DNA of 64,000 bases. Source: an uncultured Bacteroidales bacterium. Its GTDB lineage: Bacteria; Bacteroidota; Bacteroidia; Bacteroidales; Muribaculaceae. Below the pieces are notes generated by a model. The model made no database searches. It saw only the letters and a program-made list of their open reading frames with translations, and had not been told where the DNA came from. Below, in pieces: positions 1-64,000 of this stretch. Numbering within the stretch: position 1 is the first letter of the stretch; the number at the start of each line of letters is the position of its first letter. Both the position numbers and the translations under genes were made by a program. The stretch is from contig CACYQB010000015.1 of NCBI GenBank assembly GCA_902776435.1, positions 33,935 through 97,934 on the forward strand. Direction: 5' to 3'.

Positions 1-898
1 CCAGCCTTCAGGCTTGCTGTCGTTGAATACCGGCAAATTCCAGGCTTCCCGGTTTGTGATTTCCAAGAAGAATAACATGAAGATTTATAACGATGGTGAT
101 TACAAGAGTCCCATCTTCTGTTGGGACAACTTTAATGAGGATTGCACCGTCGATAACTACAGGTTGGCAACACTAACTTACTTTGTTGATCAGAACAACC
201 GTGAGGTGTCATGGGTCTATCAGATGCATATGGAGGAGGACCTCGATGGCCTTATCTGGGTTGGTACGACGACCGGTCTGTTCGTCTTTGACCCCGAGAT
301 TGTCTTTGATGAGACGCCCAAAGCTTTCAGCCCTTATGTGACCAAGTCTAAGGAGGGTAAAGGCTACTTGTGTGAAGGTTCAACGGTCTATGACATTGGC
401 GTTGACCGTTACAACAACAAGTGGATTGCCACTGACGGTGGTTTGTACTTTGTATCACCTGATGGCTCTGAGGTATTTAACCACTTCACCACAGCCAACA
501 GTGACATCCCTAGTGATGTGGTCTATACCGTGGAGTGTGATCCTGAGCATGACTGTGTATACATTTTCACCGACAACGGCTTTGCCGAGTATATTGCTGA
601 GGGTGCTGCTGCCGCACTCAACTTTGACAACGTCTATGCATTTCCCAATCCCATGGAGCCCGACTACACGGGTATGATTAAGATTTACAACCTGATGGAG
701 AACTCTTACGTTGCCATCACCAACCGCTCCGGCCGAGTCATCAAGCGCATGGGGCCGGTGATGGGTTGTGCTTATTGGGACGGCTGCGGCTCGGATGGAG
801 AGCGCGTGCCCACAGGCGTTTACAATATTTATGCGGCCCAGGGTGCCCAACCCGCAGTAACGGGCACGCCCCAAGCCACTGTAATGGTGATTAAGTAA
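1..898 (+). CDS. PorZ-like secreted beta-propeller protein, 5' end outside the window
   Basis: The reading frame is open from base 2 and lacks its N-terminal part, so the gene starts upstream of the window. The visible ~299 residues match the C-terminal part of the next two genes almost segment for segment: the propeller motif EEDLDGLIWVGTTTGLFVFD, the FDNVYAFPNPMEPDYTG linker and a C-terminal beta domain ending VMVIK. This layout (propeller repeats, then a FlgD-like or type IX sorting-like C-terminal domain) is that of PorZ, the surface protein that helps deliver anionic LPS to type IX secretion clients in Porphyromonas. That this copy does the same is inference. It is the first of at least four tandem paralogues, with a 44-base gap to the next. 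Confidence 0.75.
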   Translation, partial: QPSGLLSLNTGKFQASRFVISKKNNMKIYNDGDYKSPIFCWDNFNEDCTVDNYRLATLTYFVDQNNREVSWVYQMHMEEDLDGLIWVGTTTGLFVFDPEIVFDETPKAFSPYVTKSKEGKGYLCEGSTVYDIGVDRYNNKWIATDGGLYFVSPDGSEVFNHFTTANSDIPSDVVYTVECDPEHDCVYIFTDNGFAEYIAEGAAAALNFDNVYAFPNPMEPDYTGMIKIYNLMENSYVAITNRSGRVIKRMGPVMGCAYWDGCGSDGERVPTGVYNIYAAQGAQPAVTGTPQATVMVIK

Positions 899-942
899 TG
901 GCCTGGTGCCAATAAATTGAAAATAGATAAAACATTATAGTG

Positions 943-3306
943 ATGATGAAGAAAATACTTTTGCTCATGCTCATGATGGCTGCTATCACTGGCAATGCCG
1001 TTACTTGGAAAATGCATAGTTATTATGTGACTTCCAAGATTCAGAATGTCTATGATACCGGTGACAAGATTTATTACTTGAACAGCGGTAACCTCTTCCA
1101 GTTTGATAAGGCCACAACTAAGACGATTGTCTTGAACAAGCAGAATAAATTGTCCGACAACCAGATTTCGCAGATCTATTTTGACTGGCAGAATCAGTTG
1201 CTCTTTGTCGCTTATCTGGACTGTAATCTCGATATCATCGACAACACGGGTGCTGTGTACAATCTGAGCAAACTCAAGGATCTGGAGGCTTATGCCCGTA
1301 ACATGGTATTTCACATTGACAAGGGGCTTATTAATTGTACCGGCAAGACCATCAATGATATCACGTTTGCCGGAGGTAAGGCCTATGTGGCTCTCGATGA
1401 TGGTTATGCTGTCATCGATGAGGCCACCAGGACGATTATCAGCCACGACAAGGTGCTGATGGATAACACGTCAGGTAGCGTGAACTCGGTGGCCGTGATG
1501 GGTAACACGCTGGTCATCCTGACGAACGATCGTTGCTATTATGGTCCCGTGGGCACCGAAAACCCCGTCAACCATTATGCGTCTTATTCTGGCTCGTTTA
1601 ATGGTGCCCGGATGTATCCCAATAATTCGACCTCGTTGTTTGTCATGGATTCACAGAGCTTGAAGAACTTTGATTTCTCGTCTGGCTCACCCGCTGTGAC
1701 AGGCCTCGTTACGCTGGCTAGCGGTGTCACCGCCGATATCACGGTGCAGAAGGCCAAGACCGGCTTTCTTGCCAATTTCACCGAGCAGAGTTTCTACTAC
1801 AAGATCAACGAGTCGGGCAAGACGGCTACCAAGGCTTCCTCGGTAATTGGTTTTGCCACCTCTTATCCCAATGGTAACGGTACAATCTGGATCAATGACG
1901 GTGATGGCTTGCGTCAGAGTGGCTCCACCGTCAGCTATGCCATCAATTCCTTGACGACCGATGAGCCCTTCTGGCTCAAGTACAACACGGCATTGAATAA
2001 GTTGTTTGTCTGCACCTCGGCCCTGAACCGCGTGAACCGAACGACTGACCAGGATATGGCCAATAATGTCGTGAACATCTATGATGGCACCAATTGGACT
2101 AATGTCACCAACTATTATCCCGAAGGCTCAGGTTATCAGTTCGTTTTCAATCCGCTGGATTCGGCAACTTATTTCCGCGCTACTTGGCACAATGGTATTT
2201 ATAGGGTCAAGAACAATGAGGTCGTGTTCAATTACACTAAGGACAATAGTTTGATGAGTTCCCGTAAAGCTCATCCGGCATTTGACAATTATGGCAATTT
2301 GTGGATTGTCAGCTCTTATCACAATCCCACTTGTCCCGTGGCTGTCTTGCCCAAGAACAAGGTGGCCCAGGTGTCTGTGACCAAGAGTGACTGGTTCCAG
2401 CCCTCAGGTCTGCTGTCACTGAACACGGGCAAGATGCAGGCATCCCGATTTGTGGTTTCCAAGAAAAACAATGTGAAGATCTATAATGACGGTGATAATA
2501 CTAACAACAAGTCTTGCCCCTTATTCTGCTGGGATAATGGAAATGTGGACCCCACAGTTGACAACTACAGGCTTGCTGTGATTGACCACTTCATTGACCA
2601 GAATAACCGTCATGTGTCGTGGACCTATATGTATCACATGGAAGAGGACCTCAACGGCCTTATCTGGGTTGGCACATCTTCGGGCCTGTTTGTTTTTGAT
2701 CCCGAGACCGTCTTCGATGAGACTCCCAAGGCGATAAGTCCCTATGTGACCAAGTTTGATGAGGGTAATGGTTACCTGTGTGAAGGCCTTATCGTTTATG
2801 ACATAGGCGTTGACAGCAAGAACAACAAGTGGATTGCCACCCTCAATGGTTTGTATTTTGTCTCTCCCGATGGCACTGAAGTGTATAACCACTTCACCAC
2901 CGACAATAGCGACATCCCCAGCAACACCGTTTATTCTGTTGAGTGTGACACAAAGAATAACCGTGTTTACATCTTTACCGACAACGGCTTTGCCGAGTAC
3001 GTTGCCGATGGTGCTGCCGCCGCGCTCAACTTCGATAACGTCTATGCCTTCCCCAATCCCATGGAGCCCGACTATACGGGCTTGATCAAGATCGCTAACC
3101 TGATGGAGAACACCTATGTCACTATCACCAATCGTGCTGGCCAAGTCGTGAAGCAGTTTGGTCCCGTGATGGGTTGTGCCTATTGGGATGGCAGTGGCGC
3201 TAACGGTGAACGTGTAGCCACAGGCACTTACAAGATTTATGCGGCTCAGGGTGCCCAGCCCGCAACAACGGGCACTCCGCTTACCACAGTGATGGTGATC
3301 AGGTAA
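943..3306 (+). CDS. PorZ-like secreted beta-propeller protein, tandem copy 2
   Basis: Full-length, about 787 residues. It begins with a Sec signal peptide (MMKKILLLMLMMAAITGNA); a GTG at 940 in frame is the only alternative start. The N-terminal ~230 residues form a propeller (YYLNSGNLFQFDKA, NNQISQI-type blades). The middle contains a second propeller with WLKYNTALNKLFVCTSALNR and DLNGLIWVGTSSGLFVFDP. The C-terminus has the FPNPMEPDYTG linker and a beta domain ending VMVIR. Size and architecture fit PorZ (~780 aa in Porphyromonas). It is very close in sequence to the genes on both sides, which points to recent tandem duplication. Function beyond secretion and surface placement is inferred. 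Confidence 0.78.
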   Translation: MMKKILLLMLMMAAITGNAVTWKMHSYYVTSKIQNVYDTGDKIYYLNSGNLFQFDKATTKTIVLNKQNKLSDNQISQIYFDWQNQLLFVAYLDCNLDIIDNTGAVYNLSKLKDLEAYARNMVFHIDKGLINCTGKTINDITFAGGKAYVALDDGYAVIDEATRTIISHDKVLMDNTSGSVNSVAVMGNTLVILTNDRCYYGPVGTENPVNHYASYSGSFNGARMYPNNSTSLFVMDSQSLKNFDFSSGSPAVTGLVTLASGVTADITVQKAKTGFLANFTEQSFYYKINESGKTATKASSVIGFATSYPNGNGTIWINDGDGLRQSGSTVSYAINSLTTDEPFWLKYNTALNKLFVCTSALNRVNRTTDQDMANNVVNIYDGTNWTNVTNYYPEGSGYQFVFNPLDSATYFRATWHNGIYRVKNNEVVFNYTKDNSLMSSRKAHPAFDNYGNLWIVSSYHNPTCPVAVLPKNKVAQVSVTKSDWFQPSGLLSLNTGKMQASRFVVSKKNNVKIYNDGDNTNNKSCPLFCWDNGNVDPTVDNYRLAVIDHFIDQNNRHVSWTYMYHMEEDLNGLIWVGTSSGLFVFDPETVFDETPKAISPYVTKFDEGNGYLCEGLIVYDIGVDSKNNKWIATLNGLYFVSPDGTEVYNHFTTDNSDIPSNTVYSVECDTKNNRVYIFTDNGFAEYVADGAAAALNFDNVYAFPNPMEPDYTGLIKIANLMENTYVTITNRAGQVVKQFGPVMGCAYWDGSGANGERVATGTYKIYAAQGAQPATTGTPLTTVMVIR

Positions 3307-3358
3307 GGGTGTGAGGCTTTGTCAATGATAAAGAATTAGATTAAATCAATTAGTGGCG

Positions 3359-5698
3359 ATGAAGAAGATACTTTTGTTTTTGGCTATTCTGGCAGCTGTA
3401 ACCGGCAATGCCGGCACTTGGAAAGTTCATAGCTGCTATCAGACTTCCAAGATTCAGAATGTCTATGATACCGGTGACAAGATTTATTACTTGAACAGCG
3501 GTAGCCTCTTCCAGTTTGATAAGGCCACGGCAAAAACCGTTGCCTTGAACAGGCAAAATATGCTGTCCGACAACCAGATTTCGCAAATCTATTATGACTG
3601 GCAGAATCAGTTGGTCTTTGTCGTTTATGCCAATTGTAATATCGACATCATTGACAACGCGGGCGCTGTGTACAATGTGAGCAAACTCAAGGACATGGTG
3701 GTGGATGTCCGCAATTACACGCTCAATAACAACGAACTTGCAAGTTATACCGGCAAGACCATCAACGATATCACGTTTGCTGGCGGTAAAGCCTATGTGG
3801 CTGTCGATTACGGCTATGTGACGATCGATGAGGCGACCAAAACGATTGTCGCCAACGATGTGCTGATGGGTGATACGGGCAATGTGAATTCGGTTGCTGT
3901 GATTGGCAATACGATGGTCATTTTGTCCAACTCCCATTGCTATTATGGCCCTGTGGGAACTGCCAACCCCATCAGCAATTACACAAGTTATTCCGGCTCC
4001 TTTAAGGGCGCCCGGATGTATCCCATTAACGGGACGTCGCTGTTTATTATGAATTCCAAGGGGTTAAAAAGCTATGATTTCACATCCAGTACCCCGACCG
4101 TGACCGGACTTGTTTCGCTGGGTGGAGATGTCGTGACGACCGTGTCGGTGCAGAAGGCCAAGACGGGCTACATTGCCAATTTCACCAACCAGAGTTACTA
4201 TTATAAGATTAACGAGTCGGGCAAGACGGCGACCAAGGCTTCATCGACGCTGGGCTTCGCCACTTCCTATCCTAATGGTGACGGAACCATCTGGATTAAT
4301 GACAGTACCGGTTTGCATAAAAGCGGTTCGACGACCTGCTATGCCGTCAATGCCTTGACGACCGATGAGCCTTATTGGCTCAAGTATAACACGGCATTGA
4401 ATAAGTTGTTTGCGTGCACTTCGGCCCTGAACCGTGTGAATCGCACGACGGATAAGAGCATGGCATCTAATGTCGTGAACGTGTTTGATGGCACCAACTG
4501 GAGCGATGTCACCACTTATTATCCTACAGGTTCAGGTTACCAGTTCGTTTTCAATCCCCTGGACTCGGCAACCTATTTCCGCGCAAGCTGGCAAAACGGC
4601 CTGTATAGGGTGAAGAACAATACCGTCGTGTTTACCTATAACAGGAACAACAGTTTGATGGGTAAATATAAAGCCCATCCCGCTTTTGACAAATATGGAA
4701 ACCTGTGGATTGTCAGTTCCTATGGCAGCGCCAGTTGCCCTGTGGCTGTGTTGCCCAAGAACAAGGTGGCCAAGTCATCGGTTACCAAGGAAGACTGGTT
4801 CCAGCCATCGGGCCTGGAGATGCTGAATACGGGTAAGATGCAGGCTTCCCGCTTTATCATCTCCAAGAAGAATAATGTCAAGATCTACAACGATGGCGAT
4901 TACAAGTCAACGATGTTCTGCTGGGATAACAGCAATACAGATCCTACGGTTAACAACTATAAGTTGGCTGCCTTCACGCAATTTATTGACCAGAATAACC
5001 GCCAGGTGGAGTGGACCTATCTGATTCACATGGAAGAGGATCTCAATGGCATGATTTGGGCAGGTTCAACTTCTGGCCTGTTCGTATTTGACCCCGCGAC
5101 TGTCTTTGATGAGACGCCCAGGGCCATCAGCCCCTATGTGACCAAGTCTGATGAGGGCAATGGGTACTTGTGCGAAGGTTTCGCCGTCAATGACATCGGT
5201 GTTGACCGCTACAACAACAAGTGGATTGCTACCGCCAATGGCTTGTATTTTGTGTCTCCCGATGGCTCTGAAGTGTATAACCACTTCACCACTGCCAACA
5301 GTGATATCCCCAGCAACACCGTTTATACGGTCGAGTGTGACCCCGAGAATAACCGTGTATATATCTATACCAACAATGGCTTTGCCGAGTACGTTGCCGA
5401 TGGCGTCACCGCCGCCCTCAACTTCGATAATGTCTATGCCTTCCCCAATCCCATGAAGCCTGATTACACGGGTATGATCACGATTGCTAACCTGATGGAA
5501 GATTCCTATGTCACCATCACCGATCGTGCTGGTCAAGTCGTGAAACGCATGGGCCCGGTGATGGGCAGCACTGTTTGGGACGGTTGCGGCTCGGATGGCG
5601 AGCGTGTGCCCACGGGCATCTACAACATCTATGCGGCCCAGGGCAGCCAGCCAGCGGTAACGGGCACCCCACAGACCACAGTGATGGTGATCAAGTGA
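3359..5698 (+). CDS. PorZ-like secreted beta-propeller protein, tandem copy 3
   Basis: About 779 residues with signal peptide MKKILLFLAILAAVTGNAG. An in-frame GTG at 3353 could add two residues, but ATG 3359 fits the signal peptide better. It shares with copy 2 the blocks SKIQNVYDTGDKIYYLNSGS, TGKTINDITFAGGKAYVA and the C-terminal FPNPMKPDYTGMITIANL. The C-terminal domain is closer to copy 1 (GCGSDGERVPTG) than to copy 2 (GSGANGERVATG), a hint of gene conversion inside the array. It lies 52 bases after copy 2, so the array is probably one transcription unit. Function is inferred from PorZ architecture. Confidence 0.78.
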   Translation: MKKILLFLAILAAVTGNAGTWKVHSCYQTSKIQNVYDTGDKIYYLNSGSLFQFDKATAKTVALNRQNMLSDNQISQIYYDWQNQLVFVVYANCNIDIIDNAGAVYNVSKLKDMVVDVRNYTLNNNELASYTGKTINDITFAGGKAYVAVDYGYVTIDEATKTIVANDVLMGDTGNVNSVAVIGNTMVILSNSHCYYGPVGTANPISNYTSYSGSFKGARMYPINGTSLFIMNSKGLKSYDFTSSTPTVTGLVSLGGDVVTTVSVQKAKTGYIANFTNQSYYYKINESGKTATKASSTLGFATSYPNGDGTIWINDSTGLHKSGSTTCYAVNALTTDEPYWLKYNTALNKLFACTSALNRVNRTTDKSMASNVVNVFDGTNWSDVTTYYPTGSGYQFVFNPLDSATYFRASWQNGLYRVKNNTVVFTYNRNNSLMGKYKAHPAFDKYGNLWIVSSYGSASCPVAVLPKNKVAKSSVTKEDWFQPSGLEMLNTGKMQASRFIISKKNNVKIYNDGDYKSTMFCWDNSNTDPTVNNYKLAAFTQFIDQNNRQVEWTYLIHMEEDLNGMIWAGSTSGLFVFDPATVFDETPRAISPYVTKSDEGNGYLCEGFAVNDIGVDRYNNKWIATANGLYFVSPDGSEVYNHFTTANSDIPSNTVYTVECDPENNRVYIYTNNGFAEYVADGVTAALNFDNVYAFPNPMKPDYTGMITIANLMEDSYVTITDRAGQVVKRMGPVMGSTVWDGCGSDGERVPTGIYNIYAAQGSQPAVTGTPQTTVMVIK

Positions 5699-5763
5699 TG
5701 GCTGTGAAGATTGTTCAAGAGGCCTAATTAATGATAAAAAAGAGATTAAATCAATAAGATGCG

Positions 5764-8061
5764 ATGAAAAAGATATTTTTGTTATTGGCAGCGATGGCAA
5801 CCTTGTTTGCTGGCGCCCAGAATGCCGTTGGTAACTGGCAATTCCACTCTGCATTTGGCGGGGACGTGACTGCTGTGGCCGATGCTAAGAACTGGGTTTA
5901 CTACCTCGCGTCGGGTAATTTGTTCAGGCTCGACAAGCAGACCGATGAAAACGAGGCGCTGAGCATTGTCAATGACTTGACCGATATGGTCATTAAGCAG
6001 GTTTACTACAACAGCGACAAGGATTACCTCGTCGTCGTGTACACCAATTCCAATATTGATATCATCGAATCGGATGGCTCGGTCGTGAACATGCCCGAAA
6101 TCAAGGATGCCGTGATGACATTGAGCAAGGCCATCAACGATGTGACCTTTGCGCCTGGTGTGATTTATCTAGCGACCGATTTTGGCTATGTGGTGGTCGA
6201 TGACAATAAGTTTGTCGTCAAGGAGTCCCATCTCTATGGCAAGTCGTTGTCGTCGGTGGCCCAAGTGGGCAAGATGTTGTTGTTGTGCTCTGATGAGGTT
6301 ATCTATTATGGTCTTGCAGATGAATATCATGAGCAGTTGGACGCGTTTGACGTTGCCAACAAGAATGGTCAAAGGATTTGGCCGATCAGCGACTCGACTT
6401 TTTATTGTATGACGGGTTGGACCTTTTTTGCAACAATGAATGTGCAGGCTGATGGCCATGCATCGTTCAAAACTCATACGCTTATCGAAAATAAGGCAAC
6501 TCAATTACAGAATGCTAAGGATGGTTTTTTGCTCTACGTTACAAACCTCAGCCAGTGCTACAAGGCCGACAAGGAGGGAAAAAACCTTACGCTCATCGAG
6601 TCTGACGGGGAAATCTGCAGTTCCAATCCAAATGGTGATGGCACGATTTGGGCTGCTGGCCCACTTGGCCTGCACGATCTGGAGGATGCCACAAACTATT
6701 ATCTCCCCAATGCATTGACTACCGACCGGCCCTTCTGGATGTCATACAATAAGGCCAAAGACCTGCTCTACGTCTCTAGCCCGTCCACCAATTACTTCTT
6801 CACTGATAACAAGTCCACTGTGGTTAATACCTATGACGGTATGACATGGGATGACGTCACGCCCGATGGCGCTCCCGTTAACGGTTCATTCCAGATTATG
6901 TTCATGCCAGGTGAACCTGATACCTACTTCTTGAGCACTTGGCAGAAAGGTTTGTTCAAGGTCGTTGATGACGAGATCGCGTTGATCTATGATGCCTCGA
7001 ACAGCCCCATGATGAAAGAACAGGGCGCGATGCACCCCATCACCACCATTGACCGAAATGGTAATGTGTGGGTTGTCCAGTCGTTTGAGAATCCTGACCA
7101 TCCCGTGATGGTACTTCCCGCTGCCAAGTCAAAGGCTAACGCCGTTACGATCAATGATTGGATCACTCCCAACATCGAAGGACTGAACTCGGGCCATACC
7201 AAGAATGCCAGCCTGATTTCGACGCGTAACAGTGCATATGATATCAAGATTTTCAATGATGGTGACTACAAAATGCCTATCATCATGTGGAACTCCAATG
7301 GCGAGATCTCATCCCGACCTCAACAGGTGATGCTCAGCGAACTCATCGACCAGGATGGCCAACCGTTCAGTTGGCTCTATATCATGTGCTTTACCGAGGA
7401 CCTCAATGGTATCGTGTGGATGGGTAGTACCGAGGGCGTCATCTCGTTCAATCCCGCCCAAGCCTTCTCAAACAATTTCAGGGTCAACCACATCAAGGTG
7501 CCGCGTAACGATGGAACGGGCATGGCCGATTACCTGCTCAATGGTATCCAGGTCAATGACATTGCTGTGGATGGCGCTAACCGAAAGTGGATTGCCACCC
7601 AGTCCTCCGGCCTCTTCCTTGTGAGTGCCGATGGTACCCAGATCATCAAGAAATTCAATACCACCAACAGCCCCTTGGCGACAAACACTGTTTATCGTGT
7701 GTGCTGTAATCCTAACAGCAACTCCATTTATATCACAACGCCGGTGGGTCTGTATGAATACTTCAGTGACAGTAGCCCTGCCGAGTCTAATTACAGCAAC
7801 ATCTATGCTTATCCCAATCCCGTTCGCCCCGATTATATTGGTGATGTGACTATTACAGGCATGATGGACAATTCGCTGATTAAGATTGCGGATGCCAGCG
7901 GCAACGTCATCCGACAACTCAAGTCAACGGGTGGTATGGCCACATGGGACTGCTGTAACCAGTATGGAGAGCGGGTTAAGACGGGTGTCTATATGGTGCT
8001 CTGTTCACGTGCTAATGGTGGCAGTGAAGCCGTTGTCACTAAGATTGCTGTGATTCGATAA
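5764..8061 (+). CDS. porZ: PorZ-like protein, divergent fourth copy and likely PorZ orthologue
   Basis: 765 residues with signal peptide MKKIFLLLAAMATLFAGAQ. It has the same layout as the upstream three but is clearly more diverged (NWQFHSAFGGDVTAVADAKN at the N-terminus; IYAYPNPVRPDYIGDVTITG before the C-terminal domain). Its length and the YYLASGNLFRLDKQT / VVYTNSNIDIIESDG blade sequences resemble PorZ, the type IX secretion component that recognises anionic LPS on the cell surface. Of the four copies it is the best candidate for the ancestral gene, with the others arising from duplicates. This assignment rests on architecture and remembered family features. A BLAST/HMM comparison would settle it. 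Confidence 0.65.
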   Translation: MKKIFLLLAAMATLFAGAQNAVGNWQFHSAFGGDVTAVADAKNWVYYLASGNLFRLDKQTDENEALSIVNDLTDMVIKQVYYNSDKDYLVVVYTNSNIDIIESDGSVVNMPEIKDAVMTLSKAINDVTFAPGVIYLATDFGYVVVDDNKFVVKESHLYGKSLSSVAQVGKMLLLCSDEVIYYGLADEYHEQLDAFDVANKNGQRIWPISDSTFYCMTGWTFFATMNVQADGHASFKTHTLIENKATQLQNAKDGFLLYVTNLSQCYKADKEGKNLTLIESDGEICSSNPNGDGTIWAAGPLGLHDLEDATNYYLPNALTTDRPFWMSYNKAKDLLYVSSPSTNYFFTDNKSTVVNTYDGMTWDDVTPDGAPVNGSFQIMFMPGEPDTYFLSTWQKGLFKVVDDEIALIYDASNSPMMKEQGAMHPITTIDRNGNVWVVQSFENPDHPVMVLPAAKSKANAVTINDWITPNIEGLNSGHTKNASLISTRNSAYDIKIFNDGDYKMPIIMWNSNGEISSRPQQVMLSELIDQDGQPFSWLYIMCFTEDLNGIVWMGSTEGVISFNPAQAFSNNFRVNHIKVPRNDGTGMADYLLNGIQVNDIAVDGANRKWIATQSSGLFLVSADGTQIIKKFNTTNSPLATNTVYRVCCNPNSNSIYITTPVGLYEYFSDSSPAESNYSNIYAYPNPVRPDYIGDVTITGMMDNSLIKIADASGNVIRQLKSTGGMATWDCCNQYGERVKTGVYMVLCSRANGGSEAVVTKIAVIR

Positions 8062-8112
8062 TCTGAGATTCAGTATAATAGTGTTTTTATTAATGTATTA
8101 ATATTTTTTGCT

Positions 8113-8601
8113 ATGAAGAAAATTGTATTCATATTGACAGTAATGGCTGCCGCAGTGCTCTCCTCGTGTGGCACAAGCTCTGGTTTGACCAAGGCCGAGG
8201 AGCAAGCTCAGATGACCCAGAAGGTGGTCAATGCGGTAGAAGCCCGCCAGTACACGATTGCTGTGGACTGGATGAAGCCACTTGGCGGCATGGCCCGTCA
8301 TGTGAGTTCCAATTATGAGCTGAAGGTGAACGGGGATGAAGTGGATAGCTATCTTCCCTATATCGGTGAGGCTTATCGTGTCCCCTACGGCGGCGGTAAG
8401 GGCCTTAACTTCAAGGGTAAGATTGAGAACTACAGGATGGCCAAACCGACTAGCAACCGATTGGTTATCGAGTTTGACGTGAATAACCAGGAGGATTTCT
8501 ATCACTATCGCATCGACTTGTTTACTAATGGTAAAGCGGTAATCGATGTCATCGCCCAAGACCACGATGCCATTTCCTTTGATGGCGAGATGGTATTTTG
8601 A
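8113..8601 (+). CDS. DUF4251 family lipoprotein
   Basis: 162 residues. The N-terminus is a lipoprotein signal (VLSSCGTSSG; lipobox Cys near residue 20), so the product is probably anchored in a membrane or the outer membrane. The rest matches the Bacteroidota-specific DUF4251 pattern: a basic segment, DSYLPYIGEAYRVPYGGGKG, then LNFKGKIENY and a final beta-rich part with HYRIDLFTNGKA. The molecular role of DUF4251 is not known. A paralogue follows 114 bases downstream. Confidence 0.8.
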   Translation: MKKIVFILTVMAAAVLSSCGTSSGLTKAEEQAQMTQKVVNAVEARQYTIAVDWMKPLGGMARHVSSNYELKVNGDEVDSYLPYIGEAYRVPYGGGKGLNFKGKIENYRMAKPTSNRLVIEFDVNNQEDFYHYRIDLFTNGKAVIDVIAQDHDAISFDGEMVF

Positions 8602-8715
8602 GTGTTGTTTTATTTTAACAGATGTTTAAACTATTAAGGCTTTGTGAAGTCCTATAAATAGATAAGTTTATCTGTTGAAAAACCCGATTAATAACTCTAA
8701 AAATATGATTTCGTT

Positions 8716-9210
8716 ATGAAAAAGTTGATACTGATTTCTATGACCTTGGTGGCGTTGATGATGATGTCTTGCGGCTCGAGTAAGACAGCAATTGATCCTG
8801 CTCAGGCACAAGCCATCAAGACGTTGCTTGAAGAAGGCCAGTACATGGTGATGGTCGGCTCGATGCGTCCCTTGTCGTCTTCGACAATGAGTGTGAGTCT
8901 GGGCCAGAAGATGATTGTGCGTGACGGCACTGTAAGTTGCTACCTGCCTTACGTCGGTTCAGGTCAGAATGTCGGCTATGGTGCTAGTGGCTATAAGGCG
9001 CTCAATTTCTCAAGCCCGATTCTTGACTACAAGGTTGAGTATCCCAAGGAAGACCGGGCACGCGTCACCTTCAGGGTGGATAATGGTGACGATCACTATC
9101 GCTTCCATGTCGAGGTGTTCATGAATGGCAAGACGACGATTGATGTCGAGCCTCGCGGACGTGATGCCATCTCTTATAGTGGCATGATGCACGGCCTGGA
9201 GATGCTTTAA
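8716..9210 (+). CDS. DUF4251 family lipoprotein, second copy
   Basis: 164 residues, paralogous to the preceding gene: lipobox MMSCGSSKT, then VSCYLPYVGSGQNVGYGASG, ALNFSSPILDYKVEYPKEDR and HYRFHVEVFMNGKTTIDVEP. The conserved SYLPY/CYLPY and YRxxxxxFxNGK blocks line up between the pair. It is followed by a hairpin terminator at 9233-9262. The 114-base spacer before it is A+T-rich and may carry its own promoter, so co-transcription with the first copy is uncertain. Confidence 0.8.
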   Translation: MKKLILISMTLVALMMMSCGSSKTAIDPAQAQAIKTLLEEGQYMVMVGSMRPLSSSTMSVSLGQKMIVRDGTVSCYLPYVGSGQNVGYGASGYKALNFSSPILDYKVEYPKEDRARVTFRVDNGDDHYRFHVEVFMNGKTTIDVEPRGRDAISYSGMMHGLEML

Positions 9211-9232
9211 CACTTAGCGTACATGAAAATAA

Positions 9233-9262
9233 ACAGGGACGGCTATCGATGGCCGCCCCTGT
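9233..9262 (+). terminator. Hairpin terminator after the DUF4251 pair
   Basis: ACAGGGACGGC and GGCCGCCCCTGT form an ~11-bp imperfect stem (one A-C mismatch) around the loop TATCGAT, 22 bases after the stop codon. No long T tract follows; TTGTATT does. Confidence 0.6.
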
Positions 9263-9310
9263 TGTATTAAGGTGAGTTCGATGAAATTATTTGCTAAGAA
9301 TCAGTGCGTT

Positions 9311-9480
9311 AGCATCTCCCCCTCTAAGATTAGAGGGAAGCTCCTCCCCCGCCTGGGGGGAGGTGGCACGAAGTGCCGGAGAAGGGGGAGAGGGCAGGGG
9401 CGTTGATGCTACCGCGATGGTGCATGCCTTAGGAGGCATCGACGCCCCCCGACCCCCTCTTATCCAAGAGGGGGAGCTGA
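9311..9480. repeat. Palindromic G/C-tract intergenic repeat element
   Basis: The spacer between the DUF4251 gene and sbcC is built of short palindromes: CCTCTAAGATTAGAGG, CCTCCCCCGCCTGGGGGGAGG, GGCACGAAGTGCC, and a terminal CCCCTCTTATCCAAGAGGGG. CTCCCC and GGGGAG tracts occur in both orientations. It can be read as an ORF on either strand, but these readings are low-complexity and look like the known spurious ORFs from this sort of dispersed repeat. It appears to be a REP/MITE-like structural element, not a gene. It separates convergent transcription units (DUF4251 on plus, sbcC on minus). Confidence 0.6.
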
Positions 9481-9539
9481 GTATCAGCAGTTTATTTTCT
9501 TCGAGTTCGCGTTGTTTTATGTGCGATTGACATCGGCGG

Positions 9540-12500
9540 TCAGCAGACGGTAACGCGGCTGACGGTGTTGTTCTTGGGGTCGCGGTTGACCTGAATCTGA
9601 GTCGTGACGCGCTCCTTGAGCAGTTCCACGTGGCTGATGATGCCCACGCGCTTACCACCCATGTCATACAGGCGGTTCAATGTTTCCATCACTTTGTCAA
9701 GATAGTTTTCGCTTAATGACCCGAAGCCCTCGTCTATAAACAGCGTGTCCACGCTGAACATCTTTCCGGTCGTGCTCGACAAGGCCAATGCCAGTGCCAG
9801 GGATACCATGAAGCCTTCGCCTCCCGAGAGTGTGCTCACCGTTGTGAGGTCACCCTGCATCTGGTCACGTACCAGGATAGTGAGTGTGCCAGGTTTTGCC
9901 TCAAGGGCATAACGGTTATTGAACTGGCGCAGGTAGCCGTTGGCACTTGCTAGCAGTTCGCCCAAGATGTAACTCTGGGCAATCTTGCGGAACGTGGCGC
10001 CATTGCTGTCGCCCAGCATCGCATTAAATTCCCGCCACTGTTGATACTCGGCATCGGCGGCCTCAAATTCCTCCTGCTTCTTGCCTGCGGCCTTGCGGTT
10101 GTCCTCATCCTGTTTGAGCAATGCTCTGTGCTCTGCAATCTCATTGGTCAACTGCTCGAGTTGGGCTTGGCTATCCTGGAGGATTCTTGCCAATTCTTCC
10201 CGGTTTTGTTCGATGAAATCGGGCTTTTTCTCGGTAATCGCATGTTGCTGGCTCTTGAGTGAGGCGATTTCGCCCTTGGTGTGGACAAGTAGCTCAACAA
10301 GTTCTTGCTGGGCCTTCTTGATATTGGCGATTTCACCTTGCTCGTGGCGGTCAATCTCGGTGAGTCGCTCCATGGTCATCTGCGGGTGCTCATCCAGATA
10401 CTTGTCAAGTGCCTGTTGGGCGTGTCCGGCTTTGTTTTTCTCATTGTTCAACTGGTTATTCCAGTTGAGGTTTTTGTTCTCGAACTGGCGCCACTGCTCA
10501 TCCAGATTTGCGGGAATCTTGTCACTGCTCTTGCCGTTGTCAGTAAGTCCTGTGATGTTGTTCTTGTTTTCCTGCATGGCAGGGATGACGGCTCGGGCCA
10601 CGTTGATGGCGTTTTCCAGCTGCTGTGCCTGCTTGACCTGTTGTTGGTAATTGTTGGCTTGTTGTTCCAACTGTTCGATGAAATCGGGCTTTTTCTCGGC
10701 CAGTTCTTGCCAGTCAGGCATGGCGAACAGCCCATTGAGTTCGGTAGTAATCTCGTTGAGTTTGTTCTTGCTGCGTTCGATGGCTTCCTGTTGGTACTTG
10801 ATACTGTCGCGTACCTTATTCAGGTCGATTTGTGCCTTGTTATGTGCATTGGTCAGTTGGGTGAGTTTGTTACGCTCTGCGGTGATTTGTTCATTGAGAG
10901 CCGTGGCCTGTTGCAAGGTGGTGTTGATAGCAATCAAGTCCTTGTCAAGTAGTGCAACAAGTTTGTCGGCTTGTTCAGAATCGGCCGTTTCATCGACATT
11001 TTTCCCGCATTTGGCCAACATACTACAGGTCCTCTCCCAATGCCGCTTTGAGTCGGCTTTCTTGCGCTCCAGTTCTGCGTTGCGCTCCTCCATTTCTTGC
11101 TTGATGCGCTTGATGGATTTGGTCGAGGCCGCAATGGCTGTCTCGGTCTGCTGCAAGTCGTCATCGGCCTCTTTGAGGCGCTTTCTCAACAGGTCGAGGA
11201 CGTTCTCTCCTTTGGGAGGATTCAGGATGCTGATGCGGTTACCGCACACGGGGCACGTATCGCCTTCGTGCAGCGACTTGTGCGCCTGTTCGATAAGGGC
11301 ATTCCAGTCCTTCTCGCGTTCGAGGGCATCGTGGGCTTGCTCCTTGAGCGCACGTTTGCTATCAACAGTCGCCTTTGCCTTGTCAAGGTTCTTTTCTTCG
11401 GTGGCTAATGCGGTCTGTTGTTTCTCGATGAGTGCGCTGTCTTGCGTGTTGGCGTCGAGTTTGGTCTTGTAGAGGTTTAATGCCTGCTTGGCCTCGGTCA
11501 CGGCATCCTTTTGGGCATTCACACTATCGACCTTGATGGCGTCATATTGGGCTTGCAGTTGCTTGACATGCTCTTCTTGCATCTGCTTGGCTTCAAGCGA
11601 GGTTTTTTCTTGTGACTCGACGTGTGGCAGGCGATTTCGATCAAGTTCAAGCGCCTCGGTAAAGGTTTTGATGTTATTGTGTTCCCCCCTACGCTGCTTC
11701 ATTTGGGACTTGATGGTCTTGATGGCCTCATACATCGCGGTATTTGGGGCTTCCTGCTGGATGAAAGTGCCGATTTCATCGACTTTCTTTCGTTTCTCCT
11801 CGACATCGTTGATGGTGGCGCGCAGTTCGGCACACAGCAAGTCAAACTCCTCCTGCATGGCGGGTTGTTGTTGCTGCAATTCGTTGATGGTACGCTGAGC
11901 CTGGCGCATATCCCTGATATCGCGTCTAGCCTCTGCTGTCGTTTCCCAATCATTGACCAACTGCTGTTGCTCGATGAATGCAGGCTCACGCATCTTTTCC
12001 TCGTGTTGGGCAAGGTCTTGTTGTTTCAACGACAGGTTTTGTTCATTTTTCTCCTTTTCATCGAGCCAATCGGTCATTTTTCTGGCTCCTTCGTGTCGTT
12101 GCTGAGCCGCGGCATGTGTCTTGCCCAATTCCTCGATTTTATCGCCGATTACGGCTTTTTCTTCGTCATTGAGCAGGGAGAAGTCATTCAACTGTGCTTG
12201 CAGGATGTTCCGGCGGTTCTCCTTGTCGCGGAAGACCTCAAATATCTTTTGTCCCACTTGGGCGAACACCTCGGTTCCCGTCATTTTCTCGAGCAGCGCG
12301 GCCTTATCGTTCTCATTGCTGTTAAGGAACTCGGCAAACTTGCCCTGGGCAAGCACGACGGTACGAAAGAACTCGTTCATGTCAAGCCCGATGAGTTGGG
12401 TAATGTGGGTATTGATTTCGGTGATTTTGTGCAGGCCAACAGGTGGGTTGACACCATCTTCGGTCCTGAGGGTGCGCTCGGGTGTCTTGATGTTGTTTTC

Positions 12501-12866
12501 GAGTTTCTTGTGTGCCCGTCTCACTTGCCATGTCGCAATGTAGGGTGTGCCTTTGTTGTCGTCAAAGGTGAGCGTCACGCTGGCACTGACGGTGCCACGG
12601 CGCAACAACTGTTTGGGCTCGTAGGCCCTGATGATGTCGTGGTTGTTGACATCCTCGTATCCTCCTTCGCGCCTATTGGCTGACTCAAGGCGCGGTGTGC
12701 TCCCGTAAAGTGCAAGACACAGGCAATCGATGATGGTCGATTTGCCGGATCCCGTTTCTCCAGTGATGAGAAACAGATGCTCGTCCTTGAGGGGATTGGC
12801 GCTAAAATCTATTTCAGCGTACTCGATGGACGCAACGTTTTCGATGGTGAGTTTCTTGAGTTTCAT
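9540..12866 (-). CDS. sbcC: Exonuclease subunit SbcC (Rad50-type ATPase)
   Basis: 1108 residues. The N-terminal ATPase half has Walker A GETGSGKST and a Q-loop region. A very long Glu/Gln-rich coiled coil follows, interrupted near the middle by the zinc hook CPVCG. The C-terminal half has the ABC signature LSGGEGFMVSLALALAL and Walker B DTLFIDEGFGSL. This is the classical SMC-like layout of SbcC/Rad50, which with SbcD opens hairpins and trims DNA ends in recombination and repair. The start overlaps the end of sbcD by 4 bases, so the two are translationally coupled. Confidence 0.95.
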   Translation of the reverse strand: MKLKKLTIENVASIEYAEIDFSANPLKDEHLFLITGETGSGKSTIIDCLCLALYGSTPRLESANRREGGYEDVNNHDIIRAYEPKQLLRRGTVSASVTLTFDDNKGTPYIATWQVRRAHKKLENNIKTPERTLRTEDGVNPPVGLHKITEINTHITQLIGLDMNEFFRTVVLAQGKFAEFLNSNENDKAALLEKMTGTEVFAQVGQKIFEVFRDKENRRNILQAQLNDFSLLNDEEKAVIGDKIEELGKTHAAAQQRHEGARKMTDWLDEKEKNEQNLSLKQQDLAQHEEKMREPAFIEQQQLVNDWETTAEARRDIRDMRQAQRTINELQQQQPAMQEEFDLLCAELRATINDVEEKRKKVDEIGTFIQQEAPNTAMYEAIKTIKSQMKQRRGEHNNIKTFTEALELDRNRLPHVESQEKTSLEAKQMQEEHVKQLQAQYDAIKVDSVNAQKDAVTEAKQALNLYKTKLDANTQDSALIEKQQTALATEEKNLDKAKATVDSKRALKEQAHDALEREKDWNALIEQAHKSLHEGDTCPVCGNRISILNPPKGENVLDLLRKRLKEADDDLQQTETAIAASTKSIKRIKQEMEERNAELERKKADSKRHWERTCSMLAKCGKNVDETADSEQADKLVALLDKDLIAINTTLQQATALNEQITAERNKLTQLTNAHNKAQIDLNKVRDSIKYQQEAIERSKNKLNEITTELNGLFAMPDWQELAEKKPDFIEQLEQQANNYQQQVKQAQQLENAINVARAVIPAMQENKNNITGLTDNGKSSDKIPANLDEQWRQFENKNLNWNNQLNNEKNKAGHAQQALDKYLDEHPQMTMERLTEIDRHEQGEIANIKKAQQELVELLVHTKGEIASLKSQQHAITEKKPDFIEQNREELARILQDSQAQLEQLTNEIAEHRALLKQDEDNRKAAGKKQEEFEAADAEYQQWREFNAMLGDSNGATFRKIAQSYILGELLASANGYLRQFNNRYALEAKPGTLTILVRDQMQGDLTTVSTLSGGEGFMVSLALALALSSTTGKMFSVDTLFIDEGFGSLSENYLDKVMETLNRLYDMGGKRVGIISHVELLKERVTTQIQVNRDPKNNTVSRVTVC

Positions 12867-14065
12867 TGTCTGTTTTCCTCCTTGACCAATTGGTAAATAT
12901 AGTTAAACATCTTCTTCTGCTCCTCGCTCATTTCCTCGCCCAATTTGTCCTTGAAATACTGGTTGGCGATGTCAATGGGGGCCTTTGTATTGAATTCCTC
13001 GACCGTCATCTGTGTTGCCTGATTTGCAACCTCCGAGGTCAGCGTTTTCTTGATTTCACAGAAACGGCATGCCTTGTCGGCAAGCGCCAGGGCGGTGCGC
13101 TCCTGTGCTCCATGAGGCAGGTAGTGGTCCACACTCACGTTCAGCCTAATGTAGGCAGGTTCCTCGGGGTCCAGTTGCTGGAGCAGTTGCAGGGCATCTT
13201 CAAACGGGACTGGATCCTCGGGCGGCACTGTGTGCAGGGGCTTGATGTTCTTGATGCGTTTGGTCTCGATGCGAGGCATGGCGCCGTGCTGGTCTATCTC
13301 GACGATGCTCACTGAGTGCTCGCATTGCTCGTCAAAGCTCACGGCCAGCGGCGTGCCGCAATAGCGGACTCTGTCGGTCACGTTCTGCGGGTGGTGGATG
13401 TGGCCCAGTGCCGCATAATCATAACCTTGTCCCAAGGTCCCCACATCAACACTGTCCATCATCACGAGGCGGTCGTGACCGGTAATGTCGCAACTGTTGA
13501 CGGTAAGGTGAGCCATCAGCACCACGGGCAGTTCCTGGTGGATGTTTTTGGAGTTGGCGCGGTTGAGCAGGGCTTGGAAATAGGCTTGCTGTCGTTGATC
13601 GGCGGGCAAAGCCTCGGTCGTCACATTGGGGAAACTCGAGGGATAGGCAAACGGCACTGCAGCAATAATACCCTTGTCGCTCACCTTGATGATGTGGTGC
13701 TCCAGGTCGGCAAGGCCGTTTTCCTTGCGTGCAATGCCGCCCAGCACGGTTACTCTGGCAAGTTTCCACAGGCTGCTGTCACTGTCGAGACGTGACGCGC
13801 TGTCATGATTACCCGCGATGATGATAATTTCCATCGAGGGGCAGGCTTCGTGTATTTCCAGCATGGATTGCACGTAGAGCGCTACAGTGGCATTAGACGG
13901 GGCCGCGGTGTGATAGATGTCGCCGCTCACGAGTAGCGCGTCGGGCTTGTGCTTGCGTACGATACTGGTCAACTTGCTGAGGAAGGCCCGCTGTTCCTCG
14001 CTGCGGTCATAGCCGTAAAAATTTTGTCCCAAGTGCCAGTCACTGGTATGAATGAATTTAAACAT
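12863..14065 (-). CDS. sbcD: Exonuclease subunit SbcD (Mre11-type nuclease)
   Basis: 400 residues with the calcineurin-like phosphoesterase motifs in order: DWHLGQ, SGDIYH, GNHD and GHIHHPQ, which bind the two catalytic metals. The C-terminal ~100 residues form the capping domain that contacts SbcC. It is the first gene of the sbcDC operon and overlaps sbcC by 4 bases. A -7 promoter element lies ~95 bases upstream on the minus strand. Confidence 0.95.
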   Translation of the reverse strand: MFKFIHTSDWHLGQNFYGYDRSEEQRAFLSKLTSIVRKHKPDALLVSGDIYHTAAPSNATVALYVQSMLEIHEACPSMEIIIIAGNHDSASRLDSDSSLWKLARVTVLGGIARKENGLADLEHHIIKVSDKGIIAAVPFAYPSSFPNVTTEALPADQRQQAYFQALLNRANSKNIHQELPVVLMAHLTVNSCDITGHDRLVMMDSVDVGTLGQGYDYAALGHIHHPQNVTDRVRYCGTPLAVSFDEQCEHSVSIVEIDQHGAMPRIETKRIKNIKPLHTVPPEDPVPFEDALQLLQQLDPEEPAYIRLNVSVDHYLPHGAQERTALALADKACRFCEIKKTLTSEVANQATQMTVEEFNTKAPIDIANQYFKDKLGEEMSEEQKKMFNYIYQLVKEENRQ

Positions 14066-14159
14066 AAATGAAATGACGATTTAACAAACAAATAACTTAA
14101 TACTACTACCAGATGTGTCATTAATACTCTTGCCACAATCCTCATGGTAATTTTTACTG

Positions 14160-14167
14160 CAAATATA
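14160..14167 (-). promoter_or_regulatory. Bacteroidota -7 promoter element for sbcDC
   Basis: CAAATATA reads TATATTTG on the minus strand, a full match to the TAnnTTTG consensus. It leaves a ~90-base leader before sbcD. No clear TTTG -33 box is seen. Confidence 0.45.
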
Positions 14168-14197
14168 CAAAAAATTTTTCTTTATATCAAGAGATAA

Positions 14198-14227
14198 CAA
14201 TAGGGATGGTTCAAACCGTCCCTATTG
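14198..14227 (-). terminator. Hairpin terminator of the LRR gene
   Basis: CAATAGGGATGGT and ACCGTCCCTATTG form a 13-bp stem with one G-T wobble, 30 bases past the stop of the minus-strand LRR gene. Confidence 0.6.
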
Positions 14228-14256
14228 CCTAGATAAAATATGCTTGTTTAGATTTT

Positions 14257-16107
14257 TTAATTATCTCCTGAGAGCAGTTGATCGATGAGAGCAGTCACAT
14301 CGCTAATGGTGATGTTGCCGTCACCATTCACGTCTGCTGTGCTGATGTAATCCTGCAGATCGCCGCCACTTAAGAGAAGGTCAATCAAGGATGTCACGTC
14401 GCTGATGGACACGCCACCATCACCATTGATGTCGTTCTCAATGGGGAGAATCGTGTCGAAGTGTTCCCATTGGTCAGCCGTTTGATAGGCTTCAAGTGAA
14501 ACCCTAGGTACATATAATGTGGCGTTACGAGTTATAGGATAATCTAAGGTGTAGATTTCTACTGATGGAGGAATGAGAGTTTTGCAAGTAAGTTTTACTA
14601 GATTGTTGCATCCCGAGAACACATCTCGCCCGACTTGGGTAACTGCATTACCTAACGTGACCTCCGTAAGCCCTGTGCATTGAGAAAAGATGCTAGGCTC
14701 GATAGAAGAAACACCATTAGGGATGGACATTTTCGTCAGGTTAGGACATTCGTAGAATGCCCAACCACCAACATAAGTGACAGAATCAGGAATGTTGATG
14801 TCCGCTAATTCCGTACAGCCCGAGAATGCGTAGTCGCCGATTGACGTGACTGAGATTGGAATGTCGATACCCGTCAGTTCGGTGATACCATTAAATGCAT
14901 AGTTGCCTATAGCCGTAACAGTGCTGGGAATCACTGATGTGATAATGCCCGTATGCAGTACGTTGCCCTCGGTTTCAATGATAGCGTTACAGTTTTCGCG
15001 AGAATCAAATACCGGGTTCTCTTCGGCAACAGTGATGGCGGTGAGATTAGAACAACCATAGAAAGCATCATGGGCGATAGCTTTGATAGAACTAGGGATG
15101 TGGATACTCCTCAATCCCGTGCAACGATAGAACGCTTCGCCATTAATGGAATCAACGGTATTGGGAATTACGGTGTTTTGGCAACCAACAATCAGTTCGT
15201 CTCGGTAGGAATCTATAATGGCATTGCAGTTGTCTCGTGAATCAAAATGATAGTTTTCACTGGCCACGGTAATGCTGGTCAGTCCGGAACATTCTGCAAA
15301 GGCCCAGTTGTCGATGCGATTGACATATTTGGGGATGTGGAGAGTGGATATTCCGGAACAACCCATAAACGAAGAGTTATAAATAGTCTTTAGGGATTCA
15401 GGGAAAGTGACTTCGGAAAGCCCAATGCAGTTCCTAAATGCTCCGTTGCCAATTGTTGTGAGACCCTCGGGAAGAGTCACACTCATCAACTCTGCACAAC
15501 CATAAAATGCCGCGTCACCGATGTAGGTTACTGAACTGGGGATAACCGTGTTTCGACAACCAGCAATCAGTTTGTTGCTGGCGGTTTCAATGATGGCATT
15601 GCAGTCCTCGCGTGAGTCATATTTCGGGTTGTCTTCGGCCACGGTTATGCTGGTCAGTCCCGTGCAGCCCATGAATCCCCATTGTCCAATAAAAGTGACA
15701 GCGCTGGGAATATGTACGCTTTCAAGCAACGGGCAACTATCAAACGCCATGCGGCCGATGGACGTTACCGAATCGCTGATATTAACTGTGGTCATTGCTT
15801 TAGCATACCAGAATGCATAGTCGCCAATCTTTTTGACCGTATTGGGCATGTGGACACTAGTCAGGCCTGGGCTATATGAGAATGCGTCTGTTCCAATCGC
15901 TGTGACGGTATAGGTCGTCCCTTCATAGGTAATGGTTTCGGGGATGACGATATCACCTGAGTAGTTATTCAGAAAACCTGTGTTAGTGACTGACGCCTCA
16001 TTGCCGTTGATGATGTAGTAAATGCCGTCCACCTTAATCTTGGCAGCAGTGGTTGTTGGCAGCAGTATGGCCAGTGCCAACAGGGTGAGTTGAATAATCT
16101 GTTTCAT
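14257..16107 (-). CDS. Secreted BspA-type leucine-rich-repeat protein with C-terminal dockerin-like domain
   Basis: 616 residues. A signal peptide (MKQIIQLTLLALAILLPTTT) is followed by about a dozen 23-residue LRR_5 (BspA-like) repeats with the pattern aIGdyAFxxCtxLtxixIPxSVtxI. Two or three inserted units read DSRENCNAIIET. The last ~65 residues carry two EF-hand-like dockerin repeats, DINGDGGVSISDVTSLIDLL and DVNGDGNITISDVTALIDQL. BspA-like LRR proteins of Bacteroidales are cell-surface adhesion or binding proteins. The dockerin-like tail matches that of the CotH protein at 24208-25821, so both may share an anchoring or binding partner. Confidence 0.85.
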   Translation of the reverse strand: MKQIIQLTLLALAILLPTTTAAKIKVDGIYYIINGNEASVTNTGFLNNYSGDIVIPETITYEGTTYTVTAIGTDAFSYSPGLTSVHMPNTVKKIGDYAFWYAKAMTTVNISDSVTSIGRMAFDSCPLLESVHIPSAVTFIGQWGFMGCTGLTSITVAEDNPKYDSREDCNAIIETASNKLIAGCRNTVIPSSVTYIGDAAFYGCAELMSVTLPEGLTTIGNGAFRNCIGLSEVTFPESLKTIYNSSFMGCSGISTLHIPKYVNRIDNWAFAECSGLTSITVASENYHFDSRDNCNAIIDSYRDELIVGCQNTVIPNTVDSINGEAFYRCTGLRSIHIPSSIKAIAHDAFYGCSNLTAITVAEENPVFDSRENCNAIIETEGNVLHTGIITSVIPSTVTAIGNYAFNGITELTGIDIPISVTSIGDYAFSGCTELADINIPDSVTYVGGWAFYECPNLTKMSIPNGVSSIEPSIFSQCTGLTEVTLGNAVTQVGRDVFSGCNNLVKLTCKTLIPPSVEIYTLDYPITRNATLYVPRVSLEAYQTADQWEHFDTILPIENDINGDGGVSISDVTSLIDLLLSGGDLQDYISTADVNGDGNITISDVTALIDQLLSGDN

Positions 16108-16196
16108 TGTCGTTGGATTTATTATTAGGTTGGATGTTAGATAATCAGTAATTAAAGCAATGACAAGAGTTCTCAGTAAATGCTGAAGACCAAGCG

Positions 16197-16204
16197 CAAA
16201 GATA
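16197..16204 (-). promoter_or_regulatory. -7 promoter element for the LRR gene
   Basis: CAAAGATA is TATCTTTG on the minus strand, ~90 bases upstream of the LRR start. The 303-base spacer 16108-16410 otherwise shows only this element and the plus-strand promoter at 16369; no gene is supported in it. Confidence 0.4.
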
Positions 16205-16368
16205 ATAATTTTTTATTAGATTCTGGTCGTTATTATACCTCATTTTTATTGTAATTCCCGATGAGTATCGCATTGGGTGAGGATAAAGCATAAGAGGTAA
16301 CGATAGATATGTGCCACTTTTTGGCAAAATTGTTGGGTGAAGATTGTTTATTTTTCAATGTAATTATC

Positions 16369-16376
16369 TATTTTTG
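16369..16376 (+). promoter_or_regulatory. -7 promoter element for the NamZ gene
   Basis: TATTTTTG matches TAnnTTTG. A TTG at 16344-16346 lies 22 bases upstream as a possible -33 box. The start codon is 34 bases downstream. Confidence 0.45.
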
Positions 16377-16410
16377 CGATGGAAATCAATCAATTCAAAC
16401 AATAAAACGT

Positions 16411-17673
16411 ATGACTAAGACTTATGTTTTGATGCTTGTGGTGTGGCTGTCGCTCACGTCGATGACCACGTTGAACGCATGCAGCAGCCGTGTGAATCCG
16501 GCAGCGAAGGGCACCCCTGCGGCCAGTGAACAGCAGCCTGCCGTTGCGGCCCAGACTAGCGGTGAAGTTGTGCTTGGTGCCGCCCGTACCGATGCCTATG
16601 TGCCCCTGCTCAAGGGCAAACGTGTGGCTCTGTTGAGCAATCAGACGGGTATGGTGGGCGACAAACACACGCTGGACCTGATGCTCGAGAATGGTGTGAA
16701 CGTTGTGACGATTTTCTCGCCCGAGCATGGTTTCCGTGGCAATGCCGATGCTGGAGAGCATGTGTCAAGCAGCGTGGACGAGAAAACCGGAATCCCCATT
16801 GCATCGCTCTATGACGGCAAGTCGCCCATGCCCAGCAAGCAGGTGATGGACGGCCTCGACGTCATCGTGACGGATATCCAGGATGTGGGCCTCAGGTTCT
16901 ACACCTACTATGTGACGATGATTAACCTGATGGATGCCGCGGTGACCTATGGCAAGCAATTCGTGGTGCTGGACCGTCCCAATCCCAATGGCATGTATGT
17001 TGACGGCCCCATCCTGGACATGACGCTCAAGTCGGGTGTGGGGCGCCTGCCCATCCCCACTGTGCACGGCATGACCTTAGGCGAGTTGGCGCAGATGGCC
17101 AATGGTGAAGGTTGGCTCAAAGACGGCCAGAAGTGTGACCTCACGGTCATCCCTTGCCAAAACTATACCCATCAGACCCGCTACTCTCTGCCTATCGCAC
17201 CGAGCCCCAACCTGCCCAATATGCTCGCCATCTATCTCTATCCCTCGATGTGCTACTTCGAGGGCACAACGGTGAGTCTGGGCCGTGGCACTGACTGGCC
17301 TTTCCAAGTCTATGGCCATCCCGACATGACGGGCTACAGCTTTGAATTCACACCCAAGAGCCGCTTTGGCGCCAAGACACCGCCCCAGATGGATAAACTG
17401 TGCCATGGCGTGGACTTGCACAACCTGGATGCCGAGGAGGTGATTGCCAAGGGCATCAATCTGGAATACATTATCGACGCTTACCGCAACCTCACCAAGG
17501 GCGGTCATCAGTTCTACTTGAAGAGTAACTTCTTTGACCTGCTGATGGGCACCACCCGCATTCGCGAGTTGATTGCCCAAGGCAAGAGCGCCGACGAGAT
17601 CAAGGCGACCTGGAAAGCCGACGTGGAACTGTTCAAAGTCCAACGCAAGCCCTACCTGCTCTATGATGAATGA
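16411..17673 (+). CDS. namZ: DUF1343 lipoprotein, NamZ-type exo-beta-N-acetylmuramidase
   Basis: 420 residues from ATG 16411, chosen because it gives a lipoprotein signal with lipobox LNAC (Cys24) and sits after a promoter; a longer in-frame reading from 16309 overlaps the promoter. The body matches DUF1343: LLKGKRVALLSNQTGM, TIFSPEHGFRG, GLDVIVTDIQDVGLRFYTYY, VVLDRPNPNG and YLYPSMCYFEGTTVSLGRGT. Members such as Bacillus YbbC/NamZ cleave terminal MurNAc from peptidoglycan fragments. With the symporter downstream, a role in salvaging cell-wall sugars at the cell surface is likely but inferred. Confidence 0.85.
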   Translation: MTKTYVLMLVVWLSLTSMTTLNACSSRVNPAAKGTPAASEQQPAVAAQTSGEVVLGAARTDAYVPLLKGKRVALLSNQTGMVGDKHTLDLMLENGVNVVTIFSPEHGFRGNADAGEHVSSSVDEKTGIPIASLYDGKSPMPSKQVMDGLDVIVTDIQDVGLRFYTYYVTMINLMDAAVTYGKQFVVLDRPNPNGMYVDGPILDMTLKSGVGRLPIPTVHGMTLGELAQMANGEGWLKDGQKCDLTVIPCQNYTHQTRYSLPIAPSPNLPNMLAIYLYPSMCYFEGTTVSLGRGTDWPFQVYGHPDMTGYSFEFTPKSRFGAKTPPQMDKLCHGVDLHNLDAEEVIAKGINLEYIIDAYRNLTKGGHQFYLKSNFFDLLMGTTRIRELIAQGKSADEIKATWKADVELFKVQRKPYLLYDE

Positions 17674-17683
17674 GTAAAATCTC

Positions 17684-17712
17684 TTTAAACTTTAAACTCT
17701 AAACTTTAAACT
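17684..17712 (+). repeat. TTTAAACT microrepeat spacer
   Basis: TTTAAACTTTAAACTCTAAA and the following bases repeat the 7-9-mer (T)TTAAACT. The same words recur in the hairpin element at 25830-25965. It fills the NamZ-symporter gap. Confidence 0.5.
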
Positions 17713-17717
17713 AGAAT

Positions 17718-19172
17718 ATGACTCCCTGGATAGTACTTGCCACGATAGTTGGCTATTTCATTCTGTTGTTTATCATCTCGTGGGCTGCATCTCGCAAGAG
17801 TGACACCGCTACCGCATTGAGTGGCGGCCGTCAGGCCCCGTGGTTCATTGTCGCCATTGCCATGCTAGGAGCGCCCATCTCGGGTGTAACCTTCATCTCG
17901 GTGCCTGGTATGGTGGTGACTAAGGGTTTCAGCTACATCCAAATGGCTCTGGGCTTTATAGTGGGCTACTTTGTCATCGCCTATGTGCTTATTCCGCTTT
18001 TCTACAAGCGTAACCTGGTCTCGATCTACGGCTACTTGGAACAACGTTTCGGCGGCAGCACCCACAAGAGTGGCGCGTGGTTTTTCTTCATCAGCAAGAT
18101 GCTGGGTGCCGCGGTTCGCTTCTATGTGGTGTGTGTGACCTTGCAGTTGCTGGTGTTCTCGCCCCTGCACATCCCCTTTGTCATCAACGTCATCGTCACC
18201 ATTGCCCTCATCTTCCTCTACACCCTGCAGGGCGGTGTGAAGACCGTTATCTGGACGGATACATTAAAGAGTTTCTGCCTCATTCTGTCGGTGGTACTGA
18301 GTATCTACTTTGTCGCCAAGGGTTTGGGTTATGATTTCGGCGGCTTGTGCAAGGCCGTTGCCGGAGATGACACGTCGCGCGTCTTCTTCTTTGATAATCC
18401 CAAAGAGGGCACTTACTTCTGGAAACAGTTTATTGCTGGTATCTTCATGGTTATCGCCACGACAGGTCTTGACCAAGACCTGATGCAGCGCAGCCTGGCA
18501 TGCAAGAATGCCAACGAATCGGCCAAGAATCTTATCGTCAGCGTCTTCTTGCAGGTTATCGTCATTGCGTTGTTCCTGATTCTGGGTACCTTGCTTACCC
18601 TGCACGTGCGTGCCCATGGCATCGCCATGCCTGAGAAGACCGACGAGTTGTTTGGTACGGTAGCCTTCAGCGAGGGCATGCCTGTGTTGCTTGGTGTGGT
18701 ATTCATCATCGGTTTGATTGCTGCGGCCTATTCGGCTGCCGGCTCAGCGTTGACGTCGTTGACCACCTCATTTACCGTTGATATCCTGGGCGCCGACAAG
18801 AAGCAGGATGATGCCACCTTGGGCCGTACCCGTCGCATGGTGCATATCGCCATGGCAGCGGGCATGGGTTTGGTCATCCTCGTCTTCTACGCCATCAGTA
18901 ACAGTGATGCCATCAGTGCGGTTTATACGTTGGCCAGTTACACCTATGGTCCCATCTTGGGCTTGTTTGCCTTCGGTATGATGTGCAAGAGTCCCGTTCG
19001 TGATCGTCTGGTGCCTGTGGTATGTATTGCCGCCCCTGTCATCAGTTTCTTTATTCAGATGTGGTTAAAGAATCAGTTTGACTATACCTTAGGCTTCGAG
19101 TTGCTGCTCTTGAATGCCGCCTTGACGATGTTAGGCCTCGCGCTGCTCATCAAAAAAAGTGACAATAAATAG
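17718..19172 (+). CDS. Sodium:solute symporter family transporter
   Basis: 484 residues with about 13 hydrophobic segments and SSS-family landmarks: SGGRQAPWFIVAIAMLGAPI near the N-terminus, LGAAVRFYVVCVTLQLL, and TGLDQDLMQRSLACKNANES in the middle. Family members co-transport sodium with sugars, amino acids or sialic acid. Its place 44 bases after the NamZ gene suggests it imports a product of peptidoglycan breakdown such as MurNAc, but no substrate residue can be read from sequence alone. An 11-bp inverted repeat follows. Confidence 0.85.
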   Translation: MTPWIVLATIVGYFILLFIISWAASRKSDTATALSGGRQAPWFIVAIAMLGAPISGVTFISVPGMVVTKGFSYIQMALGFIVGYFVIAYVLIPLFYKRNLVSIYGYLEQRFGGSTHKSGAWFFFISKMLGAAVRFYVVCVTLQLLVFSPLHIPFVINVIVTIALIFLYTLQGGVKTVIWTDTLKSFCLILSVVLSIYFVAKGLGYDFGGLCKAVAGDDTSRVFFFDNPKEGTYFWKQFIAGIFMVIATTGLDQDLMQRSLACKNANESAKNLIVSVFLQVIVIALFLILGTLLTLHVRAHGIAMPEKTDELFGTVAFSEGMPVLLGVVFIIGLIAAAYSAAGSALTSLTTSFTVDILGADKKQDDATLGRTRRMVHIAMAAGMGLVILVFYAISNSDAISAVYTLASYTYGPILGLFAFGMMCKSPVRDRLVPVVCIAAPVISFFIQMWLKNQFDYTLGFELLLLNAALTMLGLALLIKKSDNK

Positions 19173-19176
19173 GCTG

Positions 19177-19226
19177 TTAGGCTTTAGTGGGCATCAGTCA
19201 CCTAAGGCCTAATTCCTAAAGCCTAA
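19177..19226. repeat. Inverted repeat between symporter and WYL gene
   Basis: TTAGGCTTTAG (19177-19187) and CTAAAGCCTAA (19216-19226) are perfect complements with a 28-base loop that itself holds further CTAAGGCCTAATTCCTAAA words. It could form a hairpin and act as a weak terminator or mRNA-stabilising element. Confidence 0.55.
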
Positions 19227-19238
19227 TACCTAAATAAC

Positions 19239-20135
19239 ATGGCACGTAACCTCGTCAACCGCTATGTGTGGCTGGTGGATACCATCAACCGCTATGGGCG
19301 CATCTCGCTCAAGGACTTGAACAAAGCCTGGCTACGCAGTGAGATCAGCGAAGGCAAACCGCTGGCTCGCCGCACGTTCTTCCATTACCGTGATGGGGTG
19401 GAAGAGATGTTTGATATCAACATCCAGTGCGACAAGTCCACATTTGAGTATTATATCGATAACTCGGATGAGGAGAACAACGACCGCCTCAGGTCGTGGC
19501 TGGTGGACTCGGTGTCGATGAGCGGAACTTTGAGTAACGCCCGAGAGGTCAGCGGGCGTATCATGCTCGAGAATGTGCCGTCGGCGCGCGAGCACCTGCC
19601 CGTCATCATCGATGCCTTGAAGCAAGACCGCCGCATCCGTTTTTCCTATAAGAGTTATACGCGCTCGGCAACCACGACTGGCATAGTCCTGGAACCCTAT
19701 TTTGTCAAGATTTTTAAGCAGTTGTGGTATGTCATCGGCCTTAACGTCAAGGACGGTCAGATCAAGACTTATTCGCTTGACCGCATCTCCAGCCTCAACA
19801 TCTTGCAGGAAACTTTTAAGATGCCGGAAAACATCAATCCTGCAGATTTTTTCAAGGACTGTTTCGGCATTATCACCAACAAGAACAATCCCAAGCGCAT
19901 CGTCCTGCGTGTGGAGCCCACCCAGGCCAAATATTTCCGCGCCCTGCCGTTGCACCACTCCCAGCAGGAGGAAATACATGACGACTATTCCATTTTCTCC
20001 TACAAGATGCGTATCACTTACGACCTCAAGGAGGAACTTATGTCCCATGGTGCCAGTATCGAAGTCCTCGAGCCTAAGGAACTGAAAACCCTTATCCGCA
20101 CAGAACTCGAACGGGCCCTCAAACACTATCAATAG
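19239..20135 (+). CDS. WYL-domain transcriptional regulator
   Basis: 298 residues. The N-terminal ~90 residues look like a helix-turn-helix (LVDTINRYGRISLKDLNKAW). Residues ~125-190 form a WYL domain (IRFSYKSYTRSATTTGIVLE, LWYVIGLNVKDGQIKTYSLD), followed by a WCX-like C-terminal part. WYL regulators sense ligands or nucleic acids and control defence, stress and metabolism genes. Position between a wall-sugar symporter and two serine hydrolases suggests it regulates this cluster. That is inference. Confidence 0.85.
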   Translation: MARNLVNRYVWLVDTINRYGRISLKDLNKAWLRSEISEGKPLARRTFFHYRDGVEEMFDINIQCDKSTFEYYIDNSDEENNDRLRSWLVDSVSMSGTLSNAREVSGRIMLENVPSAREHLPVIIDALKQDRRIRFSYKSYTRSATTTGIVLEPYFVKIFKQLWYVIGLNVKDGQIKTYSLDRISSLNILQETFKMPENINPADFFKDCFGIITNKNNPKRIVLRVEPTQAKYFRALPLHHSQQEEIHDDYSIFSYKMRITYDLKEELMSHGASIEVLEPKELKTLIRTELERALKHYQ

Positions 20136-20139
20136 AATC

Positions 20140-21648
20140 ATGAAACGTCAAGTTCTTTTATTATTGGCTTTATTGCCGCTATTGATGGCGGCTCAGGTGG
20201 GTGACCTGCCCCGCAGCACACCCGCTGCCGAGGGCATCAGCACCCAGGCTGTCATCAACATGATGGACTCCCTGATGGCACTGCCCGAGTGTGACATCCA
20301 CCATGTAATGGTCGTGCGCCACGGCAAAGTGGTTGCCGAGATTCATCCTTCGCCTTTCCGTGCCGAAGACAGCCACACGCTCTACTCGGCGAGCAAGACC
20401 TTCAGTGCGCTGGCAGTGGGTATTGCCATCGACGAGAATCTGTTGCGGCTCAGCGACAGGGTGATGACTTTCTTCCCTGACAAGCGCAGTGACCGAGTCA
20501 GCGACAACATGGCCGCCATGACGGTGCGCGACCTGCTGATGATGGCTTCAGGAATTAAACCTGACGGGACGATGCGCAACAATAGCACGGACTGGGTCAA
20601 GGACTGGCTTGCCAAATCCGTTGATAATGAGCCAGGCAGTCTGTTCCAGTATGACTCGATGTGTACCTTCATGCTCAGTGCCATTGTGCAGCGCGTGACG
20701 GGATGTACGATGCTGGAGTATCTCGAGAAGAAACTGTTTGCTCCCATGCACATCACAGTGGCTGACTGGGAATCCAGCCCTGACGGTATCAACACGGGCG
20801 GTTGGGGCCTGCGGGTACAGGCCGAGACGATGGCCAAATTGGGACTGTTGCTGCTCAACAAGGGCAACTGGAACGGTGAGCAACTCGTCAGTGCAGACTA
20901 TGTGACAGAGGCATGCTCGCGCCTCATCGACGGTGGAGCCAAGGAGACCATGCCGCCCACCGACGGCAACCAGGGCTACGGCTATCAGGTATGGCAGAGC
21001 AAGTGGCCGGGTTCGTTCCGTGCCGACGGTGCGATGGGCCAATATACCGTGGTCGTTCCTCAGGAGGACCTTGTAGTGGTCATCCTGGGCATGAAACTTT
21101 ACGGCCACGCCGAATTGGCGTGCATCTGGAACCAACTGATGCCTGGCTTGAAAGATGCTCCACTGCCCCCCGAGAAAAAATTGCAGCAGCGCTTGGAAAA
21201 ACGATGTGCGACGGCCATGTTGCAGTTGCCACACGGTAAGCGTGCGAGCAATCAGAGAAGAGCCATTGTGGGCCAGTCGCTTCAGTTGGCTCATAACCGT
21301 TTTGGCTTGAAGCAAATCACGATCAATGACGGTAGTTTGCGTCTTGCCTACGATGATGGCTGTGAAGAGACATTGGCCATGGGACATCAGAATTGGCAAT
21401 ACAGCACGTTAAACGGCTATCCGTATTACTCAATCAGAGCCATTAACCGCATGCAGGGCTTCAAACACGGCTTTACGGCAGCGACCGCTTATGCCTGGAC
21501 GTCAAAGGCTACGCTAGAGGTGCGTGTTCACTATGTGGATTGGATCAGTGGTTTGAAATTTGTGTTCGACTTGACGAAGCAGGAAGTCACCGTGAGTGAC
21601 ACCTATCCCAATTCCAAACCCGAAACCATTCATTACACGATACAATGA
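20140..21648 (+). CDS. Serine hydrolase of the beta-lactamase/PBP family, copy 1
   Basis: 502 residues with an N-terminal signal peptide (MKRQVLLLLALLPLLMAAQ). The catalytic SxxK motif is S83-A-S-K86 in LYSASKTFSALAVG. The second motif is Y-D-S in FQYDSMCTFML. A C-terminal ~150-residue beta domain follows the hydrolase. Class C-type hydrolases of this kind act as peptidases or esterases on wall or D-amino-acid peptides; true beta-lactamase activity is not implied. It starts 5 bases after the WYL gene and overlaps the next paralogue by 4 bases. Confidence 0.85.
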   Translation: MKRQVLLLLALLPLLMAAQVGDLPRSTPAAEGISTQAVINMMDSLMALPECDIHHVMVVRHGKVVAEIHPSPFRAEDSHTLYSASKTFSALAVGIAIDENLLRLSDRVMTFFPDKRSDRVSDNMAAMTVRDLLMMASGIKPDGTMRNNSTDWVKDWLAKSVDNEPGSLFQYDSMCTFMLSAIVQRVTGCTMLEYLEKKLFAPMHITVADWESSPDGINTGGWGLRVQAETMAKLGLLLLNKGNWNGEQLVSADYVTEACSRLIDGGAKETMPPTDGNQGYGYQVWQSKWPGSFRADGAMGQYTVVVPQEDLVVVILGMKLYGHAELACIWNQLMPGLKDAPLPPEKKLQQRLEKRCATAMLQLPHGKRASNQRRAIVGQSLQLAHNRFGLKQITINDGSLRLAYDDGCEETLAMGHQNWQYSTLNGYPYYSIRAINRMQGFKHGFTAATAYAWTSKATLEVRVHYVDWISGLKFVFDLTKQEVTVSDTYPNSKPETIHYTIQ

Positions 21649-23225
21649 AGCGGTGTTTGGCGCATATATGCCTGCTCTTGATCGCCTGTCTGCCCATGAT
21701 GGGTCAGGTGGGCGAATTGCCACGGTCCACGCCCGAGGCCGAGGGCGTTAATCCCGTCTTGATTTCCAACCTGTGTCATGTGCTGGATTCCAACCCCGAG
21801 GTCGAACTGCATCACCTGATGATTCTGCGACACGGCAAGGTCATCAGCGAGATGCATGCCGCTCCCTATCGGGCCACCGACAAGCATCTGCTCAACAGCG
21901 CCAGCAAGACGGTGACAGGTATGGCCGTGGGGCTGGCTGTGGAGGACAAACTGCTCTCGATTGACGACAAGGTCTCCAAACACCTGCGTGACAAGATGCC
22001 AGCCGAACTGTCGCCCGCGCTGGATAGCCTAACCGTGCGCCACTTGCTCATGATGGCTGCGGGCCGCAAGGAGGACGTTTCTATCTTTATGGGCGAGGAT
22101 GACTGGCTGACGCAGTGGTTTAAGGGCGATTTTGCGGCCGTGGGCAAGGAGTTCCACTATGACTCGATGGTGACGCATGCCCTGGCGATGATCGTCTGCC
22201 GATTAACGGGAAAATCCCTGATGGAGTATGTGCAGGAGCGCATTTTTACCCCGCTTCACATCACCGATGCCGACTGGGAATTGGCGCCAGATGGCGTGGA
22301 GATTGCCGGATGGGGACTCCGCTTGCAGACCGAGAGTGAGGCCAAGTTGGGCCAACTCATGCTGCAAGGCGGCGAGTGGGACGGCAAGCAACTGATCAGC
22401 ATGCACTGGATTCAAGAGATGACCAAGCGCCAGATTCGCACCACCCCTCAACCTGAATTGTCCTTTGTCGAAAAAATCAAGAAATGGCTGCGTAAGGTGA
22501 AGGATTATATCATGTCCTGGTTCACTGGCTACAATAACTCTGCTTATTTTTCGGGTTATGGCTATCAGACAAAGTCGATTCTCAAGCCCTATGCCGAGGC
22601 ATTTTTTGCCGCAGGCTATGGGGGGCAGTTGATTTATGTAGTGCCCAAGTGTGACCTTGTGGTTGTCATCAATGGCAGGGCGGCCGATTACGGCAATGAA
22701 CTGAATGCGTTCTATGACCATCTCATCGTGCCCTTGTTGAGTGGTGATATTCCCGCTGCCCTCCCCGCGTGTGATGCCATAGCGATTGACTTGCCTCAGG
22801 GCGAGGCCTCCCATCCGTTGGAGCGGCGGCTGTTGGGACACCGCATTGTGCTTGGGGAAAATCCTATGGGCATCAAAACGCTGGAGGTGAACCGTAAGGG
22901 CGATGACCGCGTTTTCACTATGGCCGATTTCAGGGGTGACCTGCGCGCTGTAGCCGCTTGTGGAGAGTGGCGCATGACCACTGATGATGTCCGTCCCATC
23001 TATATCATGGACAATCGGATTCAGTTCGTCGGCATGCATCGTCCGTTCACCAGTATTGCTGCCTATGCTTGGCAGGGAGACACGCTTGCCATGCGCGTCG
23101 ATTGGCTCGATGGTGGCGATAACCGTCGCCTGTGGATGACTCTCGATGGCGATGATGTTTCGGTCGCCATCAGCGATGGGTATGATCCCAAATTGACCGA
23201 TACCATTCCTGGAAAATTGCAATGA
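21645..23225 (+). CDS. Serine hydrolase of the beta-lactamase/PBP family, copy 2
   Basis: 526 residues, paralogous to the preceding gene (shared GELPRSTPEAEG, LRHGKVISEMHAAPYRA, ITDADWELAPDGVEIAGWGL). It has a signal peptide, SxxK at S85-A-S-K88 and YDS in FHYDSMVTHALAM. An insert around residues 270-300 (FVEKIKKWLRKVKDYIMSWF) is absent from copy 1 and is amphipathic, possibly a membrane-associating helix. Translation is coupled to copy 1 through an ATGA overlap. Together with NamZ and the symporter it points to a cell-wall processing cluster. Confidence 0.85.
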   Translation: MKRCLAHICLLLIACLPMMGQVGELPRSTPEAEGVNPVLISNLCHVLDSNPEVELHHLMILRHGKVISEMHAAPYRATDKHLLNSASKTVTGMAVGLAVEDKLLSIDDKVSKHLRDKMPAELSPALDSLTVRHLLMMAAGRKEDVSIFMGEDDWLTQWFKGDFAAVGKEFHYDSMVTHALAMIVCRLTGKSLMEYVQERIFTPLHITDADWELAPDGVEIAGWGLRLQTESEAKLGQLMLQGGEWDGKQLISMHWIQEMTKRQIRTTPQPELSFVEKIKKWLRKVKDYIMSWFTGYNNSAYFSGYGYQTKSILKPYAEAFFAAGYGGQLIYVVPKCDLVVVINGRAADYGNELNAFYDHLIVPLLSGDIPAALPACDAIAIDLPQGEASHPLERRLLGHRIVLGENPMGIKTLEVNRKGDDRVFTMADFRGDLRAVAACGEWRMTTDDVRPIYIMDNRIQFVGMHRPFTSIAAYAWQGDTLAMRVDWLDGGDNRRLWMTLDGDDVSVAISDGYDPKLTDTIPGKLQ

Positions 23226-23229
23226 CCGC

Positions 23230-24144
23230 ATGCGAGACATTACTGACATAGCCGATGTAAAGAAGCGCTTCCTGGCTTACCTGACTCTTGAGAAAGGCAT
23301 GAGTGCCAACACCGCTCAGGCTTATAGCGATGATGTGGACAAACTCATGCGTTATCTCAGCGGCAGTGGAGTAGGGGTGGAACATGCTTCGACCGATGAT
23401 CTGGAGCGCTTTGTGTGTTCCTTACAGGACGTGGGCATACAGCCGCGTTCCCAGGCGCGCATCATCAGCGGCGTAAAAGGCTTCTATAAGTTCCTACGCT
23501 TGGAGGGATTTATGGACAAAGACCCGACAGAACTGTTGCCCTCTCCCAAAATCGGACGTCACTTGCCTGAGGTGCTCACCATCGCCGAGATTGATGCCAT
23601 GATCGATTGCATCGACATGTCCAAGGCCGAGGGGCAGCGCAACCGCGCCATTATTGAGACTCTGTATGGCTGTGGCCTGCGTGTAAGCGAGTTGGTGACG
23701 CTCAAACTCTCGCAGTTGTTTATCGAGGAAAAGTATGTCATTATCCAGGGCAAGGGCAATAAGCAACGTGTGGTGCCTATCTCGACGGTCGCCATTGAGC
23801 AGATCAACCTTTACTTGGAGCAAACCCGTTCCCATCAAGTGGTCAAGAAAGGCAGCGAGGACATCTTGTTCCTGAACCGCCGTGGGGCCATGCTCACGCG
23901 TCAGATGATTTTCCACATCGTCAAGCAGTTGTGCGAACTGGCTGGAATCCGCAAGGTCATCAGCCCCCACACCCTGCGCCACAGTTTTGCCACCCATCTG
24001 CTCGAGGGCGGTGCCAATCTGCGTGCCATACAGCAGATGCTGGGCCATGAGAGTATTACCACTACCGAGATTTACGTCCACATCGACCGCACCCGCCTGC
24101 GCGACGAAATCCTCCGCTATCATCCCCGCAACAATAATCAGTAA
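23230..24144 (+). CDS. xerD: Site-specific tyrosine recombinase XerD
   Basis: 304 residues. It has an N-terminal SAM-like DNA-binding domain (YLTLEKGMSANTAQAYSDDV) and a C-terminal catalytic domain with the Arg in YGCGLRVSEL, H247-x-x-R250 (HTLRHSFATH), H273 and nucleophile Tyr282 in TTTEIYVHID. Length, charge and the ending RYHPR match chromosomal XerD, which resolves chromosome dimers at dif. A start at 23230 gives MRDITDIADV. It is 4 bases from the serine hydrolase gene but functionally unrelated. Confidence 0.92.
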   Translation: MRDITDIADVKKRFLAYLTLEKGMSANTAQAYSDDVDKLMRYLSGSGVGVEHASTDDLERFVCSLQDVGIQPRSQARIISGVKGFYKFLRLEGFMDKDPTELLPSPKIGRHLPEVLTIAEIDAMIDCIDMSKAEGQRNRAIIETLYGCGLRVSELVTLKLSQLFIEEKYVIIQGKGNKQRVVPISTVAIEQINLYLEQTRSHQVVKKGSEDILFLNRRGAMLTRQMIFHIVKQLCELAGIRKVISPHTLRHSFATHLLEGGANLRAIQQMLGHESITTTEIYVHIDRTRLRDEILRYHPRNNNQ

Positions 24145-24155
24145 GATTTTTTTAG

Positions 24156-24163
24156 TACATTTG
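24156..24163 (+). promoter_or_regulatory. -7 promoter element for the CotH gene
   Basis: TACATTTG matches TAnnTTTG and lies 44 bases before the start codon at 24208. A clear -33 TTTG is not seen. Confidence 0.45.
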
Positions 24164-24207
24164 CAGTGTGTTTTTTATTAAAACCGATAAGACCTGAAAG
24201 AGAGAAT

Positions 24208-25821
24208 ATGAAAAGATTGTTTTTGCTTGCTATGGTTGTCATGGCACTGGTAGTACCTGCTCGTGCCAATTCTTGGTGGGACAATTTTCAGCCCGACAAT
24301 ACTAACGTGTGGCTGACCTCTACCAACCTGCCTATCGTGTGGATTGATGTGGATGGTGAGATGATTGACCGCGATGAACGCATCACCGCGCGCATGAAGA
24401 TCATTCACAACGGTGACGGACAGACTAACTATGCCGATACTATAGCCCATCCAGGGCAAAATATTGATTACGAGGGATATGTGGCAATCCGTTATCGCGG
24501 CAGTTCCTCTTTTAATATCAGTGATAAGAAGCCCTATTCCTTCAGGCCTCTGGATAAGCCGCTGGAGGAGGGCGGAACCAAGAAGAAGGTCGATATCCTG
24601 GGCATGGGCAAGGACAACAACTGGGCCCTGCTCGCCCCCTATGCCGACAAGAGCATGATGAGGGACTTGCTGGCCTTTGAGGTTTCGCGCCCGTGGATGG
24701 AATATACGCCCCAGGGCCGTTACTGCGAAGTCTTCTTGGATGACATTTATTATGGTGTGTATATCCTCACCGAGGTCGTCTCCAAGGGAAAACACCGCCT
24801 TGACCTGCCTGACCCGGGCGCTGAAGGCGATGAACTCACTGGCGGATATATCATGGAGGTGAACCGCATCGATGGCGAGGTGACCTACACCTCCCGTTAT
24901 CACCCCGTGAGCAATACCGGGCAGCGTTATCCTGATGCGTACATCAGTTTCCAGTACAAGTCTCCTGACTATGAGGAATTGACTACGGACCAGGTGAACT
25001 ATATCAATGGGCGCATTGACCAGATGGAGACTGCCTTGTGGAATTTCAGACCCACTGGCACCGCCAATTATCAGGAGTATCTGGATATGGAGAATTTTGT
25101 AGATTACCAGATTGCCATGGAACTGGGACACAATGTGGATGGCTATCGCTTGAGCGGCAAGTTCTTTAAGCGTCGAGACAGCGAGGATGCGCGTTTCAAG
25201 ATGGTCGTGTGGGACATGAACCTGGCCTACGGCAATTCTGACTATTATCAGGGATGGCGCACCGACACCTGGATGTACCGCAACAACAATACACTCTATA
25301 GCGAGGGCGACCCGCAGTTAATCCCCTTCTGGTGGTACAAACTGAATACCGACCCGAATTATACCTCTGCTCTCAAGAAACGATGGGCGCAATACCGTCG
25401 CAGCAACCTGCGTGAGGACCGCCTGATGGCGACGGTGGACTCGCTGGCCTCAGTGCTGACCTCCCGTGGCGCTGAACGCCGCAACAGTATGGCTTGGCCA
25501 CGTTGGGGCGAGTATGTCTGGCCCAATTACTATATTGCCGACAACTATAAAGATGAGGTGGATTACCTCAAGAACTGGCTCAGTGACCGCATCGCCTGGA
25601 TGGATAGTCAGCTTGGCTTTGACCCCAATGCCCTCGAGCGTGGCGACGTGGATGGCGATGGACGTGTGACGATTGCCGATGTCACCGCCCTCATCGACCG
25701 TCTGCTGAGCGGCACTGCAACGGGCGGCGATGAAGATGTGGCCGACTGTGACCAGGATGGTAACGTAACCATCAGCGACGTGACCGCCCTGATCGACTAC
25801 CTCTTGGGTGGTTCATGGTAA
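24208..25821 (+). CDS. Secreted CotH-family protein with C-terminal dockerin-like domain
   Basis: 537 residues. Start at 24208 is preferred over 24166 because it begins a signal peptide (MKRLFLLAMVVMALVVPARA). Residues ~80-420 match the CotH kinase fold: RGSSSFNISDKKPYSFRPLD, LGMGKDNNWALLAPYADKSM, EVFLDDIYYGVYILTEVVSK and FKMVVWDMNLAYGN. CotH proteins are atypical kinases that phosphorylate secreted proteins. The last ~70 residues carry two dockerin-like calcium loops (DVDGDGRVTIADVTALIDRL, DCDQDGNVTISDVTALIDYL) like those of the LRR protein at 14257-16107. Substrate is unknown. Confidence 0.85.
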   Translation: MKRLFLLAMVVMALVVPARANSWWDNFQPDNTNVWLTSTNLPIVWIDVDGEMIDRDERITARMKIIHNGDGQTNYADTIAHPGQNIDYEGYVAIRYRGSSSFNISDKKPYSFRPLDKPLEEGGTKKKVDILGMGKDNNWALLAPYADKSMMRDLLAFEVSRPWMEYTPQGRYCEVFLDDIYYGVYILTEVVSKGKHRLDLPDPGAEGDELTGGYIMEVNRIDGEVTYTSRYHPVSNTGQRYPDAYISFQYKSPDYEELTTDQVNYINGRIDQMETALWNFRPTGTANYQEYLDMENFVDYQIAMELGHNVDGYRLSGKFFKRRDSEDARFKMVVWDMNLAYGNSDYYQGWRTDTWMYRNNNTLYSEGDPQLIPFWWYKLNTDPNYTSALKKRWAQYRRSNLREDRLMATVDSLASVLTSRGAERRNSMAWPRWGEYVWPNYYIADNYKDEVDYLKNWLSDRIAWMDSQLGFDPNALERGDVDGDGRVTIADVTALIDRLLSGTATGGDEDVADCDQDGNVTISDVTALIDYLLGGSW

Positions 25822-25829
25822 TACCCGTT

Positions 25830-25965
25830 ATGCTCGCTAACGCTCGCAGTTTAGAGCTTAGTGTTTAAAGTTTAAAGGTGCATCCGCATTCCTGAAGCCA
25901 ACAGGAATGCGGATGCCTCATTAAACATTTAACTTTAAACATTAAACTGTGAGCAACGCGAGCAT
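25830..25965. repeat. Long extended hairpin element with a perfect 15-bp core stem
   Basis: The core GCATCCGCATTCCTG (25880-25894) pairs perfectly with CAGGAATGCGGATGC (25902-25916) around loop AAGCCAA. Outside it, TTTAAA-rich arms pair imperfectly, and the outermost ATGCTCGC (25830) pairs with GCGAGCAT (ending 25965). The whole ~136-base spacer can therefore fold into one long hairpin. It may terminate the CotH transcript, but its size and repeat-word content suggest a mobile or dispersed intergenic element. Confidence 0.6.
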
Positions 25966-25984
25966 CAAGCATCAACTTTTTTAC

Positions 25985-25992
25985 TATCTTTG
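25985..25992 (+). promoter_or_regulatory. -7 promoter element immediately upstream of a start codon
   Basis: TATCTTTG ends 5 bases before the ATG at 25998. With the usual ~6-base distance from the -7 box to the transcription start, the mRNA would begin at or near the A of the start codon. Confidence 0.45.
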
Positions 25993-25997
25993 CGGTC

Positions 25998-26297
25998 ATG
26001 GAACACCCTAAGTTTATCATCACCAGTGGCGGCCACTTGCGCCTGGGCATGGTCACTTTGCACCGTGACCTGCTTTTGCCGCATGACCAGTGCCTGGGTG
26101 GCGGTTTTTATGAGTTTGACTATGCGGGCAACATTTTGGTGCTGTCAGGCAAGTCGTTTGATTATGGACCGCCCCGTTGGGGTAAGGTGGATGTGCTTCT
26201 AGTGCCTGAGGCTTACCGTGGCATTCCCATCGTTTATCGTGACCATTGGGGTGAAGAGTTGAACATCACCAGCGTTTTCACCATCAAGTATTATTAG
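25998..26297 (+). CDS. Conserved hypothetical protein, 99 aa
   Basis: I do not recognise a family. The product has no signal peptide or membrane segment. It looks like a compact beta-rich domain (FIITSGGHLRLGMVTLHRDL, GGGFYEFDYAGNILVLSGKS, VDVLLVPEAYRGIPIVYRDH). It sits between a possible leaderless promoter and the FAD/Fe-S oxidoreductase gene, 6 bases away, and is probably co-transcribed with it. G+C content and codon use look like the neighbours. Confidence 0.7.
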   Translation: MEHPKFIITSGGHLRLGMVTLHRDLLLPHDQCLGGGFYEFDYAGNILVLSGKSFDYGPPRWGKVDVLLVPEAYRGIPIVYRDHWGEELNITSVFTIKYY

Positions 26298-26303
26298 ATT
26301 GTT

Positions 26304-29270
26304 ATGAAAAGGTTCTTGAATGACATAAAGGGTATCTTGCCCAGTGACAGGGTTTACACCGACGAGTTACGCACCCTGGCATGGGGCACCGACGCGAGTT
26401 TTTACCGCTTAACGCCCCAGGTGGTTATCCGTGCCAAGGATGAGGACGAGGTGGCCGCCATTGTCCAGGCGGCTAACCGATATGGCCTGCCGTTCACGTT
26501 CCGTGCCGCGGGAACATCGTTGTCGGGGCAGAGCGTGAGTGACAGCATCCTGATTGTGGCGGGAAAAAACTGGGAAGATTATAGTGTAGCCCCTGACGCA
26601 GACAGCATCACCCTGCAGCCGGGCATCGTGGGCGCTCGCGTGAACCAAATTCTGAAACCGCTGGGCCGAGTGTTCCCGCCTGATCCTGCCAGCATCGGCT
26701 CGGCAATGGTGGGCGGTATCGTCGCCAACAACGCCTCGGGCATGAACTGCGGCACCCACGCCAATAGCGACCGCATGCTCATTTCGGCCCGACTGGTGCT
26801 GCCCGACGGCACGGTACTCGATACGGGGGATGCAGCGAGCCGTGATGCTTTCAGAAAGAGCCATCCTGACTTCATCGCGAGAATTGAGTCCCTACGTGAC
26901 CGCATCCGCAGCAACCAGCCACTGGCCGACCGCATCCGCAAGAAATACAGCATCAAGAACGTGACGGGCTTGAATCTGCGGCCTTTTATCGCCTATGACG
27001 ACCCGTTTGATATCATTGCCCATTGCGTAGTGGGTAGTGAGGGTACGCTGGCCTTTATCAGCCAGGTGACGATGCACACGCTGCATGACTATCCGTGCAA
27101 GGCCTCGGCCATGCTCTATTTCTTCACCATGAAGGAGAGTTGCGAGGCGGTGGTCGCCCTCAAGCAATTGAAATCCGGCGATGAGGACATCGCCATGAGT
27201 GAGGAAAACCTGATGGTCAAGAGCGCCGAGATGCTCGACTACCTGTCACTGGCCTCGGTCGATGATCCCGTATATCTGCAATATAAACGGGATGTGGATG
27301 CAGGCAGAATCGAGGGCGTTCAGCCGGGCGACTACCACAACCTCACGGCCATTCTCACCGAGACCAAGGCCATGACTGCTGATGACCTGCAACGACGTAT
27401 TGCTGCCATTACGGCTTGCCTATCGCAGTTCAAGACCTATATTCCCGTTGCTTTCACTACCGATCCTGCCGTTTATGGGAAGTATTGGGCTATCCGATCG
27501 GGCATCTTTCCCAGCGTGGGCGGAGCGCGCCCCGTGGGCACCTCGTGCCTGATCGAGGATGTCGCCTTTGCTGTCGAAGACCTGCCCGAGGCCACCGTCA
27601 AATTGCAAAAACTCATCGCCGACCACGGTTATCGTGATGCCTGCATCTATGGCCACGCCTTTGAGGGCAATTACCATTTTATCATCAACCAGCTCTTCAG
27701 CGACGAGAGCGAGGTGCAGCGCTATGCCGCCATGATGCGCGATGTGGCAAGGCTGGTGGTCGAGGAGTATGACGGCTCGTTGAAGGCCGAGCACGGCACG
27801 GGCCGCAACATGGCACCGTTTGTCAAGTATGAGTGGGGCGAGGAGGCATTTGCCGCCATGCGCGAGTTGAAGGAGATTTTTGACCCGCGTTATCTGCTCA
27901 ACCCAGGTGTCATCTTCAATGATGACCCCGAGTGCTTCATCAAACACTTCAAACCTCTGCCAGAGTTGAAACTCAAAGGACTTGAAGTTAACCTTCCTCC
28001 CGAAGGTGACCGTCACGACAGCACCCGCGAGACCATCGAGGGCGTCCGCAAGGCCAACAAGTGTATCGAGTGCGGCTTCTGTGAGGTGAACTGCCTGACA
28101 TGCGGCTTGACGCTCTCGTCTCGACAGCGCATCGTCATACAACGTGAGATTTCTCACCTGCGAGAGACGGGCACCGCCCCCGAACGCTTAGCCACCCTTG
28201 TCAAGCAATACCGCTACCAGGGCGACCAGACCTGTGCAGGCGACGGTTTGTGCGCCACCTCGTGCCCCATGGGTATCAACGTGGCCGATATCACCCACCT
28301 CGTGCGTCAGGAGGCATTGCCACAAGGCAGTATCGGGTATAAGACAGGCCAATTTGCCGCCCGTCATTTTGCGGGCATCAAGAGCGGATTGCGTCTCGTC
28401 CTCGATACCGCCCGCCTCGGGCATATTATATTGGGGACTGGTGCCATGAATGGTGTTGCCAGTGCTTTACACAAGGCAGGCTTGCCCCTGTGGACCCCTG
28501 CTATGCCAGGCAAGGCCCGTCAGCCGCGTGCTGGTAGGATAGGGCCTAAACAAGATGTGGTGGGTAAAGTCGTCTATTTCCCCTCGTGCATCAACCAGAC
28601 AATGGGTTTGTCAAAAGGTTCGCCTGTTGAGAACTCTCTTGTCGTCGAGATGGTGCGGCTGTGTAGCAAGGCGGGCTATCAGGTCATATTTCCCGAGGGA
28701 ATAGAAAAATTGTGCTGTGGCACCATATGGGAGTCAAAGGGCATGCTTGATATCGCCGACCGCAAGACTGAAGAACTCGAGAAGGCTCTGTGGAAAGCCA
28801 GCGAGCAAGGCAAATATCCCGTTGTGTGCGACCAGAGCCCCTGCCTGCACCGCATGCGCAAGTGCATCAGCCGCATGAAACTCTATGAACCGGTAGAATT
28901 TATTTGGGAGTACTTGCGTGACCGCCTGGTGTTCACTCCCATCGACCGTCACATTGCTCTCCACATCACCTGCTCCACGCGTGAAATGGGGCTGGTGGAC
29001 AAGATGACCAGTTTGGCTCGATTGTGCAGCAACAATGTCTTTCTGCCCGAGGGCGTGGGTTGCTGCGGATTTGCCGGGGACCGCGGCTGGACGCATCCTG
29101 AGGTCAACCGCTGGGCTTTGCGTAAACTGCGCAAGCAATTAGAGGATAACCGCATTGAAATGGGCTACAGCAACAGCCGCACCTGCGAGGTCGGCTTGGA
29201 AACCAACGGCGGCATCCCCTACCAGAGCATCGTCTATCTCGTTAACGAAGTAACCCAACCCAAAAAATAA
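26304..29270 (+). CDS. FAD- and Fe-S-binding oxidoreductase (GlcD/GlcF-type fusion, D-lactate or 2-hydroxyacid dehydrogenase-like)
   Basis: 988 residues. Residues ~30-240 form an FAD_binding_4 domain (FTFRAAGTSLSGQSVSDSIL, GGIVANNASGMNCGTHANSD). Residues ~270-540 form the FAD-linked oxidase C domain (YGHAFEGNYHFIINQLF, EHGTGRNMAPFVKYEWG). Two 4Fe-4S clusters follow (CIECGFCEVNC, CAGDGLCATSCP). The C-terminal third contains CCG-type cysteine-rich motifs (CCGTIWESKG, CCGFAGDRGW). This is the layout of fused glycolate/D-lactate oxidases that feed electrons to quinone. The substrate cannot be read from sequence; D-lactate is the common guess. Confidence 0.85.
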   Translation: MKRFLNDIKGILPSDRVYTDELRTLAWGTDASFYRLTPQVVIRAKDEDEVAAIVQAANRYGLPFTFRAAGTSLSGQSVSDSILIVAGKNWEDYSVAPDADSITLQPGIVGARVNQILKPLGRVFPPDPASIGSAMVGGIVANNASGMNCGTHANSDRMLISARLVLPDGTVLDTGDAASRDAFRKSHPDFIARIESLRDRIRSNQPLADRIRKKYSIKNVTGLNLRPFIAYDDPFDIIAHCVVGSEGTLAFISQVTMHTLHDYPCKASAMLYFFTMKESCEAVVALKQLKSGDEDIAMSEENLMVKSAEMLDYLSLASVDDPVYLQYKRDVDAGRIEGVQPGDYHNLTAILTETKAMTADDLQRRIAAITACLSQFKTYIPVAFTTDPAVYGKYWAIRSGIFPSVGGARPVGTSCLIEDVAFAVEDLPEATVKLQKLIADHGYRDACIYGHAFEGNYHFIINQLFSDESEVQRYAAMMRDVARLVVEEYDGSLKAEHGTGRNMAPFVKYEWGEEAFAAMRELKEIFDPRYLLNPGVIFNDDPECFIKHFKPLPELKLKGLEVNLPPEGDRHDSTRETIEGVRKANKCIECGFCEVNCLTCGLTLSSRQRIVIQREISHLRETGTAPERLATLVKQYRYQGDQTCAGDGLCATSCPMGINVADITHLVRQEALPQGSIGYKTGQFAARHFAGIKSGLRLVLDTARLGHIILGTGAMNGVASALHKAGLPLWTPAMPGKARQPRAGRIGPKQDVVGKVVYFPSCINQTMGLSKGSPVENSLVVEMVRLCSKAGYQVIFPEGIEKLCCGTIWESKGMLDIADRKTEELEKALWKASEQGKYPVVCDQSPCLHRMRKCISRMKLYEPVEFIWEYLRDRLVFTPIDRHIALHITCSTREMGLVDKMTSLARLCSNNVFLPEGVGCCGFAGDRGWTHPEVNRWALRKLRKQLEDNRIEMGYSNSRTCEVGLETNGGIPYQSIVYLVNEVTQPKK

Positions 29271-29282
29271 TTAAAGAATACA

Positions 29283-29654
29283 ATGATTGAAATCGGATTA
29301 ACACATACCAGTCAGTTGACAGTCACCGAGGCTGTCACGGCCATTGAGATGGGCTCGGGCGACATGCCTGTGCTAGCCACTCCGGCAATGATGGCACTCA
29401 TGGAGAACGCCGCCATGCTCGCTGTGGCCGACCATCTGCCCGAGGGCAGTACCACAGTGGGCGGACACATCACTTCGTCTCACATCAAACCCAGCAAATT
29501 GGGCGACATCGTCACTGCGACCGCCATGGTTACCCGTGTTGATGGCAAGAAAATCGAGTTCAAGGTGGAGGCCCGTAGTGGCGAGACGCTATTAGGTGAG
29601 GGTACCCACCTGCGTTTTATTGTTGATAAAGAGAAATTTATGTCAAGATTATGA
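29283..29654 (+). CDS. Hotdog-fold thioesterase family protein (FlK-like)
   Basis: 123 residues. The hotdog fold is recognisable in ATPAMMALMENAAMLAVADH, STTVGGHITSSHIKPSKLGD and VEARSGETLLGEGTHLRFIV. The family includes fluoroacetyl-CoA thioesterase-like enzymes that hydrolyse short acyl-CoA thioesters in the cytoplasm. The catalytic pair cannot be assigned firmly. It overlaps the thioredoxin gene by 4 bases. Confidence 0.8.
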   Translation: MIEIGLTHTSQLTVTEAVTAIEMGSGDMPVLATPAMMALMENAAMLAVADHLPEGSTTVGGHITSSHIKPSKLGDIVTATAMVTRVDGKKIEFKVEARSGETLLGEGTHLRFIVDKEKFMSRL

Positions 29655-30148
29655 AAAAGATAATGTCTATCGCATTGATTGCCGTCACATTATTCACATT
29701 GGCGGCCAATGCCCAGGAGCAAGCGACTCTTCCCAAGGTGTATAACGAGCAGATTAACCCCCTGGAGCAGATTGACCAGGCTGTGGCCCAGGCTCAGGCC
29801 GAGGGCAAGTTCGTCATCTGCCAGGTGGGCGGTAATTGGTGCCCGTGGTGCCTGCGCTTTGCCGACTTCATCACCAATGACAGCACCATCAGCAGCGTCA
29901 TTGAGCAGAACTTTGTTTATATCCATGTGAATTACCATCCCCGCAAAGCCACTGAGTGGTCAGCAGCGATGATGAAGCGCCTCAACAACCCGGCCCGATT
30001 CAACTTCCCCGTGTTTGTTGTGCTCGACGAGCAGGGCAACGTGTTGCACATTCAGGACTCAAGTTTCCTGGAAGAGGGCACGGGGTACAACAAGGAAAAA
30101 GTCCTGCGTTTTTTCCAAAACTGGACTCCCGCGGCCGTGAGAGAATAA
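29651..30148 (+). CDS. Exported thioredoxin-family protein
   Basis: 165 residues with signal peptide MKKIMSIALIAVTLFTLAANA. The thioredoxin fold follows, with active-site C64-P-W-C67 in GGNWCPWCLRF. The cis-proline region is NFPVFVVLDEQG. The CPWC motif and position suggest a periplasmic thiol-disulfide protein. It overlaps the thioesterase gene by 4 bases and precedes a TfoX-like gene by 9 bases. Confidence 0.85.
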   Translation: MKKIMSIALIAVTLFTLAANAQEQATLPKVYNEQINPLEQIDQAVAQAQAEGKFVICQVGGNWCPWCLRFADFITNDSTISSVIEQNFVYIHVNYHPRKATEWSAAMMKRLNNPARFNFPVFVVLDEQGNVLHIQDSSFLEEGTGYNKEKVLRFFQNWTPAAVRE

Positions 30149-30157
30149 TGACTTATT

Positions 30158-30484
30158 ATGGCAAGTAAAGCGGACTTTGTGCAATATGTCGCCGACCAGT
30201 GTTCTGGGGCTGGCGAGATCATGACCAAAAAGATGTTCGGGGACTATGGCATCTATTGTGATGGCAAGATTTTCGGGCTTATCTGCGACGACTGCTTCTA
30301 CCTCAAGCCCACCGAAGCAGTGCGGCCCTTACTGCGCACGTTGGAATTGTGTCCACCTTACGAAGGTGCCAAGGACTATTTCCTGATTGCCGATGTGGAT
30401 GACCGCGAATATCTCATTAACCTTGTGCGCGAGACCTGCAAAGCCCTGCCAGAACCCAAACCGAAAAAAAAGAAGAAATCATGA
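30158..30484 (+). CDS. TfoX/Sxy N-terminal domain protein
   Basis: 108 residues matching the TfoX_N domain: MFGDYGIYCDGKIFGLICDD, FYLKPTEAVRPLL, and a Lys-rich tail. In Proteobacteria TfoX/Sxy activates competence genes; stand-alone N-terminal domains in Bacteroidota are of unknown role. The stop overlaps the carbonic anhydrase start by 4 bases. Confidence 0.85.
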   Translation: MASKADFVQYVADQCSGAGEIMTKKMFGDYGIYCDGKIFGLICDDCFYLKPTEAVRPLLRTLELCPPYEGAKDYFLIADVDDREYLINLVRETCKALPEPKPKKKKKS

Positions 30485-31023
30485 TTAACGAGATTATTGA
30501 ATTTAATAAGCAGTTTGTCGCCCGCAAGGGTTATGAACAGTATATGACGGACAAATACCCCGACAAGAAACTGGCTGTGCTCTCCTGCATGGACACGCGA
30601 TTGACCGAATTGCTGCCTGCTGCACTGGGCTTAAAGAACGGAGATGCCAAGATTATCAAGAATGCGGGTGGTCTGGTCATTTCGCCCTTCGACTCGGCCA
30701 TGCGCAGCCTTGTGGTTGCCGTTTATGAGTTGGGCGTACAGGAAATCATGGTGGTAGCCCACTCCAACTGCGGTGCCTGCCACATGAGTTACGACCACTT
30801 CCACCACGAGATGATTGAGCGCGGCGTGACCGACGAAACGCTCGACACCATCCGTCATTGCGGCATCGATCTCGACCAGTGGCTGGAAGGTTTCAAGGAC
30901 ACCCCCGAGTCGGTCCGCAAGACCGTAGCCACCATCAAGACACATCCGTTGATGCCCCGCGACATCACGGTGCGCGGCTTCATCATCGACTCGGTAACAG
31001 GTGCCCTCGAGGAAATCATGTAA
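30481..31023 (+). CDS. Beta-class carbonic anhydrase
   Basis: 180 residues. Zinc ligands and catalytic dyad are readable: C36-x-D38-x-R40 (SCMDTR) and H94-x-x-C97 (HSNCGACH). IIKNAGGLVISPFDSAMRSL also fits the beta class, in the short Rv1284-like branch. It interconverts CO2 and bicarbonate in the cytoplasm. Translation is coupled to the TfoX-like gene. Confidence 0.92.
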   Translation: MINEIIEFNKQFVARKGYEQYMTDKYPDKKLAVLSCMDTRLTELLPAALGLKNGDAKIIKNAGGLVISPFDSAMRSLVVAVYELGVQEIMVVAHSNCGACHMSYDHFHHEMIERGVTDETLDTIRHCGIDLDQWLEGFKDTPESVRKTVATIKTHPLMPRDITVRGFIIDSVTGALEEIM

Positions 31024-31039
31024 AGGTATCTTGTGTTTC

Positions 31040-31342
31040 ATGGACGAGAACAAAATAATCATATACCAGAGCGAAGACGGGGAAACCAGAATTGACGTCC
31101 GTTTAGAAAATGACACCGTCTGGCTGACACAAGCCCAGATGGCTGACCTGTTTCAAACAGATAGAACTTCTATTGTTCGTCATATTCAAAATATCTATAG
31201 AATTGGTGAATTAGATCGTGAATCAACCTCTGCAAAAATTGCACAAGTTCAACCCGAAGGGAATAGGCTGGTAAATAGAACAATACCTTACTTCAGCCTT
31301 GATATGATTATCTCTGTGGGCTATCGTGTTAATTCAAATTAA
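31040..31342 (+). pseudogene. Truncated RhuM-family virulence protein
   Basis: 101 codons from ATG 31040. The sequence IIIYQSEDGETRIDVRLEND, VWLTQAQMADLFQTDRTSIV and YFSLDMIISVGYRVNSN is the N-terminal part of RhuM (virulence protein RhuM/Fic-DOC-like), normally over 300 residues. The frame stops right after the conserved GYRV motif, where the full-length protein continues with a QFRxWA-type block. The remaining two thirds are missing, so this is a remnant. G+C is lower than in the flanking genes, consistent with acquired DNA. Confidence 0.75.
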
Positions 31343-31356
31343 AAACCAATTGAATT

Positions 31357-31746
31357 ATGTTACAACTCAATAAAGTACATCACATTGCGCTGATTTGCTC
31401 CGATTACGAGAAGAGCCTTGAGTTCTATACACGCGTTGTAGGCTGTCAGGTCATTGCTGAACATTGGCGTGAGGAACAACAGTCTTACTTAACCAAATTG
31501 TCGTTGAACGGTGAATATGTCATTGAACTGTTTTCGTACCCCTCACCGCCGCAACGTCCGTCTTATCCCGAGGCGGCAGGACTGCGGCATCTGGCTTTCG
31601 AGGTCGATGATATTGAGGAGCAGGTTGCGGAACTGGACCGCTTGGGCGTTGCTCACGAGGCCATCAGGACCGATATGACGACAGGCAAACACTTCGTATT
31701 CTTCAATGACCCCGACGATCAGCCTCTGGAAATGTACGAGAAATAA
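31357..31746 (+). CDS. VOC-family protein, YaeR/GloA2-like
   Basis: 129 residues with the paired beta-alpha-beta-beta-beta modules of the VOC superfamily. Metal-binding candidates are His in VHHIALICSDYEKSLEFY, Glu in YVIELFSYP, His in AGLRHLAFEVDDIEEQ and Glu in QPLEMYEK. It resembles YaeR/SMU1112c glyoxalase-like proteins of unassigned substrate. It follows the RhuM remnant. Confidence 0.8.
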   Translation: MLQLNKVHHIALICSDYEKSLEFYTRVVGCQVIAEHWREEQQSYLTKLSLNGEYVIELFSYPSPPQRPSYPEAAGLRHLAFEVDDIEEQVAELDRLGVAHEAIRTDMTTGKHFVFFNDPDDQPLEMYEK

Positions 31747-31777
31747 CCGCACTATTCGCCTAAGTCGCGAATTTTGA

Positions 31778-31785
31778 TAACTTTG
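31778..31785 (+). promoter_or_regulatory. -7 promoter element for the YdcZ-family gene
   Basis: TAACTTTG matches TAnnTTTG, 25 bases before the start codon at 31811. Confidence 0.5.
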
Positions 31786-31810
31786 TGACCTAATTAATAA
31801 GATTTACAAA

Positions 31811-32740
31811 ATGTTTTTCCTGATGATCACACTGGCTATTGGCCTGTTGATGCCCTTCCAGACGGCAGCCAACTCACGGCTGCGCCAAGTCGTAGGACCG
31901 GCTTACGTTTCCACACTCGTTTCCTTCACCGTATCCACTTTAGCCTTGCTGCTGGTGTCGCTCGTGGCCGGAATCCCCATCCTGCCCACCGAGACGATGC
32001 TCGCCGAGGCGCCCTGGTGGAGTTGGTTCGTCGGCATCGTGGCTGTAGTGACCATCACCATTGCCATCCATTTGTTCAAGGAGATTGGGCAGTTGCAGGC
32101 ACTCATCATCCCGATGTTCAGCCAACTGGTTTTCAGTCTGCTGATTGACCACTTCGGGTGGTTCGGTGCCAAAGTCATCCCTTTGGGCGCCAATCGCATC
32201 ATCGGCGCACTGCTGCTCATCATCGGTGTCACGCTTGTAGTCATCCTGCCTCGGCTCAAGGCCGCAAAGCAGACAGCTACGGCCAGCAGCGGCTCTCGGC
32301 AGACCTTTTGGCAGCTCATGGCGGTCCTCTCGGGTTGCCTGTCGGCCAGCATCACCGGAGCTTATGCCCAGTTGTCAAGCATCGTGGGCAATCCTGTCCA
32401 GGCTACGACGGTAGCCTTCTTCGTAGCCACGATGGCGTTGCTGTTGTTCTGCACCTGCTTGGGCAAGACGCAGCTTGTGGGCAAGGCCTTCAGCCGTGAC
32501 TACCCCTGGTGGATGTGGACCGGAGGCCTGTGCGGCGCCATCATCGTGTTCAGCAACGCCTGGCTTGTCCCCAAGGTCGGTGTCGGCGTCTTTTCCATGG
32601 CTTTGCTCGTTGGTCAGCTGACTCTGAGCATGCTCATGGAACATCGCGGCTGGCTTGGCGCCCCGCGCAAATCTATCACTTGGCAGAAAATCGTGGGCAT
32701 CTTGCTCATGCTTGCCGGCGTAGCGCTCATCCGCTTGTGA
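31811..32740 (+). CDS. DMT-family transporter of the YdcZ (DUF606) type
   Basis: 309 residues with ten hydrophobic segments in two halves (GLLMPFQTAANSRLRQVVGP and GCLSASITGAYAQLSSIVG), the duplicated DUF606/YdcZ pattern of an inner-membrane small-molecule transporter. Substrate is unknown. Preceded by its own promoter. Confidence 0.82.
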   Translation: MFFLMITLAIGLLMPFQTAANSRLRQVVGPAYVSTLVSFTVSTLALLLVSLVAGIPILPTETMLAEAPWWSWFVGIVAVVTITIAIHLFKEIGQLQALIIPMFSQLVFSLLIDHFGWFGAKVIPLGANRIIGALLLIIGVTLVVILPRLKAAKQTATASSGSRQTFWQLMAVLSGCLSASITGAYAQLSSIVGNPVQATTVAFFVATMALLLFCTCLGKTQLVGKAFSRDYPWWMWTGGLCGAIIVFSNAWLVPKVGVGVFSMALLVGQLTLSMLMEHRGWLGAPRKSITWQKIVGILLMLAGVALIRL

Positions 32741-32776
32741 TATTGAAGATAACGAATGCTGATAATTAGATATAAT

Positions 32777-33193
32777 ATGGCAAAAAAGATTTATTTTGCG
32801 GGGTCAATTAGAGGCGGTCGAGTGGATGCAGACCTCTACAACCGCATCATCACCTATATCCAGCGCACCGACATCGTGCTGACCGAACATGTGGGCAAGA
32901 GTAATTTGAGCCTTACTGAGCAAGGACGCGAGCGTGATGCACGCATCTATGACCAGGACACCGCATGGCTGCGCGAGAGCGACATGCTGATTGGAGAGTG
33001 CACCTGTCCCTCGCTGGGCGTGGGCTATGAGTTGGCCTATGCCGAAGCCCATGGCATCCCCTGCCACATCTTCTACGACAGGACCAAAACGCAACTGTCC
33101 GCCATGCTCACCGGCAACCCCTACTTCCACATCCACCCTTACGACCACGAGTCCGACATCTACCCATTGTTGGATACGATTTTACAACAATAA
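32777..33193 (+). CDS. Nucleoside 2-deoxyribosyltransferase-fold protein, DNPH1/Rcl-like
   Basis: 138 residues from ATG 32777 (upstream in-frame ATG at 32756 is less likely). It begins KKIYFAGSIRGGRVDADLYN, then VLTEHVGKSNL, DTAWLRESDMLIGECTCPSL and GVGYELAYAEAHG. These are the signature positions of mammalian DNPH1 (Rcl), a 2'-deoxynucleoside 5'-phosphate N-hydrolase, including the catalytic Glu in GVGYEL. It would remove damaged deoxynucleotides such as hydroxymethyl-dUMP, by analogy. The stop overlaps the next start by one base. Confidence 0.82.
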   Translation: MAKKIYFAGSIRGGRVDADLYNRIITYIQRTDIVLTEHVGKSNLSLTEQGRERDARIYDQDTAWLRESDMLIGECTCPSLGVGYELAYAEAHGIPCHIFYDRTKTQLSAMLTGNPYFHIHPYDHESDIYPLLDTILQQ

Positions 33194-33861
33194 TGCGAAG
33201 GGCGATGATACATAATGCTACTGAATTGATGGGCTATATCCAGCAGGTGGGGTTCCTGCCGTTGCTGTATAGTGGCATCCCAGGCTATTCGGCTGACGAA
33301 TCGGTGGATCCTGACTGCCGCTATGTCTTGCTTGACGATGGCAGTTGGGACTGGCCCTTGTGGGACTGGAAAGGCCCCATCGTCACCGAGGGCGACTGTG
33401 TCTATGGCAAGTTTTTCAACAAGAAGGCAGGCTTCGTCAGCCGCTCATGGTGGCCCGACCTGTACAATTGGCGTCGCCATGCCCATCCAGCCCCGTCAGC
33501 AGGTTCTATCGAAGAGGCGATTTTGATGACTTTACGCGAGCATGGTAGCATGATCACACGCGACCTGCGCCGTGCCTGTGGCTTTACCGAACCTAAAATG
33601 CGAAGTCGCTTCGACGGATATATTACGCGCCTGCAGATGGCTTGCCGCATTGTTACCGAGGACTTTGTCTATCCCCGTGACAAGCATGGGAAGGAGTACA
33701 GTTGGGGCTGGGCGCTCCTGACGACACCCGAACAATTGTTAGGCAAGGATGCATGCCATTGTGAACGCACACCCCAGGAATCCTTGGAGCGAATGATGGA
33801 ACATCTCAAGCAAATTTTGCCTCATGCTACCGAAAAACAAATCATGAAACTCATCAAATAA
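33193..33861 (+). CDS. AlkZ-related winged-helix protein, putative
   Basis: 222 residues. The N-terminal half has VGFLPLLYSGIPGYSADESV, SWDWPLWDWKG and GFVSRSWWPDLYNWRRH. The C-terminal half has helix-turn-helix-like segments (LREHGSMITRDLRRACGF). The pattern recalls proteins annotated as AlkZ-related (DNA glycosylase YcaQ-like winged helices), but I cannot confirm it. It overlaps the DNPH1-like gene (TAATG), which suggests a shared job in nucleotide or DNA damage clean-up. Confidence 0.6.
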   Translation: MRRAMIHNATELMGYIQQVGFLPLLYSGIPGYSADESVDPDCRYVLLDDGSWDWPLWDWKGPIVTEGDCVYGKFFNKKAGFVSRSWWPDLYNWRRHAHPAPSAGSIEEAILMTLREHGSMITRDLRRACGFTEPKMRSRFDGYITRLQMACRIVTEDFVYPRDKHGKEYSWGWALLTTPEQLLGKDACHCERTPQESLERMMEHLKQILPHATEKQIMKLIK

Positions 33862-33873
33862 AACCATACAGTT

Positions 33874-34239
33874 ATGAAAAGAATCTTTATCATCCTGGCC
33901 ATGTTGATGGCCATTACTGGCATCCAGGCCCAGAAAATCAGCCATATCGAGGCCACTCGCTCGTGGTACTACGTCTATGACGACAATGGCAAGAAGGTGC
34001 ACACTTTCAGCACCACTCAGGGCGAAGTGGTTGCCTACAGCGACTCATTCTATATTGTCAAGCACGGCAGTTGGTACTACACCTATGACGCTAAGGGGAA
34101 GAAGTTGTACACCTTCAGCGTGAGCAACGTGGGAGAGGTCCTCAATGCTGCGGGCGACACGTTCACCAGCCGCAAGGGCAGCTGGATTTACACCTGGGAC
34201 AAAAAAGGCAAGAAAATCGCCACCCGTTCAGCACATTAA
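33874..34239 (+). CDS. Secreted small protein with three beta-repeat units
   Basis: 121 residues with signal peptide MKRIFIILAMLMAITGIQA. The mature part is three similar ~30-residue units: SWYYVYDDNGKKVHTFS, SWYYTYDAKGKKLYTFS and SWIYTWDKKGKKIATRS. It looks like a short beta-meander or propeller-like repeat. No family recognised. A bidirectional terminator separates it from pepT. Confidence 0.72.
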   Translation: MKRIFIILAMLMAITGIQAQKISHIEATRSWYYVYDDNGKKVHTFSTTQGEVVAYSDSFYIVKHGSWYYTYDAKGKKLYTFSVSNVGEVLNAAGDTFTSRKGSWIYTWDKKGKKIATRSAH

Positions 34240-34259
34240 TCAGAGTGCAAATGAAAAAC

Positions 34260-34294
34260 AAGGCGCGGAATCCGCAATGGCGGGCTCCGCGTCT
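34260..34294. terminator. Bidirectional hairpin terminator
   Basis: AAGGCGCGGA and TCCGCGTCTT form a 10-bp stem (one G-T wobble), extended by TCCGC/GCGGG around AATG. It lies between convergent genes (repeat protein on plus, pepT on minus) and can serve both. Confidence 0.65.
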
Positions 34295-34318
34295 TGTGAT
34301 GATAAGATGGCCTCAGGT

Positions 34319-35536
34319 TTATTGAGCCACAATCTTGCAAATCTCAACGATAGTCATCATGGCCTTTTCCATCGAGGGGATGGGCACGTACTCATAGCGT
34401 CCATGCATGTTCATGCCACCAGCGAAGATGTTGGGGCAGGGCAGGTTCTTGAACGAGAGTTGGGCACCGTCCGTACCACCGCGGATGGGCTGCACCTTAG
34501 GTGTTACTCCGGCATTCTCCATCGCCTGCTTGGCAATGTCGATGATATTCATCACGGGCTCGATCTTCTCGCGCATGTTGTAGTACTGGTCCTTGATCTC
34601 GCAGGTCGTGCAATCGGGGAACTCGGCGTTGATCTTGTTGCACAGGTGCTCGATTTCACGCTTCCGGCTCTCGAAGCGGGCACGGTCATGGTCACGGATG
34701 ATATAATTCAATGTGGTCTGCTCCACACCGCCTTCCATGCGGATGAGGTGGTAGAAGCCCTCGTAGCCCTCGGTGTGTTCGGGCGTCTCCCAGCGGGGCA
34801 GCATCATAGCGAACTGCATTGCAACACGCATAGAGTTGATCATCTTGTGCTTGGCAGCACCGGGATGCACGTTCAAACCCTTAAAGGTGATCTTGGCACT
34901 GGCGGCATTGAAGTTTTCAAATTCAAGTTCGCCTACTGCTCCGCCATCCATCGTGTAAGCCCAGTCACAGCCGAATTTCTCCACATCAAAGTGGTGTGCA
35001 CCCAAGCCGATTTCCTCGTCAGGGTTGAAGCCCACACGGATGTTACCGTGCTTCACCTCGGGATGTTCCTGCAGCCACTCTACGGCGCTCAGGATTTCGG
35101 CGATACCGGCCTTGTCATCGGCACCCAGCAGGGTGTCACCGCTGGTAACAATGAATTCCTGGCCCTTGTAGTCGTTCATTTCGGGGAACTGTACGGGATC
35201 CAGTACAATATTGTTCTTCTCGCAAAGCACGATGGGCTCGCCCTCATACTTCACGATGCGGGGCTTCACGTCATGGCCGCTCATGTCGGGGGCAGTGTCC
35301 ATGTGGGCGATAAAACCGATGGTGGGCACAGCTTTATCGGTGTTAGCAGGCAGGGTGGCAAACAGGTAACCGTTGTCGTCAAGCGAAATGTCGCTCAAAC
35401 CCATGGCGTGCAACTCCTTTTCCAGTTCCTTGGCAAACACCATCTGACCAGGTGTCGAAGGGGTGAGGTTGGTGAGTTCGTCACTCTGGGTGTCGAACTT
35501 CACATACTTCAAAAATCTGTCAACTAATTTTGTCAT
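34319..35536 (-). CDS. pepT: Peptidase T (tripeptidase)
   Basis: 405 residues. M20-family zinc aminotripeptidase motifs are present: [14 protein letters not shown] (metal His and Asp), [20 protein letters not shown] (bridging Asp and catalytic region), [14 protein letters not shown] (catalytic Glu) and GGTDGAQLS. It removes N-terminal residues from tripeptides in the cytoplasm. A -7 promoter element lies ~45 bases upstream on the minus strand. Confidence 0.95.
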
Positions 35537-35577
35537 AGTGATATACAGTTGTTAATGGTTCTTGTCTATTCAACATG

Positions 35578-35585
35578 CAAAGATA
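35578..35585 (-). promoter_or_regulatory. -7 promoter element for pepT
   Basis: CAAAGATA reads TATCTTTG on the minus strand. The pepT start is 42 bases away. Confidence 0.5.
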
Positions 35586-35727
35586 GTGAAAAATTCTGTA
35601 CTTCTCTGTTTTGTGCATCAATAATTATTTATGGTTTCATTTATGGGCATTTCGAACATATATGTTAATTTATTTATCAATATTCGAGTAATATAGTTAA
35701 ATGCTGTTAATTTTTGTCTTTCGCCCA

Positions 35728-35757
35728 TTGCTGGTTCAAAAATTGCATATATCTTTG
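35728..35757 (+). promoter_or_regulatory. Promoter of the SPFH gene
   Basis: TTG at 35728 and TATCTTTG at 35750-35757 are separated by 19 bases, the usual Bacteroidota spacing. The start codon at 35817 leaves a ~55-base leader. The pepT-SPFH spacer (35537-35816) otherwise shows only the divergent pepT promoter. Confidence 0.5.
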
Positions 35758-35816
35758 TGATATCAAAACGATATCATTTTAATAAACTAAATATTAACTT
35801 TTCAACTTTTACGATT

Positions 35817-36785
35817 ATGGAAACGAAGGAATTTAATTTCAAAGGCGTGACAGTGAACGGCTTCCTGATGCTGTTTGTAGTGATTGTGTTACCGATTCTC
35901 GCCATTTGGGGCCTTTACAGGAGCATTATTCTGTTCGACATGCCTAATCACGGCGCACTGCCCTCGGTACTGCTCATCGTGAGCGCCCTGTTCATCATCT
36001 GCACCTTATTCTTATTAGGCGGTTTCATCATGCTTGAACCCAACACTGCCCGCGTGACCACCTGGTTCGGAAAATATAGTGGCACTTTCAGCCGCACTGG
36101 TTTCTATTGGATCAACCCCTTCTACGGCACCAAGAAAGTGTCGATGCGTGCCCGCAACCTTGACGCCGAGCCCATCAAGGTCAACGACAAGGTGGGTAAC
36201 CCGGTAATGATCGGTCTGGTGATGGTATGGAGACTTAAGGATACTTACAAGGCCCTGTTCGAGGTGGATTCACAGACGATGGCTTCGACCGACGGCACCT
36301 TGAGTGGTAACGCCAAGGGGCTGATGAGTGCCCTGGAGAACTTCGTGAGCGTTCAGAGTTATGCTGCCCTGCGTCAGGTTGCCGGTCAGTATGCCTACGA
36401 CGACAACGACGAGGATACCAAGGAACTTACCCTGCGCTCGGGTGGTGACGAGATCAACGAGCAACTGGAATCCAAATTGAACGAGCGCTTGTCGCTGGCC
36501 GGTATCGAGGTCGTTGAGGCCCGCATCAACTATCTGGCCTATGCTCCCGAGATTGCTGCCGTGATGTTGCGTCGCCAGCAGGCTAGCGCCATCATCACAG
36601 CCCGTGAGAAGATTGTCGAGGGCGCTGTGAGCATGGTGAAGATGGCCCTTGACAAACTCTCAAGCGAGGAAATCGTGGAACTTGATGACGACAAGAAGGC
36701 CTCGATGGTGAGCAACCTGCTCGTTGTCCTTTGTGCTGACGAACAGGCCCAGCCCGTTGTCAACACCGGCACCCTGAATATGTAA
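35817..36785 (+). CDS. SPFH-domain membrane protein
   Basis: 322 residues from ATG 35817; an upstream in-frame start at 35757 would overlap the promoter. The N-terminus has two close transmembrane segments ([39 protein letters not shown]). The SPFH/band-7 domain follows ([40 protein letters not shown]), ending in a helical region ([20 protein letters not shown]). SPFH proteins form membrane scaffolds. The small Arc-type gene downstream is its usual companion in Bacteroidota. Confidence 0.88.
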
Positions 36786-36796
36786 CCCTGCGGGGC

Positions 36797-36882
36797 TAAT
36801 GCGAATTTCGCGAATAAATAAAAGGATTTAGCGAGCATTATAACAATTCGTGAAATTAGTACCATTTGCGAAATTCGCATTA
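36797..36882. repeat. Inverted repeat between SPFH and Arc genes
   Basis: TAATGCGAATTTCGC (36797-36811) and GCGAAATTCGCATTA (36868-36882) are perfect complements, 15 bp, with a 56-base loop. The loop holds further AATTCG/GTGAAATT words. Confidence 0.6.
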
Positions 36883-36909
36883 ATAACCCGCATAAAGAAT
36901 TAGCAGACT

Positions 36910-37086
36910 ATGGCAAAGAAAGCCACAAAGAGTTTTATCCTGCGTGTCGATAGCGACACGATGGATGCCATTGAAAAGTGGGCAGCCGACGAGTTCCGTT
37001 CCACCAACGGCCAGTTGCAGTGGATCATCACCGAGGCGCTGCGCAAGGCCACAGCAATGAAACCTAGTTTGGCAATAAGGGATTGA
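36910..37086 (+). CDS. Arc-type ribbon-helix-helix small protein
   Basis: 58 residues: MAKKATKSFILRVDSDTMDA, then a helix IEKWAADEFRSTNGQLQWII and TEALRKATAM. This is an Arc/MetJ ribbon-helix-helix pattern with a beta strand then two helices. It is predicted to bind DNA or to pair with the SPFH protein upstream, since the two are commonly adjacent. Its target is unknown. Confidence 0.72.
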   Translation: MAKKATKSFILRVDSDTMDAIEKWAADEFRSTNGQLQWIITEALRKATAMKPSLAIRD

Positions 37087-37112
37087 ATACCTTGTATTAC
37101 TCGCTACTTTAA

Positions 37113-37229
37113 GGTTTTGCCATCGCGTTAGTCCTTGCTTTGGTCGGATTCAAAAGGGGACATATCAGTCTGGCTACGGTAATTGCCATTGGATTTTTCT
37201 TTGGTGGACTTGACAAGAAACGTGAATAA
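37113..37229 (+). pseudogene. Possible remnant of a small membrane protein
   Basis: An open frame without an ATG reads GFAIALVLALVGFKRGHISL, then ATVIAIGFFFGGLDKKRE and a stop. A different frame just upstream reads IEYLVLLATLR. Together they look like a short membrane protein broken by a frameshift after the Arc gene. Weak evidence; could be chance. Confidence 0.3.
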
Positions 37230-37270
37230 AAGAACAAATAACAATCATCAACCTTATATTTTTCACGACT

Positions 37271-37894
37271 ATGAACAGAATGAATTCATCATATAAACTG
37301 ACAACCTTAATTGTCGCCGTAGCATTGGTTGTGATTCTGGTACTCTTTTCAACTGGCGTGATTGATGACACTGTCGCATCTATATTTGGAGCCATCATTG
37401 GTCTTGCTGCTTTGGTGCTCTATGTCAACAGCCCCACACCCAAAGTAGATAGAGAGAAAGAGGAAATACAACGGGCTTTTGAGAAGACAAAGGTGCAGCG
37501 CACACGCGAGGGGAATGCCTTTGAAATGGCAACGGCCTTGATTCTGGTCTGCTCGGTAGTCGTCGGGGTAGCCACCCACACGTTTGAGCAGCGTACAGAT
37601 ATTCTGCCAGAATATCTGTGCTTCTTCATCGGTGCAATCGCAGGACTCATTTGGGCCTATCATCCGATGTCCGTCTTCTCCGTCGCTTTATCGGATAGTA
37701 TCACCAATGTCGAACAGTTCAAGCTGCTCATCAGAAGGCACCGTGTGCTCGCTGTCGAATTTGCTTTGATTGCCTTAACCTTCAGCATCTGCCCAGAAAA
37801 AAACAAGCTTCAGGTAATTGCCATCATTTGCCTTCTCTTGGGCTGTATCGGTACTCATTTTCTCTTTTCTTTCTTGCATAAAAAGAACAAATGA
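37271..37894 (+). CDS. Hypothetical membrane protein, 207 aa
   Basis: No family recognised. There are two N-terminal transmembrane segments (LTTLIVAVALVVILVLFSTG, GAIIGLAALVLYV), a charged stretch (KVDREKEEIQRAFEKTKVQR), then three more hydrophobic segments (MATALILVCSVVVGVATHTF; YLCFFIGAIAGLIWAYHP; LQVIAIICLLLGCIGTHFLF). The gene is slightly lower in G+C than its neighbours. Its end is 22 bases from the first nuclease gene. Confidence 0.68.
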   Translation: MNRMNSSYKLTTLIVAVALVVILVLFSTGVIDDTVASIFGAIIGLAALVLYVNSPTPKVDREKEEIQRAFEKTKVQRTREGNAFEMATALILVCSVVVGVATHTFEQRTDILPEYLCFFIGAIAGLIWAYHPMSVFSVALSDSITNVEQFKLLIRRHRVLAVEFALIALTFSICPEKNKLQVIAIICLLLGCIGTHFLFSFLHKKNK

Positions 37895-37916
37895 GGCTGA
37901 CTGGCTAATTGTGACT

Positions 37917-38753
37917 ATGAACAAGCAGGTTGAGCGGTTGTGGCAACGATGGGGCGATGCCGTCAGGTTCCTCTTGTGGGGCCTGACGGTGGCATTGGTA
38001 TGCTTTTTGCTGTATCGCGTCATCGTGAACAACAATGCTCCACATCTGGTGCCCTTGAGCGAGGGAGCGCGCGACAGTCTGATGACCGTCGGCGTGCCTA
38101 GTGGCATGAGCGATACACTGGTGAGATACGATGCCTTCGACGTGCATTTCAATGCCGAGCGGGGCATTGCCAATTGCACTGTTTATGAGTTCGTTGTCAA
38201 CGAACTCAACGGAACGACTGAACGCTCGGGTGACTTTATGCCTGATACTGGTGTGAAGGGGTGCCCGTCACTACAGGACTATGCTGGCAGCGGAATGGAC
38301 CGAGGCCATCTGGTTCCTGCCGCCGACCTCAAGTGGAGTGCAGATGCTATGCGGCAATCGTTCCTGCTGACCAATGTCGCCCCGATGCATAAGGCACTAA
38401 ATGAGGGCGGCTGGGCCAAACTGGAGGAGAAAGTGCGTGAATGGGCAGCACGCGATAGCGCCTTGCTGGTGTTTACGGGGCCCGTTGTCAGCGAGAGCGA
38501 CACCACGCTCTCAAACGGTCGCGTGACGGTGCCGAGCGCCTACTATAAGGTTATCATAGCAACGTGTGTGAGGCCTGTGAGGGCTATCGCATTCATCTAT
38601 CCCAACGGTCACAGTGGCGGCCGTCTGCGGCAATATGCGGTGAGCGTCGATGAGGTCGAGCGTAGGACAGGACAAGACTTTTTCCCCTTTTTAACTTCTG
38701 AGGAGCAGAAAAGTTTGGAATCCCCTGTCAACCTCGACGCATGGCTCAATTAG
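37917..38753 (+). CDS. DNA/RNA non-specific endonuclease, membrane-anchored copy
   Basis: 278 residues from ATG 37917; a longer in-frame reading from 37818 runs into the upstream gene and is less likely. One N-terminal transmembrane segment (AVRFLLWGLTVALVCFLLYR) is followed by the nuclease domain with the catalytic GMDRGHLVPAADLKWSADAM (His general base) and LLTNVAPMHKALNEGGW (metal Asn). Family members cut single- and double-stranded DNA and RNA outside the cytoplasm. First of three tandem paralogues; domain order is the same in all, the N-terminal targeting differs. Confidence 0.85.
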   Translation: MNKQVERLWQRWGDAVRFLLWGLTVALVCFLLYRVIVNNNAPHLVPLSEGARDSLMTVGVPSGMSDTLVRYDAFDVHFNAERGIANCTVYEFVVNELNGTTERSGDFMPDTGVKGCPSLQDYAGSGMDRGHLVPAADLKWSADAMRQSFLLTNVAPMHKALNEGGWAKLEEKVREWAARDSALLVFTGPVVSESDTTLSNGRVTVPSAYYKVIIATCVRPVRAIAFIYPNGHSGGRLRQYAVSVDEVERRTGQDFFPFLTSEEQKSLESPVNLDAWLN

Positions 38754-38789
38754 TTAACAGATAATAGAGAATAGTTTATAGTTGATGAG

Positions 38790-39746
38790 ATGAAGCAATT
38801 ACTGAAGATTTGGTTTCTGGTAGTAGCAATGGTCATGGGAGGCGCTTTGCCTCCTCAAGTGATGGGCGATAGCATCATCACCACCCAGTGGTCAGCACAA
38901 GCCAAAAGTAAAAAGAAGGCCAAGAAAAAAAACAGGAAGTCAAGAAAATCCAGTTCATCTAGTAAATCTAGAGATTCTAGAAAAAAAGACAAGCCTTCTT
39001 CTTCTTCGTTGCTGACGGTCCCCTCCATTGGCAAGACCGCTACGACAACAGCCATTCCGCAACAGAGTACTAACACCCTGCTGTCGGTCGGCATTCCCAA
39101 GGGCGTTTCCAATCAGGTCATCAACTACCAATCTATTAGGGTTAACTTTAACCCCTCATTGAGGATTCCCAACTGTGTCGCCTATGAACTCACGGCGACG
39201 ATGGTCTCGATGGCCGATGCACCTGATCACGAGTCCCGCAAGAATTACAACTACGCCAAGGACAGTAATGTCAAGTCCTGCCCCGAGAATTGGGAATACC
39301 GCGGCAGCGGCTACAGCCGTGGCCACATGGCGCCCGCGATGGACATGCGCTGGGATAAGACGGCGATGGCGCAGTGTTTCTATATGACCAACATGTGCCC
39401 CCAGGACACCAAACTCAACAACGACCACTGGCGCGTGCTCGAGGAGAAAGTGCACCGCTGGGCCAAGCGCGACAAGCGCCTAATGGTCTATACCGGCCCC
39501 ATCATGGGCAAGAACCCCAAGATGATAGGGAAGAATAAGCAGAACATAGCCGTCCCCGATGCCTTCTTCAAAGTCCTGTATGCTCCTGACCAGGGTCGTG
39601 CCATCGCCTTCATCTACGAGAACCGTCCCTGCCCCGGCAATATCAGCAAGTATGCCGTCACGGTTGCCGAGGTCGAGCGCCGCACAGGCCTCACCTTCTC
39701 CAGCGCCATGCCCAAGCGCCAGTGTAAAGTCGAGGACTGGGAATAA
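38790..39746 (+). CDS. DNA/RNA non-specific endonuclease, secreted copy with basic linker
   Basis: 318 residues. The N-terminus is a signal-like hydrophobic segment (LLKIWFLVVAMVMGGALP), then a Lys/Ser-rich linker of ~45 residues (KSKKKAKKKNRKSRKSSSSS). The nuclease domain has SRGHMAPAMDMRWDKTAMAQ and YMTNMCPQDTKLNNDHW. The linker could bind nucleic acid or the cell envelope. This copy is closer to the third than to the first. Confidence 0.85.
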   Translation: MKQLLKIWFLVVAMVMGGALPPQVMGDSIITTQWSAQAKSKKKAKKKNRKSRKSSSSSKSRDSRKKDKPSSSSLLTVPSIGKTATTTAIPQQSTNTLLSVGIPKGVSNQVINYQSIRVNFNPSLRIPNCVAYELTATMVSMADAPDHESRKNYNYAKDSNVKSCPENWEYRGSGYSRGHMAPAMDMRWDKTAMAQCFYMTNMCPQDTKLNNDHWRVLEEKVHRWAKRDKRLMVYTGPIMGKNPKMIGKNKQNIAVPDAFFKVLYAPDQGRAIAFIYENRPCPGNISKYAVTVAEVERRTGLTFSSAMPKRQCKVEDWE

Positions 39747-39768
39747 ACAAAATGTGCGGAATTTTTGT

Positions 39769-39776
39769 TATATTTG
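39769..39776 (+). promoter_or_regulatory. -7 promoter element for the third nuclease and mnmE
   Basis: TATATTTG matches TAnnTTTG, 33 bases before the ATG at 39810, so this copy and mnmE probably have their own promoter. Confidence 0.5.
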
Positions 39777-39809
39777 CAGTTCAATAGATGACTTAACAGA
39801 CGGAATACA

Positions 39810-40712
39810 ATGAAGAAACATTTGATTTATAGTGTGTTATTGCTGGCTGTCGCGCTCGCTGGATGCCGTGGCGGTAGCGAGAGACCGGAAGAGAACGCTC
39901 AGGTGGACTCGTTCTACAAGAGTGCCTATGACGACGGCACTGCCGTGCAGGAGCAGTCAAGCAAGCACAGCGAGGGCAAGGAATATAAATCTACTGGCGA
40001 TGCGTCGTTGCTCGATGTGAAACTGCCTGAACGTCTCGACAATCAGACGGTGCACTACAAGTCTATTGTGGTCTATTTCAACAAGTATTACCGTGTGCCC
40101 AACTGTGTGGCCTATGAGTTGACCAACACCATGACGTCGATGGCCGACTCGCGTGAAGCCGAAAACCGCGCCAACTATAAGTTTGAGCGCGACTACGACG
40201 TGAAGGGCTGCCCCGATTGGTGGGATTACAAGGAGAGCGGCTATACCCGAGGTCACATGGCCCCGGCGATGGATATGCGTTGGGACAAGACAGCCATGGA
40301 GCAATGCTTTCTGATGACCAACATCTGCCCGCAACTCGACGAGATGAACGATGGCGAGTGGCGACATGTCGAGGAAGCGGTTCACAAGTGGTCTCGTACG
40401 GCTGGGCGGCTCGTTGTGATTACGGGTCCCATCTTCTCCAACAATATGCAACGCATCGGCAAACATAACGACATCGCAGTGCCCGAGCGTTTCTTCAAGG
40501 TCGTGTATTCGCCCAAGCAGAACCGCGCCATCGCCTTCGTGATGGAAAACAAGAAGATGCCCAATAGTTGGACGAACTACGCCACCACCATCGACAAGGT
40601 GGAGGCGCTAACAGGATATGACTTCCTCGCATCGCTTGAAGACGACGTGGAGGATGTCATTGAGAGCAAAGAGAACATTAAGGACTGGCCCGCTTATTAC
40701 CCACGCCGATGA
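39810..40712 (+). CDS. DNA/RNA non-specific endonuclease, lipoprotein copy
   Basis: 300 residues with lipobox LAGC in MKKHLIYSVLLLAVALAGCR, so the nuclease is probably lipid-anchored. The catalytic block is TRGHMAPAMDMRWDKTAMEQ, with LMTNICPQLDEMNDGEW. Its end overlaps mnmE by 4 bases, an odd coupling of a surface nuclease to a housekeeping GTPase. Confidence 0.85.
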   Translation: MKKHLIYSVLLLAVALAGCRGGSERPEENAQVDSFYKSAYDDGTAVQEQSSKHSEGKEYKSTGDASLLDVKLPERLDNQTVHYKSIVVYFNKYYRVPNCVAYELTNTMTSMADSREAENRANYKFERDYDVKGCPDWWDYKESGYTRGHMAPAMDMRWDKTAMEQCFLMTNICPQLDEMNDGEWRHVEEAVHKWSRTAGRLVVITGPIFSNNMQRIGKHNDIAVPERFFKVVYSPKQNRAIAFVMENKKMPNSWTNYATTIDKVEALTGYDFLASLEDDVEDVIESKENIKDWPAYYPRR

Positions 40713-42106
40713 ATACGATTGACTTGACAGGTGTCGGCAGTGACACCATCTGTGCAGTCTCCACGCCACAGGGTAGGGGAGGCATCGCTGTTATCCGTGT
40801 AAGTGGCCCTCAGGCGTTGGAAATTGTTCAGAAGCGCTGGCAGGGCAAACCGTTAGCCGATATGTCAACCCACACTGTTCACCTGGGGCAGTTGACCGAT
40901 ACCACGGGCGACGTGCTCGACCAGGTGGTGCTGACTGTCTATCGCGCACCCAATTCGTTCACGGGTGAGGACGTGGTGGAACTGGCTTGCCACGGCTCGA
41001 CATGGATTCAGCAGCAAGCCATCCAGACGCTCATTGATGCGGGCTGCCGCCATGCGATGGCGGGCGAATTCACTCGCCGCGCCTTTGCCAACGGCCGCAT
41101 GGACCTTTCACAGGCCGAAGCCGTTGCCGATGTCATCGAGGCACAGTCTCGTGCTGCGCACCATGTGGCGATGAGCCAGATGCGCGGTCGTTATAGCGAA
41201 GAGTTGAAAGGTTTGCGTGAAAAGTTGTTGCACTTCGTGTCGCTCATTGAACTTGAACTGGACTTTAGCGAGGAGGATGTGACCTTTGCCGACCGTGGCG
41301 AGGTGACAGCCTTGGCACACGAAATCCATGACCTCATCAGCCGCCTAGCCGATAGTTACCGTGACGGCAACGCCATCCGTAATGGTATGCCCGTCGCCAT
41401 CGTCGGTCAGACCAATGCAGGTAAATCCACATTGCTCAATGCCCTGCTGCGTGACGACCGAGCACTGGTGAGCAACATTCATGGCACCACGCGCGACACT
41501 ATCGAGGACACCGTGGTGATGAACGGCATGTTGTTCCGCTTTATCGACACGGCAGGCATCCGTCAGGCAACTGATGCCGTTGAACGGATGGGCATCGAGC
41601 GCACATGGCAAGCTATCGACAAGGCCAATGTCGTGCTCTGGATTGTTGACGTCACTAGCGCAGACACCAGCATGGCCCATGACATCCTGTCCCACTGCAA
41701 GGGCAAAGCCCTCATCGTTGTGCTCAACAAAACCGACCTTGACGACGATTTTGCCGCAAGGAGTGAGTTAAATGACCTTCTTCCCGAGGGTACGCCAGTC
41801 GTGGCCATCAGTGCTAAACGTGATGCCGACATCGAGTTCTTGCGCGACCTCATCGTCAAGAACGCCTCTTTGCCCGAAGTGGACAATGATGCAGTCATCG
41901 TTACCAATGCCCGCCACTACCAAGCCTTGACGCATGCCCGCGATGCCATCGCCCGTGCTATCACGGCCCTGAATGGCGGCCTCAGCGGTGATCTCCTTGA
42001 CCAAGACATCCGTGAATGCCTCCACTGGCTCGGCGAAATCACCGGCACCGTCACCACCGACAACATCCTCGCCGAAATCTTCACCCACTTCTGCATCGGC
42101 AAATAG
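40709..42106 (+). CDS. mnmE: tRNA modification GTPase MnmE
   Basis: 465 residues. N-terminal folate-binding domain (TICAVSTPQGRGGIAVIRVS), helical domain, and inserted GTPase with G1 GQTNAGKST, G3 DTAGI, and G4 NKTD. The C-terminal FCIGK carries the catalytic Cys. With MnmG it modifies U34 of certain tRNAs. It is the last backbone gene before the mobile element, followed at once by a terminator. Confidence 0.95.
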   Translation: MNTIDLTGVGSDTICAVSTPQGRGGIAVIRVSGPQALEIVQKRWQGKPLADMSTHTVHLGQLTDTTGDVLDQVVLTVYRAPNSFTGEDVVELACHGSTWIQQQAIQTLIDAGCRHAMAGEFTRRAFANGRMDLSQAEAVADVIEAQSRAAHHVAMSQMRGRYSEELKGLREKLLHFVSLIELELDFSEEDVTFADRGEVTALAHEIHDLISRLADSYRDGNAIRNGMPVAIVGQTNAGKSTLLNALLRDDRALVSNIHGTTRDTIEDTVVMNGMLFRFIDTAGIRQATDAVERMGIERTWQAIDKANVVLWIVDVTSADTSMAHDILSHCKGKALIVVLNKTDLDDDFAARSELNDLLPEGTPVVAISAKRDADIEFLRDLIVKNASLPEVDNDAVIVTNARHYQALTHARDAIARAITALNGGLSGDLLDQDIRECLHWLGEITGTVTTDNILAEIFTHFCIGK

Positions 42107-42146
42107 AGCCTTAGAAACAACTCAGAACAACTTTGAACAACTTGAA

Positions 42147-42173
42147 GTAAACCGCTAATTTATAGCGGTTTAC
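42147..42173 (+). terminator. Rho-independent terminator of mnmE
   Basis: GTAAACCGCTA and TAGCGGTTTAC form a perfect 11-bp stem with a 5-base loop, followed by TCGTTTTT. Just before it, 42114-42144 holds three near-repeats of GAACAACTTT. Confidence 0.8.
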
Positions 42174-42432
42174 TCGTTTTTAACACTTCGGGTTGCATAT
42201 TTTTTTCTTCAACTTTCTCGTACTATTTTTGTATCATATTTCTACCGCGAGTGTAAACTGTGTTCAAATTGTCTTCCATTATGCAATATTTGGGACAAAC
42301 ATGGAACAGCATGAAACTTATCCAAAACGCTACTGACGGGACAAAGTGGAACACAGTGGGAAATTGCGGAACTGAATGGAACAAAAATGGCGGTTTTTCC
42401 GCAGAGTTAAACCTTTATAATGACGCACATTT
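42174..42432. other. A+T-rich left-end region of the mobile element, no gene
   Basis: No convincing gene here; a 60-codon frame at 42260 looks random. The stretch contains GGGACAAACATGGAAC and GGGACAAAGTGGAAC as imperfect direct repeats, with further GGAAC words at ~42369 and ~42379. These could be arm-type sites for the integrase or its helix-turn-helix partner. The element junction with the chromosome probably lies between the mnmE stop and here. Confidence 0.4.
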
Positions 42433-43980
42433 ATGGAAATAGAGAAACGATGTCAGTGGTGCGGGAAACAATTCATAGCACACAAAATGACGACTCTTTA
42501 CTGCTCTTCAAGCTGTGTTAACAAGGCTTACAAGGCAAAAAAGAAACAGATGATGAAAGAAGAAGTCGAGCAGGAACAACACTCCAAGTTGCCCATCGTT
42601 GAAAGTCTTGGAGACAAACCATACCTAAGCCCAATGGAAGCTGCAAAGCTTCTGGGTGTGGGAAAAACAACCATATATAGGTATATGGCTCAGGGGCAAT
42701 TCAAGGTTCTTAGACTACCGGCCAAGACCCTCGTAAGAAGAATTGATTTGGAGGCCATGTTTGACAATGCCCCCGCATATGTCAAGCGGAACAACCACAG
42801 GCATAAGATCGAGCACGATAGCTATACAATGAAGGAGATTTGTGAGAAATATCAAGTGACCCGAAAAGTGGCCATGCGACGGATTGAGCAGTTCGACATC
42901 CCAAAGATATACGAGGGACGCAATGTGTCCTTCTCAAAAACTGCCGTTGACAGGTACTTTTCCGAACTCATCGAGGACTTTGATAAGGAGAATTACTACA
43001 CCATCCAACAGGTTATGGAGAAGTTCAACATGTCCTACTCTGCCGTCATTTCTTTTGCCAAACGGCATAAGTTACCAAGGGTCACCAGGCGGAGGGAAGT
43101 GTTCTATTCCAAACCCCATATCGACAGCCTGAAAGGTATTGGTGAAGCTATTGATCCTCTCTACTACACTTTCAAGGAGGTGATGGAGAAGTACGGATTC
43201 ACAAAAGATCAAGTAAGCCATTATCTCCATACCTATCATATTGACCGCTTCAAACGAGGTACTTTTACAATGATTAACCGGAAGGAGTTTGACAAGACAA
43301 TCAAGGAACGCATGCATGGATTCACAAGCATCTCTGAACTCAACGCAAAGATTGAAGAAGCAAAGGAAGACCGAACAAGAACAGAGCAAATCACACTTCA
43401 TTCTGGTAGCATTGAAATCATACCAAGTGTGGAATCAGAGAATGATGCAGATGGGTACGAAGGCTATATTAGTGCCGAGGAGATTGCTGCACGATACAAA
43501 CAAAGTAAAAAGTGGGTTGGCTTCCTACTGCGTCAGAAAAAAATACCGAGGGTGCAGGTAGCAGGAATCCTGCTCTACGATGAGACAGCGGTTGACGATG
43601 TATTCAGCAGATACTCGTCAGCAGACTCTATCACAGAATGGTACACCACAGATGATATAGAAAAGATGTACAACATGACACCTGTGGCCAGACGCAGCTT
43701 TACTCATCGTCACAATATCCCTACAAAAAAGGAGTATGGCATCACGTATTACTCCAAGCTCCATGTTGACTTTGCACGTAATCCAGGGCTCCAATATGCC
43801 GAAGACTACTACATGGTCGAGCAGATTATGGCCAAGTATCATGTTGACAGGGAGACTGTGTATGGTATTGTCAGATACAAAAAAATCCCGAGCGTCAAAG
43901 ACGGCCAGTTCAGAGTGTATCTTAAATCCGCCATCGATAAGTACTTTTCCGATAAACAAGAGAAGGACAATAAGAAATAA
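42433..43980 (+). CDS. Zinc-finger protein with seven tandem excisionase-type helix-turn-helix units
   Basis: 515 residues. A short zinc-binding start (CQWCGKQF, then CSSSC) is followed by repeated ~50-65-residue units, each of the form YYTxxEIxxKYxVT-x-IPxxx-x-YxKxxIDxxF. Units begin at about YLSPMEAAKLLGVGKTTIYR, YTMKEICEKYQVTRK, YTIQQVMEKFNMSYS, YTFKEVMEKYGFTKD, YISAEEIAARYKQSK, YTTDDIEKMYNMTPV and YMVEQIMAKYHVDRE. Single units resemble the MerR/Xis DNA-binding fold. It precedes the integrase and may organise integrase-DNA complexes or control excision; this is inference. The product is much longer than a normal excisionase. Confidence 0.8.
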   Translation: MEIEKRCQWCGKQFIAHKMTTLYCSSSCVNKAYKAKKKQMMKEEVEQEQHSKLPIVESLGDKPYLSPMEAAKLLGVGKTTIYRYMAQGQFKVLRLPAKTLVRRIDLEAMFDNAPAYVKRNNHRHKIEHDSYTMKEICEKYQVTRKVAMRRIEQFDIPKIYEGRNVSFSKTAVDRYFSELIEDFDKENYYTIQQVMEKFNMSYSAVISFAKRHKLPRVTRRREVFYSKPHIDSLKGIGEAIDPLYYTFKEVMEKYGFTKDQVSHYLHTYHIDRFKRGTFTMINRKEFDKTIKERMHGFTSISELNAKIEEAKEDRTRTEQITLHSGSIEIIPSVESENDADGYEGYISAEEIAARYKQSKKWVGFLLRQKKIPRVQVAGILLYDETAVDDVFSRYSSADSITEWYTTDDIEKMYNMTPVARRSFTHRHNIPTKKEYGITYYSKLHVDFARNPGLQYAEDYYMVEQIMAKYHVDRETVYGIVRYKKIPSVKDGQFRVYLKSAIDKYFSDKQEKDNKK

Positions 43981-44082
43981 TAAGCTCAGACTTATCCCAG
44001 CATTATTTTCAATTATAATCCGCTGATTGCCATCAGCATAAAATAAGTCAAGACATTTGCAAACTAATAAAACAATAAAGAC

Positions 44083-45252
44083 ATGCAGTACTGCAAGACA
44101 ATCACACTTCGGAAACGCATCCTCAAATGCGGGATGATTTCCCTCTATCTGGACTATTATCCAGGCTATCGTGACATCATTTCTATGAAGACCATCCGTC
44201 GTGAATCACTTGGTATTTACATTTATCCCAAGCCTCAAAACAAGCGTGAGAAGGACTTCAATAAGGTAATGATTGAAAAAGCTGAAGCCATCCGTTGCAG
44301 GCGTTTTGAGTCCATCGTGAACGAACGTTATGACATTTTTGACAAAAAAAGATTCAACGGCGACTTCCTTGCCTACTTCTATCAGATGCTTCAAAACAAA
44401 GACCCCAAGTGGAGGTTTGTCTATGAACACTTCTCATACTTTGTTGGCGGCAAGTGCCGCTGCGAAGAAATCGACGTTGATCTGTGCAACAAGTTCCGCG
44501 AATACCTTCTGACAGCAAAGAACATGCGCAACGGCAGACCGATGGCCATCAACTCAGTCGCTGGCTATTGGTCAACATTCCGTGGCTTCCTGAATATTGC
44601 TTACCGTGACAAGATGATCCGAACTAACCCCAATGACTTCTTGGACAAAATCAAGACCATTCCTGTTGACAAGCAGAGTCTGTCAATGGAAGAGCTTCGC
44701 AGGCTTTACCGTACTCCATGTGACATCGACGTACTGAAAAAGGCATCAATTTTCGCTTGCTTAACAGGTATGCGCCGAAGTGACATCATCAATCTCAGAT
44801 GGGAAAACATCAAGGAATACGCCGACGGCAACAAGTATGTCGAGTTCTATGCACAAAAGACTAAAACACGTAACCTTATCCCCATCACCATGGGAGCATA
44901 CGAACTCATCTCTGAGGGACGAAAATCCTTATATGGGCCCGTATTTGACGGGTTTGAGATAGACATGGCACGGAAACCGCTGAAAACCTGGCTTGCTAAG
45001 GCTGGTATCAGAAAGCGGATAACATTCCATTCATTCCGGCATACTTTCGCATCGCTTCAAGTGGAACTTGGCACTGATCTCTACACTGTCCAGCAGCTCC
45101 TGGCACACAAGAGTGTCACAACCACACAAATCTATGCTTGTCATGCCGACCCAAAGAGACGGGAAGCTGCCGAAAGAATATCATCCATGCTTCTCGGTGA
45201 TGATGGTAAAAAAGCAACGGCTCAAACCAAGAAAACGAAGAATTGTGGCTAA
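44083..45252 (+). CDS. int: Tyrosine recombinase (integrase) of the mobile element
   Basis: 389 residues. An N-terminal arm-type domain is followed by a SAM-like core-binding domain (YFYQMLQNKDPKWRFVYEHF) and the catalytic domain with Arg in LTGMRRSDIINLRW, H316-x-x-R319 (HSFRHTFASL), H342 and nucleophile Tyr351 in TTTQIYACH. This is the typical Bacteroidota integrative-element integrase. It probably moves the element in and out at a site near mnmE; the exact att core was not determined. Lower G+C than the backbone. Confidence 0.9.
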   Translation: MQYCKTITLRKRILKCGMISLYLDYYPGYRDIISMKTIRRESLGIYIYPKPQNKREKDFNKVMIEKAEAIRCRRFESIVNERYDIFDKKRFNGDFLAYFYQMLQNKDPKWRFVYEHFSYFVGGKCRCEEIDVDLCNKFREYLLTAKNMRNGRPMAINSVAGYWSTFRGFLNIAYRDKMIRTNPNDFLDKIKTIPVDKQSLSMEELRRLYRTPCDIDVLKKASIFACLTGMRRSDIINLRWENIKEYADGNKYVEFYAQKTKTRNLIPITMGAYELISEGRKSLYGPVFDGFEIDMARKPLKTWLAKAGIRKRITFHSFRHTFASLQVELGTDLYTVQQLLAHKSVTTTQIYACHADPKRREAAERISSMLLGDDGKKATAQTKKTKNCG

Positions 45253-45265
45253 AGATTGCGAAACC

Positions 45266-45281
45266 CCTCAATATATTGAGG
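45266..45281. promoter_or_regulatory. Perfect 16-bp palindrome after the integrase gene
   Basis: CCTCAATATATTGAGG is a perfect palindrome, 14 bases after the integrase stop. Its CTCAAT half matches the end of the shared motif at 45359-45373 and at 55128-55142 (GCTCAA). A dimeric repressor or resolvase-like protein could bind it. Confidence 0.45.
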
Positions 45282-45358
45282 CAATGAAGAAACAAGCCAA
45301 TTAACCACAAAACCAATAATTATGATGGAATAATTGCTGTTATTAGTGGATAATTCCG

Positions 45359-45373
45359 TAACTTTGCGCTCAA
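45359..45373 (+). promoter_or_regulatory. Shared promoter/operator motif, copy 1
   Basis: TAACTTTGCGCTCAA contains a TAnnTTTG -7 box. The same 15 bases occur on the minus strand at 55128-55142, upstream of the resolvase-like gene. The next start codon is at 45394. Confidence 0.55.
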
Positions 45374-45393
45374 ATTATTGATATTTTATTGAT

Positions 45394-46149
45394 ATGAAGA
45401 GCAAAAAGGTTACGGAACTTTTCTTTTTGGTTGTAGGCTGTATTGCAATGGGTTTATATACAGCAATGCTTTTCGAGTGGATTGATTGTGCCGACTGGTT
45501 CATACTTCCCTCAAAGTTCATCAGCGGACAGTATGAGCAAGCAAAAGCCTTCACACCCATCTTATATATTACCCTGGCGCTGCTGGTTCTTATCAGGATG
45601 ACATTCATCAGTTATGCAATGGGCAAGACGGTAGTTGTTATCCCTCATAGTAAGCAGCAGTTGCGTCTTGTCACTGGATCAAAAAACGATTCAATGACAG
45701 AAGAGCCGGAGAAAGATAAGACTGAGGTCATCAGAGAACGCCATCAGCAGCAGCTCATCCAACGTAAGCGTCAAATTATGACATGTGTTTTGGAGTACGT
45801 GAAGCTCACACTGGCCCCCTACATGAAGACCTCTGACCTCAATGTCTTTTGTGAAAACATCAAAAATTGGGAGACCTCAAAGGACATTGCACCGTCGCCG
45901 TCCATAACCAACGGTCAACTTTCAACATTGGACCTCAGACATTTAGCCTGGAACATCGGAGAACGTTTCAAGTGGAATGGTGAGCAACGGGCCATATTTA
46001 TTAAGCGGTCGTTCCCCAATGAGTTCCGAGATCTTGAAATCAAATCAATCCGGCAAAACCTGCGACAGCATGGTACTTGCATCATCCCGATAGACATCCC
46101 GGACAAAGGCTGTTTCAAGTTTCATACCCCATCCGCCAGCTTGCCATAA
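45394..46149 (+). CDS. Hypothetical membrane protein of the mobile element, 251 aa
   Basis: No family recognised. Two N-terminal transmembrane segments (LFFLVVGCIAMGLYTAMLF; ILYITLALLVLIRMTFISYA) precede a charged linker (TEEPEKDKTEVIRERHQQQL). The cytoplasmic C-terminal half ends in a helical part with LDLRHLAWNIGERFKWNGEQ. It sits between integrase and excisionase genes and has the shared promoter motif, so it belongs to the element core. Confidence 0.7.
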   Translation: MKSKKVTELFFLVVGCIAMGLYTAMLFEWIDCADWFILPSKFISGQYEQAKAFTPILYITLALLVLIRMTFISYAMGKTVVVIPHSKQQLRLVTGSKNDSMTEEPEKDKTEVIRERHQQQLIQRKRQIMTCVLEYVKLTLAPYMKTSDLNVFCENIKNWETSKDIAPSPSITNGQLSTLDLRHLAWNIGERFKWNGEQRAIFIKRSFPNEFRDLEIKSIRQNLRQHGTCIIPIDIPDKGCFKFHTPSASLP

Positions 46150-46268
46150 AACATTTACCTGCTTGTTACAACTTATTCTGACTTATTCCAGACTTAACTT
46201 TTGATGACATCATCCAGCATTGAATCAGTCTGTTACTTTGCCATCGGAATCATAATAATTTCGACAAT

Positions 46269-46655
46269 ATGCAAGAACAGATTACATTCAACGACCTTCC
46301 CATGATGGTCTCACAGGTGCTCAGCAAAATGGAGCGGCTTGAACGTGTAATTGAAACCATCAGAGAACGGATAGACGGCAATTCCACATCTTCAGCCGAA
46401 CATATTCCAATGACTATTGACGAGGCATGTGACTTCCTGAAGATGAAGAAATCAACAATGTACTATCACGTAGAACGTGGCAACATCACAGTCACCAAAC
46501 GAGGGAAAAACTTCATTTTTTTCAAAGATGAACTTGTACATTGGCTTGAAGGTGGCAGGAAGAACCAGGAAAGCAGCATGAATCCAGACGAAGAGAATGA
46601 CATGCGCCTGGCTTCATTCAGACGAAAACCCAAAGGATTCTATCCAAGAAGATGA
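46269..46655 (+). CDS. Excisionase-like helix-turn-helix protein
   Basis: 128 residues. A coiled-coil start (MVSQVLSKMERLERVIETIR) precedes a single MerR/Xis-type HTH (MTIDEACDFLKMKKSTMYYH, then VERGNITVTKRGKNFIFFKD). The basic tail (FRRKPKGFYPRR) fits DNA binding. Likely the recombination directionality factor or a regulator of the element. The defence cargo starts downstream. Confidence 0.8.
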   Translation: MQEQITFNDLPMMVSQVLSKMERLERVIETIRERIDGNSTSSAEHIPMTIDEACDFLKMKKSTMYYHVERGNITVTKRGKNFIFFKDELVHWLEGGRKNQESSMNPDEENDMRLASFRRKPKGFYPRR

Positions 46656-46931
46656 CTCATCCCCACCCAAGATGCGCCCATGCCAAATTTCTGTGTCTTT
46701 CTACTTTCCAGCCATTGGCATCGCTTTTGTCCATCACGTCTCGGCCTTTCGTGCAAGCATGAAAGCCTTCGCAGTATTGGACAATGACCAGTGAGAGTCG
46801 CCGAGAAACTCTGTGATGTATGTACTGGAGAATGCAAGTCAGACAACAGACATGCCTTCTCTTTTCCGTACATATAACACGGAGTTTCTTTTTCGACGAC
46901 ACTCAAAGGTCACCACCATGCAATGGCCTGG

Positions 46932-46980
46932 CAGGCAGATTCATTGTTGGCATGGACTGCATCACCACCCTCATTCATCT
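46932..46980. repeat. 49-bp perfect direct repeat, left copy flanking the defence cargo
   Basis: The segment starting CAGGCAGATTCATTGTTGGC and ending CCCTCATTCATCT is identical to 52079-52127. Similarity (about 65-70%) continues ~35 bases on the right and weaker on the left (GTCACCAC...GCA...TGGC). On the minus strand both copies open a short frame MNEGGDAVHANNESACQ (22 codons here, 46910-46978); on the plus strand they read GRFIVGMDCITTLIHLK. No gene is otherwise supported in the 403-base stretch 46656-47058. Confidence 0.9.
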
Positions 46981-47058
46981 AAAGCAAAATATCCTCACAC
47001 CAGATTGCCTATCTTTCATATATCCAAATAACCAAATTCAACAAATACTTATATTGTG

Positions 47059-47532
47059 TTAATTATGCTGAAGCCTTGCGCCCGTTTGATTGTTATTTGT
47101 TTCCGTCTTTTCGACATCCCAGTTTCCGTGGCCACCACCCATCCACTTACCTGTTGAAACCCATATTTCATAATAGTACATCCACTCTACCGCCCAATGC
47201 ACTATCGTATTTGCGATAACCATTGATGACCTCCATTCCCCTGACCATGGCAAATACAGGCACAATTGTTGTTTGCCATCTTTAAAAATATATGTATGTG
47301 GCAGACGTTTCGCGCCCTCAGCTAATGGTAGTGGTTTTGGTGACACAATAAATACCTTCGGGGCAGCACCGAGGGTATAAGAAATCTTCAGCCTATAGGT
47401 GTTTGATAAAGCCGAAGGTGTGAACTCCCCAAACCAAGTCATCGTGCCACAATAAACTGAGCCTGACGATCCGGGGAATTCATGCTTCAGTAAGTTAAAT
47501 TGACGTATTGGTGTTATCGCCTTACTCTCCAT
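47059..47532 (-). CDS. E2-like protein of a type II-short CBASS operon
   Basis: 157 residues. The conserved pattern is that of stand-alone bacterial E2 (ubiquitin-conjugating-like) proteins in CBASS: His79 in RLPHTYIF, candidate catalytic Cys91 in KQQLCLYLP, then GEWRSSMVIANTIVHWAVEW and a YYEIW-STGKWMGGG segment. In type II-short CBASS such proteins act on the C-terminus of the CD-NTase. It overlaps the CD-NTase gene by 11 bases, so synthesis is coupled. The identification rests on pattern and context. Confidence 0.72.
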   Translation of the reverse strand: MESKAITPIRQFNLLKHEFPGSSGSVYCGTMTWFGEFTPSALSNTYRLKISYTLGAAPKVFIVSPKPLPLAEGAKRLPHTYIFKDGKQQLCLYLPWSGEWRSSMVIANTIVHWAVEWMYYYEIWVSTGKWMGGGHGNWDVEKTETNNNQTGARLQHN

Positions 47533-48754
47533 AAAAGGTGTGCGCAGTGTTTATTATTTTCCCATTGGGACTTGCTGCAACTTTCCCTGTTCTTGTCAAA
47601 AGAACAGCACCAGTAGCAAGCTTTGATTTCCTTCGTTCGACCAAAAGAGATGCAGCTTTTGTTGTAACTTCCTTTCCAAACACGCGCCCCATGGTGGCCT
47701 GAATCTGCATTCTCGTAGAACCTTTCAGGATCTCGTTCACATCCTTCTTGACAGTAGCAAGCCAATTGTAGAAATTATTACGTCTTGTAGGATGGCTTGG
47801 CCATTTATCCGCAAAATTCTCCTCAGGGTTAACTGGATTTGACACCACATCCTCACCTTTCTCATTCTTGGTGATAAACCTCTCCATATTATCGACCACA
47901 TTTATCAAACCGTCAAGCAGGTTTTTCTCACCACTGTAGGCGCGAGCTGCCAATGTTGTAATGATAATGGATATCGGCTTGTCATCCTTATTATTGCAGA
48001 ACATCATGTCCCTATGACGTTTTAGTATCTGAACAATGCGTTGTAGAACGGTTTTGTTCTTCGTGTACTTCCCAATCGGCACAACGGCCTCAGCCATAAG
48101 CTTTACGGACTCATCCGCTTTACACCGGCTAGCGAACCACAATGCATAACCGTCTGGATTGCTCTTCAACCAGTTTTCTTTACGGGTAGAAATGGCATAA
48201 TCCCAAGCCTTTTTATCTGTGATGCGGATAGAAATCTGATCAACAGTTTCTTCCGAAAAACTATCAGAATACAAACGAGCCATTTTTTCATTATATTTTC
48301 CGTCAGCCACTGCAGGTAAAATATCCATGTGATATTTCTCTTTAGGATTATCCGAGTTATCTCTATATAGCAATGTCCAGCAACGGCGACCTTCTGTCTG
48401 TGACAACATCGAAGCATAGCGATCACTGCGCTTGAGTCGCGCACCTACCTTGTCTTTCAAATCCTTCTGTGTCCACAGTGGACTCTTCTCCGTCAATCGG
48501 AACACCAAATCCACATCTATGTCTTCGTCTGAATTAATAGGCTGAATGATGGTTCCCAGTCTAAGAGAGCCTTGTGGAGTCACAACTGGTGTATAAGGTT
48601 CAAACGTTGGGTCATTCTGCAAGAAATCTCCAACGGCTTTATAGCTCCTTGCAAGATTGTCAAATTGAGTCTCGTTAATGTCCAATGACTCACCCAGAGT
48701 TTCAAGAATATCCTTAAACTCTTCTTTCTGTTCCTCACTTAAATTACGTTGCAT
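47522..48754 (-). CDS. CBASS CD-NTase (CdnG-like cyclic-oligonucleotide synthase)
   Basis: 410 residues. Nucleotidyltransferase core: G62-S63 in TPQGSLRLGT, metal Asp residues in DEDIDVDLVF (D80, D82) and D144 in YHMDILPAV. The C-terminal half is the helical OAS-like domain. The protein ends FYGE. Pairing with an HNH-SAVED effector suggests the CdnG clade, whose studied members make 3',2'-cGAMP; the product here is not proven. Eleven bases separate it from the effector gene. In this system phage infection would trigger synthesis of the messenger. Confidence 0.85.
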   Translation of the reverse strand: MQRNLSEEQKEEFKDILETLGESLDINETQFDNLARSYKAVGDFLQNDPTFEPYTPVVTPQGSLRLGTIIQPINSDEDIDVDLVFRLTEKSPLWTQKDLKDKVGARLKRSDRYASMLSQTEGRRCWTLLYRDNSDNPKEKYHMDILPAVADGKYNEKMARLYSDSFSEETVDQISIRITDKKAWDYAISTRKENWLKSNPDGYALWFASRCKADESVKLMAEAVVPIGKYTKNKTVLQRIVQILKRHRDMMFCNNKDDKPISIIITTLAARAYSGEKNLLDGLINVVDNMERFITKNEKGEDVVSNPVNPEENFADKWPSHPTRRNNFYNWLATVKKDVNEILKGSTRMQIQATMGRVFGKEVTTKAASLLVERRKSKLATGAVLLTRTGKVAASPNGKIINTAHTFYGE

Positions 48755-48765
48755 TCTACTCTATT

Positions 48766-49887
48766 TTATTTTATTGTTAGTATTTCTATATCTTCATCCG
48801 TTTCGGCTCTATAATCAAACAACACCCAAGGCAAGTCCGCCTTAGGCATCCTGATGCGCCCTAGTTCTACAGCGCAAGAAGCTGGAGCCGCCATAAAGAT
48901 TTTCAAATTGTCAGCCTGAGGATGGGCGGTCTTGATAGCATCCATTGTTGCTCGTGCCACTCGGTTGAACTGATGGAATTGTTCTTCGCTGCGCATCATA
49001 TCATTCCCTGGTTCATCACATGTGATAACCCAGATACTTGCTTTTTCACCCAAACGCCTTATAATCCTTTCTTTGATGGCCTTGGCACTCAATGCTATCA
49101 CTAACACAGGATTCTTACCCTCGACAATGGGCTTTTCTAACCGAATGTCGTTTTTAACATCCTCATCAAGCCAACGCCAAGTGCGTGGTATACGATGCAT
49201 TTGATACACGCGTACATGGTATTTGTCATTTAGCACGGTGCCGAGTTTCACCAAAAGCGGTTGGGGACCTAGTGGAAATAAAGAGACGTGAGCCGTAATA
49301 CCATTCTCAATGGCCTTGAGAACCTTATCTGCACACAATTTGTCTATTTGAAGTTTCTCGATAAGCCAGTAGTCTGGATCTCCCTCATCGAGCACCGAGT
49401 TCTTCATTTGGATTTCCACAGGATCTAAAGTTGCTGGGTATCGATCAGGGAAAATAGCATTGTGAAGCTCTTCTTTTTGAAAGTACGGAACATCTTTTCC
49501 GATCTTAGGGCCATATGCCACCACCAAGCTCTTATTCTCTGGCTGTATGGCTGTAGCCATCCATATGCGGTCTTCGTGTTCTTTTTTCATTGCCCTCAGT
49601 AATTCCTCTGAGTATTTTTCCACTCCTTCGTGATCAATCAGTTTGTGGCACTCTGGGCAAAGCAACATAAGATTACTTGGATCTTTGGCAAGTTCTTTTG
49701 ATCTGCTATCGCCCCTTGGACCATCCTCAGAATCTCCAATAATATGAGCATAGTTTGAGATATTACACTTATCCATCGTAATACCGTTCACATCCAGTCG
49801 TTTATTACAGCCCCTAAACTCACACCTTCCATGAGCTGCGAACCACAGTTCTCGTCTAACGTTAATATTAATATGTGTTTTACTCAT
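48766..49887 (-). CDS. cap5: Cap5-type HNH-SAVED effector nuclease of CBASS
   Basis: 373 residues. The N-terminal HNH domain has zinc or structural cysteines (GRCEFRGCNKRL), the metal His in NYAHIIGDSEDGPRGDS, and NLMLLCPECHKLID. Residues ~140-373 form a SAVED domain (VAYGPKIGKDVPYF, FPLGPQPLLVKLGTVL, LKIFMAAPASCAVELGRIRM) that binds the cyclic dinucleotide made by the adjacent synthase. Binding activates degradation of DNA and abortive infection. First gene of the three-gene minus-strand operon. Confidence 0.88.
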   Translation of the reverse strand: MSKTHININVRRELWFAAHGRCEFRGCNKRLDVNGITMDKCNISNYAHIIGDSEDGPRGDSRSKELAKDPSNLMLLCPECHKLIDHEGVEKYSEELLRAMKKEHEDRIWMATAIQPENKSLVVAYGPKIGKDVPYFQKEELHNAIFPDRYPATLDPVEIQMKNSVLDEGDPDYWLIEKLQIDKLCADKVLKAIENGITAHVSLFPLGPQPLLVKLGTVLNDKYHVRVYQMHRIPRTWRWLDEDVKNDIRLEKPIVEGKNPVLVIALSAKAIKERIIRRLGEKASIWVITCDEPGNDMMRSEEQFHQFNRVARATMDAIKTAHPQADNLKIFMAAPASCAVELGRIRMPKADLPWVLFDYRAETDEDIEILTIK

Positions 49888-50090
49888 GCATTATAAAATT
49901 TTAAACTATTTACTATAATTCACTTCAATTATCGTGCCAACAAATAAAACCATGCCAGTTTGTCACTTTATAGTCCATTTCGGCAAAAATGTCAGTTAAT
50001 TATCCGATTAAAATCGCATTATTTGAGCATTTTATTTTTTTGTCTCAAAAAATATTTGCATCTTTGCAGCCAAAAATCAACTGACCAATT
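49888..50090. promoter_or_regulatory. Divergent promoter region between CBASS and RloAB
   Basis: 203 A+T-rich bases between the cap5 start (minus) and the rloA start (plus). CATCTTTG at 50059-50066 is a near match to the -7 box for rloA, with TTTTTTTG about 16 bases upstream. The minus-strand promoter for cap5 was not pinned down. Confidence 0.4.
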
Positions 50091-51377
50091 ATGATACAAG
50101 AAATTAAATTCCAGAACTTCCTCTCCTTTCGCGACGAGACCATTTTCAGCTTTGAGCCGTTAAAGGATGACCCGATTAACCGTGTAGTCACAATGCCTGA
50201 CGGAACCAAATTGCTTCGGTTCGCCGCCATTTTTGGGGCCAATGCCTCTGGCAAATCAAATTTTCTTGAAGTTTTCGACTTTCTGCTTAATTTCTGGACA
50301 CAATTACCTTCGCGTAACGATCTTTCTACTAGAGTGTCACCGTTCTTGCTTGACAAAGACACACCCTTGCAGGACTCTCTATTTGAAATAAAGTTCTATG
50401 TTAAGGGTGTCCGCTATTGGTACAAACTGGAACTTAACAATGAACGTGTTTCAGGCGAGTCTCTTTATTTCTACGAATCCAACCAGCCAACTCGTATTTT
50501 TTGGCGCGAATACATTGATGGGCAATCCGTGGTTAAGTTTAACTACGCAGTTGTAAAACTGAAAGTTGCAGAACTTGACGCCATCAACCTTAATTGCTGG
50601 AAAAACATGTCTTTCTTCGCATCCATGACAAAGGTCAATCTACATATTGATCGTATTGATACTGTCCTCCGATGGATTAATGAAAAACTCATGCCTGGAA
50701 TCAATCGAAGTACAGAACTGTCTGGATACGCCAAAAGCCGTATGCTTAAAGATGAATCCTTCCGCAATTATCTCATGTCATTTACTCAGAAGGCCGACTT
50801 GCGCATATCAAGGATAGATGTCAAAGAAACGCCCTTTAGTCTCAACGAGAGTCAACTCAAAGCCATCTCTGAGGCAAAATTCATTAACGAGAAACAACGG
50901 GAAGATATTCTTGCTAAAGGCTTTATAAATGACATTCAGACAGATTTCGTTGTTCACGTTAAGAACACTCGCGGTGAAGAAGAATACATCTTACCCGAGA
51001 CCAGTCAGTCAGCAGGGACTACACGTGTAATCGAAATTGAGTCTGCCATCCATACCATTTTGGAGAATCAAGCCTTTCTGGCTATCGATGAGGTTGAGGC
51101 ATCACTTCACCCCTTCCTCTTGGATTTCATCTTAGATAGATTCCTCAAAAAAGAAGACAATGAGTCACAATTATTGGTTACAACGCATTATGATCCACTC
51201 CTTGATACCATAGATGACCTATTTGGAAAGGATTCAGTGTGGTTTACTGATAAAAGAGAAGATGGAAATACGGAACTCTACCCCCTAACTGACTTCAAGG
51301 GCTTGAACAAATTAAAATCTATACGAAAATCATACAAAAACGGTCAATTCGGAGCTGTTCCAGAAATTTATGTTTAA
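50091..51377 (+). CDS. rloA: RloA/AbiLi-type AAA ATPase
   Basis: 428 residues. N-terminal Walker A G49-ANASGK-S56 in FGANASGKSN, an RecF/SMC-like insertion, then the Walker B-like AFLAIDEVEASLHP and the H-loop LLVTTHYDPLLD. This is the OLD/RloA family ATPase. With RloB, 5 bases downstream, it forms the AbiL-type abortive infection pair. It is likely the sensor/regulator for the nuclease partner, by analogy. Confidence 0.85.
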   Translation: MIQEIKFQNFLSFRDETIFSFEPLKDDPINRVVTMPDGTKLLRFAAIFGANASGKSNFLEVFDFLLNFWTQLPSRNDLSTRVSPFLLDKDTPLQDSLFEIKFYVKGVRYWYKLELNNERVSGESLYFYESNQPTRIFWREYIDGQSVVKFNYAVVKLKVAELDAINLNCWKNMSFFASMTKVNLHIDRIDTVLRWINEKLMPGINRSTELSGYAKSRMLKDESFRNYLMSFTQKADLRISRIDVKETPFSLNESQLKAISEAKFINEKQREDILAKGFINDIQTDFVVHVKNTRGEEEYILPETSQSAGTTRVIEIESAIHTILENQAFLAIDEVEASLHPFLLDFILDRFLKKEDNESQLLVTTHYDPLLDTIDDLFGKDSVWFTDKREDGNTELYPLTDFKGLNKLKSIRKSYKNGQFGAVPEIYV

Positions 51378-51382
51378 ATAAT

Positions 51383-51988
51383 ATGGCAAGAAAAAGAAAG
51401 GAACGAGAATTGCGCCGCTCGCGAATAACAGTAATTGGTGAGGGGTTGACAGAACGCTGGTACTTTGACCATTTGCGCACTGTTATGGGTTTCCGTTATG
51501 ACTGCAAACCCCGTTTTTTTACACATCAATCCTATGACGAGATGCGTAAACTAATCGAGCTGGTCCTTCAAGACGACGGCATTGCCGTGTGCGTCTGTGA
51601 TGCTGACATTACCCGCATCAACCCGGTTGAAAGCGTGCGACTTAAAGAAATGAAAGATAAATATGCCTCGAACGACAAGGTATTTATCTGTGATAGCATG
51701 CCTTCTATCGAATTTTGGTTTTTACTCCACTTTTTGGAAACCAGTCGATTTTTTAATGATTCTAATGAAGTTTCCAACATCCTCCGTCGGTATATACCTG
51801 CATTCCAGAAACACAGCTTTTTCTTGGAGAAAGTTCACTGGGTATCAGACCTTTGTGCCGACGACAAGTTAGCAACCGCTTGCTCGCGCGCCAATTTTTT
51901 AAGCCAGAACCAACAAGCCAAATCGTATTCCAATATATTCAAAGCAATAGAACTGTTTTTAGCTAACCAAAAAACGAAACAATTGTAG
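51383..51988 (+). CDS. rloB: RloB/AbiLii-type Toprim-like protein
   Basis: 201 residues. A basic start (MARKRKERELRRSRITVIGE) leads into a Toprim-like metal site: E20 and E24 in IGEGLTERWYF and the acidic CVCDADITR. SMPSIEFWFLLHFLETSRFF is typical of RloB. Its usual partner is RloA. Predicted effector of the pair, probably a nuclease. The 376-base stretch 51989-52364 after it holds only the right repeat copy and a terminator. Confidence 0.85.
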   Translation: MARKRKERELRRSRITVIGEGLTERWYFDHLRTVMGFRYDCKPRFFTHQSYDEMRKLIELVLQDDGIAVCVCDADITRINPVESVRLKEMKDKYASNDKVFICDSMPSIEFWFLLHFLETSRFFNDSNEVSNILRRYIPAFQKHSFFLEKVHWVSDLCADDKLATACSRANFLSQNQQAKSYSNIFKAIELFLANQKTKQL

Positions 51989-52078
51989 ACGATGAAAAAA
52001 TGATCATAATTTGCACACCTTTGCTTGTGTTACGGTTTATATAAGATTCACAAGTCGTCACCACGCACTTGGCGTTGA

Positions 52079-52127
52079 CAGGCAGATTCATTGTTGGCAT
52101 GGACTGCATCACCACCCTCATTCATCT
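52079..52127. repeat. 49-bp perfect direct repeat, right copy flanking the defence cargo
   Basis: Identical to 46932-46980, in the same orientation, 5.15 kb away. Flanks diverge, while the 49-bp core is unchanged. On the minus strand it opens a 25-codon frame (52048-52125) with the same first 17 residues as the left copy. The cargo between the two copies is exactly the CBASS and RloAB genes. Confidence 0.9.
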
Positions 52128-52270
52128 GAAATATAATAGCTTCATATGAGATTGCTTTATTTTCTTGTAGCGATGTAGCGAAGCAGGAACGGCCCCATTT
52201 TTCTTTTTAAATATCAGTGACTTACGTTTCGCTACATGGTTTATTTCAGGTTTTGTTTCGCTACAAAAAA

Positions 52271-52299
52271 CAGGGGCGGCCTGCCAAAGGTGACCCCTG
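52271..52299 (-). terminator. Hairpin terminator of topB
   Basis: On the minus strand CAGGGGT pairs with GCCCCTG (one G-T wobble) across an internal CCTTTGGCAGG, followed by six Ts. It lies 65 bases after the topB stop. Confidence 0.65.
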
Positions 52300-52364
52300 C
52301 ATTGTTTTATTAAAAACTAGTCGTATGAAATGAAAAAAGTTAGTTGGTGTTTGTATTGCTGCGA

Positions 52365-54482
52365 TTATTTGAACTCATTACACTTTGGACAGAACCAGTA
52401 TGATTGCTTCTTCTTTTTACTGTACACGCTTATCAGCGGCAGACCGCATGTCGGGCAAAGCTTGATGACAGGCTTCATCCGCAGGTCCGCATAGAAGATT
52501 GGTTTCAGAGTGGTCGGATGTACACAAGAATTCTCCTGACAGATCCAGAAGTGCTTCTTGGTCTTCGGGGAATACTTGCGTACAAGCGTTTTACGATGGC
52601 ATACAGGACATTCCCTATTGGGAACCTCCTGACCTTCAGCTGCCTTGATCGTCAATGACATACAAGGGGAGCTCTCTTCTGCGAACTTAATGTTTTCCTG
52701 AACCATCCTCTCGGTCTGCTCCATAAAGTCATCCAACCCCATCTTGCCATCGGCAATGGCCGAGAGATTATACTCCATTTCTGCCGTAAGGTCGGGCTTG
52801 GTCAATGATTCGTGAATGCTCTCGATCATTGCCACGCCTAAGTCAGTCGGAACGAGTTCCTTGCCCTTTTTCTGAATACAGGGAAACGAATGAGACTTTC
52901 CTGACGATATGGCGAGCAAGTCAGCAATGATGCTATCACGAGTTGCCGGCGTTCCAATGCCTTTGCACTCCTTCAGTTTCTCTCTGTTAGGATTGTCCGG
53001 GTTGACAAAACGCCAGATATTGGTCATCGCTGCCAGCAGCGAGCCTTCCGTAAAACGCTTAGGGGGAGCCGTCTTCTTATCCTCTATAATATATACAGGT
53101 ATAGGGAACTCATCGCCAACCACAAGGTTTGGAATGTCTTTGACTTCATCCTCCTTGTCATCCGACTTAGCAACACTACGCCATCCTGGACTGACAACCG
53201 CCTTGCCAGTTCCTGCGAACATACATCCTTGTGCCTCTATTTCGTATTTGATAGCGTTGTATTTACAAGGGGGAAAGAACTGGATGATGTACCGAATGGC
53301 TATCATTTCATAAATCTTGCGCTCCCATTCGTCCAAGTCTTTTGGGACAACGCCAGTCGGTATCAGCGCATGATGTGCGCTGACCTTGTTGTCATTGAAG
53401 CAGCGACTCTTTATTGTGGAGTCGGCATGGAGTGCAGCCTCCATGCCATAATCGCCAAGGGATTTCAAAATTCGGACACCATCCTGGTGTTGACTTGATG
53501 GGATGTAATTACAGTCAGAACGTGGATAGCTCACGAACTTCTTTTCATACAAGGACTGTACTCTTGCAAGCACACTCGACGGAGACATGCCATAACGCTT
53601 ATTGGCTTCCACCTGCAAAGTATCGATGGAGTAAGGCAATGGCGAACTTTCAGTCTGGCTATGCCTCTCGCAGTGGGTGACCCTTGCGGTTTTATTTTTG
53701 ATTTCTTCCTTGATCCGCTCCAGATATTTCCGGTCAATGATACGCCCTTCGCAGTCAGTCGGAGCATCCGCTGTCGGTGTCAATGTTGCCGTGAAGGGGA
53801 TGCCGCCCTTTGAGAGGTTGGCCTTCAATTCATAGTAGTTGATGGAATGGAAATCTTTTATCTCCTTTTCCCGATTGACCACCAAAGCAAGCGTGGGTGT
53901 CTTCACGCGCCCTACACGCCAGACACAACCATTCCCGCCTGTCCTGGCACTGATCGTATATGCCCTCGACAGATTGATGCCTACTAACCAGTCTGCCCGT
54001 TCACGCGCCATGCCTGCATGGTACAATGAACGGAACCGTTCATTCGGCACGATATTGTCAAACGCCCGTTTCATACTGTCGCTGTCTTTGGCATTGATGA
54101 GAATGCGCCGTACATCCCCCTTATAGCCTACATATTCCAATATTTCGTCAATCAGCAACTGTCCCTCACGGTCAGGGTCACCGCCATTGACTACGACATC
54201 GGCCTTCTTCAAAACAGTGCGGATATATTCAAATTGTCCCTTGGCTGTTGGCGAGGGGAGTTTCTTCCATTCTGTCGGGAATATGGGATATTTCTTAAAA
54301 TCAGCATATTCCTTACCGTAGGCCTCAGGCATAGCCGTCATCAAAATGTGGCCAAATGCCCATGTCACGATGACATCATCTTTCTGATAGCAGTGCTTGC
54401 TCCTACAGGCGACAAAATCAGTCCACAAGTAAGACGCTATGGCTGTGGCGATGTCCGGCTTTTCTGCAATATAAACTGTCAT
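52365..54482 (-). CDS. topB: DNA topoisomerase III of the mobile element
   Basis: 705 residues. N-terminal Toprim (MTVYIAEKPDIATAIASYLW, VNGGDPDREGQLLIDEIL) with acidic metal residues, the active-site Tyr in KKFVSYPRSDCNY, and two C-terminal zinc-finger-like parts (CPVCHRKT, CQENSC; CPTCGLPL, CPKCNEF). Topoisomerase III genes are typical of Bacteroidota conjugative and mobilizable elements, where they help process or resolve transfer DNA. The upstream resolvase-like gene is 11 bases away in the same direction. Confidence 0.92.
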   Translation of the reverse strand: MTVYIAEKPDIATAIASYLWTDFVACRSKHCYQKDDVIVTWAFGHILMTAMPEAYGKEYADFKKYPIFPTEWKKLPSPTAKGQFEYIRTVLKKADVVVNGGDPDREGQLLIDEILEYVGYKGDVRRILINAKDSDSMKRAFDNIVPNERFRSLYHAGMARERADWLVGINLSRAYTISARTGGNGCVWRVGRVKTPTLALVVNREKEIKDFHSINYYELKANLSKGGIPFTATLTPTADAPTDCEGRIIDRKYLERIKEEIKNKTARVTHCERHSQTESSPLPYSIDTLQVEANKRYGMSPSSVLARVQSLYEKKFVSYPRSDCNYIPSSQHQDGVRILKSLGDYGMEAALHADSTIKSRCFNDNKVSAHHALIPTGVVPKDLDEWERKIYEMIAIRYIIQFFPPCKYNAIKYEIEAQGCMFAGTGKAVVSPGWRSVAKSDDKEDEVKDIPNLVVGDEFPIPVYIIEDKKTAPPKRFTEGSLLAAMTNIWRFVNPDNPNREKLKECKGIGTPATRDSIIADLLAISSGKSHSFPCIQKKGKELVPTDLGVAMIESIHESLTKPDLTAEMEYNLSAIADGKMGLDDFMEQTERMVQENIKFAEESSPCMSLTIKAAEGQEVPNRECPVCHRKTLVRKYSPKTKKHFWICQENSCVHPTTLKPIFYADLRMKPVIKLCPTCGLPLISVYSKKKKQSYWFCPKCNEFK

Positions 54483-54493
54483 AACGATTATGT

Positions 54494-55105
54494 TTACAGG
54501 TTCCTTTGAATGATATTTGGTGACTGGTGTCTTGTGCGGACCATCGTTGGGTATTCCAGCTCCACATTGTACATGTGGAGAATCCTGTAGATGTTGCTCT
54601 TCCCGTGATAGCCCGTCCTTGACATGATTTCCTTGATGCTGTAACCCGCATTGTACATATTGATGACCATGCGGTATTTCTTCAGTTTCTTCTCCTGGTG
54701 CTTGTCTGCAATGAGTTCCGCCTCAAAGTCATCAAAACCTTCATCACGCTTGTCTGTACGCACATTGACAATGGCAGAGAGCACATTCCTGGTGCTGCCA
54801 TTTGGGAACAACTCATCGGAGGTGTCCAAACCATCGAACAAAGAAATAATCCGAATGTGCCGACTTAGGCAGTATTTCAGGAAAAACACCAGATCCGTGT
54901 GATTCTTGAAGGCATTGTCAAATGACAGAAGCACCGCTGCGTCGCCTTCATTGAGTTTGCCGAGAAAGCACTTCCATTCAAGGCGATCATTGTCGTCCCT
55001 TTCCTCAATATGGATAGGGGAACATTGAAGCTGTTTCATCTTTGAAAGCCCCACTTCAATATTATCAACATATTGAGCATTGTTTATATATCCGACACAA
55101 CTCAT
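54494..55105 (-). CDS. Resolvase-like protein lacking the catalytic serine
   Basis: 203 residues with the fold pattern of small serine recombinases: VGYINNAQYVDNIEVG, a WKCFLGKLNEGDAAVLLSFD block, ISLFDGLDTS, and a C-terminal HTH (YNAGYSIKEIMSRTGYHGKS). The catalytic YxRVST motif reads GYINNAQ, so Ser is replaced by Ala10 and the Arg by Asn8; the LDRLGR arginine is also missing (FDNAFKN). It should not cut DNA but may bind it as a regulator. It has the shared promoter motif at 55128-55142 and is co-directional with topB. Confidence 0.75.
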   Translation of the reverse strand: MSCVGYINNAQYVDNIEVGLSKMKQLQCSPIHIEERDDNDRLEWKCFLGKLNEGDAAVLLSFDNAFKNHTDLVFFLKYCLSRHIRIISLFDGLDTSDELFPNGSTRNVLSAIVNVRTDKRDEGFDDFEAELIADKHQEKKLKKYRMVINMYNAGYSIKEIMSRTGYHGKSNIYRILHMYNVELEYPTMVRTRHQSPNIIQRNL

Positions 55106-55127
55106 ATTGTACTTCTTGCTGCAAATA

Positions 55128-55142
55128 TTGAGCGCAAAGTTA
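55128..55142 (-). promoter_or_regulatory. Shared promoter/operator motif, copy 2
   Basis: TAACTTTGCGCTCAA on the minus strand, identical to 45359-45373. It contains the -7 TAnnTTTG and lies 23 bases before the resolvase-like gene. Confidence 0.55.
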
Positions 55143-55344
55143 TATTACAATTATTTAATAGGCACTTTATTTGTCAACTTTAACACTTTGTCTTGCAATC
55201 AAATAAGCAATTTGGTTCTGTTTGGTTCTATTTCTCAATAAAATGATACCAATAATTAAAATATTAGGAAATAATATCAATATTTTGAGCAAAACACAGT
55301 AGTTTTGCATCCTGTAAATCAACCCAAACATTTTTTATAAGGAT

Positions 55345-56391
55345 ATGATCACATTTAACACGTTCAAAAACTCAAAACATTTGACATTAAAACTATGTTC
55401 ATTATGCCTGTCGGTTTTCCTGTTTTCATCATGCTCCAGTGATGACAAACTTGATTTCAGATCTTCAAATGATGCGTTAAGAGCATATCAGGATTATCTG
55501 AGTTCCGTCAAAGAAACAAAGACCTGCAACACTTCATCATTCTGTAAAGAAATCAAGGTATGGAAGGAGATCTCAGATACCGTTTACCACTTTCTGATGA
55601 AGGATTCCACATTCATTAAAGACTTACATTGTGCAAATGACTATGCATCAATCCACGACTCCATTCGTTTTGAGTTTCTCAGACTGACTGAGACATGGCG
55701 GTACTCATACGAGGATGTTCTGCAAATCAAGGAGCAGACATCCATATTCCATGAGGACAATGAGCTGCACGAGGCCGTCATTGAAGCGAAGCCTTTCTTT
55801 GTCGCATTAGACAGCCTTCCTGTCATAGAATCCGACAAGAAAGATATTCTTTCTCAATATCGCAGCCTACTGAAGCACGCCATTCAATCCGGCATCCATG
55901 ATAAGGCTGCCATGCTTGACTTCATCGGCAGGGAGGATATTTTGTTCCGCTCATTCCTGGTTCACATCTATGAGATGGATAACGAGCCGTTATCTGACAT
56001 CACACAAGAAACGGAACGGATTTGCCGGAACATCTTTATTGCTGCGAGAAACGGAGAGATTGCTGCACGTGACGCCATGGTCTATATGTCTATGCGGACA
56101 GTCAGACGGCTTTTGCAAAACTCCACCGCCTGCATATCGGACATCAATAGTCAGAAGACAATGAGCAAATCACAGGGAAATGCCTATCTCTGGATGATTA
56201 TTCAGCCGTTCATCAGCATTGACCAGTTTTCGATTGCAACACTCACGCCACAGGAGCATAGTCATTTCAACTACATCATCGCACAACTGCCGAAGTCGGT
56301 CAAGTTTGCCAAGACATTCGGCATTGACCAACGTGCCTTAAACTATCTCCTTCCTCAACAACTCTTGAAAATGTATGTATTAACACTCTAA
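55345..56391 (+). CDS. Hypothetical lipoprotein of the mobile element
   Basis: 348 residues with lipoprotein signal LCLSVFLFSSCSSDD. The rest is mostly helical and shows no recognised family (DALRAYQDYLSSVKETKTCN, NIFIAARNGEIAARDAMVYM, IIAQLPKSVKFAKTFGIDQR). It heads a four-gene run ending near 57768. Its surface or periplasmic location suggests a role in transfer, exclusion or host benefit; none is proven. Confidence 0.7.
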   Translation: MITFNTFKNSKHLTLKLCSLCLSVFLFSSCSSDDKLDFRSSNDALRAYQDYLSSVKETKTCNTSSFCKEIKVWKEISDTVYHFLMKDSTFIKDLHCANDYASIHDSIRFEFLRLTETWRYSYEDVLQIKEQTSIFHEDNELHEAVIEAKPFFVALDSLPVIESDKKDILSQYRSLLKHAIQSGIHDKAAMLDFIGREDILFRSFLVHIYEMDNEPLSDITQETERICRNIFIAARNGEIAARDAMVYMSMRTVRRLLQNSTACISDINSQKTMSKSQGNAYLWMIIQPFISIDQFSIATLTPQEHSHFNYIIAQLPKSVKFAKTFGIDQRALNYLLPQQLLKMYVLTL

Positions 56392-56403
56392 ATATTCAAA
56401 GAT

Positions 56404-56859
56404 ATGATTAAAGACGAAGTAACCAGATTTATGGCCTTAGCGCCGCTCATGCTGCCAAAGTTGATAAAAAACACGACAGCCGAAGAAACGGACATCACTG
56501 ACGATTCCGCCATATTGTATTTCACATTGGAGGAGGCATTGCCAATCGGCCTCGTGATGGATATGCTTGAAGATGACATGGAACTGTCATTGCTTTATCA
56601 TGGCACAAGTAAGGACAACGCAAAGCTGCATCATTGCTGTTTCTTTACAAGCCCTGCCAATGGAAAGAACATGTTTAAGTTCAACATGGTCTCAGATAAC
56701 CGTGAATATGTCAGTGACCTGACCATTTCCATTTTCGACTCACTTGACACGATGGAGAGTGAGCTGGAATCAGATCTGACGTCACATGCCAAAAGTTTCG
56801 ACTTCATTCAGGCCATGGAGGTTTCTGAAGTGCTTGGCTTATTCTGTCTGTTGGAATGA
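56404..56859 (+). CDS. Hypothetical cytoplasmic protein, 151 aa
   Basis: No family recognised. Acidic, without signal or membrane segments (LYFTLEEALPIGLVMDMLED, HHCCFFTSPANGKNMFKFNM). It lies 12 bases after the lipoprotein and overlaps the next gene by 4 bases. Confidence 0.65.
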   Translation: MIKDEVTRFMALAPLMLPKLIKNTTAEETDITDDSAILYFTLEEALPIGLVMDMLEDDMELSLLYHGTSKDNAKLHHCCFFTSPANGKNMFKFNMVSDNREYVSDLTISIFDSLDTMESELESDLTSHAKSFDFIQAMEVSEVLGLFCLLE

Positions 56860-57239
56860 GAACAGAACTCCTATATAAGATAGCCGACATGATCAACGCC
56901 AACAGTACGAAATATCGTGCTGTCATCCCTCGCGCTAAAAGGCAGTATATGACACAACAGGGCAAAATCCTTATCAAGTCCACTTGTCTTGTCCTTAATG
57001 TCATGGTAACGACCCGACCGAAAAACCATGTGAATCGGAGCATCTGGAACATTTATGAAAATGACATCGACAGAATTATCACAAAAATCAGTCGCAGGGA
57101 TAAGGCGTTTGCCCAGCGGATTGACAATGGTGAGCCGACCCTGTTTGACATTGAGGTCATTGTGCGTCGGGCATCATTCCAAGCACTTAAACTGAAGCTT
57201 GTCAGTACGGCCTACGACATCTACGCAGAGAACAGTTAA
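56856..57239 (+). CDS. Hypothetical basic protein, 127 aa
   Basis: No family recognised. Predominantly basic and helical (RAVIPRAKRQYMTQQGKILI, IITKISRRDKAFAQRIDNGE). Starts with an ATGA overlap with the preceding gene, which supports it being real. Confidence 0.62.
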   Translation: MRTELLYKIADMINANSTKYRAVIPRAKRQYMTQQGKILIKSTCLVLNVMVTTRPKNHVNRSIWNIYENDIDRIITKISRRDKAFAQRIDNGEPTLFDIEVIVRRASFQALKLKLVSTAYDIYAENS

Positions 57240-57279
57240 TTCAATATTATCCATATTACTTGTATTACTAAAATCACAT

Positions 57280-57768
57280 ATGGTAGCAAAGATCATATTC
57301 TTCGTATTTCCCTTATTACTGATATTGCTTCCTTTATTGCTATATCGGAAATACAAACCGCCGTACATCATCGTATGGCTTCGCTTGGCATTCGACAACA
57401 ATGCCAGAAAGATGGCAACGAACATCACACAACTTGTGCTCATTTTCTTTCATGTCACATACTTTGCCGTCTTTCCAGAAGACTACGGTTTTATCTTTTC
57501 TTCCTTCATTGTATTCTTCATGTTTGCAACCAAAACAACTGTCAGGCTGATGCTCGCCACCAGACGGAACAAGGTCTTGTATCGGCTCCTGGCCATTGCA
57601 AGCGTTGCGCTACTATTCGCACCTCACGCATTCTCGACTTCTTTCTCTTTGGCATTGATCCTGGAATGTGCAACATTCTTTCCATCCAAGGAATCTGAGG
57701 ACTTCCAGGAGAAGCATCTTAATGAGGAAGGAATGGACAAGAAATTCGTAGACTCCTATTTTAGTTGA
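57280..57768 (+). CDS. Hypothetical membrane protein, 162 aa
   Basis: Start at ATG 57280 gives a membrane-insertion start (MVAKIIFFVFPLLLILLPLL); an upstream in-frame start at 57199 overlaps the previous gene and adds a non-hydrophobic stretch. Four transmembrane segments are likely. Last gene of the lipoprotein/small-protein run. Confidence 0.65.
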   Translation: MVAKIIFFVFPLLLILLPLLLYRKYKPPYIIVWLRLAFDNNARKMATNITQLVLIFFHVTYFAVFPEDYGFIFSSFIVFFMFATKTTVRLMLATRRNKVLYRLLAIASVALLFAPHAFSTSFSLALILECATFFPSKESEDFQEKHLNEEGMDKKFVDSYFS

Positions 57769-57804
57769 AAATAAACATTAACACTATAATAAAACCAATT
57801 CGTC

Positions 57805-58146
57805 ATGAAAAAGAATCAGACAAATAGAACCATCCACAAGATGACGTTTGACATAACTCTTCTGGATATCCTTAAAACGAAAGACAATCACAAGCTGTCT
57901 CGTTTTGACGCATTCATGTGGTTAGCTGAGCATATCCTTAATGGATTTCCTTGTTCCCAAGAAGAAGGCCGGTTACAACTGTACAAAGTCACAAACATTG
58001 AACTGGCAAAAAGATGGCATTGGAGCCGCCCAAGCGTCCAGAAATTTACCCAGGAACTCATCGATCTGGGTTTACTCAGACGGGAGCGTTTCGGCAAATA
58101 TTTTGCCTATTCGCAGAGTGCCGAAGCAGAGAAATTTATCAAGTGA
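57805..58146 (+). CDS. Winged-helix DNA-binding protein, putative
   Basis: 113 residues. RFDAFMWLAEHILNGFPCSQ, then NIELAKRWHWSRPSVQKFTQ and ELIDLGLLRRERFGKYFAYS form a winged helix-turn-helix like those of replication or mobilisation regulators. It lies directly before the oriT-like region and relaxase gene. Function inferred from position. Confidence 0.7.
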   Translation: MKKNQTNRTIHKMTFDITLLDILKTKDNHKLSRFDAFMWLAEHILNGFPCSQEEGRLQLYKVTNIELAKRWHWSRPSVQKFTQELIDLGLLRRERFGKYFAYSQSAEAEKFIK

Positions 58147-58227
58147 ATTGATGGCATACTCTTCAATCTTCTCGAATATGAGCAGGCAGCCACAATCAAA
58201 GATCGGAACTTCACTCTCCCAAATGGG

Positions 58228-58368
58228 GAGCTTGCTCCTCTGAACAAAGGGATATGATGTCGAACAAAGGGAAGGGAGTTTTATAAAAACTCTTAGCCTA
58301 ATAAGAGTTAACATTCATTAACTCATTAGGCTGCCTCTCCTGAAGGAGTTCCTACGGGGAGCAAGCTC
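58228..58368. other. Candidate oriT: cluster of hairpins and direct repeats upstream of the relaxase
   Basis: GAGCTTGCTC (58228-58237) is the inverted partner of GAGCAAGCTC (58359-58368). Between them lie GAACAAAGGGA twice at 20-base spacing (58242, 58262), a 7-bp hairpin GAGTTTT-ATA-AAAACTC (58276-58292), and a strong stem AGCCTAAT..GAGTTAA / TTAACTC..ATTAGGCT (58295-58332) with a two-base bulge and loop CATTCA. No gene is supported here. Nick site unknown. Confidence 0.5.
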
Positions 58369-58397
58369 AGGCAAAAGTGATTAATAGACACAAAAAA

Positions 58398-59852
58398 ATG
58401 GCAGAAAAGAAACAAGTAATGGATGTGCGTCCGAACAAGGATGGCATATCAAAACTGGAAAGCAACGAGCAGCAGCGCAACTGGTCAGAAAACCTTTGGG
58501 ACAGAAAATCCAAAGACAGCCTTGCCAATTACGACCCGACTCGTGCCCATCTGAACTTCGAGGTTACAAAAGGAGGAACGATTCAGCCGATAGACAAGTC
58601 CAAGAGCATTGACGAGAGGATGAAAGACATCCTCAACTCACGTGGTATCAAAAATCCTAACGCCAGGGCTAAGGCACGCAGAAAGCAGCGGATCCTTGCC
58701 CAGATGATATTCGGCGGCAGTAGAGGGCGCATGTTGGAAATGGCGTTCGGGGAGCAGGACTTAAATCTCAATAAAGGGGCGGATAACTCAAAACTAACGA
58801 GAACCAAGGACATTGAGACATGGGCGGCTGAAGTCTATGGCTTTGTTGCCCGAAAATTCGGCGAGGAAAACATCGTCAGTTTCTACGTTCATTTGGATGA
58901 AACGAATCCTCATTGCCACTGTACCGTCCTACCCATAGACGAAAAGAACCATCGGATTTCATGGACAAGCTTTTTCGGGAAGAATCCCATGGCAGAAAAA
59001 GCAACTTTTACACGACTTCATAATGAACTGTATGAGGAGGTCAACAGTCACTGGGGGCTTGAACGTGGCAGCAATAAGGCGGAAACAGGCGCAAGGCATC
59101 GCTCGACAGAGGAATACAAACGTGACCTCATCAACCAGGTGCAGCAGTTGGAGAATACTAGAGAAGGATTACAAAGACAGATTCGTAGAGCCGAGATCAA
59201 ACTGAAAGGATTGTCCACGATGATAGAGAACTTACAGACCCGGAAAGAAAAAATAAACGAAGAAATAAAACTTATCGCTCAGCAACTTGGAGAGGACGGA
59301 CAGGACAAGGAGCAGTTAGCCAATCGCATGGAAGAGCTCCGTAAACAGATGGAAGACATCGATCAGAAGATGGCGGACAAGCAAAGGATGTTGGACGAAA
59401 CGGAATCCGAACTATCGAATGCCAAAACGGAACTTGAAAAACTGAAGCGAGCGCATGGCGAAATGTCTAAATCAATCGGAGATGACATCGACAGAAGGGC
59501 TGAAATAGTTCACTCAAACATCAATGCCACTTATTATAAGATGGTGGCGTCCTCGATGGAACCTCTTTTGCCTACCCTTAATGCGGAACAACATGAGATT
59601 TTAGATAAGTCCGGCTTCTTTGACCTCAGAAACAATTCTCAACATATCATCAACTGCGCCCTTCTGTTGGCCATCAACTACATCAGTCAGGCCACGACCT
59701 ATGCAGAATCTTGTGGTGGTGGAGGCAGCAGTAATATGTCTGGATGGGGACGAGACAAGGAGGACGATGATGAGCGCTGGTGGATGAGGTGCATCATACA
59801 GGCAGCTGCAATGGTCAGACCTGCGGGTCGAAAAATCAAAAGAGGCAGATAG
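58398..59852 (+). CDS. MobV-family relaxase (plasmid recombination/mobilisation protein)
   Basis: 484 residues from ATG 58398; a GTG at 58377 in frame is an alternative. The Pre/Mob core motif is HLDETNPHCHCTV (H-x-DE-xx-PH-x-H, the metal-binding triad). A long coiled coil follows (LENTREGLQRQIRRAEIKLK to ~residue 370), then a Gly-rich and basic tail. The relaxase would nick the element at oriT and lead the transferred strand. No coupling protein or mating-pair genes are seen, so transfer needs a helper. Confidence 0.88.
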   Translation: MAEKKQVMDVRPNKDGISKLESNEQQRNWSENLWDRKSKDSLANYDPTRAHLNFEVTKGGTIQPIDKSKSIDERMKDILNSRGIKNPNARAKARRKQRILAQMIFGGSRGRMLEMAFGEQDLNLNKGADNSKLTRTKDIETWAAEVYGFVARKFGEENIVSFYVHLDETNPHCHCTVLPIDEKNHRISWTSFFGKNPMAEKATFTRLHNELYEEVNSHWGLERGSNKAETGARHRSTEEYKRDLINQVQQLENTREGLQRQIRRAEIKLKGLSTMIENLQTRKEKINEEIKLIAQQLGEDGQDKEQLANRMEELRKQMEDIDQKMADKQRMLDETESELSNAKTELEKLKRAHGEMSKSIGDDIDRRAEIVHSNINATYYKMVASSMEPLLPTLNAEQHEILDKSGFFDLRNNSQHIINCALLLAINYISQATTYAESCGGGGSSNMSGWGRDKEDDDERWWMRCIIQAAAMVRPAGRKIKRGR

Positions 59853-59914
59853 CCATCAATATGAGTAATACAAGTAACATCAGTAACATTAGTAATATCA
59901 AAATCAATTACATC

Positions 59915-61264
59915 ATGAAGAAAAATATTCTGATTTCACTTATGGCTTTGTCAATGGCGACAAGCGTCTATGCAAGTATGATTGACAGCCTTCTATGGGT
60001 CACAGTTGACAACCCGGATTTACATCGTCTGACTCCAACACTGACGACTGACTATGTACAGCTGGGAAAATCGAGTCAGCACTGGTTTATTGGTATCCAA
60101 GGTGGGGCATCAGCTTTCATTGGAAACCCGGTAGGGTGTGGCGACCTGTTCAACCGCATCATGCCTTCATTCAATGCCTATGTAGGCAAATGGATCACAC
60201 CTGATGTTGGTGTGCGGTTAGCTTTTCAGGGTTTGAAGTACAAGAACAGTAACCTCGACCTAGCAGACTACCAATTGGGACATGCTGACCTGATGTATAA
60301 TGTTGCCAACTTGCTCCAGCAGCCGTCGGAACGCTTGCCCAAATTTGACTTTGCTCCTTTTATCGGCACAGGACTCGTTCATGGCGCTGACCAATTCTAT
60401 ACAGACAAAGAAAGAACACGGAGCTATTTGTTTGCTCTGACTTATGGCGTCCATGCGCGATACCATTTCGGGGAACGTTTCTACCTGTCCGGGGAATTGG
60501 GGAACTTCACTACGTTCCGAGATTTCGACGGCTATGGCTCACATGGAAAGCTATGCGACAACATGCCGTCTTTGACGCTTGGTATCGGATTCAACTTGGG
60601 AACGCCACGATGGTATCATGCCATTGATGCAAATCCTTACATCAACCAGAACGACAATCTGCTTGCATACGTTGAACGGCTGGAACAATCCAATAAGCAT
60701 CTTCGTGACCAACGTAATATAGACCGAAAGACTGTGGATGAGCTGAAAAAGATTCTGGAGATTGAAGGACTGCTTGGCAAGTATGGCTATCTGTTTGATG
60801 ACATCGACGCTGATAATGCTAAGAACAATTACAGAGGCCTGCTTTCACTGCGTTCTCGCATGAAGGGCATGAATGAATACGCCTTGCCTTACTCACTACA
60901 AGACAGACCGAATGTATTGAACATACCCATATATTTCTTCTTTGAGCTGGGCAAAGCTAAGTTGACAGATAATTCCCAATTGATAAACCTGGACGAACTG
61001 GCAAAGGTGGCGATCGAGCATAATCTCAAGGTACATATTGCGGGTGCTGCCGACAGTGCAACGGGGTCTGAGAATGTCAATTCTTCATTAAGCAAGGAGC
61101 GTGCCAGGTTCATAGCGAAGGAGCTGTCAAAACGCGGTGTGCCAACAGATAGGATGAAAGGCGTTTCACTTGGGGGCATACAGGAGTTCAGCAACCCGAA
61201 AAACAACAGATACAGCAGAGTGTCACTCTATCTGGAAATTGACGACGAGCAACAGGCCAATTAA
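59915..61264 (+). CDS. OmpA-family outer-membrane protein of the mobile element
   Basis: 450 residues from ATG 59915 (MKKNILISLMALSMATSVYA signal peptide); an upstream frame from 59780 overlaps the relaxase. N-terminal beta-barrel-like region (GIQGGASAFIGNPVGCGDLF, VGVRLAFQGLKYKNSNLD), then a coiled-coil linker and an OmpA-C peptidoglycan-binding domain (YFFFELGKAKLTDNSQLINL, SLSKERARFIAKELSKRGVP). OmpA-like genes are common beside relaxases in Bacteroidota elements. It may stabilise contact or be a host-fitness cargo. Confidence 0.82.
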   Translation: MKKNILISLMALSMATSVYASMIDSLLWVTVDNPDLHRLTPTLTTDYVQLGKSSQHWFIGIQGGASAFIGNPVGCGDLFNRIMPSFNAYVGKWITPDVGVRLAFQGLKYKNSNLDLADYQLGHADLMYNVANLLQQPSERLPKFDFAPFIGTGLVHGADQFYTDKERTRSYLFALTYGVHARYHFGERFYLSGELGNFTTFRDFDGYGSHGKLCDNMPSLTLGIGFNLGTPRWYHAIDANPYINQNDNLLAYVERLEQSNKHLRDQRNIDRKTVDELKKILEIEGLLGKYGYLFDDIDADNAKNNYRGLLSLRSRMKGMNEYALPYSLQDRPNVLNIPIYFFFELGKAKLTDNSQLINLDELAKVAIEHNLKVHIAGAADSATGSENVNSSLSKERARFIAKELSKRGVPTDRMKGVSLGGIQEFSNPKNNRYSRVSLYLEIDDEQQAN

Positions 61265-61723
61265 ATGGACGATTATCGGGTCATCATAGCTGGCAGCCGC
61301 TCCTTCAGTAACTACGAGTTGCTGAAGGAGCATTGCCTTTCCCTGCTTCAGGAGAAAATGAGGACACATCGGGTCATCATCGTGTCCGGCCATGCCCATG
61401 GTGCTGATACAATGGGTGAAAGGTTTGCTAAGGAACAAGGGCTAACCGTTGAACTTCATCCTGCCAAATGGAGAGGCTTGGGCAAGGCGGCTGGCATGAT
61501 ACGCAATGCAGAAATGGCAAGAGCCTCTGATGCCCTGATAGCGTTCTGGAACGGCAAAAGTCGTGGCACGGCTCACATGATCAGTTTTGCCAGGCGAAGA
61601 GGATTGGAGGTCTCTATTGTAGACGAATTGAATCTGAACCCCTCTTTCACCTCACACCCAGATAAATCTGTAACTTCCACAGTACATGATGAAAAACAAT
61701 CATCAAAATCATGGCATCGATGA
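61265..61723 (+). CDS. DUF2493/SLOG-family protein
   Basis: 152 residues. The Rossmann-like SLOG/YpsA-related motifs are VIIAGSRSFSNYELLKEHCL, VSGHAHGADTMGERFAKEQG and LIAFWNGKSRGTAHMISFAR. Such proteins may bind nucleotide ligands; their role in mobile elements is not established. It starts right at the end of the OmpA gene. It is the last well-supported gene of the element. Confidence 0.85.
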   Translation: MDDYRVIIAGSRSFSNYELLKEHCLSLLQEKMRTHRVIIVSGHAHGADTMGERFAKEQGLTVELHPAKWRGLGKAAGMIRNAEMARASDALIAFWNGKSRGTAHMISFARRRGLEVSIVDELNLNPSFTSHPDKSVTSTVHDEKQSSKSWHR

Positions 61724-62003
61724 ATGCATTTGTAATGATTTCAAAACCGTAAAAAAGGCATTGATAATAGAGGAGTATTGTCAAGTAAAGTATTACAAAA
61801 AATATCTCTACCTTGTTATAATCATTCACATGACACAATTCGAATACAAGCGAAATACTAATAATAGCATGAATGATTGTACAAAGTCCGTTTTTCATAT
61901 AACCGCAAAAGGCAATAATAGATTCGTTGGTATTTAAAAACATTGCAACGGATTAAATATCAAGTGCATAAACGAGCTGCCCCAATGAGGCAATTATAAT
62001 GTC

Positions 62004-62470
62004 ATCGGGTTTATCGGGGTTAGAAGATTTTATCTTTTGCTTCTTTTTCTTTCACACCACTGTACGTGCCATTCGACATATTACGGTGTGGCTCGCTTTA
62101 AAAGAAGTCGTTGCAGATCATCTCCGCTCACTCTGGACTTCTGATGTTGGCGGGCTGCAATCTTAGCATCATGTAAGTCAGCCATTGTGCTTCGTAAGTA
62201 ATTTACATCGGAACATATATCCTCGACTGATGTTACAAACCTTTCGACCCTTCGCCTTAACTTGCACGCAGTTGGCCACTTCGGCCTCGGCCAATTTTTC
62301 GGAATTCGTTGTTACTATCCTATATCGGACTGCAGAGACCTCACGGGATAAGCCATACATCTTTCATCGTTTACCTGCCAGTAAAATCCCAGGGAACCAC
62401 CCCCACTTCTTTGAAAAAACCTCCAACTCTTTCGGACTCCATCACATAATTTCACAATACAGGGTTTGCT
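62004..62470 (-). ncRNA. Possible ORF-less group II intron remnant
   Basis: Read on the minus strand, 62053-62094 resembles a domain V-like hairpin: GAGCCAC at its start, ACGTAC then GTGGTGTGAAAG at its end. A short stem GAAG..CTTC and AACCCGAT (62004-62011) follow, as in domain VI and the intron 3' end. The minus strand upstream to ~62470 is structured and noncoding in appearance, with no reverse transcriptase ORF. The 766-base stretch 61724-62489 shows no convincing gene. Moderate-to-weak evidence; the 5' end is a guess. Confidence 0.35.
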
Positions 62471-62489
62471 GATGACTTACAATTGAATA

Positions 62490-63965
62490 TTATTTACCAT
62501 CTAGTTCGAGTTGGTTCTTTACTAATGTATAATATCGACCCTTCATTGATAATAATTCACAATGTGTTCCCTCTTCGATAATTTTACCACCTTCTATATA
62601 TATAATCTTATCAGCATTTTTTACAGTACTGAGTCTATGCGCGGATATCACCACTGTTTTGTTCTTATAATATCTTACTAGATTGTGTATGATTGTTGAT
62701 TCATTATTAGCGTCCAACGATGAAGTTGCTTCATCTAAAAACAATAAATCTGGATTCTTATAAATAGCTCTAGCAATATACAATCTTTGTTTTTGTCCTC
62801 CACTCAACTCTATTCCATTAATTCCGATTTTAGTATTATACCCCATAGGTAAGTTTTCAATAAAAGAATCAATACAGGCTATTGCAGCAGCTTCTTTAGC
62901 CTTTTCCAAATTAGGAGTTGCAGCAGACAGCGCAATATTATCTAAAACAGTTCCGCTAAATATATATCCAGCTTGCATAACAACACCACAGTGTTCTAAC
63001 CAAACATCATTGTTAACGCCTGATAAATCTTGGTCGCCAACACATATTTTACCATGTTGTGGAGAATAAAAACCTAACATTAATTTTATTAACGTTGATT
63101 TCCCACTACCACTTGCACCAACAATAGCTGTGACTTTGTTGTGTGGTATTGAGGTTGACAAATCTTTAAGCACAAAAGGCGAAAAGCTGCCGGGATATTT
63201 AAACGACACATTATTAAAGTTTAGTGTAAAACTCTTTTCAATAATATTCGAATTCATACTTGGAGGGGTGTCAATTGACTCTTCTGAATTAATTACCTCA
63301 TCTAATCGATCATAAGAAATCGAAGCATCTTGAATAGTTGTAATAGAATTTATTATATTAGATATAGGACGTGCTAATTGACCAACTATATAACTAATCG
63401 TCATCATTGTGCCCAATGTCATTTGTTCTTGTATTACTAGCGTTGCACAAATGCCCGTAATAGAAAGGTCTTTTAAACGAGATATTAAAGTATTACCACT
63501 ATTAATAGTCATCTCCAATAATGCAGATTGTATAGACAACTTATTTATTTTCTCTTGTACACTATTCCATATGGAAACTCTATTATGTTGGGCATTGTTG
63601 ATTTTGATCTCTGACATGCCATTGATTAATTCATATACATTATTTCTATTCATAGAAGAACAAGTGAAATATGAATAATCAAGTTCCTTCCTTTTCCGTG
63701 AAAATAACATTACCCAAAAGTATGCGAGCAATGTACCCACTACAACTATTGTAAAAATAATATAGTTATAATATATCAGTAGGCCAGAAAACACTATAAG
63801 ATTAACAAAGGTGAAAAATACAGTATCTGGCATACTGACTAAAAAATTCTTAATTCGATTTTGATCGTCAATTTTTTGGATCAAATCTGGGTTTATCTTT
63901 CTATCCTCAAATCCGCAACCTATAGGGTTTAGTGGGATTTTGCTTGCAAAGCGACAAAATTCATT
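62490..63965 (-). CDS. SunT-type ABC exporter, 5' end missing or interrupted
   Basis: The frame encodes the C-terminal part of a peptide/bacteriocin exporter: a conserved DLIQKIDDQNRIKNFLV block, transmembrane segments (TFVNLIVFSGLLIYYNYIIF), then the ATPase with Walker A GASGSGKST, signature LSGGQKQR, Walker B LLFLDEAT and H-loop SAHRLS. The 3' end looks intact. Upstream it meets an in-frame stop at 63966-63968 and no ATG fits (a TTG at 63884 is the first candidate start), so the N-terminal transmembrane and peptidase part is either in another frame beyond the window or lost. Strongly A+T-rich, unlike the backbone. Confidence 0.75.
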   Translation of the reverse strand, partial: NEFCRFASKIPLNPIGCGFEDRKINPDLIQKIDDQNRIKNFLVSMPDTVFFTFVNLIVFSGLLIYYNYIIFTIVVVGTLLAYFWVMLFSRKRKELDYSYFTCSSMNRNNVYELINGMSEIKINNAQHNRVSIWNSVQEKINKLSIQSALLEMTINSGNTLISRLKDLSITGICATLVIQEQMTLGTMMTISYIVGQLARPISNIINSITTIQDASISYDRLDEVINSEESIDTPPSMNSNIIEKSFTLNFNNVSFKYPGSFSPFVLKDLSTSIPHNKVTAIVGASGSGKSTLIKLMLGFYSPQHGKICVGDQDLSGVNNDVWLEHCGVVMQAGYIFSGTVLDNIALSAATPNLEKAKEAAAIACIDSFIENLPMGYNTKIGINGIELSGGQKQRLYIARAIYKNPDLLFLDEATSSLDANNESTIIHNLVRYYKNKTVVISAHRLSTVKNADKIIYIEGGKIIEEGTHCELLSMKGRYYTLVKNQLELDGK

Positions 63966-64000
63966 TTATTGTACATATTTCTTGCACAACAGAAATGTCG

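Follow-up and report, generated by a model that had tools for sequence, protein, structure and literature searches.

A CBASS and RloAB gene block bounded by an identical 49-bp direct repeat in a putative mobilizable element of uncultured Bacteroidales

Cassettes of the integron and pdif/Xer types exist as circles that have a site of their own and carry no recombinase gene. The locus described here would be like them if its 5.1-kb unit travelled in circular form and brought a site of its own; it differs from them in a 49-bp core without inverted repeat beyond that of shuffled sequences, in the absence of a cassette series, and in homologous flanks of ~50 bp on each side. The core genes of SGI1 differ from those of the present element, whose cargo separates xis from topB. 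SGI1 targets the last 18 nt of trmE (mnmE) (PMC6531882). Like the present element, it is mobilizable, has a tyrosine recombinase, and begins on the left inside the 3′ end of mnmE/trmE. Another mobile element has a fixed place next to cos that holds many defence systems (PMC9122126). Our locus shares with it the gathering of defence genes at a fixed place of a mobile element, but here one pair of systems is present in two of 12 elements, and it is bounded by a 49-bp repeat. No fitting paper on repeat-bounded defence cargo in Bacteroidales mobilizable elements was found with the limited library and wording used. The locus is a real, single insertion in already known kinds of element.

The stretch of DNA analyzed (the window) has a length of 64,000 nt and comes from an uncultured bacterium of the Muribaculaceae (G000). 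Its features are listed in Table 1. Judged by its gene content (integrase, 251-aa protein, xis, topB, and MobV relaxase), the region is a mobilizable element, in agreement with the sequence-only reading, which had also placed core genes correctly outside the repeats (an excisionase-family HTH gene on the left and topoisomerase III on the right). An integrase and a relaxase of its own, by which an IME is recognised, were both found. Among the selected element ORFs scanned, no genes of a conjugation apparatus were recognised.

Table 1. Coordinates of the element, the repeat, and the cargo in the window.
Feature	Position	Strand	Evidence
Element left end, inside 3′ end of mnmE (approximate)	42098..42106	+	L014 and L022/G403 start matching here; their upstream DNA is unlike the window mnmE
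515-aa protein, repeated HTH_17 domains, element core gene	42433..43980	+	Pfam HTH_17
Tyrosine recombinase (integrase)	44083..45252	+	Pfam Phage_integrase, SAM-like and arm domains
251-aa conserved element protein	45394..46149	+	No Pfam or NCBIfam match; diverged homologue in sister elements
Excisionase-family HTH protein (xis-like)	46269..46655	+	Pfam HTH_17; TIGR01764 above cut-off
Left copy of 49-bp repeat	46932..46980	+	Sequence comparison
Inner left flank, diverged homologue of outer right flank 52128-52182	46981..47035	+	34/55 identical (right pair)
CBASS E2-like protein	47059..47532	-	PADLOC E2, 6.6e-48
CBASS CD-NTase (SMODS cyclase)	47522..48754	-	Pfam SMODS; PADLOC Cyclase 1.1e-125
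CBASS effector, HNH-SAVED endonuclease	48766..49887	-	Pfam SAVED and HNH; PADLOC 1.7e-135
RloA / AbiLi-like ATPase	50091..51377	+	PADLOC AbiLi 2.4e-72; Pfam AAA_21
RloB / AbiLii-like protein	51383..51988	+	Pfam RloB 7.9e-16, 59.2 bits vs cut-off 31.5; PADLOC AbiLii 3.3e-18
Inner right flank, diverged homologue of outer left flank 46884-46931	52029..52078	+	31/48 identical (left pair)
Right copy of 49-bp repeat	52079..52127	+	Sequence comparison
Topoisomerase III (topB)	52365..54482	-	TIGR01056 and NF005829 above cut-off
MobV family relaxase	58377..59852	+	NF041497, 157.8 bits vs cut-off 100

For the five elements whose mnmE end was located by an exact key (G000, G280, G307, G313, and G343), the left end did not recur over 14 bp or more, and wider scans also gave no convincing copy at the right end. 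The sequence common to the elements stops near 61723-61765 of the window in most of them. DNA beyond this point mostly differs, G000 being like G256 and G343 like G351. In G187, a 119-bp stretch that starts 9.8 kb to the right of the core resembles, at 91.6%, the DNA following mnmE in G301, and the right end of the G187 element probably lies just before this stretch. The element of G403 is found on contig C15 and mnmE on another contig (C13); this copy (L051), away from mnmE and with a hybrid left end that includes the element's copy of the mnmE tail, is a secondary integration site. Also, an inverted repeat was noted by eye at ~58295-58335, just upstream of mobV, as a candidate oriT.

Direct comparison confirmed that two 49-bp segments, as had been reported from the sequence alone, are identical and in the same orientation; their spacing is 5147 bp. 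A third copy is absent from the window at up to 18 mismatches, and a search of the whole genome at up to 3 mismatches found no further one. An exact repeat of 49 bp is far beyond chance, and the same structure is present in a second genome (G237). Each inner flank is a diverged homologue of the outer flank of the opposite side, with 65 of 103 bases identical for both pairs combined. Anchored extension reached scores of 8 on the left (about 48 bp) and 13 on the right (55 bp), and none of 2000 dinucleotide shuffles attained either value. The homology of the flanks is real, and the identity of ~65-70% given in the sequence-only reading was slightly too high (63%; both pairs in Table 1). To the right of the repeat, inspection by eye of 52170-52270 showed a TGTAGCGAAAC-like motif that recurs several times and in either orientation; G307 is without about 52 bp in the corresponding region.

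Searching 397 genomes of the family with at most 3 mismatches, we detected the 49-mer in 11 of them (own genome included), all of the same genus. Nine have one copy; two, namely our genome and G237, have two copies with the same spacing. An exact scan of genome_contigs returned 10 contigs, one of them with two copies (CACYGX010000025.1, from G237); nine of these contigs belong to genomes already counted or to G403, and the tenth is L014. Among 101 genomes of the genus, a search for empty sites yielded 10 uninterrupted sites, two filled sites, and one weak 43-bp match (G173), and a TopB search of the same genomes recovered the same 12 at 97-100% identity, the next being at most 38% identical. 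Twelve elements is perhaps a lower bound, as the G325 contig stops after 386 bp that correspond to the element's left end, and in G310, G328, and G385 the contig carrying mnmE stops within 80 bp of that gene. In 10 of the 12 elements, as well as in L014, xis is followed by a single 49-bp core and then by topB without any cargo, which is the single-copy state that the sequence-only reading had expected to see in relatives. These empty elements match the outer left flank of the filled element to the left of the core and its outer right flank to the right. Over the 4.2 kb to the left of the core, L014 does not differ from G403, and the two are therefore not independent. The cargo is a discrete insertion.

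The cargo of G237 differs from that of the window at 6 of 5098 bases (99.9% identical), while mnmE differs at 246 of 1382 (82% identical). No differences beyond these six were found from about 45.0 to 52.6 kb, and the other 500-bp windows of the element are 0-4% different as far as the G237 contig reaches (57.1 kb). Near-identical cargo together with diverged mnmE indicates one insertion present in both genomes, which moved along with the surrounding element DNA. The filled element is found in at least one further species, and the locus provides a resolved picture, before and after, of a mobile element without and with two defence systems, with exact borders. In the tree of the right side, the filled pair forms one nested clade with one change in 100% of bootstrap trees. 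In the tree of the left side, the two filled rows do not resolve and are placed between two clades of empties, with 2 changes (one change in 36% of bootstrap trees). Both trees were midpoint-rooted, and the direction of the event, gain or loss, is not settled by them.

Between the repeats lie five genes, and only defence genes, as previously read from the sequence: those of CBASS (E2-like, CD-NTase, and SAVED-HNH), followed by RloA/AbiLi and RloB/AbiLii. The CD-NTase has an adjacent effector, as required for CBASS, and each CBASS protein covers nearly the full length of its best PADLOC model. The RloA-type ATPase is followed by RloB, the order that identifies RloAB / AbiL; the AbiLi and AbiLii models were matched only partly. 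Pfam, NCBIfam, and PADLOC scans found no recombinase gene in the cassette. GC3 amounts to 0.42-0.47 for the cargo, 0.48-0.56 for five element genes, and 0.68 for mnmE; the composition of the cargo is consistent with a foreign origin.

The account that explains these observations best, and in which our confidence lies slightly above even, is that a 5.1-kb unit entered an empty MobV element as a circle by one crossover in the 49-bp core. Besides CBASS and RloAB, the incoming unit would have contained an intergenic segment of the element in a single copy of ~150 bp; judging from the flanks, the incoming molecule probably carried this site copy itself. A single crossover inside the identical core would join the unit to the empty element, with Campbell-type integration of the circle, and would leave a core on each side, the diverged flanks of the cassette inside, and the flanks of the element outside. 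One crossover in the core between diverged sites is suggested because the inner left flank resembles the outer right flank and the inner right flank the outer left one, beyond all 2000 shuffles. A double crossover in unique flanks would not give such a pattern; a circle or a tandem with its own site would. Where the inner flanks on either side are diverged homologues, entry by one crossover can be read from them, and other defence insertions could be checked for this mark.

As the agent, homologous recombination would be likelier than a recombinase, the core being the longest run of identity and conversion perhaps contributing. There is no sign of a dedicated recombinase, because inverted repeats in the core do not exceed those of shuffles (p 0.73) and the core is unlike the mnmE target of the element, the best common stretch being 7 bp (CTGCATC, p 0.52). 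On the latter ground, we rejected recombination by the integrase of the element itself at a core resembling its target. Homologous recombination is also favoured because constraint on the core is without support at the shallow depth of 10 empty elements: 2 of 49 core sites are variable, compared with 1/50 and 1/61 in the adjacent flanks, and pairwise divergence shows no dip at the site, a weak test among such close relatives. The selection on the core that the sequence-only reading had proposed was accordingly rejected at this depth. At a uniform divergence of 37%, the expectation for 49 identical bases is 0.63^49, about 2e-10, so that conversion or constraint must be added to the single-crossover account. 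RecA would have only ~150 bp of homology to act on, diverged towards the ends, which is a short length.

A true cassette slot, in which the 49-bp core is the target of a site-specific recombinase (the element's integrase or one from the host) and site-bearing cassettes enter and leave, would account for the precise empty and filled states at one core, for a cargo that brings its own version of the site, and for the lack of a recombinase gene in the cassette, a feature of integron-type cassettes. We consider it improbable in view of the single cargo type, the missing inverted repeat, the unlikeness of the core to the integrase's mnmE target, and a core no more conserved than its surroundings. 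The suggestion that cargo may be swapped also found no backing: there is one cargo type only, both filled elements share one event plus the flanking DNA, and no other cargo lies at the core among the 12 elements of the genus. Two copies enclosing different cargo, proposed as a check, did not turn up either, the two-copy cases in the 397 family genomes (at most 3 mismatches) and in the exact genome_contigs scan being only our genome and G237. A test of reuse would need a wider family than the one found, because TopB identity among the 101 genus genomes falls from 97% to at most 38%; a reusable, swappable slot is unproven.

More far-reaching, and to be taken as a tentative idea of low probability, is a recombinase-less mobile CBASS-RloAB cassette that has its own ~150-bp docking site with the 49-bp core, circulates as a circle among Bacteroidales mobilizable elements, and docks by recombination with the matching core that separates xis from topB. 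Movement of the unit as a circle, if it occurs, would let defence genes that lack a recombinase hop between mobilizable elements. Against the single-crossover entry favoured above, no donor site or circle was seen in the 397 genomes, where site model R1 gave no scores between 142 and 20 bits under strict filters that lose weak matches. Cargo DNA matched in 27 of these genomes at E<=1e-5, at full length only in our genome and G237; the next-best match is the CBASS operon alone (71%, G138), in another setting and without BLAST match to the site. With the cargo as query, the plasmid search returned one 107-base match and the phage search one of 899 bases at 65%; the two fall within the cyclase region. 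In viral_contigs, neither the repeat nor the two inner-flank patterns gave a match, and the same holds for the cyclase and TopB. The site with its flanks had no match in plasmids, and the best plasmid TopB (49% identity, Megamonas) is outside this element family. Among 295 genomes of the order, only our own TopB was recovered at the strict cut-off of E<=1e-100. A 39-bp partial site match in G050, inside a long open reading frame, looks like chance and was discarded. L186 (from G361) and L156 are diverged relatives with an integrase 78% identical, and their contigs end just behind the integrase; elements of this type are possible holders of a donor-type site.

Alternatively, the filled state could be the older one, with a duplicated site that long flanked the cargo, inner flanks that drifted, and empties that arose by deletion between the repeats. 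Deletion mediated by repeats is common, the inner flanks are diverged, and the position of the filled rows between two empty clades in the left-side tree fits this order of events. It would require at least two independent precise losses, however, and has to be set against the single nested clade in the right-side tree (midpoint rooting), a cargo GC3 unlike that of the element, and 10 empty elements out of 12, so that we regard it as unlikely. A relaxase-mediated entry, in which the site is an oriT- or RSA-like target and the fusion of circle and element is the work of the MobV (Pre-type) relaxase, would suit the presence of a MobV relaxase and the joining of plasmids at a common site by Pre proteins. 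It appears very improbable, as none of five stretches at the site folds better than its own shuffles on average, no Rfam match was found at the repeat site, the core is without inverted repeat (for which reason its identity as oriT/RSA was rejected), and the inverted repeat seen upstream of mobV is the better oriT candidate. An assembly artefact or chance repeat can practically be dismissed: the repeat-bearing contigs that have a title, ten in number, are described there as metagenome-derived or uncultured assemblies, but the structure recurs in two assembled genomes that differ by 6 substitutions in the cargo and by 18% in mnmE, and an exact 49-bp repeat is not due to chance.

A family of sister elements, with an integrase 53-59% identical, is represented in the genome of the window as well (G000 C21; L215, C21:40000-50533) and by L216, L217, and L218, the integrase identity for these four being 56-58%; the stretches read contain no topB match. 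Three sister elements have insertions: (i) G232, with NsnABC-like genes between the integrase and the 251-aa protein; (ii) G351, with a candidate defence gene (PDC-S01) between the 251-aa protein and xis; and (iii) G313, with an insertion in the same interval as that of G351 and no PADLOC match at E<=1e-10. Their borders show no exact direct repeat of at least 12 bp, except for one 12-bp match in G313. Defence cargo thus gathers near the excision genes at several points, without the 49-bp repeat.

Compared with the 49-bp site, the region at the right end of the element, variable and partly defence-like, seems to be the more active place for cargo. To the right of the element (61723-64000 of the window and its counterparts in relatives) we noted a ThsB-like TIR gene in G343, dGTPase, QueC-like, and AbiLi/PDC-M38 genes in G313, and an ABC exporter in G000; the defence scan of this region covered nine proteins of G343 and G313. 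Finally, outside the element, neighbouring long ORFs at 940-3306 and 3353-5698 of the window contain exact repeats of at least 40 bp starting at ~1029 and ~3442.
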